From the IMG/VR virus record IMGVR_UViG_3300025703_000010, positions 1 through 44,355 of that record: a DNA stretch of 44,355 nt, one strand, 5' to 3'. The DNA comes from a virus. This document shows positions 1 through 44,355 of the stretch, in pieces. Both the position numbers and the translations under genes were made by a program. Under the pieces are notes generated by a model, which did not search any database, was not told the origin of the DNA, and was given only the letters and a program-made list of their open reading frames with translations. Within the stretch, counting starts at the first letter, position 1, and each line of letters starts with the position of its first letter.

Positions 1-1038
1 AACAACGACTGGGTGTTCGGGACGCCCGTGCTCACGGCGCCGGTAAGCGGCGGCACGAGTACGGGGACCGCCGCGACGCTGCCGGCCGCACCGCCAGCCG
101 CGCCCTCGCTGACCTCGCCACCCGCGCCCTCGACGGCGACGGGCACGCTCGCGCTCACCGGCATCGCCACCATGGCGGCCGGCAGCACGATCGAACTTCC
201 GGCCGGAACTGTCACGGCCACGGCTACACTGCCGGTCGCTGGCACGATCAACGGCGCTGGCATGGGGAAGACAATCATCGACGGCACCGGGCCGCTCACC
301 CTGTCATACGGCAAGGCACTCCTTGTGCCTTTGGTGCCCGGCACTGTGATCGCCAACGTGACGCTCCAGAACGCCGCATGTAGCGATAACAACGGCGCGG
401 GTGTGCGCGATGCCGGCGATGGCATGGGCGGCGCGCTCTATCAGGTCGAGATCACCGGCTGCCAGGACGGAATGTTGACGTTCGCGAGCGACTGGAACCT
501 CGTCAACTGCAGCGTCCATGGCAACGGCTTCGGCGACGGCCTGTCGCACGAGCTTTATTTCAGCCGCGGCGCGAGCACCGTCCAGAACAATACCGTGGCG
601 CTGACCAATACCAATGCGACGTGCGGGCCGAAATCCACGCACGCGCTCAAGAGCCGCGCTGGCACCACGATCGTCACTGGCGGCGTGCTCACCGGCTCCG
701 CCGATCCGACCGGCAATATCGGCGGCTCGGTGATTGACATTCCAGACTGCGGCATCGCCGTTTTCAGCGGCACCACGGCAACCCTCGCGGCCGGCACTGC
801 GAATACCGTGTTCGTGAGCTACGGCTCGGAAACCGGCTTGAACCTGCCGATCGGCAAGTCACTCACGCTCTTGAATTTCGTCGCGAACGATCTCAACGGC
901 AAGGGCGGCTCGTTCGAGGCCGGCCCTCAGGCGATCGGCGCCACGCTCACGCTGGCGGGCTGCACCTACACCGGCCCCGTCGCGCCGACCTTCACGGGCT
1001 GGGCGAGCGTCATCGGAGCGTTCACGAAGGCAGCATGA
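1..1038 (+). CDS. Beta-helix tailspike/tail fibre protein, 5' partial
   Basis: The frame is open from the first base of the window, so the N-terminus lies outside it. The visible 345 residues begin with an Ala/Pro/Thr-rich linker (about residues 15-45). They continue as a Gly/Thr/Val/Asn-rich chain with short beta-strand and turn repeats (AGTINGAGMGKTIIDG, NVTLQNAAC, NCSVHGNG, SVIDIPDCG). These are typical of right-handed parallel beta-helix, pectate-lyase-like spikes that bind or cut host surface sugars. The stop overlaps the start of the next gene (ATGA at 1035-1038), so the two are translated together. No catalytic residues can be assigned by eye. Fold class is fairly sure; function as a receptor-binding or depolymerase protein is inferred from fold and position in the tail-tip cassette. 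Confidence 0.7.
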   Translation, partial: NNDWVFGTPVLTAPVSGGTSTGTAATLPAAPPAAPSLTSPPAPSTATGTLALTGIATMAAGSTIELPAGTVTATATLPVAGTINGAGMGKTIIDGTGPLTLSYGKALLVPLVPGTVIANVTLQNAACSDNNGAGVRDAGDGMGGALYQVEITGCQDGMLTFASDWNLVNCSVHGNGFGDGLSHELYFSRGASTVQNNTVALTNTNATCGPKSTHALKSRAGTTIVTGGVLTGSADPTGNIGGSVIDIPDCGIAVFSGTTATLAAGTANTVFVSYGSETGLNLPIGKSLTLLNFVANDLNGKGGSFEAGPQAIGATLTLAGCTYTGPVAPTFTGWASVIGAFTKAA

Positions 1039-1649
1039 GTGACGCCCTTACCAACCTCGACCTAGCCGGCGCCGCGCTAGCCTGCTACACAACGCCGTCA
1101 ACCGTTGAGACGGGTGATGCTCGCGCGGTTGTATCGCTCATAAAGGGCGTCCAGGTAATCGCTTGTGTGGGCACGCGCACAGAGGCCGACTTGTGGCGCG
1201 ACGTGTGCTCGCTGGAGACACGGAACGACCCCAACTATGGCCCGCTGTCAGATAGCTTCTTCAGCGAGGCCGAGCAACTGCTTTGGCACCTGTGGCCCCT
1301 TCTCACGCATGCTCCTGTAGCCGTAACCGGCCATAGCAAGGGCGCTTCGGAGGCGCAGGCGCTCACTCTGCTCTTGGCTTGCATGGGCCGAACTCCGGTT
1401 CGTCTGTGCGCTTTCGAGCCACCCCAGCTTGGCACGCTGCGGGGCGCCCTCAGCATCATACCCGGCGTCGCTACACGTCACCAGTACAGCGACTTTCTCG
1501 GTGATCCGATTACTGAGGTTCCTATAACGCGCGGGCATGCGCAGCCAATCACAACCCTACAATGGCATGGACTTCCTCCGTTGAACCCGCTAGAGTATCA
1601 TGCCATGGCCGGCGTCTACGCTGCCATGCAACTCCGGGGTGAACCATGA
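1035..1649 (+). CDS. Lipase-like alpha/beta hydrolase
   Basis: A 204-residue protein. TGHSKGA places a GxSxG nucleophile elbow at Ser101, after a hydrophobic beta strand (APVAV). Asp157 in FLGDPI and His189 in LEYHAM sit where the acid and base of a Ser-Asp-His triad would be. The early CVGTRTEADLWRDV stretch resembles the oxyanion strand of class 3 lipases. There is no signal peptide, so it probably acts as a virion part or inside the cell. It sits between a beta-helix spike and an SGNH hydrolase, suggesting that it deacylates host envelope lipids or surface polymers during adsorption; that role is inferred. It overlaps its neighbours by 4 bases on both sides. Confidence 0.7.
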   Translation: MSDALTNLDLAGAALACYTTPSTVETGDARAVVSLIKGVQVIACVGTRTEADLWRDVCSLETRNDPNYGPLSDSFFSEAEQLLWHLWPLLTHAPVAVTGHSKGASEAQALTLLLACMGRTPVRLCAFEPPQLGTLRGALSIIPGVATRHQYSDFLGDPITEVPITRGHAQPITTLQWHGLPPLNPLEYHAMAGVYAAMQLRGEP

Positions 1650-1840
1650 CCACGACCGTAATTGTAGAAGCTCACTGTGGCGAAAACACCGAGGTGCTAG
1701 TCACGGGCGGCGACCTAAACAAATTCGAGCCAGACTTCCAGTACGTCATATTCGACGGCCAGAAGGTCACCGTCTACGTGCATGATACTGTGGTGGTTGG
1801 CGTATACGAGCGCCCAAAGAAGGTATCACGTGATGCCTAA
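1646..1840 (+). CDS. Small protein of unknown function
   Basis: A 64-residue protein, not recognised. It is rich in Val and Thr with alternating hydrophobic residues (YVIFDGQKVTVYVHD, TVVVGVY), which suggests a small all-beta fold. It starts on an ATGA overlap with the lipase-like gene. Its last five residues, VSRDA, are encoded by a copy of the dispersed palindrome (1822-1837), and its 3' end overlaps the start codon of the next gene. Tight coupling and codon use like its neighbours make it a credible gene. Confidence 0.6.
   Translation: MTTTVIVEAHCGENTEVLVTGGDLNKFEPDFQYVIFDGQKVTVYVHDTVVVGVYERPKKVSRDA
1822..1837. repeat. Dispersed palindrome, site 1
   Basis: GGTATCACGTGATGCC, with an exact TCACGTGA core. 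It encodes VSRDA at the end of the 64-residue protein and also contains the ATG start (1833) of the SGNH hydrolase gene. Confidence 0.9.
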
Positions 1841-3230
1841 GCGCGCCTTTCTAGCCCTCGCGGCAGCGCTCACCCTCGCAACGCCGGCGGAGGCGCTCAA
1901 CGTCACGGTTCAGCAGGGGTCACCCCCATACGCATTTGGGTCGCCGCCGGGCAACATCTTGTGCGTTCTTGGCGACAGCATCTACGCCCAGGGCTACAGC
2001 GCCTCGAATGGCACCGCATTTGCCGTCACCACCAACCTGGAGAGCCCGCGCGGCCCCGGCTTCTGGGCGACATTCTTGACGCATGGCGCCGTCATCTCCG
2101 GGTCGGAACACAATTACGCGGTCCCCGGCTACACGACGGACAACGTAATCGCCACGAGCCTGCCATTGATCCTCGCCGATCCTGCGTGCAGCGTCTATCT
2201 CATGCTGAACGCCGTATACAACGGCCTTAATGCTGGCACGACGGCCGCGCACGAAGAAGCAAACATGCTTCAGATTGTGCAAGAATTGCGTGCGAAAGGC
2301 CATCCGGTCATCCTCCAGGCAAACTTTGTCGGAGGCTTGACCAGCACGAAGCTGCAATACCAGTTGGCGACGAACTATTACGCGAAGACTGTGCTCGGGG
2401 GCCTTTCCGGTGTATATTATTTCGATAGCACGCGCGACAGTTGGCAGCAGCAAGGGGCAACACCAACCGCGTTATCTGGCTACACCTACGACGGCTTGCA
2501 CCCCGAGCTTCTGGGCGCGTATCCCGCGTACAAGCAGCTTGGCCCGATCCTCAACCTGCTCTTCCCGCCGGCGCCAGAGCCGGCCAACGGCATCTGGAAC
2601 GTCTATGACAGCACGAACAATATCCACGGCAATCTGATCGCTGCCAATTCGCCACTCACCGGAACCGGCGGCACGACGACGGGAACCTGCGTCAGCGGTA
2701 ATGTTGCTACCGGATGGACGATACTGGCGACGGGCGGCGGCAGCCAAGACCTTAGTTCAGCGACGTGCGCCGGCAGCATCGTGACGAAGCTCGGTAAGGT
2801 GTTCCAGCAAATCGCTATCAGCGGCACCGCGACCGGGGACTACCATACCTTTGTCAGCTTCTACGTCCCAGTCACCGGAATGGTAGCTGGCCAGAGCTAC
2901 CGAGCGGCGTGCACGGTCGAGCAGAACGCGCCAGTCACCAACATGGGTGGCCTGTCGCTCAACCTCTGGGTCTTCGACGGCACCAACAAGGTTCAAGCCG
3001 GCATGGGGGAAGACAGTTATTTCGGGGGAACCAATCTTGGGCCGGAGCCATCCTATTCGCCTGACGCTGAAATCGACAATGGCATGTTTGAAACCGACAT
3101 CCTGGTGATACCCCCCGGCTTCACGACTTCATCTGAGCAACTTGAGTTCAACATCTTCTTTCAGAACGCTAGTTCGCTCACTGTGGCTGAAACAGTACGC
3201 ATCGGCAATTGCGCCGTCTGGCAGTTATAG
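1833..3230 (+). CDS. Secreted-type SGNH/GDSL hydrolase (tail-associated esterase)
   Basis: A 465-residue protein. The ATG at 1833 is preferred to the in-frame upstream starts because it gives a clean signal-like N-terminus (KR, then FLALAAALTLATPAEA) and has AAGAAGG 9-16 bases upstream. LCVLGDSIYAQG gives the block I GDS nucleophile Ser49, and YDGLHPE gives the block V Asp220 and His223. PGYTTDN and MLNAVYN fit blocks II and III. The C-terminal half (from about residue 240) is a separate beta-rich, Gly/Thr-rich domain, probably a jelly-roll binding module. In phages such proteins remove acetyl or acyl groups from capsule or lipopolysaccharide. A cleavable signal on a virion protein is odd and may instead be an anchor segment. 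Its start codon lies inside the dispersed palindrome. Confidence 0.75.
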   Translation: MPKRAFLALAAALTLATPAEALNVTVQQGSPPYAFGSPPGNILCVLGDSIYAQGYSASNGTAFAVTTNLESPRGPGFWATFLTHGAVISGSEHNYAVPGYTTDNVIATSLPLILADPACSVYLMLNAVYNGLNAGTTAAHEEANMLQIVQELRAKGHPVILQANFVGGLTSTKLQYQLATNYYAKTVLGGLSGVYYFDSTRDSWQQQGATPTALSGYTYDGLHPELLGAYPAYKQLGPILNLLFPPAPEPANGIWNVYDSTNNIHGNLIAANSPLTGTGGTTTGTCVSGNVATGWTILATGGGSQDLSSATCAGSIVTKLGKVFQQIAISGTATGDYHTFVSFYVPVTGMVAGQSYRAACTVEQNAPVTNMGGLSLNLWVFDGTNKVQAGMGEDSYFGGTNLGPEPSYSPDAEIDNGMFETDILVIPPGFTTSSEQLEFNIFFQNASSLTVAETVRIGNCAVWQL

Positions 3231-3238
3231 GAGATACC

Positions 3239-3502
3239 ATGGCCGCTCCAGTAGTACACAGTTCCGACACAGCGCCCACCTCGGGCTCGCTGGCACTGAC
3301 GGCCGGCGTAACCGGCGTCAACCCAGGCCGCGCGGTGCGCATCGACTGCACCACCACGGGCGTATGCACTTACGTCCTGCCAGACCGCTCTAGCATGGTG
3401 CTGCACCTGACGGGTGGCACAGTGTATGAGTTCAACGACGCCTGCACCAGCTTCACGGGCTGGACGAGCAGCGGCGTCGGCGCCTTTTACAACCTGTATT
3501 AG
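3239..3502 (+). CDS. Small virion-type beta protein
   Basis: An 87-residue protein. The ATG at 3239 is chosen because TAGGAG lies 6-10 bases upstream; the longer frame has none. The chain is Thr/Ser/Val-rich (SGSLALTAGVTGVNPGRAV, MVLHLTGGTVYEFND) and looks like a short beta-sandwich. It resembles small accessory tail proteins in phages of Alphaproteobacteria, but I cannot name a family. It lies in the tail-tip cassette between the SGNH hydrolase and another small gene. Confidence 0.6.
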   Translation: MAAPVVHSSDTAPTSGSLALTAGVTGVNPGRAVRIDCTTTGVCTYVLPDRSSMVLHLTGGTVYEFNDACTSFTGWTSSGVGAFYNLY

Positions 3503-3503
3503 C

Positions 3504-3746
3504 ATGTGGCCGTTCCGAAAACTCATTCCTCCGGCGACTGGGCCTTTGCCGGTCGTGGCGGGGGACATGCTGCTGCCGGAAGACCCGCGCCCATTTCCAC
3601 GGCTCGATATAAAGGCGCGAGCCGTACACGTGGATGACGTGCATTCCGAACTTTCACCACGCGAGCGTTCTGAGGCGGAGCACTTCATAGCGCGCAAGGA
3701 CCACGACGCGCTCATACGCCACGTTCGCACCTGGGGTAGGCGATGA
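3504..3746 (+). CDS. Small protein of unknown function
   Basis: An 80-residue charged protein starting MWPFRKLIPP. It has a Pro-rich first half and a helical, charged second half (SPRERSEAEHFIARKDHDALIRHVRTW). It starts right after the stop of the preceding gene, with no clear ribosome site. No family is recognised. It is kept because it fills the gap in the right strand and frame of a compact operon. Confidence 0.45.
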   Translation: MWPFRKLIPPATGPLPVVAGDMLLPEDPRPFPRLDIKARAVHVDDVHSELSPRERSEAEHFIARKDHDALIRHVRTWGRR

Positions 3747-3808
3747 ACGGCGCCCCGATCCTTCCATCCTCGCTCGGCACGCTGCGGAAGATGTAGGCGG
3801 CTGACGCC

Positions 3809-4519
3809 ATGGCCTGGAGCCTTATCGCGTCAATCGGCGCTGGCCTGACTTTAACAGGCGGAACAACGTCGGGCATAAATACCACCGGCGCCGATGCCAT
3901 TTTCATCGCCGTTGGAGAGTATACTTCAAGCCCAACGGCCCCGACCGACAACAAGTCGAATAGCTGGACGCTGATAAAGAACGAGAGCGACGCAAATAGC
4001 GCCTCTGTCGCGATCTACGCTTGTTACAACCCGACGGTGGGCGCCGGCCACACGTTCTCTACGACCGCTCAGTACCCCTCTATTTCTGTCCTCGCCTTCA
4101 GCGGGGCCGCATCTGCGACGGCGGACCAGCAAAATGCCACTTCCGCTGCTGGAAGCAGTTTAACAATTCAGCCGGGCTCGATAACCCCCAGCCAAAACAA
4201 TGAACTCGTGCTCTGCGCCTTCATCGACGACAACGGGGCTGGGATAACGGCAAGCATCGATAGCGGCTTCTCCACTCAAACCGGGTGGTTCGAGAGCGGC
4301 GTGTACGGCCAATCCTACCCCGTCGGGCTTTCATACCTGATCCAGACAACGGCCGGAGCGATCAATCCGACAATAACTTGGGGGAGCGCGCCAAACGGCG
4401 CTGCCGCAATTATTGCGTCTTTCAAGGCGGCAAGCAGCGGCGGGGGTTTTACAGCCTTGTTCCGCAAGTCACTTAGTGGTACAGGTAGCGGGGTTGGACG
4501 CCGGCAGCTTCAAGGATAG
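3809..4519 (+). CDS. Beta-sandwich tail/decoration protein
   Basis: A 236-residue protein rich in Thr, Ser, Ala and Gly with regular hydrophobic strands (ADAIFIAVGEY, PSISVLAFSGAAS, NELVLCAFIDD, AAAIIASFKAA). This pattern is common in phage structural proteins with an Ig-like or jelly-roll fold. It ends in a basic, Gly-rich tail (LFRKSLSGTGSGVGRRQLQ). No enzyme motif is visible. It is followed after three bases by the next fibre gene. A structural role at the tail tip is inferred from composition and position. Confidence 0.55.
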   Translation: MAWSLIASIGAGLTLTGGTTSGINTTGADAIFIAVGEYTSSPTAPTDNKSNSWTLIKNESDANSASVAIYACYNPTVGAGHTFSTTAQYPSISVLAFSGAASATADQQNATSAAGSSLTIQPGSITPSQNNELVLCAFIDDNGAGITASIDSGFSTQTGWFESGVYGQSYPVGLSYLIQTTAGAINPTITWGSAPNGAAAIIASFKAASSGGGFTALFRKSLSGTGSGVGRRQLQG

Positions 4520-4522
4520 GGC

Positions 4523-5770
4523 ATGGCTTACGATATTCTCAAGTCTTCGACCGAGAGTGCGCTGCTGTTCTTCCTGACGCTTGCCAGCGACCACATTTCG
4601 CCGGCAACGGGGCTGTCACCGACTGTCACCATTAGCAAGAACGGCGGGGCCTTTGGTTCCCCCTCTGGTGCCGTTTCTGAGATCGCGAACGGCTGGTACA
4701 AGGTCGCCGGCAACGCGACGGACACGGGCACCCTCGGCCCTCTGGCGCTCCACGCTTCAGTTTCGACGGCCGACAACTGTGACATGATTGTCGCCAATAT
4801 CGTCGCCTTCGACCCGCAGAACGCCAACAGTCTCGGCTTGGCTGTGCTGCCTGCCACGGCGATCCCTGGCGCTAGCGGCGGCCTGTTCATCGCAGGCACG
4901 AACGCGGCGACTGTCATCACCACGAGCCTCACGACGCATTTTGTCGGCACCGTGGACACGCTGACGACATACACCGGCAACACGGTGCAGACTGGCGATG
5001 CCTACGCGCGCCTCGGGGCGCCTGCTGGAGCTTCCACGGCTGCCGACATTGCGGCGGCTAAGGTGAACCTCGTGACCCTCGTGGCTGGCGTCAACGTCAG
5101 CGAGATTGACGGCCAGACCGCTTCGGCCGCAGGCACCGTTACCTTCCCTGGCACGCTTGCGAGCCCGACCAACATTACGGCTGGCACTATCGCCACGGTC
5201 ACGAACCTCACTAACGCCCCGACCTCGGGCGACCTCACCGCGACGATGAAGACTTCAGTGACGACGGCAGCTTCCGCAGCTACGCCGGTTGCTACTGTCT
5301 CCGGCGACCTCAGCGCCACGATGAAGACTTCTGTGACGACGGCAGCTTCGGCAGCTACGCCAGTTGCCACCGTCTCCGGCGACCTCAGTGCCACGATGAA
5401 GACTTCGGTGACGACCGCAGCTTCGGCAGCTACGCCTGCCGTGAGTGTTGGGTCCGGGGGCATAACCAGCACAAGCTTTGCTTCGGGCGCCATCGCTAAT
5501 GCGGCATTCGCTTCCGGGGCGATCAGCGGGGCTGTGTTCGCCAGCGACGCCATGACGGTACTGGCTGCTGACGCCATCACTGAAGCCTACCCGACCGTTG
5601 GAGCGGGTCTGACGCTTGCCAAGGCGCTGTATAGCCTGCATCAGCAGGTGTACCAGCAGAGCATCACCACGACGACGATGACGATCCTGAAGCGGGATCA
5701 GGCCACCACGGCGAAGACCGCGACGATCAACAGCGCGACCGCGCCGACTGCCATCACTGAGGCCTCGTAA
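4523..5770 (+). CDS. Tail fibre / baseplate-type protein with tandem repeats
   Basis: A 415-residue protein. The first 110 residues form a recognisable beta domain seen at the N-terminus of phage fibre or baseplate-upper proteins (ALLFFLTLASD, SPTVTISKNGGAF, NGWYKVAGNATDTG). The middle holds three tandem copies of a 25-residue unit (GDLSATMKTSVTTAASAATP, then VATVS). After them come short ASGAI/FASGAI repeats and a helical end (AEAYPTVGAGLTLAKALYSL). Such repeats usually build a trimeric fibre shaft. Its stop overlaps the next start (TAATG). Confidence 0.65.
   Translation: MAYDILKSSTESALLFFLTLASDHISPATGLSPTVTISKNGGAFGSPSGAVSEIANGWYKVAGNATDTGTLGPLALHASVSTADNCDMIVANIVAFDPQNANSLGLAVLPATAIPGASGGLFIAGTNAATVITTSLTTHFVGTVDTLTTYTGNTVQTGDAYARLGAPAGASTAADIAAAKVNLVTLVAGVNVSEIDGQTASAAGTVTFPGTLASPTNITAGTIATVTNLTNAPTSGDLTATMKTSVTTAASAATPVATVSGDLSATMKTSVTTAASAATPVATVSGDLSATMKTSVTTAASAATPAVSVGSGGITSTSFASGAIANAAFASGAISGAVFASDAMTVLAADAITEAYPTVGAGLTLAKALYSLHQQVYQQSITTTTMTILKRDQATTAKTATINSATAPTAITEAS
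5228..5440 (+). repeat. Three tandem 75-bp units
   Basis: Units start at 5228, 5303 and 5378; the third is truncated after about 60 bp. All stay in frame and encode the 25-residue repeat of the fibre gene. Copies differ mainly at synonymous positions. Confidence 0.9.
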
Positions 5771-5955
5771 TGGCTATCGGCGTAGTCATAACGCGTGGAT
5801 ACACGCCAGCGATTACTGTGGGTTTCATCGTAACGCGAGGGTACTCCAGCGGCGCAGCGATCATATCCACGGGGAGCGTGTGGTCTATGAAGAAGCGCGA
5901 CCAGCCCGGCTTCGGGGCGAAACGTGGACCCGGTAGTGGCGGGGCGGTAGCGTAA
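5770..5955 (+). CDS. Small protein of unknown function
   Basis: A 61-residue protein with two copies of a hydrophobic motif (VVITRGY at 5-11 and FIVTRGY at 19-25), then a basic, Gly-rich tail (MKKRDQPGFGAKRGPG). It is joined to both neighbours by TAATG overlaps, directly ahead of the terminase large subunit. A small terminase subunit would be expected near here, but this protein is too short and shows no helix-turn-helix, so I do not make that call. Confidence 0.5.
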   Translation: MAIGVVITRGYTPAITVGFIVTRGYSSGAAIISTGSVWSMKKRDQPGFGAKRGPGSGGAVA

Positions 5956-7541
5956 TGGCATCACGTGATACCGTTCCAGACCAGGAGTTGGCGGATACCA
6001 TAGCGGGGTTCTACGAAGACCCGCTCGGCTATGTGATGTTCATGTTCCCGTGGGACACCGAGAAGTCGATCCAGATGGTCGAGCTTCAGGAGCCCTACAA
6101 ATCGCGGTATAACTGTAAATATGGCCCGGACCTGTGGGCGTGCAAGTTCCTCGACGACTGGGGCGCCAAAATTAAGGAACGAGGGTTCGACGGCGAGCAC
6201 GCGGTAGAGCCAATTCAGTTCGCGACTACCAGCGGCCATGGCATCGGTAAGACCGTTCTGGTAGCGTTCATCATCAAGTTTATCCTCGACACGCGACCGT
6301 ATTCACGCGGCACCGTGACCGCCATGACCGACACGCAGCTTCGGACGAAGACATGGGCCGAACTGGGCAAGTGGCACAAGCTCTCGCTCACGGAGCACTG
6401 GTTCAAGTATAACACAGGGCGCGGGGCCATGTCCCTGACGAGCTACGAGCACCCGCAGACGTGGCGCTGCGATGCGCAAACGAGCCGCGAAGAGAACTCG
6501 GAGGCCTTCGCCGGCCAGCATGCGGCAAATGCCACCTCGTTCTACATCTTCGACGAGGCGAGCGGCGTCCCCGACAAGATTTTTGACGTTCGAGAGGGCG
6601 GCACGACGGACGGCGAGCCTATGACCTTCGACTTCGGGAACCCGACGCGCAACAGCGGGCGCTTCTTCGAGGAATGTGAGGGCAGGTTCAAGCACCGCTT
6701 CATAGTTCATCGCATCGACAGCCGCTCAGTCGCTATCACCAACAAGCACCGCATCCAGAAATGGGTCGAAGACTATGGCGAAGACAGCGACTACGTTAAG
6801 GTCCGCGTCCGGGGCATCTTTCCGGCGGCCGGCACCATGCAGTTCATCCCGACTGCTGACGTGGACGCAGCGATGGAGCGGGAAATCGTCATGGACCGCT
6901 CGGCGCCGCTCCTTATCGGCGTAGACGTGGCGCGGTTCGGCGACGACGACAGCGTGATATGGGCCAGGATCGGCGACGACGCGCGCTCCTTCCCGCCCGA
7001 CTGCTACAATGGCCTGGATACGGTGCAACTTGTTGGGAAAATCATCGCCAAGATACAGTTTTTCCGAAATCTCGGCATGAAAGTCTCTGGTTTGTTCGTG
7101 GACGGCGGCGGCGTTGGCGGCGGCGTCGTGGATCAGCTTCGCGCGCTCGGTTACGCGCCAATCGAGGTCATGTTTGGCGGAGGCGCTACCGATAAAAACA
7201 CCTATCGCTTCAAATCCGACGAAATGTGGGGCAATATGGCGGCGCGGATCAAGACGCACCTCGTTTTGCCGACGATCCGCGACAGGAATGGTGTAAAACT
7301 CAAGGAACAGTTGACGCAGCGGGAGTTTGGGTATACAAAGCTGGGGAACAAGGTGCATCTTGAGGCAAAAGCGGATATGAAAGAGCGGCTCGGAAGCGGC
7401 GCCGGCTCCCCTGACCTCGCGGATGCTCTCGCCACCACATTCGCAGCGGAAGTCGCGATTGCGCGGCCAGAAGAGCTTGCGGCAGCTTCGCGGGGCGTAC
7501 AGGATTTCGACCCCTTCAAACTCGACTGGCTGAGGTCATAA
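5955..7541 (+). CDS. terL: Terminase large subunit (DNA packaging motor)
   Basis: A 528-residue protein with both terminase domains. The ATPase domain has Walker A GHGIGKT ending at Thr100 and Walker B SFYIFDEAS with Asp200-Glu201. The RNase H-like nuclease domain has Asp324 in LLIGVDVARFGDDDS, Asp383 in GLFVDGGGVGGG, and a third acidic position in GSPDLADALATTFA near the C-terminus. It cuts concatemers and pumps DNA into the prohead through the portal encoded two genes downstream. Residues 1-6, MASRDT, are encoded by a palindrome copy starting at the third base of the start codon. No small subunit was found. Confidence 0.95.
   Translation: MASRDTVPDQELADTIAGFYEDPLGYVMFMFPWDTEKSIQMVELQEPYKSRYNCKYGPDLWACKFLDDWGAKIKERGFDGEHAVEPIQFATTSGHGIGKTVLVAFIIKFILDTRPYSRGTVTAMTDTQLRTKTWAELGKWHKLSLTEHWFKYNTGRGAMSLTSYEHPQTWRCDAQTSREENSEAFAGQHAANATSFYIFDEASGVPDKIFDVREGGTTDGEPMTFDFGNPTRNSGRFFEECEGRFKHRFIVHRIDSRSVAITNKHRIQKWVEDYGEDSDYVKVRVRGIFPAAGTMQFIPTADVDAAMEREIVMDRSAPLLIGVDVARFGDDDSVIWARIGDDARSFPPDCYNGLDTVQLVGKIIAKIQFFRNLGMKVSGLFVDGGGVGGGVVDQLRALGYAPIEVMFGGGATDKNTYRFKSDEMWGNMAARIKTHLVLPTIRDRNGVKLKEQLTQREFGYTKLGNKVHLEAKADMKERLGSGAGSPDLADALATTFAAEVAIARPEELAAASRGVQDFDPFKLDWLRS
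5957..5972. repeat. Dispersed palindrome, site 2
   Basis: GGCATCACGTGATACC. It begins at the G of the terminase start codon and encodes ASRDT. Confidence 0.9.
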
Positions 7542-7542
7542 A

Positions 7543-7749
7543 ATGGGTGCTTCAACTCCTCCTGCTCCAGTTATCCCGGCGGCTCCTCCCCCGACGCCGA
7601 CGCTCATGGACCCGAATGTGGCTAACGCACGGGCCGCCAACATTGCTACCGCCAATCTCCAGGGGCGAGCGAGCACCATCCTCACTTCCCCGCAGGGGCT
7701 CACTAACACGCCATCCACTCTGGCGAAGAAGACCGCGCTGGGCTCGTGA
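7543..7749 (+). CDS. Small Pro/Ala-rich protein between terminase and portal
   Basis: A 68-residue protein. The first third is Pro/Ala-rich (PPAPVIPAAPPPTPT); the rest is Ala/Asn/Thr-rich (VANARAANIATANLQGRAS). Small proteins of this make-up often sit between terL and portal in podoviruses and are thought to be minor head components; the exact role is unknown. It starts one base after the terminase stop, and its TGA overlaps the ATG of the next tiny gene. Confidence 0.6.
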   Translation: MGASTPPAPVIPAAPPPTPTLMDPNVANARAANIATANLQGRASTILTSPQGLTNTPSTLAKKTALGS

Positions 7750-7862
7750 TGGCGCGCAAAGGTCGCGTATTTGTAGGGGGCAAGCTAAAGCCGCCTCGCG
7801 TGGTTTCCGGCGTTGTGGTATCACGTGAGGCCAAGGTGCAGCACACTACCAAGCGGAGATAG
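7749..7862 (+). CDS. 37-residue basic protein
   Basis: A very short gene starting MARKGRVFVGGKLKPP and ending HTTKRR. It is strongly basic and begins on a TGATG overlap with the preceding gene. It is supported by its fit in the 116-bp gap before the portal gene. The palindrome copy at 7817 encodes its VSREA. It may be a small DNA- or head-binding peptide, but no family is recognised. Confidence 0.5.
   Translation: MARKGRVFVGGKLKPPRVVSGVVVSREAKVQHTTKRR
7817..7832. repeat. Dispersed palindrome, site 3
   Basis: GGTATCACGTGAGGCC. It is in frame as VSREA within the 37-residue gene, ending 34 bp before the portal start. Confidence 0.85.
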
Positions 7863-7865
7863 CCG

Positions 7866-9653
7866 GTGTCTGACACCTACATGGATAGCTCCAACGTTCC
7901 GCTGGTGGATCAGCCGTACCGGGACCGTCTGGAGCGCCGTAAGGGGGCTCTCAAGCTGGAGCGAGTTGGCTTCATCCCGCACTACAAAGAACTGTCGCAG
8001 TTCATTCAGCCCCGGCGTGGTCGCTTCTTCATAGAAGACCGCAATCGCGGTGGCGAGCGGTACAATAGCATCATCAACAGCAAAGCGACTATGGCGCACC
8101 GCGTAGCGCGGGCCGGACTTATGGCCGGCTCCATGTCTCCCGCGCGCCCGTGGTTTGAGCTTGGTGTTGACGATCCGCAGCTTTCCGCCTGGCAGCCAGC
8201 GAAGGTGTGGTTTTCGACCGTCTCCGCCATCATCCGCAAGATTTTCAATGAGAGCAACTTCTACAATATGTCCAGCACGATGCTGGGCGAGATACTGTTG
8301 TTCGCTACGGGCGCCATGCTCCACGTGGACGACTTCGAAGACGTGGCGCGCTTCTACACCCTCACGGCTGGCAGCTACCTCATCGGGCAAGACGACCGCC
8401 AAATCATCAACACCTTGTGCCGCGAGTGGGAGCTTACCACGTCACAGTTGGTCCAGAAGTTCGGGCCGAAGGCGTGCAGCCCGCAAGTCCAGACCGCTTA
8501 TGACAACGGCAATTACGATTTGTGGTGGCCCATTACCCACATGATCGAGCCGAACGATATGTACGACCCTGGCAAGAAGCTCAGCCAGTACAAGAAGTTC
8601 GCGTCGGTCTACTACGAGACCGGCATTCAATACAACGCAAACGGCAAACTGTTGAGCCGCAAGGGGTTCAGGGACTTCCCGGCCTACGTGCCACGCTGGG
8701 ACGTTACGGCCGAAGACATTTACGGCACCGATTGCCCGGCCATGACGGCGCTCGGGGACATAAAGGGGCTTCAGATCGAGGAGCGCCAGAAGGCGCAGGC
8801 CATATCCCTTATGGTGCGCCCCCTGCTGAAGGGGCCAGCATCTCTGCGGAACGTGCCAATTGAGAGCCTCCCAGGCGGCGTCACGATTTACGATGGTGAC
8901 GCGGGCAAGGATAGCCTCGCGCCGATCTACACGGTTAACCCGCAGCTTCAGGAAATGCGCATAGACATAGGCGCAGTCGAGGAGCGGATCGAGCACGCCT
9001 TCTACAACCATCTGTTCCGCGCCATTTCCGACATGCAGGGCGTGCAGCCCCGCAACCAGCTTGAGCTTAACCAGCGCGACCAGGAGCGCTTGCTGGAGCT
9101 TGGGCCGGTGCTTGAGCATATGCATGAGGAGTTCCTGGCGCAGGTGGTCAGCCGCACATTTGAGCAGGCGGTTCGGGCGCATATCTTGCCGCCTGCCCCA
9201 AAGGAAATACAGGGGCAGTTCGTCAAGATGAAGATGATCTCTGCGCTGGCGACGGCGCAGCGTTCTGTCAGCGCAGGCACCATCGAGCGGGTTACCACCT
9301 ATGTCGTCGGGCTCGTGTCGGGCGGTTTCCAGCACGCGGCCGATAACTTTGACGCGGATGCTGCGGTTAATGAGTACGCTGACGTTACCGGCCTCTCTCC
9401 CCGCCTCATAAAGGGGGCGGAAGTCGTGGCTGCCGAGCGCAAGATCGCTGCCGATCAGGCGGCGCAGACGCAGAAGGCCGCACAGCTACAGAGCATGGCC
9501 GAGACGGCGAATACTGCTGCTGGCGCCGCTGCTTCGGCCACCAAGGCTGGCATAAACGTGCCTGCTGCGCTGGGCCAGACGGGGCTACAGCCGGCGCAGC
9601 AAGCTGTGCAGGCTCGCACGGGGACGAACCTCTATGACAGGCCGGGTAAATGA
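7866..9653 (+). CDS. Portal (head-to-tail connecting) protein
   Basis: A 595-residue protein of the podovirus head-tail connector family. The GTG at 7866 has GGAG 8 bases upstream; an ATG at 7881 is an alternative. Landmark stretches are the N-terminal KAT-MAHRVARAGLMAGSMSPARPWFEL region, the YNMSSTMLGEILLFATGAML helix and the EERIEHAFYNHLFRAISDMQ segment. The C-terminal tail is Ala/Gln-rich. It forms the dodecameric ring at one capsid vertex, docks the terminase and carries the tail. It lies directly downstream of terL and overlaps the next gene by 4 bases. Confidence 0.92.
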   Translation: MSDTYMDSSNVPLVDQPYRDRLERRKGALKLERVGFIPHYKELSQFIQPRRGRFFIEDRNRGGERYNSIINSKATMAHRVARAGLMAGSMSPARPWFELGVDDPQLSAWQPAKVWFSTVSAIIRKIFNESNFYNMSSTMLGEILLFATGAMLHVDDFEDVARFYTLTAGSYLIGQDDRQIINTLCREWELTTSQLVQKFGPKACSPQVQTAYDNGNYDLWWPITHMIEPNDMYDPGKKLSQYKKFASVYYETGIQYNANGKLLSRKGFRDFPAYVPRWDVTAEDIYGTDCPAMTALGDIKGLQIEERQKAQAISLMVRPLLKGPASLRNVPIESLPGGVTIYDGDAGKDSLAPIYTVNPQLQEMRIDIGAVEERIEHAFYNHLFRAISDMQGVQPRNQLELNQRDQERLLELGPVLEHMHEEFLAQVVSRTFEQAVRAHILPPAPKEIQGQFVKMKMISALATAQRSVSAGTIERVTTYVVGLVSGGFQHAADNFDADAAVNEYADVTGLSPRLIKGAEVVAAERKIAADQAAQTQKAAQLQSMAETANTAAGAAASATKAGINVPAALGQTGLQPAQQAVQARTGTNLYDRPGK

Positions 9654-9997
9654 GCTACGACGACGACGAACAGGCGCGCTTAGACGCTGAAGCTGAGGCC
9701 AAGCGGCGATATGAGCTTGAGCGCACGCAGGAAGACGAGGATTTGCGCGCTATTGTCAGAACTACCGCCGGTCGCGCTTTCCTGTGGTCCTTGTTCACCA
9801 TGTGCGGTCTATACGCTGACGATTTCAGGGGCGAAGACACCCATTCCATGGCCCGTGCAACAGGAAAACGCTCAATAGCGTTAAAAGTCATAGAAAACCT
9901 CTTTACAGCGGACCCCCATGCGTATACATTGATCCGAGATCAGGCAATGGCACGGCGTATAGCTCTGCTACACGTCGGCGCACAGGAGAAAAAGTAA
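9650..9997 (+). CDS. Bbp19-like protein
   Basis: A 115-residue protein. The N-terminal third is a charged helix rich in Asp, Glu and Arg. The core TTAGRAFLWSLFTMCGLYADDF and SMARATGKRSIALKVIENL match the pattern of the Bbp19 family found between portal and scaffold in BPP-1-like phages; function is unknown. The start overlaps the portal stop and the TAATG end overlaps the scaffold start. The call rests on pattern and gene order. Confidence 0.7.
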   Translation: MSYDDDEQARLDAEAEAKRRYELERTQEDEDLRAIVRTTAGRAFLWSLFTMCGLYADDFRGEDTHSMARATGKRSIALKVIENLFTADPHAYTLIRDQAMARRIALLHVGAQEKK

Positions 9998-10821
9998 TGG
10001 CTGATGGGGAACGGGTTTTAGGCTTCCAAGAGACGCCGTTGGTTCCGGGGTCGGCGGTTGGACGCTTGGGTGATGCGGCGGCAGCGGCGGAAGCTGCGCT
10101 GGCATCACGTGATACCACGCAGGCTGCTGATCCGGTTGTAGCTCCGGTTGTAGCTGCGGTAGCTGACCCGGCGGTGGCGGCTACGGCTCTCGCGGCAGCT
10201 AAGACGGCGGCGGATGCGAAGAAGGCGACCGACGTTACCGCCGCAGAGGCGGTGCTGGCGGCAGCTAAAACCCCCGAGGAGAAGGTGGCAGCGCAAAAGG
10301 CGCTTGACATCCTAAAGGGGCCGACCGATACTCCGGGTGTTGCGCCCGAAAAATACGAGCCGTTCACGCTGCCGAAAGAGATTACCCCCGACCCGGCAGC
10401 AATTGCTGCCTTCGAGGGGGTCGCCAAGGGGTTGAATTTGAGCCAATCGCAGGCTCAGGCTCTCGTGGACTTCGATACGAAGCGCGCCATCGAGCAGGGA
10501 ACGAAGGCGGCGGAAGCTCAGACGAAAGCCTGGAATACGTTGCTGGAGACGCGGCTCTCCGAGGCAAAAGCCGATCCGGTCATTGGGGGCCAGAACTGGG
10601 ATGCGAGTGTTACTTCGGCGCGTGCGGCCATCACTGCCTTCGGTACGCCTGCCCTACAAGCGTACCTGAACCAGAGTGATGCAGGGAGCCATGTCGAGAT
10701 CGTTCGGTTTTTCGCGGCCGTTGGGAAGGCCGTGCAGGATGACAGCGTACACTTCGGCGGCAAGCAGCCGCAGCCTGCTGACATTAGCCTCGCTAAGCGC
10801 CTGTTCCCGAACGACAAGTAG
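9997..10821 (+). CDS. Putative scaffold / head assembly protein
   Basis: A 274-residue acidic, Ala-rich protein just upstream of the coat gene, the usual place for scaffold. Residues 25-105 are low-complexity Ala/Val/Asp/Lys and probably helical. The second half has the segment YEPFTLPKEITPDPAAIAAF followed by a helix (GLNLSQSQAQALVDFDTKRA), which is typical of scaffold proteins in this phage group. The palindrome at 10101 encodes ASRDT in the low-complexity part. It would guide coat assembly and then leave the prohead. Confidence 0.75.
   Translation: MADGERVLGFQETPLVPGSAVGRLGDAAAAAEAALASRDTTQAADPVVAPVVAAVADPAVAATALAAAKTAADAKKATDVTAAEAVLAAAKTPEEKVAAQKALDILKGPTDTPGVAPEKYEPFTLPKEITPDPAAIAAFEGVAKGLNLSQSQAQALVDFDTKRAIEQGTKAAEAQTKAWNTLLETRLSEAKADPVIGGQNWDASVTSARAAITAFGTPALQAYLNQSDAGSHVEIVRFFAAVGKAVQDDSVHFGGKQPQPADISLAKRLFPNDK
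10101..10116. repeat. Dispersed palindrome, site 4
   Basis: GGCATCACGTGATACC, in frame as ASRDT about 100 bp into the scaffold gene. Confidence 0.9.
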
Positions 10822-10846
10822 TCCCCAGCACGAGGATTAAACTCCC

Positions 10847-11866
10847 ATGGCGACCCTCATCAATCGCAACCCGACCCTTCTGGACCTCGCCGCCGTCACG
10901 GACCCGAACGGCCAGATCGCGGCCGTTGTCGAGATTTTGAACCTCGTCAATGAGGTTCTGATCGACATGACGTGGATCGAGGGCAATCTGCCCACCGGCA
11001 ACGTCTCTTCTATCCGCAGCGGCATCCCGGCCCCGACTTGGCGCCGCATGTATGGCGGTGTGCAGCCCAATAAGTCCACGTCTGTCAAGGTGACGGACAA
11101 CACGGGCATGCTGGAGGCTTACGCCGAGGTGGACAAGGCGCTTGCCGACCTGAACGGCAACACCGCCGCGTTCCGCTTGCAGGAGAACCGCCCGCATATC
11201 GAGGGCCTCAACCAGCAGGCTGCGACGACCATCTTCTACGGCAACGAAACGTCGCTGCCCGAGAGCTTCACCGGCCTCGCGCCGCGCTTCAATGTCTCCC
11301 CCGGAAACGCCACTCCGGCGCCGAACTCTGAGAACGTGATCCTCGGCGGCGGTTCGAGCACCGATAATCAGTCGATTTGGCTGGTCGTCTGGTCGCCCGA
11401 GACCTGCCACGGCATCATCCCGAAGGGATCGACCGCCGGCCTTCAGGTCACTGATAAGGGTCAGGTCACTATCGAGGACGCGAGCGGCGGCTCTAATACC
11501 GGCCGCATGGAAGCCTACCGGACGCACTACCGCTGGGATATGGGCCTCACCGTCCGCGACTGGCGGTATGTCGTCCGCATCCCGAATATCGCCACCACCG
11601 GCCTCCTGTTTACCGCAGCGACGGGCGCTAACCTCCCCGACCTGATGTATCAGGCGCTGGAGCAAATCCCGAACCTCTCGGTCGGACGCCCGGTGTTCTA
11701 CATGAGCCGCGCCATCCGCTCGATGGTTCGCCGGCAGGTCTCCTACGCGACCCGTGGATCGACCTTGACGATGGAGAACGTCGGTGGTCGTATGACCATG
11801 AACTTCCAGGGCGTTCCTATGCGCCGGGTTGATGCCCTGAACGCCGCCGAAACCCTCGTTTCGTAA
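10847..11866 (+). CDS. Major capsid protein
   Basis: A 339-residue protein of the BPP-1-like coat family. Recognisable segments are MATLINRNPTLLDLAAVTDP, GNLPTGNVSSIRSGIPAPTW, TIFYGNETSLPESFTGL and THYRWDMGLTVRDWRYVVRI. The size and the HK97-type alternation of helix and sheet fit. GAGG lies about 15 bases upstream, and the gene is preceded by a 25-bp gap. It is followed by the cement protein gene, as in BPP-1. Codon use is strongly biased to C-ending codons, as expected for a highly expressed gene. Confidence 0.92.
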   Translation: MATLINRNPTLLDLAAVTDPNGQIAAVVEILNLVNEVLIDMTWIEGNLPTGNVSSIRSGIPAPTWRRMYGGVQPNKSTSVKVTDNTGMLEAYAEVDKALADLNGNTAAFRLQENRPHIEGLNQQAATTIFYGNETSLPESFTGLAPRFNVSPGNATPAPNSENVILGGGSSTDNQSIWLVVWSPETCHGIIPKGSTAGLQVTDKGQVTIEDASGGSNTGRMEAYRTHYRWDMGLTVRDWRYVVRIPNIATTGLLFTAATGANLPDLMYQALEQIPNLSVGRPVFYMSRAIRSMVRRQVSYATRGSTLTMENVGGRMTMNFQGVPMRRVDALNAAETLVS

Positions 11867-11892
11867 TCCCGACCGTCATAAGGAACGCGACC

Positions 11893-12378
11893 ATGATCCT
11901 CGACACCGATAATGTCCTTTGCAAGGCCGCTGCGGTCGGCACGAGCACGACTACCGGCACCGCCATCGGCGACGTGATCGACCAGACCGTTTCCGGCCAG
12001 GACGAGCCGGGTAAAGTTTACCTCGTCATCAGCGTCACGACCGAGATCATCACGGCGGGTTCGGCGGGTGTCCTCACCTTCCAGCTTGCCTCCTCGGCTG
12101 CGGCGAATATGGGCACCCCGACGGTCCATCTCCAGACGCCCCCGTTTGTCACTGGAGCTACTGGCGCGACCACCGGCATCGAGGTTGGCGACTTCCTGTT
12201 CGTCTGCGGTCTCCCGGCCTCGTGCTACATCGGCGCGGGTCATCTGGCGACCTCGACGTACTTGCGCTACCTCGGCATTCTCGCGGTCATTACGACCACG
12301 GCGCTGACGGCCGGCGCGATCAACGCCTACCTCACGCTGTCGCCCCCGTCTTGGAAGGCCAAGAAGGCGGGCATCTAA
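11893..12378 (+). CDS. Capsid cement/decoration protein, Bbp16-like
   Basis: A 161-residue Thr/Ala/Gly-rich beta protein starting MILDTDNVLCKAAAVGTS. The pattern (start, length, position right after the coat gene) matches the Bbp16 capsid cement family, whose BPP-1 member is a jelly-roll protein that ties coat subunits together. AAGGA lies 10 bases upstream of the ATG. It ends in a basic tail (WKAKKAGI). Confidence 0.8.
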   Translation: MILDTDNVLCKAAAVGTSTTTGTAIGDVIDQTVSGQDEPGKVYLVISVTTEIITAGSAGVLTFQLASSAAANMGTPTVHLQTPPFVTGATGATTGIEVGDFLFVCGLPASCYIGAGHLATSTYLRYLGILAVITTTALTAGAINAYLTLSPPSWKAKKAGI

Positions 12379-12383
12379 CCGGA

Positions 12384-12417
12384 GTTGGCGCTGGTATCAC
12401 GTGATGCCGGCGCCAAC
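12384..12417. repeat. Dispersed palindrome, site 5, inside a 34-bp inverted repeat
   Basis: The core GGTATCACGTGATGCC is at 12393-12408. GTTGGCG at 12384-12390 pairs with CGCCAAC at 12411-12417, so the whole 34 bp is a near-perfect palindrome between the cement gene and the next gene. The RNA would form a strong hairpin. No U-run follows, so a simple terminator is unlikely; processing, attenuation or protein binding are options. Confidence 0.85.
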
Positions 12418-12444
12418 CCTCTCATTCACAGGGAAGAGACTACG

Positions 12445-12753
12445 ATGATCGTTTTATTGCGGGAAAGCTGGTTCGGCCCTGACGCCACCCTATACCCCAA
12501 AGATGAACGTGGCACCGTCATACCGGACCAGTTTCGGATACATCTGCCCAGCACGGCACGGGAGCTTTCGGAGGTACTGGAGGTTGCGCCTATCAAGCAA
12601 GCGCCGGAGCGCCCGCTGACCGCCCTCCAAGCCGCCGACCTTGGGCGCCAGCAGGCAGATGCGTTTGACGAGGCGGCTCAGAGGGCAGAACTGACGCGGG
12701 CGCAGAATGCACAGCGCCTCAAGGACGAACTCTCGAAAGAGAAGAAGAAGTAA
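12445..12753 (+). CDS. Small acidic protein of unknown function
   Basis: A 102-residue protein. The ATG at 12445 is chosen because GGGAAGAG lies 5-12 bases upstream. The frame stays open through the upstream palindrome to a TTG at 12385, but that start has no ribosome site. A beta-rich first half (IVLLRESWFGPDATLYPKDE) is followed by a long charged helix (AFDEAAQRAELTRAQNAQRL) ending in EKKK. It is probably a minor head-tail joining protein, by position only. Confidence 0.6.
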   Translation: MIVLLRESWFGPDATLYPKDERGTVIPDQFRIHLPSTARELSEVLEVAPIKQAPERPLTALQAADLGRQQADAFDEAAQRAELTRAQNAQRLKDELSKEKKK

Positions 12754-12778
12754 CCCCTAGCCCCCTGGAGCACGCCAC

Positions 12779-13618
12779 ATGGCCGTCCAATCCACCTCAG
12801 TTACTACCGCCATTGCGACCGTGCCGTTCGCGGTGTCGCCGGGTGAGCAAGTCACCGCCGGCCTCTCTGGCACGTACGCCATGACCGTCGTGCTGGAGGA
12901 AAGCATCAACGAAGACCCGAACGGTGCTTTCCAGCCCGTCGGCGAGAGCCCGAGCATCTACAGCACGGCAAATGCCACCGTCTCGCATGTCCATACCGTC
13001 GATGGTCCCCCGGTTGGCAGCGGTGCGGGCACTACGCGATGGATGCGCTGGCGCTTCACGAGTGTCACTAGTGGCACGTGTGTCGCCACGATGACGAATG
13101 GTGCGACCCCGCTCCAGGCTCCTGACATTGTGCTTAACCGGAACGTCAGCGTTACCGGCGACTTCCACACCGGCGCCGAAAGCGGTTCCGTCGCTCCTGT
13201 TGCGGGAGGGGCAGCCCTCACTCTCACGGCGGCCTTGCATGCGGGCAAGACGATTAACTTTGATACGGCGGCCGGAACGATTATCACCCTGCCTGCGGCA
13301 ACCGGCACGATGGACGTTTACAAGTTCGTTGTCACCGTCGTTCCTACAAGCAACGACCATCACGTCCTGACGGCGCCTTCAACCGATCACTTGCGCGGGA
13401 CCGCGCTGTTGAACGATAGCGCGACCGTAACCGGCTATGACGCCTACGCGGTGTCTACCCATACCGCCAACAAAATCCTGATGAACGGCACCACCACCGG
13501 CGCCCTGTCCATCGGCGACAGCTTCGAGCTTCAGGACATTGGCGCCGGCTGGTGGCAGGTCAGAAACTTCGTGGCGAACGCCAGCGGGTCCGCCGCTACT
13601 CCGTTCGTTCACGTCTAA
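12779..13618 (+). CDS. Structural (decoration or head-fibre) protein
   Basis: A 279-residue protein with a Thr/Ser/Val-rich beta composition throughout and no enzyme motif. Residues 1-115 form one beta domain (SVTTAIATVPFAVSPGEQVT, RWMRWRFTSVTSGTCVATM). The second (GKTINFDTAAGTIITLPAAT, GDSFELQDIGAGWWQVRNF) resembles the binding domains found on phage head fibres and tail proteins. It lies between the cement gene and the tail adaptor gene, so a role on the head surface or neck is inferred. Confidence 0.6.
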   Translation: MAVQSTSVTTAIATVPFAVSPGEQVTAGLSGTYAMTVVLEESINEDPNGAFQPVGESPSIYSTANATVSHVHTVDGPPVGSGAGTTRWMRWRFTSVTSGTCVATMTNGATPLQAPDIVLNRNVSVTGDFHTGAESGSVAPVAGGAALTLTAALHAGKTINFDTAAGTIITLPAATGTMDVYKFVVTVVPTSNDHHVLTAPSTDHLRGTALLNDSATVTGYDAYAVSTHTANKILMNGTTTGALSIGDSFELQDIGAGWWQVRNFVANASGSAATPFVHV

Positions 13619-13629
13619 TCGGCAGATAC

Positions 13630-13653
13630 CCCTGGGATCACGTGATCCCAGGG
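13630..13653. repeat. Dispersed palindrome, site 6, a perfect 24-bp palindrome
   Basis: The core GGGATCACGTGATCCC (13634-13649) is extended on both sides by perfectly matching CCCT and AGGG. It lies in the 54-bp gap before the tail adaptor gene. It is the only copy with two identical non-consensus arms. Confidence 0.9.
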
Positions 13654-13672
13654 TCTTCCTCGGGAGCATGGC

Positions 13673-14323
13673 ATGGCGGCGATTAGTCAAACGACCGTCT
13701 GCAACATGGCCCTCTCCCATGTCGGCGCCAAGAGCCATATCGAGAGCATCCAAGAGAAAAGCAATGAGGCCGACGCTTTCCGCTTGTGGTGGGACTTCTC
13801 GTTGCTGGAATGCCTCGAAAGCTATGACTGGAGCTTCGCGCGCACTCGCACGCCGCAGGGTAGCTCTCTTGCCCTCGACGGTGACGTACCACCCGACGAG
13901 TGGCAGTTCCGCTACCAGTATCCGGCCGATTGCGTGAAGGCGCGCATGATATGGAACCCGGTCGGCCCTACGGCTGACGCGGTGCCGTTTGCGCTGGAGC
14001 TTAACAGCCAGGGCGTGCGCACGATCCTCACGAATATGGGCAACCCGATCCTCGTTTACACGAAGCTTGTCACGAACCTTTCACTGTTCATCCCCATTTT
14101 CATCTCCTTGCTGTCGCGCTGCCTCGCGCAGCATGTTGCGTTCCAGCTTACCGGGGACCAGAAGATCGTTGACGCTCAGGTGGCACAATATGGCGCGCTC
14201 TTGCGCTTGGCGCCGGCCGTTGACGCGAACGAGATGGTGCCGTCGCAGCCGCGCGATGCCGAATGGATACGCGGTCGCACGTTTGACCCCAAGAATTACG
14301 GCTACCCCGGCATCCGGTATTAA
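13673..14323 (+). CDS. Tail adaptor (T7 gp11-like tubular protein A)
   Basis: A 216-residue protein starting AAISQTTVCNMALSHVGAKS, then ALxxWWDFSLLECLESYDWSFA. This is the typical start of the podovirus head-tail adaptor that continues the portal channel. The size fits the T7 gp11 class. GGGAG lies about 10 bases before the ATG. It is followed after 3 bases by the nozzle gene, the conserved order in T7-plan tails. A hydrophobic stretch (LVTNLSLFIPIFISLLSRCL) is unusual for a soluble ring protein but falls in a region that is helical in relatives. Confidence 0.8.
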   Translation: MAAISQTTVCNMALSHVGAKSHIESIQEKSNEADAFRLWWDFSLLECLESYDWSFARTRTPQGSSLALDGDVPPDEWQFRYQYPADCVKARMIWNPVGPTADAVPFALELNSQGVRTILTNMGNPILVYTKLVTNLSLFIPIFISLLSRCLAQHVAFQLTGDQKIVDAQVAQYGALLRLAPAVDANEMVPSQPRDAEWIRGRTFDPKNYGYPGIRY

Positions 14324-14326
14324 CCG

Positions 14327-17203
14327 ATGCCGGTCCTTATCCAGCCCAGCTTTGCCCACGGCGAGGTAGCGCCAGCCCTGTATGGCCGCGTTGATACGAC
14401 CATGTACCAGAGCGCGCTTCGTCTCGGGCGCAATATCGTAATCCGCAGCTTCGGAGGCGCCAGCAATCGCCCCGGGCTGTCGTTCGTTGGACCTGTGCGC
14501 GATCACTCCTACGACCCGCGCCTTATTAAGTTCTCGTTCGACGCTGAAGACCACGCCATGCTGGAGTTTGGCGACGAATACGTGCGCGTAATCGTGGACG
14601 ACGCGCACGTTACTAACACGCCGGTTGCCATCACGGCCATCACGAAGGCGAACCCGTGCCAAGTTACATCGGCGAGCCACGGCATGAGCACCGGGGACGA
14701 GGTGTTCTTCGCCGGCGTAGTGGGGATGACCCGGCTCAATAACAATCGCTATCTCGTGACGGTTATCGACAGTGACAACTACACGCTGAACGATCAGGTC
14801 ACGAACGCCGCCGTAGACACCACGGGAAGCTCGTGGGGAGCGTATGTCTCGGGGGGCACTGGAGCTTCCATCTTCACTGCGGTATCGCCCTACGCCATCG
14901 CCGACGTAGCTACGTTGAAGTATACGCAGTCAGCAGATGTCATGTCGCTGACGCACCCGAGCTACCCGCCATACGAGCTACAGCGCACTGGGACGAACAC
15001 GTGGACGTTCGTGGCGCCGTCGTTCGAGCCTTCCATCGCATCGCCGACGACCATGGCCGTTGCGGTTGGCACGACTGGGGCGGTTACCCGCTTGTACACT
15101 GTAACGGCCTCGAAAGAGACCACGCTCGAAGAGAGCCTTCCGGGGCTGGATACAGCGGGAGCCGTCACGATAACTGGCATTACGGCAGCTAACCCAGCGG
15201 TCGTTACGTCAGCCAGCCACGGCCTATTGTCGGGCGATGTTGTGCAAATCGACGCCGTCGTGGGGATGACGGAGTTGAACGGGCAGCGGTTTACGCTCGG
15301 CGCCACTACGACCGACACTTTCGCCCTGCTGGGGGTCGATAGCACCCTCTATACCGCGTATTCTTCGGCCGGCACCGCGACACCGCAGTTCGTCCGCATC
15401 ACCAATGGCGCGGTAACTGCTAACGACACCCTCACGTGGGACGCGGTGGCGGGCGCCATAAAATACTCAGTGTATTGTAATAACGCCGGGGTCTTCGGCT
15501 GGCTGGGTGATACGGCTGCGCTTACTTACACAAACACCAACCAAGCGCCTGACGCTTCGACTACGCCGCCGAACGCGAGCAATCCCTTTCTTGGCATTGG
15601 TAACTACCCCGGCGCAACCGGCTTCTATCAGCAGCGGCAAGTCTACGGCGCCACTAAAAACGCGCCCGACACGTCAGTTTACAGCCGCACCGGCAGCTAT
15701 GACAATCTGAGCGCCTCGACCCCGGCCAATGATAGCGATGCGATCACGGCGACCCTCGCCAGCACCGAAGTCAATGAGATACGGCACTACCTACAGGGCA
15801 CGTCCGACTGCTTGATCTTTACGGCCGGCGCAGAGTGGCAGGTAAACTCTGGCACTGCCGGGTTCTTTGGGCCGTCGTCCATACAGCAGTGGCCGCAGTC
15901 TACCTGGGGTTCCTCGGACCTCGCGGCCCCCATAATGCTCGGGCGCGTCATCTTGTACATAACAGAAAACCGGGCTTCGGTTCGCACTATGACATTCTCC
16001 TGGCAGGTCCAGGGGCAGGGCTATATCGGCACCGACGCCACTATCCTCTCTAACCATCTGCTTGAGACGTACCAAGCGCAGGGATGGTGTCTTGCCAAGT
16101 ACCCGGACCCGATCTTCCACATAATTCGAGATGACGGTCAAGTTGTGTGCTGCACCTACAACGAGGAGCAGCAGATGATCGCGTGGGCACGCTGGGACAC
16201 GCAAGGCAGCTTCACCATGACGGCCGCGCTTCCGCACAACGCTACTGAGATCGACGAGGCGGTATACTTCGTCGTCAAGCGCCAGATCAACGGTAACACG
16301 GTTCGCTTCATCGAGCGCACGCATAGCCGGCGCTTTGTGGACCCGCGCGATTGCTTCTTTGTGGACGCGGGCGTCTCTTATGACAACCCGCTGCCCATCA
16401 CTGGGATCAGCTTGGGTGCCAACACTACTATCACGTCGGCCAGCCACGGCTTGACAACCGGCCAGTACGTAGACATTTCTGACATTCTGTGGCAGACGAC
16501 GCTCGACGAGCTCGGAAACGCCATCGTACCAAACCAGTTGAATACCTACATTGGCTGGGATCAGAATGGCCCTGTGCCGAAGCCGGAAGGCGTCCTGCGC
16601 TGCCTCGTCGGCCCAACCACCACCGACACGTTTGTCGTGCTGGACCAGAAGACGGAAGCCCCGATCGTAAGCACCGGCTGGAACGCCTACCTTTCCGGCG
16701 GCAACGCGCGCCTACCGATTAACACGGTTACGGCTCTTGACTACCTCGAAAACACGGAAGTCGTGGTCCTGGCAGACGGCAACGTTATCGAGGGGCTAAC
16801 CGTAACGAACGGCCAAGTCAATATCGGCCGTCTCGCCAGCCGCATCCACGTCGGGCTCCAGTATATCTCGGATATGGAGACGCTCGACATAGAAGCGCCG
16901 AGCGGCACGATACAGGGGCTATTCAAGAAGGTCTCAAAGGTGGTCGTGCGCTTTGAGAAGTCGCGCGGTCTCCTGATCGGCCATTCGGAGGTGCCCGAGG
17001 AGAGCACGATCCAGAATGACTTGATCGAAATGAAGCAGCGGTCCACTGAGCTTATGGGCGACCCGACCGCGCTTCTGACCGGCGACAAGGAGATCATCCT
17101 CGACCCGTCATGGAATACTAACGGCCGCATCTTCATGCGCCAGAAGTACCCGCTCCCCATGACCATCCTGGCGGTTATACCGACGCTCTCGGTCGGAGGC
17201 TGA
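14327..17203 (+). CDS. Tail nozzle (T7 gp12-like tubular protein B)
   Basis: A 958-residue protein. The N-terminus (LIQPSFAHGEVAPALYGRVD, then a FGGASNRPGLSFVG segment) is typical of phage nozzle proteins. Three copies of an FCCH-type beta module (xxVTSASHGLxxGDxVxxxx) are inserted at about nt 14629, 15163 and 16390. The C-terminal part (FKKVSKVVVRFEKSRGLLIG, MRQKYPLPMTILAVIP) is the conserved platform end. It forms the tube through which DNA and ejection proteins pass. Relatives without the inserts are about 750-800 residues long; the three modules account for the extra length and probably decorate the nozzle. Confidence 0.85.
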   Translation: MPVLIQPSFAHGEVAPALYGRVDTTMYQSALRLGRNIVIRSFGGASNRPGLSFVGPVRDHSYDPRLIKFSFDAEDHAMLEFGDEYVRVIVDDAHVTNTPVAITAITKANPCQVTSASHGMSTGDEVFFAGVVGMTRLNNNRYLVTVIDSDNYTLNDQVTNAAVDTTGSSWGAYVSGGTGASIFTAVSPYAIADVATLKYTQSADVMSLTHPSYPPYELQRTGTNTWTFVAPSFEPSIASPTTMAVAVGTTGAVTRLYTVTASKETTLEESLPGLDTAGAVTITGITAANPAVVTSASHGLLSGDVVQIDAVVGMTELNGQRFTLGATTTDTFALLGVDSTLYTAYSSAGTATPQFVRITNGAVTANDTLTWDAVAGAIKYSVYCNNAGVFGWLGDTAALTYTNTNQAPDASTTPPNASNPFLGIGNYPGATGFYQQRQVYGATKNAPDTSVYSRTGSYDNLSASTPANDSDAITATLASTEVNEIRHYLQGTSDCLIFTAGAEWQVNSGTAGFFGPSSIQQWPQSTWGSSDLAAPIMLGRVILYITENRASVRTMTFSWQVQGQGYIGTDATILSNHLLETYQAQGWCLAKYPDPIFHIIRDDGQVVCCTYNEEQQMIAWARWDTQGSFTMTAALPHNATEIDEAVYFVVKRQINGNTVRFIERTHSRRFVDPRDCFFVDAGVSYDNPLPITGISLGANTTITSASHGLTTGQYVDISDILWQTTLDELGNAIVPNQLNTYIGWDQNGPVPKPEGVLRCLVGPTTTDTFVVLDQKTEAPIVSTGWNAYLSGGNARLPINTVTALDYLENTEVVVLADGNVIEGLTVTNGQVNIGRLASRIHVGLQYISDMETLDIEAPSGTIQGLFKKVSKVVVRFEKSRGLLIGHSEVPEESTIQNDLIEMKQRSTELMGDPTALLTGDKEIILDPSWNTNGRIFMRQKYPLPMTILAVIPTLSVGG

Positions 17204-17205
17204 CC

Positions 17206-17667
17206 GTGGCGGAATACCAGATCGTGCCGGCGACCCGAGAGCACGCGGTTAAGCTGGCCGCCAGGATGCGCGCGTCCGACCTTCGGGAATTGCGTGCTCT
17301 GGGGCTCGACCCTTTCGTAGCTCTGTACGATGGCATTAAGGTATCACGTGATGCCGTTACCGGGCTGGTGGATGGCCGCGTGCTCGGCATGTTCGGGGTA
17401 GCTGTCTACGTGCCACTGTCGGATGAGGGCTGCCCGTGGTTCCTCGGCTCCTACGAAGTGCCGCAGCATAGTCGCGCGTTCTTGCGCTTCTGCAAGACGG
17501 GGCTGTCTCACATAGCGCCTCAATACTCATTGCTGGTCAATTACGTTGACGCCAGATACCCTGAAGCTGTAAGGTGGGTGCGCTGGCTTGGTTTTACTGT
17601 AGACGCGCCGGAGCCACGCGGCCCCCACGGCGTTCTGTTCCACCGTTTCTGGCGAGTGCGCGCATGA
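17206..17667 (+). CDS. GNAT-like ejection protein (T7 gp13-like)
   Basis: A 153-residue protein with a GTG start 8 bases after GGAGG. The pattern IVPATREHAVKLAARMRASDLREL, GMFGVAVYVPLSDEGCPWFL, ending in a WVRWLGFTVD motif, matches the GNAT-fold internal virion proteins found next to the nozzle gene. These keep the acetyltransferase fold but are mainly structural. The palindrome at 17340 encodes VSRDA in the loop after DGIK. Its stop overlaps the next gene by ATGA. Confidence 0.75.
   Translation: MAEYQIVPATREHAVKLAARMRASDLRELRALGLDPFVALYDGIKVSRDAVTGLVDGRVLGMFGVAVYVPLSDEGCPWFLGSYEVPQHSRAFLRFCKTGLSHIAPQYSLLVNYVDARYPEAVRWVRWLGFTVDAPEPRGPHGVLFHRFWRVRA
17340..17355. repeat. Dispersed palindrome, site 7
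   Basis: GGTATCACGTGATGCC, in frame as VSRDA, 134 bp into the gp13-like gene. Confidence 0.9.
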
Positions 17668-18230
17668 TCTGGATTTGCCGAGTTCAGGAGACCATTGTAG
17701 CTGGGCCTGCGCTGCCGGCCATAGCCATAGCTGCCACGGTTGCTTCTACAGCCATGTCAGCTTACGGCGCCTACAGCCAGGGTCAGGCGCAGAGCGCGCA
17801 GGCCAAGTACCAGCAGCAAGTAGCGCAGAATAACGCTGTCATGAAGCAGCGCGCTGAGGTCTCGACCGCCAGCCAAGCGACTGTCACAGAGACGTACCAA
17901 GCTCTCCAAGACGCGGCGCTTAAGGGGCGCGAAACCGCAGCCGAGGGCGCCAGTGGCACCGACGTGAACCAAGGCAGCGCGTTGAATACCACCAGCAACA
18001 CGGCGGCGGATGCGGTGCTGAACCAGAAGACCGTCGCCTACAACGCCTCTATGCAGGAATATGATGAAGCGGCGCAGGCCGACTACCAGCAGGGGCAGGC
18101 GGGTCAGTTTGGCGCCGCTAGCCAGAACGCACTCACTGCCGGAACCATCGGCGCCGCCGGGTCAGTCTTGAGCGGGCCGGGTTCTGTTGCGGATAAGTGG
18201 TACAAGTTTAACCAAGCTGGAGTTTCATAG
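17664..18230 (+). CDS. Ejection protein (T7 gp14-like internal virion protein B)
   Basis: A 188-residue protein with an ATG on an ATGA overlap. A hydrophobic segment at residues 17-34 (VAGPALPAIAIAATVASTAM) is followed by a long Gln/Ala-rich coiled region (GAYSQGQAQSAQAKYQQQVA). This is the hallmark of gp14-like proteins, which leave the virion first and form a pore in the outer membrane. It ends with Gly/Ala/Ser-rich sequence. Gene order with the nozzle upstream and larger ejection proteins downstream agrees. Confidence 0.75.
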   Translation: MIWICRVQETIVAGPALPAIAIAATVASTAMSAYGAYSQGQAQSAQAKYQQQVAQNNAVMKQRAEVSTASQATVTETYQALQDAALKGRETAAEGASGTDVNQGSALNTTSNTAADAVLNQKTVAYNASMQEYDEAAQADYQQGQAGQFGAASQNALTAGTIGAAGSVLSGPGSVADKWYKFNQAGVS

Positions 18231-18232
18231 CT

Positions 18233-20074
18233 GTGGCACAAGTTCCTGTTGAGCCAGTTCCGTCTGTAACTCCCAACGCCGCTCCCGCGCCGATGGCGAG
18301 CACGTCTGCTGATCCGGCGGCGTTCGGAGCGTTGAACGCTCAAGCCATACAGCGGGCTGGTGCTGGCCTAGGCAATATGGGGGACGCTCTCGGCAACATC
18401 GCCATAGCGAAGGCACAGCAAGCCGCTTCGATCATGCGGGGCAACGACTACTCGGCTGCGGCCACACAGCTTAATCAGGGTCTCGACGCGATCAACAAGA
18501 CGCAGAATATGGGGCTCCCCAGCACTGTCCAGAACTTCGGGGACAGCGTTGACGCGACTATCCAACAGACCCTCGCTAACCACGGCGGCGGGCCGGCCAG
18601 TACCGTGATGCTGCAAAACCAGTTGTCGCAACTGAAGACCGGTCTAATGGCCCGCGCTCAGTCCATGTCGGACCAGTCCAACACCATTCAGGCGCAGACA
18701 CAATTTCAGCAAGTTCTGGGGCCTGCGTCGTCGCTCGTCTACAACGACCCTACCCAGCTTTCCGGCGCTATGGCTCAAGTCACCGCCAAAGTCAACGATC
18801 AGGTGGGCATGCGGACGCCCCCCGAGGCTGAAGCCATTTTGCAGGGGGCAAAGCAGACCCTCATTACGAATGCGGTGCTCGGGGCGCTCCACCAGGGCGG
18901 CACGCAAGGGATTTTCCAAGCGCAGAACATTGTTACGGACGCCGCTAAGGCCGGGTTCCTCGACGCCGACACGCTCGTCAACCTAAACGGCCAAATTCAC
19001 GCCGCCAACCAGTTCATGGCCGGCAAAGCTTTCGAGTACAACCAGCGCCCGAGCAACTTCGTTCCTGACAACGCCAGCGCCTATATCCATGGCACTCTCG
19101 ATCCGGTGGACAGCCGGCGCATGGAGCTAGAGGTGCAGCAATTGGCGCTCCCACGCACAGTCATGGACCCGCAAAGCGGTCTCCCGATGACCGTGCCGGG
19201 CGTGGACCCTGGGTCAGACATGCGCGCTGCGCTGGCAGCGCACGGCATAATCTTGCCTTCCACGGCCGCTGCCGCCGGCTCACCCGCCGTGGGCATACCA
19301 CAAGCGCCTGTGGCTGGCGCTCCCGGCGCGCCTCTTGGGCCGGCTACTACGGTCGGCGCTCCGGTAACAGCGCGCAATGCAGGGCCTCTCCCTGGCACTG
19401 TTCTCACGCCCGGTGATCCTGGCTACCAGCCGAACGCCAGCCCTGCTGGAGCGGCTCCTGTGCCTGTGCCAGCGCAAGGGCAGCCGGGCGCGGGCGCAAC
19501 GCAAAACGAGACCCTCTACAGCTACGCCAAGAACGGGCAGGCCACTGGTGCCGGCGCCGAAGCGTCACGGCTGTTCTACAACTATGCGCCGGTTGTCGGG
19601 GGCGCCCTTGGTAGCCCCGCTGCCTCCAACGCCGAGACGGAAGTAAATGCTGTCAAGAACAACCTCGCCTCAATCTTCACGAACGCGAACATCGCCGGCG
19701 GCAATAGGCCTCCCCCGAAAGAGACTGAAGAAATCGCCAGCTTGCTTGACGAGTTAGACCCAAAAATGCTGGGCAACCAGACCGCGTATGTCACCACCCT
19801 GGCGAAGCTGGATGACGTGCTCGGCCAGATGCACGATGAGTACCTGGACCGCGCCGACCCGCACGGTGCGGGGGCTCCTATGGGAACAGACGTTCGGCAG
19901 CAAGCGGCTCAGATCGCCAACCAGATCACGCATATCCGCCAGCAACTCGGCGTACCTCCCCGCCTTACCCCCCAGCAGTCGTGGGCCATGCCGGCAGGCT
20001 CCGAGTTCCGAAAGAACAGCGGCCCCGAGAATGGCCAGATCAGCATCTCGCATGGTAAGCCGGGGGGTCAATAA
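18233..20074 (+). CDS. Ejection protein (internal virion protein, gp15-like position)
   Basis: A 613-residue protein with a GTG start 2 bases after the preceding stop. It is largely helical and Ala/Gln-rich (residues 1-270), then has a Pro/Gly/Ala-rich linker (about 335-420) and a helical C-terminal part. No enzyme motif is visible. Its position between the gp14-like and transglycosylase proteins suggests a part of the channel that carries DNA across the periplasm. Assignment rests on order and composition, not on clear similarity. Confidence 0.6.
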   Translation: MAQVPVEPVPSVTPNAAPAPMASTSADPAAFGALNAQAIQRAGAGLGNMGDALGNIAIAKAQQAASIMRGNDYSAAATQLNQGLDAINKTQNMGLPSTVQNFGDSVDATIQQTLANHGGGPASTVMLQNQLSQLKTGLMARAQSMSDQSNTIQAQTQFQQVLGPASSLVYNDPTQLSGAMAQVTAKVNDQVGMRTPPEAEAILQGAKQTLITNAVLGALHQGGTQGIFQAQNIVTDAAKAGFLDADTLVNLNGQIHAANQFMAGKAFEYNQRPSNFVPDNASAYIHGTLDPVDSRRMELEVQQLALPRTVMDPQSGLPMTVPGVDPGSDMRAALAAHGIILPSTAAAAGSPAVGIPQAPVAGAPGAPLGPATTVGAPVTARNAGPLPGTVLTPGDPGYQPNASPAGAAPVPVPAQGQPGAGATQNETLYSYAKNGQATGAGAEASRLFYNYAPVVGGALGSPAASNAETEVNAVKNNLASIFTNANIAGGNRPPPKETEEIASLLDELDPKMLGNQTAYVTTLAKLDDVLGQMHDEYLDRADPHGAGAPMGTDVRQQAAQIANQITHIRQQLGVPPRLTPQQSWAMPAGSEFRKNSGPENGQISISHGKPGGQ

Positions 20075-23000
20075 TGGCCGATCCAACTCTCCCCCCGCAA
20101 GAACAGTACACGGCGGCTGACGCTGCGGCTGACGCTGCTAACGCGGCGGGTGCGCCAGCCCAGCACGGCACTGTACAGATCACATTTCCTGGTGGGGCAC
20201 CTCCCGCACCTCCCGCCGGGCCTAACACCTCGACCGCCGCCGTCCCAACGCCGGTAGCTGGCGGTGCTGCGGTTTCTGCCCCGGTGCCGTCACCCATAGG
20301 ACCACCTGCGCCGATCCAAGCTCCGGGTGTGGCACCGGAGCGCGATGCCTACGGCGACCTCCCCGGCGAGGCTGCGCATCCCACGGTAGCTACGGCTCCG
20401 GCACCTGACGCTTACGGTGACCTCCCCGGAGCTACCAGCGCGGATGCTACCGCTGGGCAAAAGATGGGCGCCCTCGGCGAGGGTGTCGCTGGCGGGGCCA
20501 TATCTGGCGGCACGATGATGGCCGGTATGACCAGCGGCATGGCAATAGGCGCTCTCGCTGGTGGCGGTGTATTTGACGCGGCTACCGTGCCGTTTGGCGC
20601 TGCCGCTGGGCTCGTGGCTGGCTACTACGCTGCTAACCGAGCGAAGGCGGGGCTGGGCATACCGGCGCCTGAGCAGATGTCGGCTAACGTGCGGCCATAT
20701 GGCTACGCGGGTGATATGTTCGGCTCCGGCATGTCTATGGCCGGTGAAGTGGCTCTCATGGCGAAGGCTGGGGTGACGAGTTCTATTCCCTTCGTGCAGA
20801 AAATCCTCGGATACGCTCGCTACCACCCGGCGGCGTTTCTAGCAGGGGAAGCCTCCACCAACTTCGGCGCTGGGACTGGGGCTGCGGCCTCTGAAACGGT
20901 AGCGCCAGGCAATACGCCAGCTCGCATAGCCCTTAGCGTCGGGGGCGCCATCATTAACCCGGCCTTCTGGCTACAAAATGGTGGTCGCTTTGCAGCCTCC
21001 AAGTTCGGGTTCTACGGCAAGCTGCTGACGAATGCGGGGCAGAAGAACCTAGTAGCGGCGCGCGCCCAGGCTATAGCGCTATGGCACGGGGAAGACCCGC
21101 AAAGGCTGGCCGATGTACTGACGACGCCCGGCATCGCGGACGTTCCTGGTATCACGTCAGCCCAGAAGAGCGGCAGCCCCGCTCTCGCTGCCATGGAAAA
21201 GAGCCTCACCGACAGTAGCCAGAAGTTCGGCTCCTACCTCCATGGCCGAGCAAAAGACGCGCTGACCACGATGCGGAACGCCATGCACTTGCTCGCCCAT
21301 GGTGGAACGCCGGCCGAAGTGACCGGCCATGCTGAGACACGGGCGATCTATTTCCGCACGCTCATACAGGGCGTCGTGAATGACGCGGTGGACACGGCAG
21401 TTACAGCCGCGAAGAAGCTCACGGTGGACAGCCAGCGCACGCGCGCCCAGCTTGGCAAGATTGCGCAGGATGCTGTTGCCAAAGCGCTGACGATGGCCCG
21501 CGCAGCCGAGAAGGAACTGTGGTCGAAGGTTAATAAGACCATTCCGTGGCAGGCCCCGGAGCATTCCATCGCCGCGTATAAACAAGTGGGGGAGGATGTT
21601 CTTCTCAAGAAATACGGGCAAGGGGTAGACCCTGTAACCGAGCGGTTCTTCGCTTCAATGATGGAAGAGCCGAACCCACTTGAAGAAGGCGATACGGTTT
21701 TCGGGGAAGGCGCCGCAGCCGAGCCGAAGACTACCTCGGGCGAGCTTATTAAGATGCGGGGTCATCTCTTGAACGAAGCTCGTATGCTCCGGGGCGCTAC
21801 TCCGTCGAATGATAAGATGGCGCGTGTTTACGACGAGCTTGCCGATGGTGTCTTGAGCGACCTTAACGAGATGGGCGCCAAATTTGGGGATCAGGCTTAC
21901 GACGCGGCCCGCCAATTCACTAAGGAATTGCACGATGCCTTCCAGCGCACTTTCGCCGGGAGCGCCACGAGTGTCACCCGCAATGGCTCCGGGCGCGTAG
22001 CTCCAGAAGAGTTCTTGGATAAAGCTCTCGGTAGCGGCGGCACTGGCGGCGACCTTCAATTGCAGGAACTTGAAGACGCCACGAAGTTCATGGCCCTGCA
22101 CGGTATGGACAGCCCCGAAGCGCTCAAGAATGTCGGCGTGATGCTCAGCGCGCAGCAGCGGCTATTGCGCTTCGCCGCGAGTGACATCGTGAACCCCGTC
22201 ACCAAACGCATCGACCCTCTGCGCGTGGCGAAGTTCATGCGCGATAACCAGAGCATCCTCGACCGCTTTCCCGAAGTGCGTGGCGAACTAGAGGGGGCCA
22301 TGAAGGGCGAGCAGCAGGCGCAAGACGTGCTCAGCCATTTCGGCCCTGATGGCACCGGCATTGTTTCCAGCGACCAGCTTATCCTCGGCAAGCTTCTCGA
22401 CACTGACGACCCCGTGGGCGCAGTGGCTAAGGTTATGAACGGAGCGCAACCGCTCCAAGACTTCGTTCGCATGGTGGAGCTAGCCGAGAACAGCGGCGCC
22501 CCGGCCGTGAAAGGGCTCACTTCAGCCGTCCTGCAAAACGCCGTCACTAAATCGGTGAAGGGGGGTGAACTGAACTTCGGCATGCTCGATGACGCGCTTA
22601 ACCGCCCGGTGCGTGCTGGGCTGCCGAGCCTGCTACAGATGATGCGGAGCACGGGCCTCCTCGACGTTGGGGAGAGCGGGCGCCTGACGCAACTCCTGGC
22701 GGCTGGGCAGAAGGCCGAAGGCGTCGAGGAACTGGCGCGCGGTGGTCCCGGCATTCCGCTGCCCACTCAGCTAAGCGAAGGGGTGCAGGTCGCCATCAAG
22801 ACGCTGGGCTCCCATACCGGCGGTCGCATCGGCGAGGCTGTCTTGGGGCGCACGACCTTGATCTCGCAAGCCGCATTCTCGGGGTGGGCTTTGAAGCTCG
22901 CTACGCGGGCTGGCGTCGTGCAAGCGACCGACCTTCTCCAGCAAGCGGTCGAGAACCCGAAGGTGATGGCCGATCTGCTGAGGGCACCTACCACGCAAGC

Positions 23001-23568
23001 TGAAGCGATCATGTGGGGACGGCGCTTGCATATGTATACGTTCAATTCCATAGCGGAGGGAGAGGCTCCAGAACCGCCGAAGGAGAGTGACCCCTACGAT
23101 GAGCCGCCGCCTCCAGAGGCAGCCGCCAGTGAGGGGTCTTCGGGTGGGGCGCCCCCTACTCCCCCGCCGCCACCGGCCGCTACAGCGCCTTCTCCTGCGC
23201 CCTACGAGCCCCCCGGTAAAGCTCTGCTTCCGGTGATCCAGAAGCTCGAAGGGAGCGCCAACAATGCTACGTCGCGGAAGGGGGCTATCGGGCGTAACCA
23301 GATAGAGCCATCTACGGCTCACGCCTACGGTTTCTCCGACGCCACTCCTGAGAAGCTTAAAGACCCGGCGTACAACGACTATGTGGCAACGCACATTCTC
23401 TCGGGTCTCCTCCACCAGTTCGGCGGTAATACGAAAGCGGTGCTCGTCGCTTACAACGCCGGCCCGACTGTAGCGCGGCGTTGGCTCGCTGCTGGGGAAG
23501 ATAACTCGGTGCTGCCAACCGAAACGCAGAAGTATCTAGAACACGCTAGTAGGCTGGGCTTGCAATAG
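20074..23568 (+). CDS. Ejection protein with C-terminal lytic transglycosylase (gp16-like)
   Basis: A 1164-residue protein overlapping the previous gene by one base. The first 130 residues are Pro/Ala-rich with two DAYGDLPG repeats. A Gly/Ala/Met-rich membrane-active stretch follows (about 140-195), then a long helical body. A second Pro-rich linker (about 1005-1050) leads to an SLT domain. This has the catalytic Glu1059 in KLEGSANNATSRKGAIGRNQ, then IEPSTA and VLVAYNAGP. It would cleave peptidoglycan locally during DNA entry. In T7 gp16 this domain is N-terminal; here it is C-terminal. A degenerate palindrome copy lies at 21148. Confidence 0.85.
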   Translation: MADPTLPPQEQYTAADAAADAANAAGAPAQHGTVQITFPGGAPPAPPAGPNTSTAAVPTPVAGGAAVSAPVPSPIGPPAPIQAPGVAPERDAYGDLPGEAAHPTVATAPAPDAYGDLPGATSADATAGQKMGALGEGVAGGAISGGTMMAGMTSGMAIGALAGGGVFDAATVPFGAAAGLVAGYYAANRAKAGLGIPAPEQMSANVRPYGYAGDMFGSGMSMAGEVALMAKAGVTSSIPFVQKILGYARYHPAAFLAGEASTNFGAGTGAAASETVAPGNTPARIALSVGGAIINPAFWLQNGGRFAASKFGFYGKLLTNAGQKNLVAARAQAIALWHGEDPQRLADVLTTPGIADVPGITSAQKSGSPALAAMEKSLTDSSQKFGSYLHGRAKDALTTMRNAMHLLAHGGTPAEVTGHAETRAIYFRTLIQGVVNDAVDTAVTAAKKLTVDSQRTRAQLGKIAQDAVAKALTMARAAEKELWSKVNKTIPWQAPEHSIAAYKQVGEDVLLKKYGQGVDPVTERFFASMMEEPNPLEEGDTVFGEGAAAEPKTTSGELIKMRGHLLNEARMLRGATPSNDKMARVYDELADGVLSDLNEMGAKFGDQAYDAARQFTKELHDAFQRTFAGSATSVTRNGSGRVAPEEFLDKALGSGGTGGDLQLQELEDATKFMALHGMDSPEALKNVGVMLSAQQRLLRFAASDIVNPVTKRIDPLRVAKFMRDNQSILDRFPEVRGELEGAMKGEQQAQDVLSHFGPDGTGIVSSDQLILGKLLDTDDPVGAVAKVMNGAQPLQDFVRMVELAENSGAPAVKGLTSAVLQNAVTKSVKGGELNFGMLDDALNRPVRAGLPSLLQMMRSTGLLDVGESGRLTQLLAAGQKAEGVEELARGGPGIPLPTQLSEGVQVAIKTLGSHTGGRIGEAVLGRTTLISQAAFSGWALKLATRAGVVQATDLLQQAVENPKVMADLLRAPTTQAEAIMWGRRLHMYTFNSIAEGEAPEPPKESDPYDEPPPPEAAASEGSSGGAPPTPPPPPAATAPSPAPYEPPGKALLPVIQKLEGSANNATSRKGAIGRNQIEPSTAHAYGFSDATPEKLKDPAYNDYVATHILSGLLHQFGGNTKAVLVAYNAGPTVARRWLAAGEDNSVLPTETQKYLEHASRLGLQ
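21148..21163. repeat. Degenerate palindrome copy (half site conserved)
   Basis: GGTATCACGTCAGCCC: the first ten bases match the consensus exactly. It is read as GITSA, the frame in which the consensus TGA would be a stop; here that codon is TCA. It may be chance, since the nozzle gene has a similar ATCACGTCGGCC in an ITSA repeat. Confidence 0.4.
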
Positions 23569-23588
23569 CTGGTCTCACGTGATACCGT
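23560..23588 (+). promoter_or_regulatory. Promoter of the tail fibre gene with embedded palindrome (site 8)
   Basis: TTGCAA (23560-23565), a 17-bp spacer and TACCGT (23583-23588), preceded by TGA to form an extended -10 (TG-n-TACCGT). The palindrome GGTCTCACGTGATACC (23571-23586) covers the spacer end and most of the -10, so a bound protein would block polymerase. The same geometry is seen upstream of 39990 and 41064. The promoter call is inferred from these matches. Confidence 0.65.
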
Positions 23589-23611
23589 AGCTCTTCAGGA
23601 TAGGGCGCCCC

Positions 23612-25777
23612 ATGACCATCGAAACTCCAGCGTTCAAAACCACTGTCACCGGGAACGGCGCTGCTACCGTCTTCTCGTTCAGCCCAGTTGTGCTATACGC
23701 TGATGGCCAGCTTACCGTGTTCATGCTCGACCTCGATGGCAATCAGACGCAGCTTGTCGAGGGCACCGGCACGGGCAATTTTGGCGTCAACATGCTGACC
23801 GGCTATCCGGGCACGGGCTCCATCACGTACCCGAATGACGGAGTGAGCCCGCCGCTCGCGACCGGCTGGAAGCTCGCCATCCTGCCTGACTTTCCGCTGG
23901 TGCAGACGCTCGCTCTCGACAATCAGGGCGGCTACCTACCGGAGAACCAAGAGCAAGCTCTCGACTACCTTACTATGCTGGTGCAGCAGCTACAGGCTGA
24001 GCTTGACCTGTGCCTGCAAGTGCCGGTTACAGGAGCTACCCCAGGAGCTACGCTCGCGGCCGATCTGGAAGCCGTCGCCGCCAATCTCCCGGCCATCGGG
24101 ATCGCTGCGGCGCAGAACATAGGCCCGGCGGTCGCCATCGCCACCGGCACGAGCCAAACTCGCTCTATCGCCGACTGGCTGGCGTCCGACATGTGGCCTG
24201 AAGATTTTGGCACCACGGGCACGAACGATGACACGACCGTAGTGCAAGACGCGCTCACCACCATCGCCAGCATGGTGGCGTCCATTAACACGGCGAACAC
24301 TTGGCAGATCGACACCAGCGGGCCATTGCTGCGCTTCAAGTCTGGGCGCAGGTATACGATCAACCCGGCTACGGGGCTGACGAAAGCTGCGGGTTTCAGC
24401 ATCGATGCCCGAGGAGCCCTTATTGGTACGCCGGAAGCGTCTCCCATCGTCATCACCCTGTCACCGCAGGTCAACCCCAGCGGCGTAGGGTCGCCGTGGA
24501 GTGACGAGATCAAGGGCGGCAACTGGACCTGCGTGAACTTCCTTATCCAAGGCAGCGGCACCAATTCGGTTATCTCTTGGACGCAGGGCATCACGCTGCG
24601 TGATCTTGGCATGTTCGGCTGGAACCAAGCAGGATCGTTCGTGGTGCCAGAGGGTATCACTGTAGGAAAGTGTGCCAACGCCATCCAGCTAGCGCGCTGC
24701 TTCATCAGCAGCTACAACACCGGCATCCGCATCATCGGCCATGACGGTTCCGGTAAGGCGACGCGCGGCCATTCGCGCACGATCATCGACGGCTGCCATA
24801 TCGGGCGCTTGGCGCCGCTGACAGGGAGTGGCACAGCGCCCGGCGACGGCAACACCGGCACCGGAATATGGCTGGACCTTGCCGGGGCCGACGGGGAGAC
24901 CCTGTTGATCTCCGACTTGCTGGTCGAGGGCGCCAATTACGGCATATACCTCGACAATGGCAGCGGCACCAAAGCGACCGCTAATAGCGGCCTCTACGGC
25001 GCTGGCGCTGGCGGCGGCAATGCCACTGCCCTAATCACCGGGCTGCGGTGTGACAGCGTTCAGCAGATGGTGTACAACGGGATAGAGGGCTGCACCATCG
25101 TCGCGCCTTATGCGCCGCCGAATGAAACGACGCCGATGATTAACGACGCCGCCATCTACGTGAACTACGGCGTCGTCAACGTACTTGGCGCGCGCATCGA
25201 GTTCCCCAACGCTGACAGCACCGATAACGCAATGGTGGTCAACCGGGCTAATGGCGCCGTTGGGTTCTGGGAGGGGAATGCCACTGGCGCGGGCCAGCAG
25301 TATCCCTTCAACGTGCCGGCGCCGCTGCGCACGCTGGTCGGCGACCAAGTGTGGCAAACGCTCGTCACCGGCGTGCTCTACGTCTATGCGCAGGGCAGCG
25401 GCAGCTTCAAATTCCAGTTCATCGACGACGCCGGCTTTTTCTCCAACACGCTCTCGACCGCGATCTCATCGGGTTCGATTAGCGTCGGATCAGGCGACAA
25501 CGAAGTCACATTCACCATCGGCTCCAGCAGTGTCATCTATGTGGCCTTTGGATCGACTAACTTCACCCTCGCCGGCAATCCCGCCGTGACGGGCTGGAAC
25601 GCGCAGCCAACTGGTATGGTCGGCGGCGGAATAGCTGCCGGCCACAAGGCGGCGTCCACGACGGTTATGTCCATCACCTTCTACGACCTCGATCTCTCGA
25701 CGGGGATGGCCTTCACCGGCCTCGCATCCGGGCAGAACATGGCGATCGCGCTGTCGCTTCGGCTTAGCAGCGCATAG
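23612..25777 (+). CDS. Tail fibre/tailspike with pectate-lyase-like fold
   Basis: A 721-residue protein. The N-terminal domain (TVTGNGAATVFSFSPVVLYA, GWKLAILPDFPLVQTLAL, YLPENQEQALDYLTMLVQQL) is the standard phage tail-fibre anchor, attaching to the adaptor. DWLASDMWPEDFGTTGTNDDTTVVQDAL marks the start of a beta-helix domain typical of tailspikes. The middle has many NxG turns and the C-terminus (about 580-721) is a beta-sandwich trimerisation or binding domain. It probably determines host specificity and may cut a surface polysaccharide. It has its own promoter with an embedded palindrome. Confidence 0.8.
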   Translation: MTIETPAFKTTVTGNGAATVFSFSPVVLYADGQLTVFMLDLDGNQTQLVEGTGTGNFGVNMLTGYPGTGSITYPNDGVSPPLATGWKLAILPDFPLVQTLALDNQGGYLPENQEQALDYLTMLVQQLQAELDLCLQVPVTGATPGATLAADLEAVAANLPAIGIAAAQNIGPAVAIATGTSQTRSIADWLASDMWPEDFGTTGTNDDTTVVQDALTTIASMVASINTANTWQIDTSGPLLRFKSGRRYTINPATGLTKAAGFSIDARGALIGTPEASPIVITLSPQVNPSGVGSPWSDEIKGGNWTCVNFLIQGSGTNSVISWTQGITLRDLGMFGWNQAGSFVVPEGITVGKCANAIQLARCFISSYNTGIRIIGHDGSGKATRGHSRTIIDGCHIGRLAPLTGSGTAPGDGNTGTGIWLDLAGADGETLLISDLLVEGANYGIYLDNGSGTKATANSGLYGAGAGGGNATALITGLRCDSVQQMVYNGIEGCTIVAPYAPPNETTPMINDAAIYVNYGVVNVLGARIEFPNADSTDNAMVVNRANGAVGFWEGNATGAGQQYPFNVPAPLRTLVGDQVWQTLVTGVLYVYAQGSGSFKFQFIDDAGFFSNTLSTAISSGSISVGSGDNEVTFTIGSSSVIYVAFGSTNFTLAGNPAVTGWNAQPTGMVGGGIAAGHKAASTTVMSITFYDLDLSTGMAFTGLASGQNMAIALSLRLSSA

Positions 25778-25788
25778 GGGGCTAGGAT

Positions 25789-26160
25789 ATGGACCCGTCA
25801 GGCGCTTATGGAAGCCAAATGCTAAACAAACTGTCACATGACGTATCGCTGACGTTGGGCACTTTCGTTGTCCTATCGTCGAATATCGAAGCCACCGCTG
25901 GCGCGATGGCGGCGGTGTTCCTTATGCTGTGCGGGGCCATTACGGTTTACACGCGCGTACAGCAAGCGCGAACGGCAATAGTAATGCGCCACAAGGCCGA
26001 GCACGAGCTTAATATGCTCCAGTCCTCGGATGTCCGCCGCGCGGCCGAGGTAATCCTGAACACGGCGACCGAGACGGCGCGGATGCTGCGGATCAAGAGT
26101 GAGGAAAGCGAAGCTCTGCGGGCGGCTGTAGCTAAGACGGAGGCGCTAAGTGGCTCATAA
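25789..26160 (+). CDS. Membrane protein, holin candidate
   Basis: A 123-residue protein with one clear membrane segment (AGAMAAVFLMLCGAITVYT, residues 37-55) and a weaker hydrophobic run before it. A charged helical tail follows, probably coiled coil (HKAEHELNMLQ, KSEESEALRAAVAKTEAL). It is the last large gene of the rightward structural cluster and meets the endolysin gene tail to tail. Size, topology and position fit a holin or a spanin-like membrane protein; I cannot tell which. Confidence 0.5.
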   Translation: MDPSGAYGSQMLNKLSHDVSLTLGTFVVLSSNIEATAGAMAAVFLMLCGAITVYTRVQQARTAIVMRHKAEHELNMLQSSDVRRAAEVILNTATETARMLRIKSEESEALRAAVAKTEALSGS

Positions 26161-26209
26161 GGGCCTCCACAAGGGTAGCAGCTTAGGCGACCACGGGAAG
26201 AAGAAATAG
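26150..26209 (+). CDS. Possible 19-residue basic peptide
   Basis: A GTG-initiated frame reading MAHKGLHKGSSLGDHGKKK that overlaps the holin candidate's stop and runs 27 bp into the 3' end of the convergent endolysin gene. It is basic and Gly/Lys-rich. It is supported only by overlap style, with no ribosome site beyond GGAGGCGCTAA upstream, so confidence is low. Confidence 0.25.
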   Translation: MAHKGLHKGSSLGDHGKKK

Positions 26210-26638
26210 CGCGGCTTCTGCCTCCCTGCGCCGCACTAGCCCATGGGATATGATGGGTGGATGGCCGGCGTAGACGTAGAGTTTTAGCCCTTTCGGCACT
26301 GCTAGGTAGTCTCCGGTGTTCAGCAGCCGCGTGAATGTGGCTCTCTCCAGGGTGCCGGCTCCCGTATTGAAGGTGAAGCTCACCAGGGCGCCAAACTGGT
26401 TCTCGTTGAGCGCCGCAGTGACGGCGTGGACAACGGCCTCCTCGGCTATCGTGAGGTCTGCTTCAAGCACGTCATCTGCTTGGTCTCTCGTGATACCAAG
26501 GTGCCAGTCTTCCTTGGACAGCACCCTGTGACCCCAGCCGATGGTCAGATAGCCGTAGCCGTCGTAGTACTCCTTCGGCTGGAAGCTCTCGAAGCTCTCA
26601 ATAAGCTTGAGCGCGGCGGCGTTAATCATAGCCGCCAC
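26183..26638 (-). CDS. Endolysin, GH24 muramidase
   Basis: A 151-residue lysozyme of the T4/P22 type. The Glu-Asp-Thr catalytic set is visible: Glu17 in LIESFESFQ, Asp26 in YYDGYGYLTIGWGH and Thr32. NENQFGALVSFTFNTGAG is the second family landmark. Start is GTG at 26638 or ATG at 26629; neither has a strong ribosome site. There is no signal or SAR segment, so release to the cell wall needs a holin. It is the last gene of the leftward cluster. A palindrome copy with one core mismatch (26482) encodes GITRDQ. Confidence 0.92.
   Translation of the reverse strand: MAAMINAAALKLIESFESFQPKEYYDGYGYLTIGWGHRVLSKEDWHLGITRDQADDVLEADLTIAEEAVVHAVTAALNENQFGALVSFTFNTGAGTLERATFTRLLNTGDYLAVPKGLKLYVYAGHPPIISHGLVRRREAEAALFLLPVVA
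26482..26497. repeat. Palindrome copy with one core mismatch, site 9
   Basis: GGTCTCTCGTGATACC. On the coding (-) strand it reads GGT ATC ACG AGA GAC C, where the consensus TGA stop has become AGA. It lies within the endolysin gene. Confidence 0.65.
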
Positions 26639-27033
26639 GACTTCTGCTTGGGAACTTTGTAAGCGACATGTAGGACGGGCGCCTCGGCTGCTTCAGTAGC
26701 GGGGGGCCGGCTGCTATTGCGGAGGAAAACCTCCAGTCGTGCGAGCGCGTTCCACGCAAGCTGCGCTGCGTGCAGCATGTCGGCGTCTTCATGGTTCACG
26801 AAACCTTCCAGCGCCTCCCCCGCCATATGCCGCATACAAGCTTCGGTGTACATATTGTAGGCGTCAGGTATATCCAGGTAGCTCATGTCGCCGATTGCTA
26901 CCTCATGTTTCTTGGCGCCGTACTCGGATACCCGCGCGATCTCCATGAAAGCGCGCGGGAAGCGTGCCAGTACGTTACGGTATATGTTAACCTTCGCGTA
27001 CTTGGCGGCGGTAGCGGAAGCCAGTTCACTCAT
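26626..27033 (-). CDS. MazZ-like dATP/dGTP diphosphohydrolase (MazG-fold)
   Basis: A 135-residue protein. The ATG at 27033 is chosen because AGGAGG lies 6 bases upstream, inside the end of the preceding gene. FPRAFMEIARVSEYGAKKH (25-43) and EACMRHMAGEALEGF-DADMLHAAQLAWNALARLEVFL (65-104) match the phage dATP/dGTP diphosphohydrolase N-terminal family, a MazG-like all-helical fold that removes pyrophosphate from purine dNTPs. In Z-genome phages the MazZ member makes dGMP for 2-aminoadenine synthesis. It is translationally coupled to the HD hydrolase gene upstream. A general dNTP-pool role is the safe reading. Confidence 0.7.
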   Translation of the reverse strand: MSELASATAAKYAKVNIYRNVLARFPRAFMEIARVSEYGAKKHEVAIGDMSYLDIPDAYNMYTEACMRHMAGEALEGFVNHEDADMLHAAQLAWNALARLEVFLRNSSRPPATEAAEAPVLHVAYKVPKQKSWRL

Positions 27034-27727
27034 ATACAACCTCCTGTGGCGCTATTTTAGCCACTTTGCACAGCGCAAGATAGCAGTCCAAGAACTCGCG
27101 TTTGGCCCGTGGGGGTGCCCAGCATTGTACATTAACCCCCTCTAGCGGCTGGTACTGATCGAATGCCCACGGTTGCGGGTAGCGCATAATAGCCACCTTC
27201 TCCACGGGAACCATTCGGCGATCTATCGTCTTAATTTTGGAGGCACAAATAATACGCCACGGCGTCACTCCGAAACTCTCGTCAATCACGCGACCTATAT
27301 TAGCCTCCAGGTCGGTGTACGCGGACCCCACCGCATGCTTGACGGCGCGCGATAGGTCGTTAAGGTACGCCTCTGGAGCGTCGTGCAGCAAGACCGCTAG
27401 CGCAGCCAAAGGCGGCCACTTCGCCACCGAGAAGGCGTAGCGGGCCATGAGTACGCTATGCTCGGCTACGCTGTAGAACCGGCCGACCATCCCCTGCCCT
27501 GAGTACCGGCAGTCCAGCGCCAGACCGTTGGCAATGTCTGATATAAACACCTCTTCCTGCCGAGGGTCGAGTGGGTAGAAGCGGCCACCCAGGCTCGTCT
27601 GCTGCCACTCGCCTTTACGACCCGGCATAATGTCGTCGAAGCTGGCGTCGGGTGCCTGCTTAGGCCGCGCGTTCGCTAAGCCCCAGTCCTGACATTGCCC
27701 GAAAAACTCTCTCATCATGCTCTCCAT
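27026..27727 (-). CDS. HD-domain nucleotidase (YfbR/DatZ-like)
   Basis: A 233-residue protein if started at ATG 27727; ATGs at 27718 and 27715 overlap the preceding stop and are alternatives. FYSVAEHSVLMARYA gives the first metal His (His90), ALAVLLHDAPEAYLND the HD pair (His115, Asp116) and Glu119, and KIKTIDRRM the last Asp169. This is the YfbR-type HD phosphohydrolase pattern, acting on deoxynucleotides. DatZ, which destroys dATP in 2-aminoadenine phages, is of the same fold. Its end overlaps the MazZ-like gene by 8 bp. The specific substrate cannot be read from sequence. Confidence 0.8.
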   Translation of the reverse strand: MESMMREFFGQCQDWGLANARPKQAPDASFDDIMPGRKGEWQQTSLGGRFYPLDPRQEEVFISDIANGLALDCRYSGQGMVGRFYSVAEHSVLMARYAFSVAKWPPLAALAVLLHDAPEAYLNDLSRAVKHAVGSAYTDLEANIGRVIDESFGVTPWRIICASKIKTIDRRMVPVEKVAIMRYPQPWAFDQYQPLEGVNVQCWAPPRAKREFLDCYLALCKVAKIAPQEVVYE

Positions 27728-29214
27728 TTTGGCGGGTGCTTCCCCTTGCCGTAGCAAGTGATGATGACGCGCTTGCCATTTGGGTACACGCCGATATGGC
27801 TGCGCGTCCATGACGACTGCCCGACGTTGTAGCCCTGCTCCAGGTCTCCCGTGATACCAGACACGTAGGCGCCGAACCAGATGCCGGCTGAGTGGCTATG
27901 GCCGGTGTTTGTCTTGCGGCCCATTTGGGCGAACTGCATCGCGGACCCAGGACGGCCATTCGACCCGTTGTGCCCGTGGATGCCACACTCTATGCCGCCG
28001 TTGGCGTCGCCGCAGATTACGAAGCTCTCGTCCTGCTTGAGGAACTGGAGGGGAACCGGATGCGGGGACATAAACAGTCGGCAAGCGTAGTCCACGATGT
28101 TGAAATTGCGCAGCTTTGGCGCCGCGATCTCCTGGTACACCGCCAACTGGAGCTTCAGGAATAGGAGCGCGTTCGGCGGGTCGGTACGGTAATCGGCCTC
28201 GCGCAGCCAGCGCTTCAGGGCGTTGTCGTGGTTGCTGTCCACGATCACCGTCTTGCACCACGGGCGGTAGGAGCCCTCGGTCAGGAACCTCGCCACGCTC
28301 TGCAATTCTACAGCCACGCTGTCGGTATTATTGATGTACTTCTCGAAGTTGGCGTGCGGGTTCCCGCGATCATGGTGGTTGCGCGAGCGGAAGTCGAGGA
28401 CATCGTGCATGAACTGGAAGCGCGGCTTCAGCACGTCCATCATGCCGTCTTTGCCCCACAACATCTCATCGACGGCCGCCGGCACGGTGCCCAGGTGTAT
28501 ATCCCCCCAGGTTATGCCCTCCATGCGATGGCCCTTCGTGACCTTGCCGTCCTTGGCACGCAGGGTAAGATCGTATATGGTGCCTTCGCTGTCAGCGTTA
28601 AGCTGTCGCACAAACCATACGCCGTCGCTGTCTACCTCGACTAAGAGGCCGCCGTAGCCGTGATGGAAGGACGCCTTAAGCCCTTCCTTCTTCAGGATGT
28701 AGTTGCGCTGCGTTACGGTGCCGGTGGTGTAGTTGATCTTGGTGCCCTCGGACTTCTGCGATGCGACCGAGCGCATAGCGAACTGCACGTGGGGGATAAT
28801 GCCCGACTGCCGGCCCGTGTAAGCTTCCAAGCCGGATAGCGGTTGTACCGCAGTGGGCAGGATGTTCATCTCCCCGCACCAGACGAGCCCTGGGGCCACC
28901 TGAACGCTTTGGTCAAGGATATGTGGCTCAAGCTCGGGAGCCCACCACGGCTCACCTCCTGCGCCCTGCGTCGATCCTCGCTTGATGCTGCCCTTGCCAT
29001 AGGCGGCTTTGTTATAGGTGAAGGTCGAGACGTGAATGCTGGCGTTATAATGCTTCGCCAGCGCCTTAATGTTCTCCCACGCAGGCGTGAACAGCTTGGT
29101 GTTATTCTGGGCGCAGGTGAAGATATAGCGGAACACCCTACCCTCGGGCGGCACGTCCCAGGTGGTGCGGGGCAGCGTCTTCACGGCGCCATGCAGGGCT
29201 CTAAAAAGGGGCAT
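27715..29214 (-). CDS. Calcineurin-like metallophosphoesterase
   Basis: A 499-residue protein with all five blocks of the metallophosphoesterase site: GDIHLG (Asp238, His240), Asp271 in MHDVLDF, SNHD (Asn328, His329, Asp330), IHGHNG (His413, His415) and GHSH (His439, His441). The first 230 residues are an extra domain without a motif that I recognise. Large phage proteins of this type include the T5 A1 protein, linked to host DNA degradation; that link is by architecture only. The gene starts on a TAATG overlap and lies among DNA-metabolism genes, so DNA or nucleotides are likely substrates. Confidence 0.75.
   Translation of the reverse strand: MPLFRALHGAVKTLPRTTWDVPPEGRVFRYIFTCAQNNTKLFTPAWENIKALAKHYNASIHVSTFTYNKAAYGKGSIKRGSTQGAGGEPWWAPELEPHILDQSVQVAPGLVWCGEMNILPTAVQPLSGLEAYTGRQSGIIPHVQFAMRSVASQKSEGTKINYTTGTVTQRNYILKKEGLKASFHHGYGGLLVEVDSDGVWFVRQLNADSEGTIYDLTLRAKDGKVTKGHRMEGITWGDIHLGTVPAAVDEMLWGKDGMMDVLKPRFQFMHDVLDFRSRNHHDRGNPHANFEKYINNTDSVAVELQSVARFLTEGSYRPWCKTVIVDSNHDNALKRWLREADYRTDPPNALLFLKLQLAVYQEIAAPKLRNFNIVDYACRLFMSPHPVPLQFLKQDESFVICGDANGGIECGIHGHNGSNGRPGSAMQFAQMGRKTNTGHSHSAGIWFGAYVSGITGDLEQGYNVGQSSWTRSHIGVYPNGKRVIITCYGKGKHPPKWRA
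27843..27858. repeat. Palindrome copy with one core mismatch, site 10
   Basis: GGTCTCCCGTGATACC. On the coding (-) strand it reads GGT ATC ACG GGA GAC C, with the consensus TGA replaced by GGA. It is within the metallophosphoesterase gene. Confidence 0.65.
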
Positions 29215-29372
29215 TATTGAACGCTCTCATGTGCGGGGTGGATGACGGTTATGGCGCCCGTCAGTACGTAGACGACGCGGTCGGGGCGGTCTTGACCGCC
29301 GAAGATTACGATGCGCGGGCCTATGAAGCATATACCCTCACAGCCGCATGGACATGGGCAGGCTAGTGCCAT
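29214..29372 (-). CDS. Small Cys-rich protein
   Basis: A 52-residue protein. The ATG at 29372 is 4 bp after the preceding stop; the longer frame from 29480 would overlap that gene fully. The N-terminus MALACPCPCGCEGICFIG has five closely spaced Cys, suggesting a small metal-binding knuckle, followed by beta strands (RIVIFGG, RVVYVLTGAITVIHPAH). The function is unknown. It overlaps the metallophosphoesterase start. Confidence 0.5.
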   Translation of the reverse strand: MALACPCPCGCEGICFIGPRIVIFGGQDRPDRVVYVLTGAITVIHPAHESVQ

Positions 29373-29376
29373 TATC

Positions 29377-29715
29377 TCAGGTGATAGCTTTGACCGCGAC
29401 CCGCCGCCGCAGGAGCATGAGGAACTCTTCTGCGTCGAGGATAACGAGCCAGGGTTTGTGGCTTCGTCTGTGGAATACAACAGGTATCTCCCCCGGTGCC
29501 TTGTCGCGGGTGGCTTGGTCCATAGCCGGGTACAGCGACAAAATTTCCGTTCTCTTGACTTCCATATGGAAGCCTTCTATTGAATGTACTACATCTGGTG
29601 ATCCAGGTCCACCCCTAAATTGCTGTCCACGGCGCGCCTCGAAGCCAAAACGGCGCAAAAGGTCACGCACCTCAAGCTCGCCAGTCTTCCCCTTATCCCG
29701 CTGCATCTTACCCAC
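29377..29715 (-). CDS. PD-(D/E)XK nuclease, Holliday-junction-resolvase-like
   Basis: A 112-residue protein with GTG at 29715 (GAGG 8 bases upstream); ATG at 29706 is an alternative. The pattern GKTGELEVRDLLRRFGFEARRGQQF, GSPDVV (Asp41), FHMEVKR (Glu52, Lys54) and APGEIPVVFHRRSHKPWLVIL matches the phage PD-(D/E)XK family annotated as putative resolvases. It would trim branched DNA before packaging or during recombination. It sits between the Mom-like gene and a small Cys-rich gene, with overlaps on both sides. Confidence 0.82.
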   Translation of the reverse strand: MGKMQRDKGKTGELEVRDLLRRFGFEARRGQQFRGGPGSPDVVHSIEGFHMEVKRTEILSLYPAMDQATRDKAPGEIPVVFHRRSHKPWLVILDAEEFLMLLRRRVAVKAIT

Positions 29716-30254
29716 TACAATTTCCTCGCGAATACAAGTTTCGGATGTAGGTTCTTGGTATCCCATACACGAGCGCCAGAATAATCGTCCGTGCCCGGCC
29801 CCGCGACACGCCTACAGGTGAAACCCTTAGTGGTTCCTACGTGCTGCCAGCCGTCTCGCAAGTACAATTCCCCAGTTCTCGGGGGCTCTACAAGGGTCTC
29901 CCAGCCTTCCACGTCGTCTCCGTAGTTAAGCGGCCAATCCAGGGCTACTACACTGCGAAACTTGGCTACTATGGCTGTGGCGAAGTTGCGAACGGGGTAC
30001 GAGCCACCCTTCTTGCTTATGTGAAAGAACGTGTTATTCACGATCTTATGTATGCTGGCCCCCGGAAAGAACTCATTGCGCCCCGGCAGGAATAGTCCAG
30101 CGCTACCCGCCACCGTCGCCCCGTAAACTACGCCGCGTACCGACACAAGATAAATAAGCTGGCGGCCCACAAACCCGCGCGGCTTTGAATAGTGGTCGGC
30201 CATCCACACCCTCAAGCGCAGGTCAGACTTGGGGATGCGGGTTAGCTCAATCAT
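29715..30254 (-). CDS. Mom / DUF4338 (DruA)-like GNAT-fold protein
   Basis: A 179-residue protein. The stretch FVGRQLIYLVSVRGVVYGAT and the C-terminal half (YPVRNFATAIVAKFRSVVAL, ETLVEPPRTGELYLRDGWQH, VGTTKGFTCRR) recall two related groups. One is the Mom-type adenine modification enzymes; the other is DUF4338, found in the Druantia protein DruA. The GW-VG-TKG ending is the strongest landmark. If Mom-like, it would modify phage DNA bases against restriction. The gene is directly downstream of DNA polymerase (ATGA overlap) and upstream of a nuclease. I am moderately sure of the superfamily, not of the activity. Confidence 0.5.
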   Translation of the reverse strand: MIELTRIPKSDLRLRVWMADHYSKPRGFVGRQLIYLVSVRGVVYGATVAGSAGLFLPGRNEFFPGASIHKIVNNTFFHISKKGGSYPVRNFATAIVAKFRSVVALDWPLNYGDDVEGWETLVEPPRTGELYLRDGWQHVGTTKGFTCRRVAGPGTDDYSGARVWDTKNLHPKLVFARKL

Positions 30255-32230
30255 AGCCCGTACCTTTCTCCGACGTTAATCTTGCCGTCAATTGGCCAAT
30301 CTTGAGCGAACGTGCCGCGCGTGTCGATCAGCAGGCGCTTGAACTCTTCAGCACTGCCGAAGCCCGGCTTCTCCTCGGTGGCGATCTCGTCGTATACGGT
30401 AAGGATCGGATGGTAGCCGGCGAGGCGAAGGCGCCGCTTGCCGGGCTCCATGATCTGACGCGCGGTGGCCTGCGTCCAGTTTTCCGTGAGCTTCCCCCCG
30501 TAGGTGTAGACGCGCTTCCAGTGGCCCTCCTTCTGCGCCATGTATGAGAGCTTAGGCACGGGCTTGCACCCGCACGTGCCATTGGCGCAATCTTCGCGCG
30601 TCACCGGCTGGTGCCACTGCGGCATCCCGGCGCGTATCTGCGGCTGGAAGTACCATAGGCGCTTCTCGCCATCGGGCAACAGCATCGTCAGCCATTCGTC
30701 TATGATCTGGAACTCGGCGCCGCATGGCTTAACCCGGAACATATGGCCGGGGTACGTTACGGCCTCAGTGGCGGCGCTTTCCATGTTGCGCCACATATCT
30801 ACGATGGCCGGGCACTCTTTGCGCCACGCCTTGCAGAAGCCGATGATCGCCTCGTCGCTATGGATGGGGCGCGGGTCGAACTTGAGCCACGCATTGAGAG
30901 CGCCCTGGTAGCCGAACGCTAGCTCGCATCTCTTACCATCCTGGCGTTCCGGCATTTTCTTAGTGCAGGTGCCGGGCGCCCAGCCGTAAATCTTGTCGGC
31001 CGTAAGCTCGTAAATCTTAGCCTTATTGCGGAACGCCTCGATCTTCCACTCCTCACCGGCGCCGCACGCGAGCACCACGGCCTCGATGGAGGAATAGTCA
31101 CCGGAGTAGATGACGTTCCCCGGCTCGCCCTTGATCCAGTACCGGCTTGCCTTGCTCACGACTTCCATAGCCTCGCCGTAGCAGGTATCCAGCCACTCTG
31201 GGTCGCGGTAGGCAATGTCGCCGCATAGCTGAGCGCTGTCCATGTCTTCGAGCGGTCGCGCTAAGTTCAGCGGTTGGAAGCCACTGCCAGTCTCACGCCC
31301 CGTAGCCGCGCCGTGGTAGCGCGTCTGAAAGCGAGCGCGGCCGTCGCTACCGCAATGGCGCATCATAGCATCCAGCTTCTTCGTGCTAGCCTTGTTCACC
31401 TCGACCCGTATCTCCAGCGCCCGGCGAGCGGGACCGCGCGGTATCTCACCATCCTCCATCAGGTCGTTGAGGTACTCAGCTCGCATGTTGTCGAGGTTAA
31501 TCTCGTGCCCGGCCATCCACGCGATGACCTTGGCACCTTGGGTGGGGTTGAGGCCGGTGATGGCCCGGAACTCGGACACCAGCATAGTGCTGCGTTTTTC
31601 TACAACTGCGATGGCGTCGGCAATCCCTTCCTGGTCGAGGTAAAGGCCGCGCAGGTTCGTCTCCAGCGTGAGAAGGAAAATCTCAAGCTCGTGCGGCGGA
31701 AGACCCCCGAGGTGCTTGCTCACCGCGCGCTCCAACTCCACGTCATCGACGCAGTAGGCGACAAAGCGCGCAAGATCGTCAGCCGGGATCGTCCCCTTGT
31801 GCGCCGTCTTGAGATAGAGCTTGCTGTATTTCGAGATAAGACGCCCACCGTCCGCATTCTTGGCACCGATACCAAGGGCCTGTGCTAGCCTGTCGAGAGC
31901 CGCAGGCAGAGCGTAGTAGCACGCAACCGCCATCGTATCCCGCCACTGGGTCAAGGGGACAGACGGCCATGAGAACTTCCTTTCGAGTATGTTGAGCCAG
32001 TGGGATAGCTCGAACGAGATGTTGTGCGCCTCAAGGTCATGCCCGTCCGCTATGGCGTCGAACAGCGCTTGCGGAGGTGCCATATATGGGGTCCAAACCT
32101 GAACAGCGGCGTCATCTATGGCGTAGCAGGCGCAGATGATCTCCGTCGTCGGGTCCTCTGAATAAACCCAAGCGCCAACGCGCTTCAGGTCTGCGTAGGA
32201 GCGCGTCTCAAGGTCCAGCGTGATAGTCAT
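30251..32230 (-). CDS. DNA polymerase, family A
   Basis: A 659-residue polymerase with a 3'-5' exonuclease domain: DLETR (Asp6, Glu8), AHNISFE (Asn70) and YCVDDVE (Tyr159, Asp163). The polymerase motif A is VIYSGDYSSIEAVVLA (Asp378). Motif B region KRCELAFGYQGALNAW is at 433-448, and motif C ILTVYDEIA is at 609-617 (Asp614, Glu615). Motif C has Tyr613 where most family A enzymes have His. There is no 5' nuclease domain. It replicates phage DNA together with the PrimPol-helicase, DUF2815 SSB and SNF2 helicase of the same window. Its start overlaps the winged-helix gene (ATGA). Confidence 0.95.
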   Translation of the reverse strand: MTITLDLETRSYADLKRVGAWVYSEDPTTEIICACYAIDDAAVQVWTPYMAPPQALFDAIADGHDLEAHNISFELSHWLNILERKFSWPSVPLTQWRDTMAVACYYALPAALDRLAQALGIGAKNADGGRLISKYSKLYLKTAHKGTIPADDLARFVAYCVDDVELERAVSKHLGGLPPHELEIFLLTLETNLRGLYLDQEGIADAIAVVEKRSTMLVSEFRAITGLNPTQGAKVIAWMAGHEINLDNMRAEYLNDLMEDGEIPRGPARRALEIRVEVNKASTKKLDAMMRHCGSDGRARFQTRYHGAATGRETGSGFQPLNLARPLEDMDSAQLCGDIAYRDPEWLDTCYGEAMEVVSKASRYWIKGEPGNVIYSGDYSSIEAVVLACGAGEEWKIEAFRNKAKIYELTADKIYGWAPGTCTKKMPERQDGKRCELAFGYQGALNAWLKFDPRPIHSDEAIIGFCKAWRKECPAIVDMWRNMESAATEAVTYPGHMFRVKPCGAEFQIIDEWLTMLLPDGEKRLWYFQPQIRAGMPQWHQPVTREDCANGTCGCKPVPKLSYMAQKEGHWKRVYTYGGKLTENWTQATARQIMEPGKRRLRLAGYHPILTVYDEIATEEKPGFGSAEEFKRLLIDTRGTFAQDWPIDGKINVGERYGL

Positions 32231-32544
32231 GTGCGATCCGGCTTTAGTGAATACCCGAAACCGTACCTAGCTTTTATGTTGTAGCCCATCTTGCGCAAGT
32301 GCATGATCGTTATGCGCAGGGCCACGTCGGGGTCCTTGGGCTGGCGGTCGAACCGCGATAGCACGAATTTCTCGCCGCGCCGCCAGTCTTCCCCCCACAA
32401 GGAATTGATTATGGTCTCACGTGATACCGAGTTTCCGCGCCCGCTGGCGATGATGCCCAAGACCGCTCTTGGTAGTGGCGCCATATTCGGCTCCTTGAGG
32501 GCCATGACAAAGGCGTAGAGAGAGACGGTCGTGAAGTCGCTCAC
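32227..32544 (-). CDS. Winged-helix DNA-binding protein (OmpR-type wing)
   Basis: A 105-residue protein from GTG 32544, with GGAAG 6 bases upstream and a GTGA overlap with the previous gene. VLGIIASGRGNSVSRETIIN, the SLWGEDW that follows, DVALRITIMHLRKMGY and IKARYGFGYSLK follow the OmpR/PhoB C-terminal winged helix: conserved VSRE, LWG, recognition helix with HLRKMG, and the wing RYGFGYSL. There is no receiver domain. A site-specific DNA-binding role is likely. The palindrome at 32413 encodes its VSRET. It is one candidate for the protein that reads the palindromes. Confidence 0.65.
   Translation of the reverse strand: MSDFTTVSLYAFVMALKEPNMAPLPRAVLGIIASGRGNSVSRETIINSLWGEDWRRGEKFVLSRFDRQPKDPDVALRITIMHLRKMGYNIKARYGFGYSLKPDRT
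32413..32428. repeat. Dispersed palindrome, site 11
   Basis: GGTCTCACGTGATACC. On the (-) strand it is in frame as VSRET, within the conserved VSRE turn of the winged-helix gene. Confidence 0.9.
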
Positions 32545-32684
32545 GACAGCTTCCCGACCAACCCGACTACGGCTAGCGCATAGCCGCTGTAAATCAACAC
32601 GTTGTTCCAGTCGCCTTTGAACCCCTGAGCGATGGCGATGCCGAGGTAGCACAAGCCGGGTATTATGACGAGAGCCGTGCTCAC
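32541..32684 (-). CDS. Small membrane protein
   Basis: A 47-residue protein starting at GTG 32684 on a GTGA overlap. It has two hydrophobic segments: ALVIIPGLCYLGIAIAQ (4-20) and VLIYSGYALAVVGLVG (29-44), with a short loop. A two-pass small membrane protein could be an antiholin, an exclusion factor or a membrane anchor; there is no basis to choose. Confidence 0.5.
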   Translation of the reverse strand: MSTALVIIPGLCYLGIAIAQGFKGDWNNVLIYSGYALAVVGLVGKLS

Positions 32685-32893
32685 GGTTGCACGTGCTCTT
32701 TCGGCTTGCGCGGCCTCATGGGCACCGTACCGTCCTTTATCCACTCAGCCGCAATGTTCATGTTCTCGGCGAGGATGCGGCCGTCTATATCCGCGTTCGC
32801 CATGTAGGAGAACACGAGCGCGCGTAGCTTCTGGCCGTCGTTTTCGAGAAACGAAAACTCGTCAGCAATCTCTGCGGCTGGCTCCTCGGCCAC
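32681..32893 (-). CDS. Small acidic protein of unknown function
   Basis: A 70-residue protein starting at GTG 32893, with GGAGG 5 bases upstream. The first 20 residues are Glu/Ala-rich, the middle is helical (QKLRALVFSYMANADIDG), and the end is basic and Pro-rich (MRPRKPKEHVQP). No family is recognised. Operon position next to replication genes supports it. Confidence 0.55.
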   Translation of the reverse strand: MAEEPAAEIADEFSFLENDGQKLRALVFSYMANADIDGRILAENMNIAAEWIKDGTVPMRPRKPKEHVQP

Positions 32894-32966
32894 TATTTCC
32901 TCCAAAGAAAACCCCGGGCTGTTGCGGCTCGCACTAACGGCAGCCCAGGGAATTTACGCAGCCGTC

Positions 32967-33629
32967 TTATCGAGCGCGGCGGCTGCGGGTGGCAGGTTCG
33001 CCGGCGGCCACGACAGGCGTGCCGACGGGCTTGAACAAGCTGGAGTGGTCCGACGACGCGATCAGCTTCTCGCCGTCCTTCGTCTTCTGGAACGCCGACA
33101 GGTAGAACTTCATCGCCTTGTCGCCGCCGTTGTCGAGGTAGCACAAGATGGTGACGGCGCACTGGCCATACATGCCAGGGTAAATTGCCGCGCGCTGGGC
33201 GGGGCCGATGGCCTTCACGTTCTCGTCGTAGACTTGGATACCCCCCGGCGCGTCCTGGCCGTTCAAGTTGAACAACGTATTGGCGCGGATGACGATGGTG
33301 CCCTTATATGCCTCACCTTCCTTGCCCTTGTCGGCACGCTTCTTCGCCAGCTTGTCGCCGTCGAGGAAGGGCGAGCGGATCGAGCCGTCGAGAAACTCCT
33401 TCTCGGCGCTGTCGCCCCACTCCTGGCAAGCAGCCTCGATCAGGTCGTCCTCGATGGTGCCCTGGCCCGTGACGGCTTCGGGAGCGAACGCAAGCTCGAT
33501 CTTGTAGAACGGCGTGCCGGCCTTCTCGGTGCGCGGGTCCACGTAAGCGTCTTTCTCAAACAAGGCCTCGTTAATGACCCGGCCCTCGGGCAGCAGGAAC
33601 GTCACAGTCTCTTTCTTAGGTGCGGGCAT
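32967..33629 (-). CDS. Single-stranded DNA-binding protein, DUF2815 family
   Basis: A 220-residue protein with AGGAGG 6 bases before the ATG. Landmarks are TVTFLLPEGRVINEALFE, FYKIELAFAP, GTIVIRANTLFNLNGQDAPG, IYPGMYGQCAVTILCYLDNG and GDKAMKFYLSAFQKTKDGEK. This is the DUF2815/Enc34 OB-fold SSB family common in phages. A basic C-terminal tail (ATRSRRAR) replaces the acidic tip of bacterial SSB. It protects single strands during replication and recombination. It lies directly downstream of the DUF2800 nuclease, its usual partner. Confidence 0.85.
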   Translation of the reverse strand: MPAPKKETVTFLLPEGRVINEALFEKDAYVDPRTEKAGTPFYKIELAFAPEAVTGQGTIEDDLIEAACQEWGDSAEKEFLDGSIRSPFLDGDKLAKKRADKGKEGEAYKGTIVIRANTLFNLNGQDAPGGIQVYDENVKAIGPAQRAAIYPGMYGQCAVTILCYLDNGGDKAMKFYLSAFQKTKDGEKLIASSDHSSLFKPVGTPVVAAGEPATRSRRAR

Positions 33630-33644
33630 AGTAGCCTCCTGTGG

Positions 33645-34793
33645 TTAAACCTTCCTCGTCTTAGTCGCGGCCTGGAACATGGCCTTGGTGTCCTGGTTCA
33701 CGGCCGCTCGCGGGTCCATATCCTTCACAACCGTCAAGCCGGTGTCAGGCTTGAACGCCCAGCGAGCGACAAATGCCTCCCCCTCTGGTAGAGCCTCCAT
33801 CTGCGCCGGGCTCAAGAGTTCGGGCGCAGTGTATGCACTGTCGCCGAATGCGGCTTTGGCAGCGGCTTCGGCTCCGTCTTTGAATATACGGTTAGCCTTT
33901 GCCTTAGCGAGCTTGAAGCCGGCGATTTTATGCCCAGCTTCGAGGCGACCGAAAGCAGTCTTGCTCGCAGCCTTCCCCACAATCTTCGCCGTCTCCAGCA
34001 ATGTAAGGAAACGACTGACTTGCTCGTTTGTAAGTTCATCGGCAGTCCTCGACATCGCGCCCATCATCGTCTCCAGTTCGGCCATGTCTGATACCAGTTG
34101 GGGGCACGCCCGAAACCGTACCGGGCAGAATCGGCAGTGCTCACCGCTGGCGGTATCACGTGAGACCAAGGCGCGGTCCATCGCGGGGATCAGTTGCCCC
34201 AGGAGCCACTGCTCAAGGTTCTCGGTTGAGATAGACCACATGCGATGCGCTTCCCCGAAGCACCGGGGCTGCACGATATGCAGCACGACCATATCTACCT
34301 GGTCCCAGAGCTTCAATTGCTCCAGGGCGCCACAAGCGTAGCCCATCGTCTGCGGATTATGCTTCACCTCGACGTAGATGCCAGCGCCATGCTTGTAATC
34401 CCATATATGCAGCACGCGCCCGAGCTCATCGAGGTACACAATGTCCGCCGTGCCGTAAAACAGAGCATGGATCGTCGGGCAGTAGTATTTCTCCTCGGTC
34501 CAGAAGTTGCCCTGATTGCGGTCGGGATGGGCCTTGCGGACAGCGGACAAACACACCTGAACCGCGTCTGCCATCGGCTTTTCAATAGCGCCGCCGATGT
34601 ATTCCCAGGCGTCTTTCTGCTCCTGGAAGGCTAGGTCGAGCAGTTCGTGCGCCGCCGTCCCTGGCTTGGCGAACTCACCGTCGTCGTCATCATCGTGTAG
34701 GCCCTCGCTCAGGCCTACGGAGCCTGGGCACGCCATGAAGCGCTCAGCACCAGACATGCCGAGGGGACTATGGCCAGCGGGAACTTCGCTCAT
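33645..34793 (-). CDS. DUF2800 PD-(D/E)XK nuclease
   Basis: A 382-residue protein. The ATG at 34793 (GGAGG 9 bases upstream, ATGA overlap with a tiny gene) is preferred to the longer frame. LGMSGAERFMACPGSVGLSE is the start typical of DUF2800/Cas4-like proteins. YGTADIVYLDELGRVLHIWDYKHG holds the Asp and D-x-K catalytic centre, and QTMGYACGAL the following Gln-Tyr motif. Cys residues near 240-255 (HCRFCPVRFRAC) plus Cys29 could hold an iron-sulphur cluster. It is likely a recombination or DNA-processing exonuclease. The palindrome at 34152 encodes VSRDT just before the Cys cluster. Confidence 0.82.
   Translation of the reverse strand: MSEVPAGHSPLGMSGAERFMACPGSVGLSEGLHDDDDDGEFAKPGTAAHELLDLAFQEQKDAWEYIGGAIEKPMADAVQVCLSAVRKAHPDRNQGNFWTEEKYYCPTIHALFYGTADIVYLDELGRVLHIWDYKHGAGIYVEVKHNPQTMGYACGALEQLKLWDQVDMVVLHIVQPRCFGEAHRMWSISTENLEQWLLGQLIPAMDRALVSRDTASGEHCRFCPVRFRACPQLVSDMAELETMMGAMSRTADELTNEQVSRFLTLLETAKIVGKAASKTAFGRLEAGHKIAGFKLAKAKANRIFKDGAEAAAKAAFGDSAYTAPELLSPAQMEALPEGEAFVARWAFKPDTGLTVVKDMDPRAAVNQDTKAMFQAATKTRKV
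34152..34167. repeat. Dispersed palindrome, site 12
   Basis: GGTATCACGTGAGACC. On the (-) strand it is in frame as VSRDT in the DUF2800 gene. Confidence 0.9.
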
Positions 34794-34909
34794 AGCCAGC
34801 GCCTCCACAAGTCCACAAGTACAATCGCGAAAAATACTACGCCCAGCCATACCAGCGACACCAGCGCCAGCTTAGCGGCGAACAGAAGCAGAGTGTCTGG
34901 CGTGCTCAT
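34790..34909 (-). CDS. 39-residue single-pass membrane protein
   Basis: A tiny gene linked to both neighbours by ATGA overlaps (34906-34909 and 34790-34793). It reads MSTPDTLLLFAAKLALVSLV, then WLGVVFFAIVLVDLWRRWL. One long hydrophobic span (7-33) is followed by a basic end, giving an N-out or anchor topology. Perfect fit in the 116-bp gap and double coupling support it. The function is unknown. Confidence 0.6.
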   Translation of the reverse strand: MSTPDTLLLFAAKLALVSLVWLGVVFFAIVLVDLWRRWL

Positions 34910-35523
34910 TTCGTCGCCTCGATCATGCGCCGCACCTCGTCGATGAAGTCACGGCGCTGAACACCTTTCATCTCGCCCACTGTCTTGACCCCGAACTTGG
35001 CGACTAGCTCGGTGACGACGCGCGGTGTGAGCGCACGGGCGCCTGCACTGGCAGCCTTCGCCAGATCAGCGTCCGTGATCTCTTCAGAAGGGGATGCAGT
35101 CGCAGCGATCGACGGGGTTTCCGCAGAAGTCGCAGGTGCTCGGCGACGGCTTGTGGAGACGGCTGAGGGGGCAGGGGATGGTTCCGTAGCACCAGCCGCC
35201 GCTGGGGCTTCCACAAGTGGCACACTTGCGACTGTGGAAGCGTTTCGATGGCGTGTCGTCGGCGGCGTAGGGTCCACGGGTGCGGCTTCTGCAACCTCCC
35301 CGCTGATGGCGTTGGCCTTGCGCCGGCGCGAAGTCTCGCGCGGTTCCGGCGCAGCAGCAACCACTTGTTCCGGCGCAGCAGCAACCACTTGCTGCGCTAC
35401 AGTATCACGTGATGCCGCTTCGTAGGCATGCTCGATGGTGACGCGGCGCAGGGCTATGGCGTCGATGATCGCCCGCGCCCAATCGCCTTCTTCGGCAGCA
35501 GATAGCTCGATGGTGATCTTCAT
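34906..35523 (-). CDS. Phage protein with Ala/Pro-rich linker and helical C-terminal domain
   Basis: A 205-residue protein. The N-terminal domain (KITIELSAAEEGDWARAIID, RRVTIEHAYEA) is followed by a long Ala/Pro/Thr/Ser/Arg-rich linker (40-145) with a duplicated QVVAAAPE. The C-terminal helical domain (RALTPRVVTELVAKFGVKTV, GEMKGVQRRDFIDEVRRM) resembles a small DNA- or protein-binding domain seen in phage recombination operons. It has its own promoter in the gap upstream. The palindrome at 35401 encodes ASRDT before the linker. Confidence 0.55.
   Translation of the reverse strand: MKITIELSAAEEGDWARAIIDAIALRRVTIEHAYEAASRDTVAQQVVAAAPEQVVAAAPEPRETSRRRKANAISGEVAEAAPVDPTPPTTRHRNASTVASVPLVEAPAAAGATEPSPAPSAVSTSRRRAPATSAETPSIAATASPSEEITDADLAKAASAGARALTPRVVTELVAKFGVKTVGEMKGVQRRDFIDEVRRMIEATK
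35401..35416. repeat. Dispersed palindrome, site 13
   Basis: AGTATCACGTGATGCC. On the (-) strand it is in frame as ASRDT, about 107 bp into the 205-residue gene. Confidence 0.88.
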
Positions 35524-35549
35524 GTGTAACCCCTGTAACTAGAGGAAGA

Positions 35550-35578
35550 ATGGTAACATAGTCTTCAGCAAAGGTCAA
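35550..35578 (-). promoter_or_regulatory. Promoter without palindrome, upstream of the DUF2800 group
   Basis: On the (-) strand TTGACC, a 17-bp spacer and TACCAT, with TG one base before the -10 (TG-T-TACCAT). The -10 hexamer is the same as in the palindrome promoters, but the flanks are not palindromic. It lies in the gap between the SNF2 helicase and the 205-residue gene. Confidence 0.55.
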
Positions 35579-37017
35579 TGTTTATCGAGTGCAGCGTGGA
35601 TGTTGATCGCCTTGTCGATGGCAGTTGCGAGCACGCGCTCGTCTAGGGTGCCTGGGCAAACGGGGATATGGCCTATGGTGCGCGCGCCCGTCTGACCCAT
35701 GCGATTTATGCGGTCGAGTAGCTGATCGTTCTTCCCCGGCACCCAATCGAACTCAGCTAGCACCGCGTCTTGCGCAGCCGTCAGTGTCCACCCCTCCCCC
35801 AGCGGTAGCATCTGCCCGAGGATTATCTTCACTCGATCGTCGGACTGGAAGCGGTCCACCGCATTCTGTTTGCGCGAGACGCTAGTGCGGCCGTCCATAT
35901 ACACTAGGCCATACCGCTCCAGGCGCCCGCGCAGGTAATCAAGAACCGCATGATGCCACGCCGAGACGACAAGTTTAGTAACGCCGCCCTCCATCAAGTC
36001 GTCTATGTAAGTGGCGACGGATGGGGCTTTAGCAAGCCCTAATTCCTTGCGCGCGGTAGCTATAGCGCCGTCGATTGGAACCCCCCGGTCGAACGCCGCC
36101 GGGTCAAGCTCGTATAGCTTCGACGCTTGAGCGAAGCCAGGATGCTTCAGCGCTTGGCGGATGGCACTCGTGAGCACCAGCGGAAATGGGTGCCACGTCT
36201 TGAGTGGCAGTTGCTTGAGAACGTCCACCTTGCGGCGCCGTACCATGAGGTTCTTGCGCAAGCGGAATTGCAGATCGTCGAGGTTGCGAGGGACATTGCG
36301 GACCTTGTTTGAATAGTGGAGCTTGCGCGCCCATACTTGCGCTTCAGTGTCGAATGTCATCCCGCGCACCATGCCGCCGCCAAGATCGTAGTAATACTCC
36401 ACGAAGTCTTCGAGGCTGGCCTTATTGATGGCGCTCCAATTGAGCAGGCGTATGGCGTTGTAGCACTCGCGCGGCTGGTTCGGCAGGATTGTGCCAGAGA
36501 GCGCCGTGAAGCGCCCGGTTACGCTGGGCAACCGGTCCTCGGCGCACACGACCTTAGTGCGGTTGTTCCCCCTTGGGTCTTTCATGGCGTGGGCTTCGTC
36601 CAGTATCACGTGATCCCACCGCAGGTCGAGGATAGCCGCGAGGATACTCGGATTTGTGAGCATCGCCCATGACAGGATCACGTAGTCGGCCGTGTTGCTG
36701 ACACCATCTGTTGACTTAAAAACCATTGAGGTGGTGACGTTTAGAACTGTTGACCAGTTCCAAATCTCACGCTGCCAGTTTATCAGTAGGGAGGCAGGGC
36801 ACACGACGAGGGTGCGATTAGCACGTATAGCGTTGCTGACAAGGATGCCTTCGCACGACTTTCCGAGGCCGGGATCGTCGCCTATGAGCGCGTGGTTGCG
36901 CTCGATTACGTATTCCGCGCCCGCGAACTGAAACTCCATTGGCGCTGTAGAAGGGGGATGCGGCGCACGGTAGAACAGTGGCTCTTCTGCCCAGGAGCGC
37001 CCGACATCGTAGTTCAT
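35575..37017 (-). CDS. SNF2-family helicase/ATPase
   Basis: A 480-residue superfamily 2 protein. Walker A GDDPGLGKS ends at Ser54, the motif II box DEAH is at 140-143 in HVILDEAHAMKD, and motif III-like ALSGTIL follows. The C-terminal RecA-like lobe has QMLPLGEGWTLTAAQ and motif VI QLLDRINRMGQTG. The size is that of the minimal SNF2 core found in phage replication/recombination cassettes, probably remodelling forks or displacing proteins. The palindrome at 36602 lies at motif II and encodes DHVI, the only exact intragenic copy not read as SRD/E. It overlaps the protease gene by ATGA. Confidence 0.9.
   Translation of the reverse strand: MNYDVGRSWAEEPLFYRAPHPPSTAPMEFQFAGAEYVIERNHALIGDDPGLGKSCEGILVSNAIRANRTLVVCPASLLINWQREIWNWSTVLNVTTSMVFKSTDGVSNTADYVILSWAMLTNPSILAAILDLRWDHVILDEAHAMKDPRGNNRTKVVCAEDRLPSVTGRFTALSGTILPNQPRECYNAIRLLNWSAINKASLEDFVEYYYDLGGGMVRGMTFDTEAQVWARKLHYSNKVRNVPRNLDDLQFRLRKNLMVRRRKVDVLKQLPLKTWHPFPLVLTSAIRQALKHPGFAQASKLYELDPAAFDRGVPIDGAIATARKELGLAKAPSVATYIDDLMEGGVTKLVVSAWHHAVLDYLRGRLERYGLVYMDGRTSVSRKQNAVDRFQSDDRVKIILGQMLPLGEGWTLTAAQDAVLAEFDWVPGKNDQLLDRINRMGQTGARTIGHIPVCPGTLDERVLATAIDKAINIHAALDKH
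36602..36617. repeat. Dispersed palindrome, site 14
   Basis: AGTATCACGTGATCCC. On the (-) strand it encodes DHVIL immediately before the DEAH box. Confidence 0.85.
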
Positions 37018-37568
37018 AGCGAACTCGCCAGATACGCAAACCCTATTGTCTCCCCAGGTGCCAGCCGCATAATATCCCCGGACGTATAGATCGCTGTCAC
37101 CATCCCCAGCAGTGCTCCGTCAGCGCCCACTACGGGGCCGCCGCTCATGCCTGGAACGATATGGCCGGCTATGGCAAAACCCCACACTCTCTCTTTGCCG
37201 TACATAGTCCAGGCATGTAGCAGCACAACACGACCGGCCACGTTTTGCTTAAAGCCACCGCAAGACGAGCCGTACACATGCACGCTTTCCCCTAGCACCG
37301 GGTCGCGCCTCGGGAGGGGCCTGCCGTAGTGGCTGGGGAAAGTTGAAATGTCTTTGCCCGGCACAACCGTTGCCCCAAGGAACGTTGGCACGCCGTGCGC
37401 GGTAGCTACGGCCATGCTATCGGTGAGTTGGGTGGCCGAAGCGTTCTCCCCCAGCAACGGGCACTCCCCGACGCTATAGGTTATAAGATCAGGGGCGTAC
37501 CCCGGATAGTTGCCGCCGACGCATGCCCCGAGCGCCAGCGGGATAGCTACGCTGGCGCTCTTAAACAT
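37014..37568 (-). CDS. Trypsin-like serine protease lipoprotein
   Basis: A 184-residue protein. The ATG at 37568 forms a TGATG overlap with the upstream gene and gives a short lipoprotein signal: MFKSASVAIPLALGAC, lipobox LGAC with Cys16. A chymotrypsin-fold triad is visible: His58 in AVATAHGV, Asp73 in GKDISTF and Ser142 in GMSGGPVVG, the last with the classical GxSGGP context. It would be anchored to the inner or outer membrane facing the periplasm. Such a protease is unusual in a phage early operon; superinfection exclusion, envelope-stress control or processing of a phage protein are possible roles. Confidence 0.75.
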   Translation of the reverse strand: MFKSASVAIPLALGACVGGNYPGYAPDLITYSVGECPLLGENASATQLTDSMAVATAHGVPTFLGATVVPGKDISTFPSHYGRPLPRRDPVLGESVHVYGSSCGGFKQNVAGRVVLLHAWTMYGKERVWGFAIAGHIVPGMSGGPVVGADGALLGMVTAIYTSGDIMRLAPGETIGFAYLASSL

Positions 37569-38236
37569 CACAACCACCCGTTCGCGCGCGCTACCGCCTC
37601 GGCGCAATCGACTAGCGCCAAGCTCTCGCGTCCCAGCGCATCATCCGCGCGCGTGGTTTTCCAGTGCGTCCGCGCTTCCGCCAGTGTGAAATAGCGACAT
37701 CCGGCGCGGATGGTGACGTGCCCGGCGCCTTCATTGAAAACAAAAAACGCATAGCCGTCAGAGCGTTGTCCGATTAATCGCGCATTCGCGCCGATCAAAT
37801 CGGCGTCGGCCAAATTGGCGCCGCGCAAGTTGGCGCGGCGCAAGTTGGCGCGGTACAAATCGGCGCCGATCAAATTGACACGGCACAAGTTGGCGTCGGT
37901 CAAATCGGCGCCGATCAAATTGACACGGCACAAATCGGCGCCGGCCAAATCGGCGCGGTACAAATCGGCGTCGGTCAAATCGGCGTCGGCCAAATTGGCG
38001 CCGATCAAATTGGCGCCGCGCAAGTTCGCGCCGCTCAAGTTGGCACGGCACAAATCGGCGCCGGCCAAATCGGCGAGGCACAAGTTGGCGTCGGCCAAAT
38101 TGGCGCCGATCAAATTGGCGCCGATCAAATTGGCGCCGCGCAAGTTCGCGCCGCTCAAGTTCGCGCAACGGCCGCCTTCGCCGGCGGACCATATAGCATG
38201 GTCGGCAAGAATTTTGGCGAGTTCGCTAGCTTCCAT
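37568..38236 (-). CDS. Pentapeptide-repeat protein with C-terminal cap domain
   Basis: A 222-residue protein. After a short N-terminal helix, residues 25-150 are about 25 A(D/N)LxxA repeats (NLSGA, NLRGA, NLIGA, DLYRA), which form a four-sided beta helix that can mimic DNA. The last 70 residues (GQRSDGYAFFVF, IRAGCRYFTLAEARTHWK, AVARANGWL) are a separate domain also present in the hexapeptide-repeat protein at the right window edge. GGAG lies about 8 bases upstream. Some pentapeptide proteins inhibit gyrase; nothing here proves that. Confidence 0.85.
   Translation of the reverse strand: MEASELAKILADHAIWSAGEGGRCANLSGANLRGANLIGANLIGANLADANLCLADLAGADLCRANLSGANLRGANLIGANLADADLTDADLYRADLAGADLCRVNLIGADLTDANLCRVNLIGADLYRANLRRANLRGANLADADLIGANARLIGQRSDGYAFFVFNEGAGHVTIRAGCRYFTLAEARTHWKTTRADDALGRESLALVDCAEAVARANGWL
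37800..38165 (-). repeat. 15-bp tandem repeats coding for pentapeptides
   Basis: About 24 units related to CAAATTGGCGCCGAT on the (+) strand, with local duplications of larger blocks (for example a near-identical stretch at about 37981-38060 and 38092-38165). The array is prone to slippage and length change. Confidence 0.85.
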
Positions 38237-38250
38237 TTCATTTCTCCATC

Positions 38251-38409
38251 TTAGAATAGCGCGAAGATAAGCGCGCCGATTATGAAACTTACAACCGGGC
38301 TATCCTGCGCAATCGGGCGCGGCGTTGGGAGCGCTTGCGTGTAGGGATTAGCCGGCTGCGGCGTAGCACAGCCCGCCAACAGCACGGCCATGAGCAACAA
38401 AACTCTCAC
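38251..38409 (-). CDS. Small Pro-rich lipoprotein
   Basis: A 52-residue protein starting at GTG 38409 on a GTGA overlap. The lipobox LLAGC places Cys14. A Pro-rich middle (TPQPANPYTQALPTPRPIA) and a hydrophobic end (VVSFIIGALIFALF) follow. Size and Pro-rich lipoprotein nature recall outer-membrane spanins (Rz1), but the hydrophobic C-terminus and lack of a partner gene make that uncertain. Confidence 0.6.
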   Translation of the reverse strand: MRVLLLMAVLLAGCATPQPANPYTQALPTPRPIAQDSPVVSFIIGALIFALF

Positions 38410-38624
38410 GGCATGATGATCCCAGGCACACGCTTGACAGGCGAGCCTACGCTGTCGAGCGCCTGCACCAACGCCAGGATCACCGCCGATGCGCGCATAA
38501 GAGTGTCGGCGAACCCCGGCGGCATCTGGCCACCGTAGTTCGTGACCATGTTCTTGAGGTTCTCGGCCGTGTCGAAAACCTCTTGCTTCGTCATTGCGAC
38601 ATTGCCGCCGCCAAGGTCTCTCAT
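38406..38624 (-). CDS. Small helical protein of unknown function
   Basis: A 72-residue protein. The ATG at 38624 has GGAGA 7 bases upstream and an ATGA overlap with the previous gene. It is mostly helical (TKQEVFDTAENLKNMVTNYG, FADTLMRASAVILALVQALD), with a Gly-rich start. It is not recognised. It could be a small tail-type or regulatory protein, but it sits in the secreted/membrane block. Confidence 0.5.
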   Translation of the reverse strand: MRDLGGGNVAMTKQEVFDTAENLKNMVTNYGGQMPPGFADTLMRASAVILALVQALDSVGSPVKRVPGIIMP

Positions 38625-38902
38625 GTGGGGTCTCCAGGCAATTTAGGATCGGCCATAATAGTGAGGGAGATACAGCCGGCGGTGACTTGTGTGTACCCCG
38701 CTGCACCGTTGTTGCTGCGCCAGTTGAAGTTAGCCCGTGAGCAGCCCTCCTCAGTGAACGGCCCCAAGACGTTCGCGCTAAGGGCATGCGCGCCGCGCAC
38801 CGTGCCAACAATTACATAAACATATGGCTTTGGTGGCGCCGCATAGGCCGTCGTCGTAAGCGCCACACCTACGAAAGCGGCTAGAAAAGCCCCGTGTTTC
38901 AT
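38621..38902 (-). CDS. Small secreted protein of unknown function
   Basis: A 93-residue protein from ATG 38902 (GGAG 6 bases upstream). The signal peptide MKHGAFLAAFVGVALTTTAYA is expected to be cut before APPKPY. The mature part is beta-rich with two Cys (EEGC, TAGC) that could form a disulphide in the periplasm. No family is recognised. It is part of the block of envelope-targeted proteins between 37014 and 39063. Confidence 0.6.
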   Translation of the reverse strand: MKHGAFLAAFVGVALTTTAYAAPPKPYVYVIVGTVRGAHALSANVLGPFTEEGCSRANFNWRSNNGAAGYTQVTAGCISLTIMADPKLPGDPT

Positions 38903-38904
38903 TA

Positions 38905-39063
38905 TCATCTCCATTGGTCGCCGTTGCTGTCTTTCGGCATTCTCTTGCCGATGGCGTAATGGGTGTCCATGTAGTTGAGGATGAATAGCAGCACCGCTAC
39001 CCCGATAACCCAAATCATGGTGGCACCCCGGAAAAATTGCCCCGGCGCGCTTGGCGTGCTCAT
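38905..39063 (-). CDS. Small single-pass membrane protein
   Basis: A 52-residue protein with one membrane span (MIWVIGVAVLLFILNYM, 16-32) and a charged tail (GKRMPKDSNGDQWR). The start is uncertain: ATG 39063 or ATG 39018 (37 residues); neither has a strong ribosome site. A longer frame to 39138 would run through the terminator hairpin and is not preferred. Confidence 0.45.
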   Translation of the reverse strand: MSTPSAPGQFFRGATMIWVIGVAVLLFILNYMDTHYAIGKRMPKDSNGDQWR

Positions 39064-39115
39064 GTATGGCTGCCGAATGGCGCCGGGGCTAGGTTGTGCT
39101 CGGAAGGAGCACCCC

Positions 39116-39144
39116 AAAACCCGGCTGGGATCATCCATGCCGGG
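39116..39144 (-). terminator. Possible terminator after the Lys/Ala-rich protein gene
   Basis: On the (-) strand CCCGGC (39144-39139) pairs with GCCGGG (39125-39120) around a 13-base loop, followed by TTTT. The stem is short and the U-run only four long, so it may be leaky. It lies between the 273-residue gene and the membrane-protein block. Confidence 0.45.
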
Positions 39145-39147
39145 CCT

Positions 39148-39163
39148 GGGATCACGTGATACC
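39148..39163. repeat. Dispersed palindrome, site 15
   Basis: GGGATCACGTGATACC, intergenic, 6 bp past the stop of the 273-residue gene and next to the possible terminator. Confidence 0.9.
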
Positions 39164-39168
39164 GGGGT

Positions 39169-39990
39169 TTACGTGGGGTCGAAGCCAATCTCAAGCTTCG
39201 CGCCAACCTCGGTCGCGCACCACTGGGTGAAAGCCATCTTGTCACTGGCCTTCAATTCCTGGAACGCGGCCTTGAGAGCCTCGATGCCGACGAGGATCAC
39301 CGCATTCTTCTGAGAGCGAGCACCGCCGAGATCGACCGCATCGTCGTCTTCATTCGAATTGGTGTAGCCGGCGCCCTCGTTCGCAGCCTTGAGCTCTTCG
39401 ACTTCGGCCTTTCTCTTGTCGCGCAAGGTCTTGTTCGCTTCCTTGTTCTTGCCGCGCATGTCGGCGAGAGCGAGAGCCGGGTTTGGGGACTTGCCGACCG
39501 CGACGAGCTTGCGGATCGTCTCGTAAGACTGGGAGAGGTTCTCGGCGGCCCAAGTGGCGAACTTGATGCCGGCTTCCTTGCACCGGGTAGCCGCTACCTC
39601 CAACTGGATCGCCGCCGCGAGCCGGTGATCGTCTGCGTCGTCTTCGAGCTTGGCGGCCTTTTCCAGCCGAACATTAATTTCCTTGGCGATTGGCTTCAGG
39701 CGTTCCTCTTCGGCTGCCTGCTCCTTCGCCTTCACCTCGGAGGCACTGCCCTTGGCGGCCTTGGCTTTCTCCTTCGCCGCCTCCTTGGCGGCCTTCTCCT
39801 TGGCAGCCTTCGCGTCCAGAGCGGCCTTGATCTTGGCCTTACCGCTCGCGACCTTCTCAGCTGCGGCCGCCGCCTTCTCTTCCTTGAGGCGCAGCTTCTC
39901 CGCGCTCTTCTTAGCAAGCGCCGCCGCTTTATCCTCTACCGCCTTAATAGCGGCAAGGTCTTCTGGGGAATTGTCACGTTCATCGGACAT
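39169..39990 (-). CDS. Lys/Ala-rich coiled-coil protein with HTH-like core
   Basis: A 273-residue protein. Residues 15-115 are an extreme Lys/Ala/Glu helix (AAALAKKSAEKLRLKEEKAA and similar), a predicted coiled coil or DNA-coating helix. The core FATWAAENLSQSYETIRKLVAVGKS (140-170) resembles the DUF3102-like helix-turn-helix pattern (W-xx-N-xxS-xxTIR-xxxVG). The C-terminal part is mixed. It has its own promoter with an embedded palindrome and another palindrome just after its stop. This placement makes it a leading candidate for a protein that binds the repeats; that is inference. Confidence 0.6.
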   Translation of the reverse strand: MSDERDNSPEDLAAIKAVEDKAAALAKKSAEKLRLKEEKAAAAAEKVASGKAKIKAALDAKAAKEKAAKEAAKEKAKAAKGSASEVKAKEQAAEEERLKPIAKEINVRLEKAAKLEDDADDHRLAAAIQLEVAATRCKEAGIKFATWAAENLSQSYETIRKLVAVGKSPNPALALADMRGKNKEANKTLRDKRKAEVEELKAANEGAGYTNSNEDDDAVDLGGARSQKNAVILVGIEALKAAFQELKASDKMAFTQWCATEVGAKLEIGFDPT

Positions 39991-40056
39991 GGTGGGTGCC
40001 TCCGTTCGATGGCTGGGGAAGGATCACCTTGACCGTCCCCCTGGACCGTCACAAAG

Positions 40057-40085
40057 ATGGTATCACGTGATGCTGTGCTTCGCAA
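40057..40085 (-). promoter_or_regulatory. Promoter of the 273-residue gene with embedded palindrome (site 16)
   Basis: On the (-) strand TTGCGA (40085-40080), a 17-bp spacer, then TACCAT (40062-40057) preceded by TGA, an extended -10. The palindrome GGTATCACGTGATGCT ((+), 40059-40074) covers the -10. The distance to the ATG at 39990 is about 60 bp. Confidence 0.65.
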
Positions 40086-40093
40086 CAAATTAT

Positions 40094-40627
40094 TTAGCGG
40101 TTCGTCAAATGTATGCCTGCTAGTGCAGCGCGACGGCGAGCACCGTACACCAACGCCCTCTTGCGCGTAACAGGGGGCCGCTTCGGCGCGTCGGGATCGG
40201 GCAGCTTTTTAGGGCCGCCGCTGCGAATGGCCGGAGCGCTCAGGATGACTTCCTGCACCTCCAGGCCATTGTAGAGGATGTAGTCAATCCCGAGCCTGTC
40301 GTGGTGGTTGATCTGCGCGCCGTCATTATGGCTGAACTGGATGGCGTGCGCCGGGACCCCGTGGGACACCTTATCCACGATATAGCAGGATGCGGTGTTA
40401 AATTCCACGATGTGTACCGGGAAGGGAAACACGTCTTGCAGGCGCTTGACCATGCGCGCGTCCATGCACGAGATAGAGCATCCCTGGCGGGCGCGTAGAA
40501 CATCCACGCGAGCGCGGCATAGCTGAATAGGCTCACCCCGGTATGGATCGCATGGGACGCGAATGAAGTTGTCGAAGTTCTCCTCGTCGTAGTAGATGCG
40601 GTGCGTGCGTGTGTGTGTGTGCTTCAT
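40094..40627 (-). CDS. Early protein of unknown function
   Basis: A 177-residue protein. The start MKHTHTRTHRIYY is encoded by a CA/GT-dinucleotide run. The middle is beta-rich (FPFPVHIVEFNTASCYIVDK) and the C-terminus is basic (KRPPVTRKRALVYGARRRAA). AGGGG lies 8 bases upstream of the ATG, as in two other leftward genes. It follows the Zn/HTH regulator by ATGA overlap and no family is recognised. Confidence 0.6.
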   Translation of the reverse strand: MKHTHTRTHRIYYDEENFDNFIRVPCDPYRGEPIQLCRARVDVLRARQGCSISCMDARMVKRLQDVFPFPVHIVEFNTASCYIVDKVSHGVPAHAIQFSHNDGAQINHHDRLGIDYILYNGLEVQEVILSAPAIRSGGPKKLPDPDAPKRPPVTRKRALVYGARRRAALAGIHLTNR

Positions 40628-41064
40628 AGCTTAACCCCTGGCGGTGGTGGTTCGTGATCGCTCTCAAACTCAGCCTTAGCGGCTGGTGACATGGCGCGGT
40701 AGTGCTCGCAGAACTTCGACCAATGGTAGCAAGCCAGCGCCACCAACTCTTCTTCCGCCTCTGGCAAGCCGGTATCCTCGTCGTCGTGGTCCGGCGGCGC
40801 CGGGCGGAAGGCGGGGTATGGCTTTCCCCCAAGCCCGAGGGTTATTGTCCCACTTGGGACAACTGCTGCCTTGGCCCGGTGCGCGGTGCCACGTCCTGCG
40901 CCCGTAGCCGCAGCTATCTCTCGCACTGAAGCGGTTGGGTTGGCCGCGGCATAAGTCTCAGCCCGAGCTATAGGGGCAACTCCGCAATCGCAGGCGGCAT
41001 CCACCCCGCACTTGGGGCAGTAGTACCGGATAGCCTCGGGCTGGTGTAGCTGGTGGATACTCAT
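40624..41064 (-). CDS. Zinc-ribbon/HTH regulator
   Basis: A 146-residue protein. ATG 41064 with AGGGG 7 bases upstream. CPKCGVDAACDCG (16-28) is a Cys knuckle that could bind zinc. NPTASVREIAAATGAGRGTA with the HRAKA that follows (41-66) is a helix-turn-helix of the type seen in phage and prophage proteins of Alphaproteobacteria. A charged, Pro-rich C-terminus follows. It is the first gene of the leftward cluster, driven by a promoter whose -10 is a palindrome copy, which suggests autoregulation or control by a partner. Confidence 0.65.
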   Translation of the reverse strand: MSIHQLHQPEAIRYYCPKCGVDAACDCGVAPIARAETYAAANPTASVREIAAATGAGRGTAHRAKAAVVPSGTITLGLGGKPYPAFRPAPPDHDDEDTGLPEAEEELVALACYHWSKFCEHYRAMSPAAKAEFESDHEPPPPGVKL

Positions 41065-41093
41065 AGGGAACCCCTGTTCCAATCGAGGAAGCG

Positions 41094-41122
41094 ATGGTAT
41101 CACGTGATGCCCCTAATTGCAA
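41094..41122 (-). promoter_or_regulatory. Leftward early promoter with embedded palindrome (site 17)
   Basis: On the (-) strand TTGCAA (41122-41117), a 17-bp spacer, then TACCAT (41099-41094) with TG one base upstream. The palindrome GGTATCACGTGATGCC is at 41096-41111. The transcript would start near 41087, about 23 bp before the regulator ATG. The geometry is identical to the promoters at 40057 and 23560. Confidence 0.7.
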
Positions 41123-41147
41123 AGGAAATGTTACTGTCTATAACCCC

Positions 41148-41177
41148 TTGACATCGCACCCTAAAGTGGGGTATGCT
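41148..41177 (+). promoter_or_regulatory. Rightward promoter of the primase/helicase gene
   Basis: TTGACA (41148-41153), an 18-bp spacer, TATGCT (41172-41177). A perfect TATAAT at 41183-41188 is close by but lacks a -35 at proper distance. It is back to back with the leftward promoter, leaving 25 bp between the two -35 boxes. Confidence 0.55.
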
Positions 41178-41209
41178 CGGCCTATAATTGTCACAGGGCT
41201 GGTCTTTCC

Positions 41210-43135
41210 ATGGCGAACTCCCTGTTAGAAGCCGCGTTGGCATACGCCGCGCGGGGATGGCCGATCTTTCCTTGCGACACGCTAAAGCATCCACGTACCA
41301 CTAATGGTGTTATGGATGCCACTACAGATACCATTACTATACGTGAGTGGTGGGACCGCTGGCCCCGCGCCAACATCGGCCTAGACGTTGGCGGCGCTGG
41401 CATGATGGTTGTGGACGTGGACGCCTACAAGCCAGCGTTCGACCAGAAGGCATTCACAGAACTACAGTTGCCCGAAACGAAGCTGACGCAGAAGTCCCCG
41501 CGTGGGGGAACGCACTATTTCTTTGAGCTAGCCGAAGGGGAGATAGTATCAAATGACGCCACTGGAAAACTCGCGCCCTGTTGTGACGTTCGATCCTTTC
41601 ACGGCTATGTCTTATTGGCTCCGAGTGCCACGGCCGATGGGCCATATGTTTGGCAGGGCGAAGGCAAACCGAGCTACCGCGCAGACGAGATGGTACGAAG
41701 GGCCAATAGCCACCGTGAGAAGTCGGCCGCCCGCGACGAATGGATAATCGCCGCTGACCTTCCTGAGAACGTCGCCGCTTGTGCGGCATGGCTGGCGGAG
41801 AAGGCGAAACCGGCCATCAAGGGGCAAGGCGGCAACAGCATCGCCTATGCCACGGCCGCCATGTGCAAGAGCTTCGGCATATCCGAGGCGACGGCCTTCG
41901 ATCTTATGTGGGAGCATTGGCGCTCGCGTTGCACGCCCGTATGGTATTCCGAGGAAACTCTTGAGACTGTCATCGAGCATGGCTACCGCTATAACACGTC
42001 GCCGCCAGGGAACATGACGGCCGCTTACAAGGTGGCGAAGAGCGCGAGCCTATTCAGCAAGGCGCAGGAAGTGCCGAGTGAGGGGCAGCAACTTATCACG
42101 CCCGATGGCAGGTTCCGCTTTGTTGATCGAGACGGGATGGCTGCGATCAAGCCCCCGTCATGGTTGCTGGAAAACTTCCTGCCCAGTGATGCTTACGCCA
42201 TGCTGTTTGGCGCGCCGGGCACGTTCAAGAGCTTCCTGGCGCTGGACATGGCGCTGAGCATCGTGACCGGTATCCCAAGCGATCCTGTGTGGAATGTGGT
42301 GCGTCCCGGCAATGTGCTTTATGCGGCCGGCGAGGGCCGGTCCCATATCGCCGCCCGTGTGGCAGCGTGGGAGGAGGTGCATTGGAATGGCCAGAGAGCG
42401 CAGGGGATCGTGCTGGGTGACCCTGTGCCTAACGTGGCGGAGGATTGGCAAGCTTTCATAGATGGTGCCCTGGCGCTTTCTCCTGAGGGCTACGCGCTTA
42501 CCATAATCGACACGGCCGGGACTAGCTTAGCCGGCGAGAATGAAGGAGCCTTCGAGAGCGCGAGCTTATTCACGCGCAAGGTGCGTGGGCTGACGATGGC
42601 GTTCGGCGGCGCAGTGCTCGCGATCCACCATGTGGGCCATGACGCCAAGGGGCGGCCGATAGGCTCGACCGCGTTCCTGCGCGACCCCGATACGCTTGTG
42701 AGCGTGACGCGCGAAGGCAAGCAGATGGTGGTCGCTGTCAGCATGGTGAAGCAGAGAGATCACGAGGAATGGACAAAGCCTCATATGGTTGCGCTCAAAG
42801 GGGCACGCGATAGCCTTGTCGCCGTGAAAACGTCAACCCCGCCACCAGCGCCTAAAGCTCCCAAAGATGACGCGAAAATCCTAATGGAGCAATCGGCCGT
42901 GGACAAGGTGGTCGAGCGCGCCATCCGTGAAGAGCTATCTAAGAACCGGGCGGGAGCTTATTCAATGCTGCAATTCGCAACCATCCTTGCCATGCGCGAG
43001 GATATAGAAGTCGGGTCGGAAATGCTGCGTCGGCATATCCTGCCGCGCCTTTATCAAGCCAATGGCACGTATGCCAGTAAGGCCTACCACCCGGAAAACA
43101 AGCCCGCCGACCGATGGCGCTGGTACACTGAATAG
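41210..43135 (+). CDS. PrimPol-AAA primase/helicase
   Basis: A 641-residue protein. The N-terminal primase-polymerase domain has VVDVDAY (Asp69, Asp71), SPRGGTHYFFE (His102) and CCDVRSFHGYVLLAP (Asp126-Arg128). A linker follows (about 150-315), then a RepA-like AAA/RecA ATPase with Walker A LFGAPGTFKS (334-341), the YAAGEGRSH loop and Walker B LTIIDTAG (Asp434). HHVGHDAKGRPIGSTAFLRD is the sensor region. The C-terminus looks like a winged-helix end. It primes and opens DNA for the family A polymerase. Divergent from the early operon and followed by an iteron region, which suggests an origin nearby. Confidence 0.9.
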   Translation: MANSLLEAALAYAARGWPIFPCDTLKHPRTTNGVMDATTDTITIREWWDRWPRANIGLDVGGAGMMVVDVDAYKPAFDQKAFTELQLPETKLTQKSPRGGTHYFFELAEGEIVSNDATGKLAPCCDVRSFHGYVLLAPSATADGPYVWQGEGKPSYRADEMVRRANSHREKSAARDEWIIAADLPENVAACAAWLAEKAKPAIKGQGGNSIAYATAAMCKSFGISEATAFDLMWEHWRSRCTPVWYSEETLETVIEHGYRYNTSPPGNMTAAYKVAKSASLFSKAQEVPSEGQQLITPDGRFRFVDRDGMAAIKPPSWLLENFLPSDAYAMLFGAPGTFKSFLALDMALSIVTGIPSDPVWNVVRPGNVLYAAGEGRSHIAARVAAWEEVHWNGQRAQGIVLGDPVPNVAEDWQAFIDGALALSPEGYALTIIDTAGTSLAGENEGAFESASLFTRKVRGLTMAFGGAVLAIHHVGHDAKGRPIGSTAFLRDPDTLVSVTREGKQMVVAVSMVKQRDHEEWTKPHMVALKGARDSLVAVKTSTPPPAPKAPKDDAKILMEQSAVDKVVERAIREELSKNRAGAYSMLQFATILAMREDIEVGSEMLRRHILPRLYQANGTYASKAYHPENKPADRWRWYTE

Positions 43136-43207
43136 TATGCACAGGGAGTGCGTTACTCAAGCAAAAGTAGCGCAATAAAAAGCCGGGCTAAACAGCCGAT
43201 CCTGCTG

Positions 43208-43330
43208 TTGGTAACATTACCAACCATTACCAAACCCCATTACCAAAAGTCTATTACCAAAACTAATTGGCCATATATAGCAGTGTGTTAGGGTACTTTT
43301 GGTAATTGGTAATGGCACACTTTTGGTAAT
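43208..43330. repeat. ATTACCAA / TTGGTAAT iteron cluster, candidate origin
   Basis: Four direct copies of ATTACCAA (43216, 43226, 43239, 43253) face three copies of TTGGTAAT (43299, 43306 and 43323), plus one TTGGTAA at 43208. The 35 bp between the clusters include an AT-rich stretch (CATATATAG). Such iterons next to a replication gene are typical of initiator binding sites, but a regulatory role for the primase gene is also possible. Confidence 0.6.
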
Positions 43331-43378
43331 GGTGTAACCCTCCCTCTCTTTTAAGAGAGAGGAGAGGGGTTTACACAC
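43331..43378. other. Long imperfect hairpin
   Basis: GTGTAA (43332-43337) pairs with TTACAC (43371-43376), and the tip CTCTCTT-TT-AAGAGAG is at 43344-43359. There is no U-run on either side, so rho-independent termination is not certain. It could end or process the primase transcript. Confidence 0.5.
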
Positions 43379-43413
43379 ACCAAGTGCCGACCGGATAGAA
43401 AAGATTAGCTGAA

Positions 43414-43429
43414 GGGATCACGTGATACC
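43414..43429. repeat. Dispersed palindrome, site 18
   Basis: GGGATCACGTGATACC, intergenic. The -10-like TACCGT is present but no -35 box lies at the right distance. Confidence 0.9.
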
Positions 43430-43454
43430 GTGGCAACCCTGTTATGGCCTGGGA

Positions 43455-43492
43455 TAAGAAACCGCCGCCAGGGATAGTGCCGAGGCGGCGGT
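43455..43492 (-). terminator. Rho-independent terminator of the leftward small-gene operon
   Basis: On the (-) strand ACCGCCGCC (43492-43484) pairs perfectly with GGCGGCGGT (43469-43461) around a 14-base loop, then TTCTTAT. It lies 8 bp after the stop of the 54-residue gene. Confidence 0.65.
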
Positions 43493-43499
43493 GGGAGCA

Positions 43500-43664
43500 C
43501 TAGTGGTAAGCTGAGTTTATCCAATAGTCGGTCCGATAGTTGGGAGGGCGCTTTGCCCCTTGGAAAGTGGCAGGGTCTAAATGGTACGCAGTGAACTCGT
43601 CCTGCCAACGATCGCGCGTGGGCTCGCGTAGCGCCTGATCAACAGGCCGGGCATCACCAGACAT
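43500..43664 (-). CDS. 54-residue protein of unknown function
   Basis: It starts MSGDARPVDQALREPTRDRW and ends YWINSAYH. The ATG follows GGGAGCCTAAGCC, nearly the same junction as at the next gene upstream (43934), so it is translationally coupled. It is charged, Pro- and aromatic-rich, and unrecognised. It is the last gene before the terminator. Confidence 0.6.
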   Translation of the reverse strand: MSGDARPVDQALREPTRDRWQDEFTAYHLDPATFQGAKRPPNYRTDYWINSAYH

Positions 43665-43667
43665 GGC

Positions 43668-43934
43668 TTAGGCTCCCTTCAGGCGGCGATTGAGTTCAGC
43701 CTTTACTTGGCGGGCAGTTTCTCCCCGCCATGTCGTGGCGTTCGACAAGAAGTAGGCGACAACTGATTTTCCGCTATCGTCGCCATAGCGGTCGCCGATG
43801 TCACCAAGGGATTGCATAGCGTGGAGGTAGGGGACCGCACCAAAGAACGGGTGCTCCCAGTCGCGCGAGCAAAGTCGTGCTAAGGCCGCGATGGAAAATG
43901 CTTTTATGGCCGGGTTGGCAACAAAATTAGGCAT
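43668..43934 (-). CDS. Small helical protein of unknown function
   Basis: An 88-residue protein with GGAG 9 bases upstream of ATG 43934. Residues 10-45 are helical (AIKAFSIAALARLCSRDWEH). The end (VVAYFLSNATTWRGETARQV, KAELNRRL) is a pattern I have seen in uncharacterised proteins of Alphaproteobacteria and their phages. Its stop is 3 bp before the next ATG. Confidence 0.65.
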   Translation of the reverse strand: MPNFVANPAIKAFSIAALARLCSRDWEHPFFGAVPYLHAMQSLGDIGDRYGDDSGKSVVAYFLSNATTWRGETARQVKAELNRRLKGA

Positions 43935-43937
43935 GGC

Positions 43938-44355
43938 TTAGGCTCCTTCTTTATGCGCGGCCACTTCCGCGGTCAAATACCAGACTTTGCGCAGTGCTTC
44001 CGGGTTGGCAGCCCAGTGTGTGAGGGCTTCCGCTACAGAAAAGTCGCGGCATCCTGCAAAGATACGTAGCTCATTGGTGCGCGAAGCATCGTAAGCGGCC
44101 AGGAACTCATAACCGCGCCTGTCCCGGCCCGCATAGAAAACTTTTTTGAGTGTCACGTTGTTGCCGAGTGTCACGCCGTTGCCGAGTGTCACGCCGTCGC
44201 CGAGTGTCACGCCGTTGCCGAGTGTCACGTTGTTGCCGAGTGTCACGTACCTGCCGAGTGTCACATTGTCGCCGAGCCCCACGTACCTGTCGAGTGTCAC
44301 GTCGTCGCCGAGTGTCACGCCGTTGCCGAGTGTCACGTTGTTGCCGAGTGCCACA
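43938..44355 (-). CDS. Hexapeptide-repeat protein with cap domain, 5' partial
   Basis: The frame stays open to the window edge; a GTG at 44354 could be a start, but repeats probably continue. The visible part has about 11 VTLGNN/VTLGDG hexapeptides, the pattern of a left-handed beta helix. A C-terminal domain follows (GRDRRGYEFLAAY, LRIFAGCRDFSVAEALTHWA, TAEVAAHKEGA) that matches the end of the pentapeptide-repeat protein at 37568. There is no acyltransferase catalytic His, so an enzyme is unlikely. The function is unknown. Confidence 0.75.
   Translation of the reverse strand, partial: VALGNNVTLGNGVTLGDDVTLDRYVGLGDNVTLGRYVTLGNNVTLGNGVTLGDGVTLGNGVTLGNNVTLKKVFYAGRDRRGYEFLAAYDASRTNELRIFAGCRDFSVAEALTHWAANPEALRKVWYLTAEVAAHKEGA
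44150..44355 (-). repeat. 18-bp tandem repeats coding for hexapeptides
   Basis: About 11 copies of GAGTGTCACGTTGTTGCC-like units ((+) strand), running into the window edge. Copies differ mainly in the codons for the two turn residues. Confidence 0.9.

Follow-up and report, generated by a model that had tools for sequence, protein, structure and literature searches.

The window analysed here, i.e. the complete 44,355-bp record IMGVR_UViG_3300025703_000010 of an uncultured phage from IMG/VR to which all positions refer, raises the question why copies of a short palindrome are retained inside genes even in the one reading frame in which the palindrome contains the stop codon TGA, and which factor might read these copies. 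The capsid protein of this phage is 54-57% identical to capsid proteins of BPP-1/BcepC6B-type podoviruses. The palindrome has the 16-bp consensus GGTATCACGTGATACC, of which the window contains 18 copies with no more than 2 mismatches and an additional copy with 3 mismatches (21148), while the number of exact copies is 0. All copies are listed in Table 1 together with the gene of a candidate partner protein; numbers preceded by G denote relatives.

Table 1. Palindrome sites and candidate partner-protein gene in the window.
Feature	Position	Strand	Remarks
Palindrome site	1822..1837		probable ATG start of downstream gene inside site
Palindrome site, terminase start (M-A-S-R-D-T)	5957..5972		position common to G002, G044, G046
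Palindrome site, intergenic	7817..7832		
Palindrome site, gene preceding capsid gene (ASRDT)	10101..10116		also in G036
Palindrome site, gene start (ORF start uncertain)	12393..12408		
Palindrome site, intergenic	13634..13649		sole copy with identical halves (GGGATCACGTGATCCC)
Palindrome site, gene 17206..17667 (VSRDA)	17340..17355		position common to many relatives; not in G003
Weaker imperfect palindrome, 1164-aa transglycosylase-type gene, stop frame	21148..21163	+	GGT ATC ACG TCA GCC C (GITSA), TGA to TCA, GGTATCACGTCAGCCC
Palindrome site, intergenic, stop codon immediately before	23571..23586		
Imperfect palindrome, endolysin gene, stop frame	26482..26497	-	GGT ATC ACG AGA GAC C (GITRD), TGA to AGA, GGTATCACGAGAGACC
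Imperfect palindrome, metallophosphoesterase gene, stop frame	27843..27858	-	GGT ATC ACG GGA GAC C (GITGD), TGA to GGA, GGTATCACGGGAGACC
Palindrome site, gene 32227..32652 (VSRET)	32413..32428		
Palindrome site, DUF2800 exonuclease gene (VSRDT)	34152..34167		position and codons conserved
Palindrome site, gene 34906..35523 (ASRDT)	35401..35416		
Palindrome site, SNF2-type helicase gene, third frame (W-D-H-V-I-L)	36602..36617		also in G051, G054
Palindrome site, 6 bp downstream of candidate partner-protein gene	39148..39163		
Candidate site-binding protein, 273 aa	39169..39990	-	co-occurrence with sites, flanking sites
Palindrome site, 69 bp upstream of candidate partner-protein gene	40059..40074		
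Palindrome site, overlaps start of ORF 40624..41103	41096..41111		
Palindrome site, intergenic	43414..43429		

The copies at 26482, 27843 and 21148 lie in the ACG-TGA frame and carry AGA, GGA and TCA at the place of the stop codon, exactly as described in the original prediction. As an exact copy in this frame would terminate the gene, the deviation at the TGA is forced and by itself no evidence; the informative point is that the other 13-15 bases are retained. Compared to GGTATCACGTGATACC, the copies at 21148, 26482 and 27843 show 3, 2 and 2 mismatches, respectively, and compared to the variants used in the window's own genome 2, 1 and 1. The probability of such words arising by chance, which the original prediction had left to be computed, was assessed in 200 rounds in which the synonymous codons of all genes were drawn anew according to the codon usage of the genome. 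Counted against the variants used in this genome, stop-frame words with one mismatch or none were expected 0.005 times and observed twice, and those with two mismatches or fewer were expected 0.085 times and observed three times. Given the encoded peptide, the codon choice has a probability of 0.0012 to 0.0021 per site, and AGA accounts for 2.8% of the Arg codons. Based on the synonymous redraw and these codon-choice probabilities, the copies at 26482 and 27843 are not due to chance and we regard both as genuine members of the palindrome set; the copy at 21148, being weaker on its own, is a probable member.

The three copies furthermore lie where the array of intact sites has its two largest gaps (8842 and 6231 bp), and the coefficient of variation (CV) of the spacing drops from 0.77 to 0.47 once they are included, an effect that three random genic positions achieve equally well with P = 0.002. 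These data bear on the explanation that the imperfect copies are mere conserved peptides, i.e. GITRD and GITGD, which resemble the palindrome by accident. The metallophosphoesterases of G003, which has no palindromes, and of G034, which has palindromes elsewhere, both retain GITGD, and IT..(D/E) is also present in the endolysin of the distant G035. However, G003 encodes GITGD by GGT ATA ACT GGA GAT and G034 also uses other codons, suggesting that peptide conservation accounts for the residues but not for the codons of the site; this comparison, proposed originally as the place where plain protein conservation would become apparent, leaves the sites standing. Taken together with the redraw, the codon-choice probabilities and the filling of the two largest gaps, we judge an accidental resemblance improbable.

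Conservation at the level of codons is most directly visible at the DUF2800 exonuclease site, where GTA TCA CGT GAT ACC is identical in G006, G034, G040, G041, G045, G048 and G049, of which G045 and G049 are near-identical in this gene. In these seven records the codons are retained at a protein identity of 46-61%, and elsewhere in the gene identical residues are encoded by the same codon in only 31-53% of cases considering all homologues. G052 has GTC TCA CGT GAG ACC at this place, which equals its genome-wide dialect of the palindrome, and in G003 and G051 the site is missing at this place. Gap filling, codon-level conservation at the exonuclease site and the synonymous-redraw test all support the earlier proposal that selection acts on the DNA position besides the protein.

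A census of 232 sites in 18 site-bearing contigs, with genes called by a simple codon-usage caller, shows how the sites are accommodated within the coding sequence. Gene-internal sites are distributed over the VSRDT, YHVI and stop frames in a ratio of 77 : 8 : 4, three of the four stop-frame copies originating from the window and the fourth, having 3 mismatches, being doubtful. These numbers lend no support to the original notion of copies mutated exactly at the in-frame stop as a general rule. Among the remaining sites 15 overlap a gene end and 128 are intergenic, although intergenic DNA makes up only about one tenth of the total. Sites are located directly after stops and directly before starts, the first G of the site being the last base of the stop codon in nine genes. 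In the relatives, sites are intergenic, lie in the V-S-R-D-T frame or supply the stop codon of the gene, the palindrome's own TGA being the real stop in five genes. Within the window, the clear gene-internal sites read x-S-R-D/E-x, W-D-H-V-I-L is read at 36602 and the stop frame contains no intact site, reproducing the pattern noted originally; the accompanying tally of nine exact copies, eight read as x-S-R-D/E-x and one as DHVI, depends on doubtful short ORFs, as at 1822 and 12393. A change from TGA to AGA is also found where no stop is at stake, i.e. in G051 (intergenic and frame 1) and G054 (frame 1), showing that AGA is in addition a tolerated half-site variant. In general, then, the positions of the sites are those that translation permits, with mutation of the TGA being a rare fallback.

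The array is not restricted to the window. Near-complete genomes with the standard site, i.e. G006, G034, G035, G036, G041 and the window, contain 12-30 copies each, and 30 capsid-gene relatives (about 1 Mb) contain 0 words within 2 mismatches. Along the genomes the sites recur every 1.5 to 4 kb, also inside genes, with a spacing CV of 0.46-0.61 in these six genomes and of 0.21 in G051, the spacing being more even than in controls keeping the intergenic preference (P from <0.001 to 0.01). G058 and G060 also show a spacing more even than random; in G048, G049, G052 and G067 no clearly even spacing is seen. Some site positions are inherited in common, and even spacing across the genomes is not fully independent.

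Conventional operators, i.e. sites that accompany promoters and serve a transcription regulator of the phage without forming a genome-wide spaced array, would agree with the majority of sites being intergenic and directly upstream of gene starts, and with sites on both sides of the candidate regulator's own gene. However, intergenic placement alone results in a less even spacing than seen, many sites are found mid-gene at conserved positions and some in convergent gaps, and the aligned sites have no promoter-like signal nearby. The aligned flanks of the sites contain no conserved sequence beyond the 16 bp, indicating that no promoter is attached to the site. An array consisting of conventional operators is in our opinion unlikely, if still the most plausible of the rival explanations considered here.

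The sequence of the palindrome differs between lineages. We found lineage-specific dialects, all of them ACGT-centred (TATCACGTGATA, TCTCACGTGAGA, TATTACGTAATA, GATCACGTGATC, TGTGACGTCACA, TGTCACGTGACA and GTACACGTGTAC), with the cores CACGTG, TACGTA and GACGTC; full palindromes with an ACGT centre across the relatives are GGTATCACGTGATACC, GGTCTCACGTGAGACC, GGTATTACGTAATACC, GGGATCACGTGATCCC, GGTGTCACGTGACACC, GGTGTGACGTCACACC and GGGTACACGTGTACCC. Some further candidates were rejected: a dispersed motif peculiar to G003, where the most frequently repeated words belong to an 18-nt coding tandem repeat and are not dispersed sites, the motif CGGCATCGATGCCG in G057, which is near shuffled controls with most copies being non-palindromic, and G066 as a prophage in a host contig, a record better explained as two phages joined in a chimera.

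A candidate for the factor reading the sites is the product of the gene at 39169..39990, which is present in every site-bearing genome covering its region. Among 27 contigs that bear the neighbouring helicase with no less than 3.9 kb of sequence upstream of it and were fetched regardless of sites, 22 carry both protein and sites, three neither, two the protein without recognisable sites and none sites without the protein (Fisher P = 0.003, with relatedness not corrected and some contigs being near-duplicates). All five contigs fetched by the candidate protein alone carry sites. Genes of this family have a site within 200 bp upstream in 10/15 cases and downstream in 10/15 cases compared to 20% of other genes (n=499; P about 1e-4), i.e. 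they are flanked by sites about three times as often. Diverged homologues but no clear palindrome array are found in G003, G057 and a 60-kb record of L390. These observations also bear on the explanation that a host protein binds the sites, or that they are host-restriction or host-uptake signals, with the phage protein being incidental. Phages with the array range from 44 to 65% G+C, suggesting that they probably infect several hosts, and have the array only when carrying the candidate protein; moreover, changes of dialect accompany changes in this protein and its gene is flanked by sites. We consider a host factor quite improbable, even slightly more so than the accidental peptides.

The structure model of the candidate protein shows a long Lys/Ala-rich N-terminal helix (residues 9-114) and a confident five-helix domain (95-206), the last helix of which comprises 35 residues with an N182-x7-R190 basic motif and extends to about residue 206, beyond which lies a stretch modelled with low confidence. 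Arg190 is invariant in all members and N182 is replaced in several lineages; other putative contact positions of the basic helix are altered in the lineages using TGACGTCA, TTACGTAA and TCTCACGTGAGA. Searches against Pfam and PHROGs gave no convincing family match, including the known helix-turn-helix repressor families, sequence searches against the PDB gave no matches, and Foldseek with full and domain models against solved and viral predicted structures gave no match with E <0.001; we regard a match to designed armadillo repeats as spurious. Single-protein scans of IMG/VR and a first genome scan returned no relatives, which required alignments to be found, and none of the cultured phages in the collection searched carries the protein.

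Our data are best explained as a whole by a model, reasonably probable in our view, according to which this phage-encoded protein binds the genome-wide spaced palindromes as a homodimer. The central ACGT and its flanks would be read by the protein, probably via the last basic helix, and the long Lys/Ala-rich N-terminal helix may bridge or coat DNA. The palindromes would be maintained at roughly regular intervals over the entire genome and, where neither intergenic space nor a harmless frame is available, a site would be retained with a mutated TGA, as in the three copies of the window. Occupancy every 1.5 to 4 kb would most likely act as a stoperator-like transcription roadblock and/or as a genome-organising scaffold, and the protein probably controls its own gene. 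Points that count against the model are the diverged homologues without a clear array, the lack of a match between the protein and known DNA-binding families or folds, and the partly common descent of the site positions.

The palindromes with their ACGT cores (CACGTG, TACGTA, GACGTC) are reminiscent of the sites of eukaryotic bZIP factors, and the last helix of the candidate protein with its N-x7-R pattern may correspond to the basic helix of these factors. When this helix was cropped and scanned against Pfam without prompting, the matches in register were bZIP_1 (E 0.007) and bZIP_2 (E 0.01), both below the curated cut-offs; such matches below cut-off were obtained for 2/16 members and 0/10 control segments, and a search of the last-helix profile against the PDB found nothing. 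In contrast to bZIP proteins, the candidate protein has no leucine zipper C-terminal to its basic region, the basic helix comes after a globular domain with the long coil being N-terminal, and the site comprises 16 bp compared to about 8. The resemblance is thus a lead and not a claim of membership. A bacterial repressor, RptR, has been termed bZIP-like by its authors (PMC12255303). That a phage family reads ACGT-core palindromes by a bZIP-like basic helix, with near-regular occupancy every 1.5-4 kb and dialects drifting by co-evolution of helix and site, is a tentative proposal and on balance rather doubtful. If this proposal were true, the array would amount to a viral chromatin or roadblock of periodic structure, a kind of system not known to have been described for phages, and the bZIP-like reading would be an instance in prokaryotic viruses of a recognition mode regarded as chiefly eukaryotic.

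The palindrome and parS (TGTTTCACGTGAAACA) have the core TCACGTGA in common, and some partition proteins have a long basic, helical segment, which would fit a ParABS-like partition system with the palindromes being parS-type centromeres. The core is present in the palindromes of most lineages; however, the outer bases differ, other dialects such as TGACGTCA drop it, and 12-30 scattered sites do not form a cluster. Neither ParA (PF13614) nor the ParB N-terminal domain (PF02195) was detected in any of 17 records (0/17), whereas control genomes score, so that we rejected an identity with ParB/parS and regard a partition system as very improbable.

Under the best-supported account, the nearest functional analogue would be the stoperators of cluster A mycobacteriophages, which are bound by the L5 gp71 repressor (PMC5712189, PMC9283540, PMC6550527). 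About two dozen of these short sites are present per phage genome, mainly intergenic and bound by a phage protein, and their consensus varies between related phages (PMC5712189); they are 13 bp long and asymmetric, follow the direction of transcription and are recognised by a repressor acting as a monomer (PMC5712189, PMC9283540). Both systems have many dispersed copies of one short site, here 12-30 per near-complete genome. Unlike stoperators, the sites described here are 16-bp palindromes without an asymmetric fixed orientation to transcription, are evenly spaced and also gene-internal, and are accompanied by an unrelated protein and mostly no integrase: a tyrosine integrase was found in 1/17 records (G034) and a serine recombinase in none of them, these records possibly being incomplete. 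A further repeated phage element is located at various intergenic places of SPbeta and bound by the phage-encoded repressor MrpR, which has a tyrosine-recombinase fold (PMC10516654). Here too a phage protein is the candidate binder, although it is predicted to consist of a small all-helical domain and a long basic helix.

From sequence alone, the analysis pairs an undescribed protein family with the DNA code that it likely reads, and does so for several natural dialects. As the even spacing persists despite the constraints of coding, a structural or silencing role across the whole genome is suggested, and it becomes directly testable whether site-specific proteins serve small phages to organise or silence their DNA. 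In addition, the sites are a clear-cut case of selection on DNA that works through sequence coding for protein.

A role of the palindromes as RNA hairpins was judged unlikely, as the common variants alter one half only and thereby disrupt pairing on at least one strand. An excess of sites with unequal halves, absent from most relatives in the same comparison, was observed in the window, where one pair of identical halves was found compared to 4.4 expected (P 0.03).

None of the palindrome sites of the window carries the exact consensus, and a pair of identical halves is seen at a single site, where the pool of half-sites would give 4.4 such sites (P 0.03). Perfect palindromes are present in related phages, for example in G035 and G052. 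The site-associated protein, i.e. the candidate site-binding protein, is present in two copies in the relatives G035 (L198, L199), G036 (L201, L203), G052 (L260) and G067 (L365). Two lineage-specific palindrome variants are mixed within G036, and GCTATCACGTGATAGC is a minor site form in G035.

A tyrosine integrase is encoded by G034 (locus L197), and none was found in the window and 15 others. G034 is the relative sharing most genes with the window, and this difference hints at a temperate relative. The record G006 (L192, L194) is classed as linear; its helicase gene is divided between both contig ends, suggesting this genome being circularly permuted or complete despite the class assigned. 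A further relative of the site-associated protein, 62% identical, is encoded on L382, a contig of 4.2 kb from the bin of a Nitrospinaceae MAG; the contig also has one near-consensus palindrome. This contig is probably of phage origin and its bin possibly hints at the host.

Features with coordinates in the window and in a relative
Record	Positions	Feature
Window	1822-43429	Palindrome sites
Window	5224-5448	Direct repeats
Window	32227-32652	Small phage protein
Window	37568-38236	Tandem-repeat gene
Window	43938-44354	Tandem-repeat gene
G034	C1:47162-47653	Tyrosine integrase

The small phage protein weakly matches the OmpR-type winged helix (Trans_reg_C) with E 0.0006, which does not reach the cut-off, and the palindrome inside its gene falls within its DNA-binding region. 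Two window genes are made of short tandem repeats with 15-nt and 18-nt units, their products being pentapeptide- or hexapeptide-repeat-like; an 18-nt array in the distant relative G003 resembles them. The direct repeats of the window are three near-identical 75-nt units inside a coding sequence.
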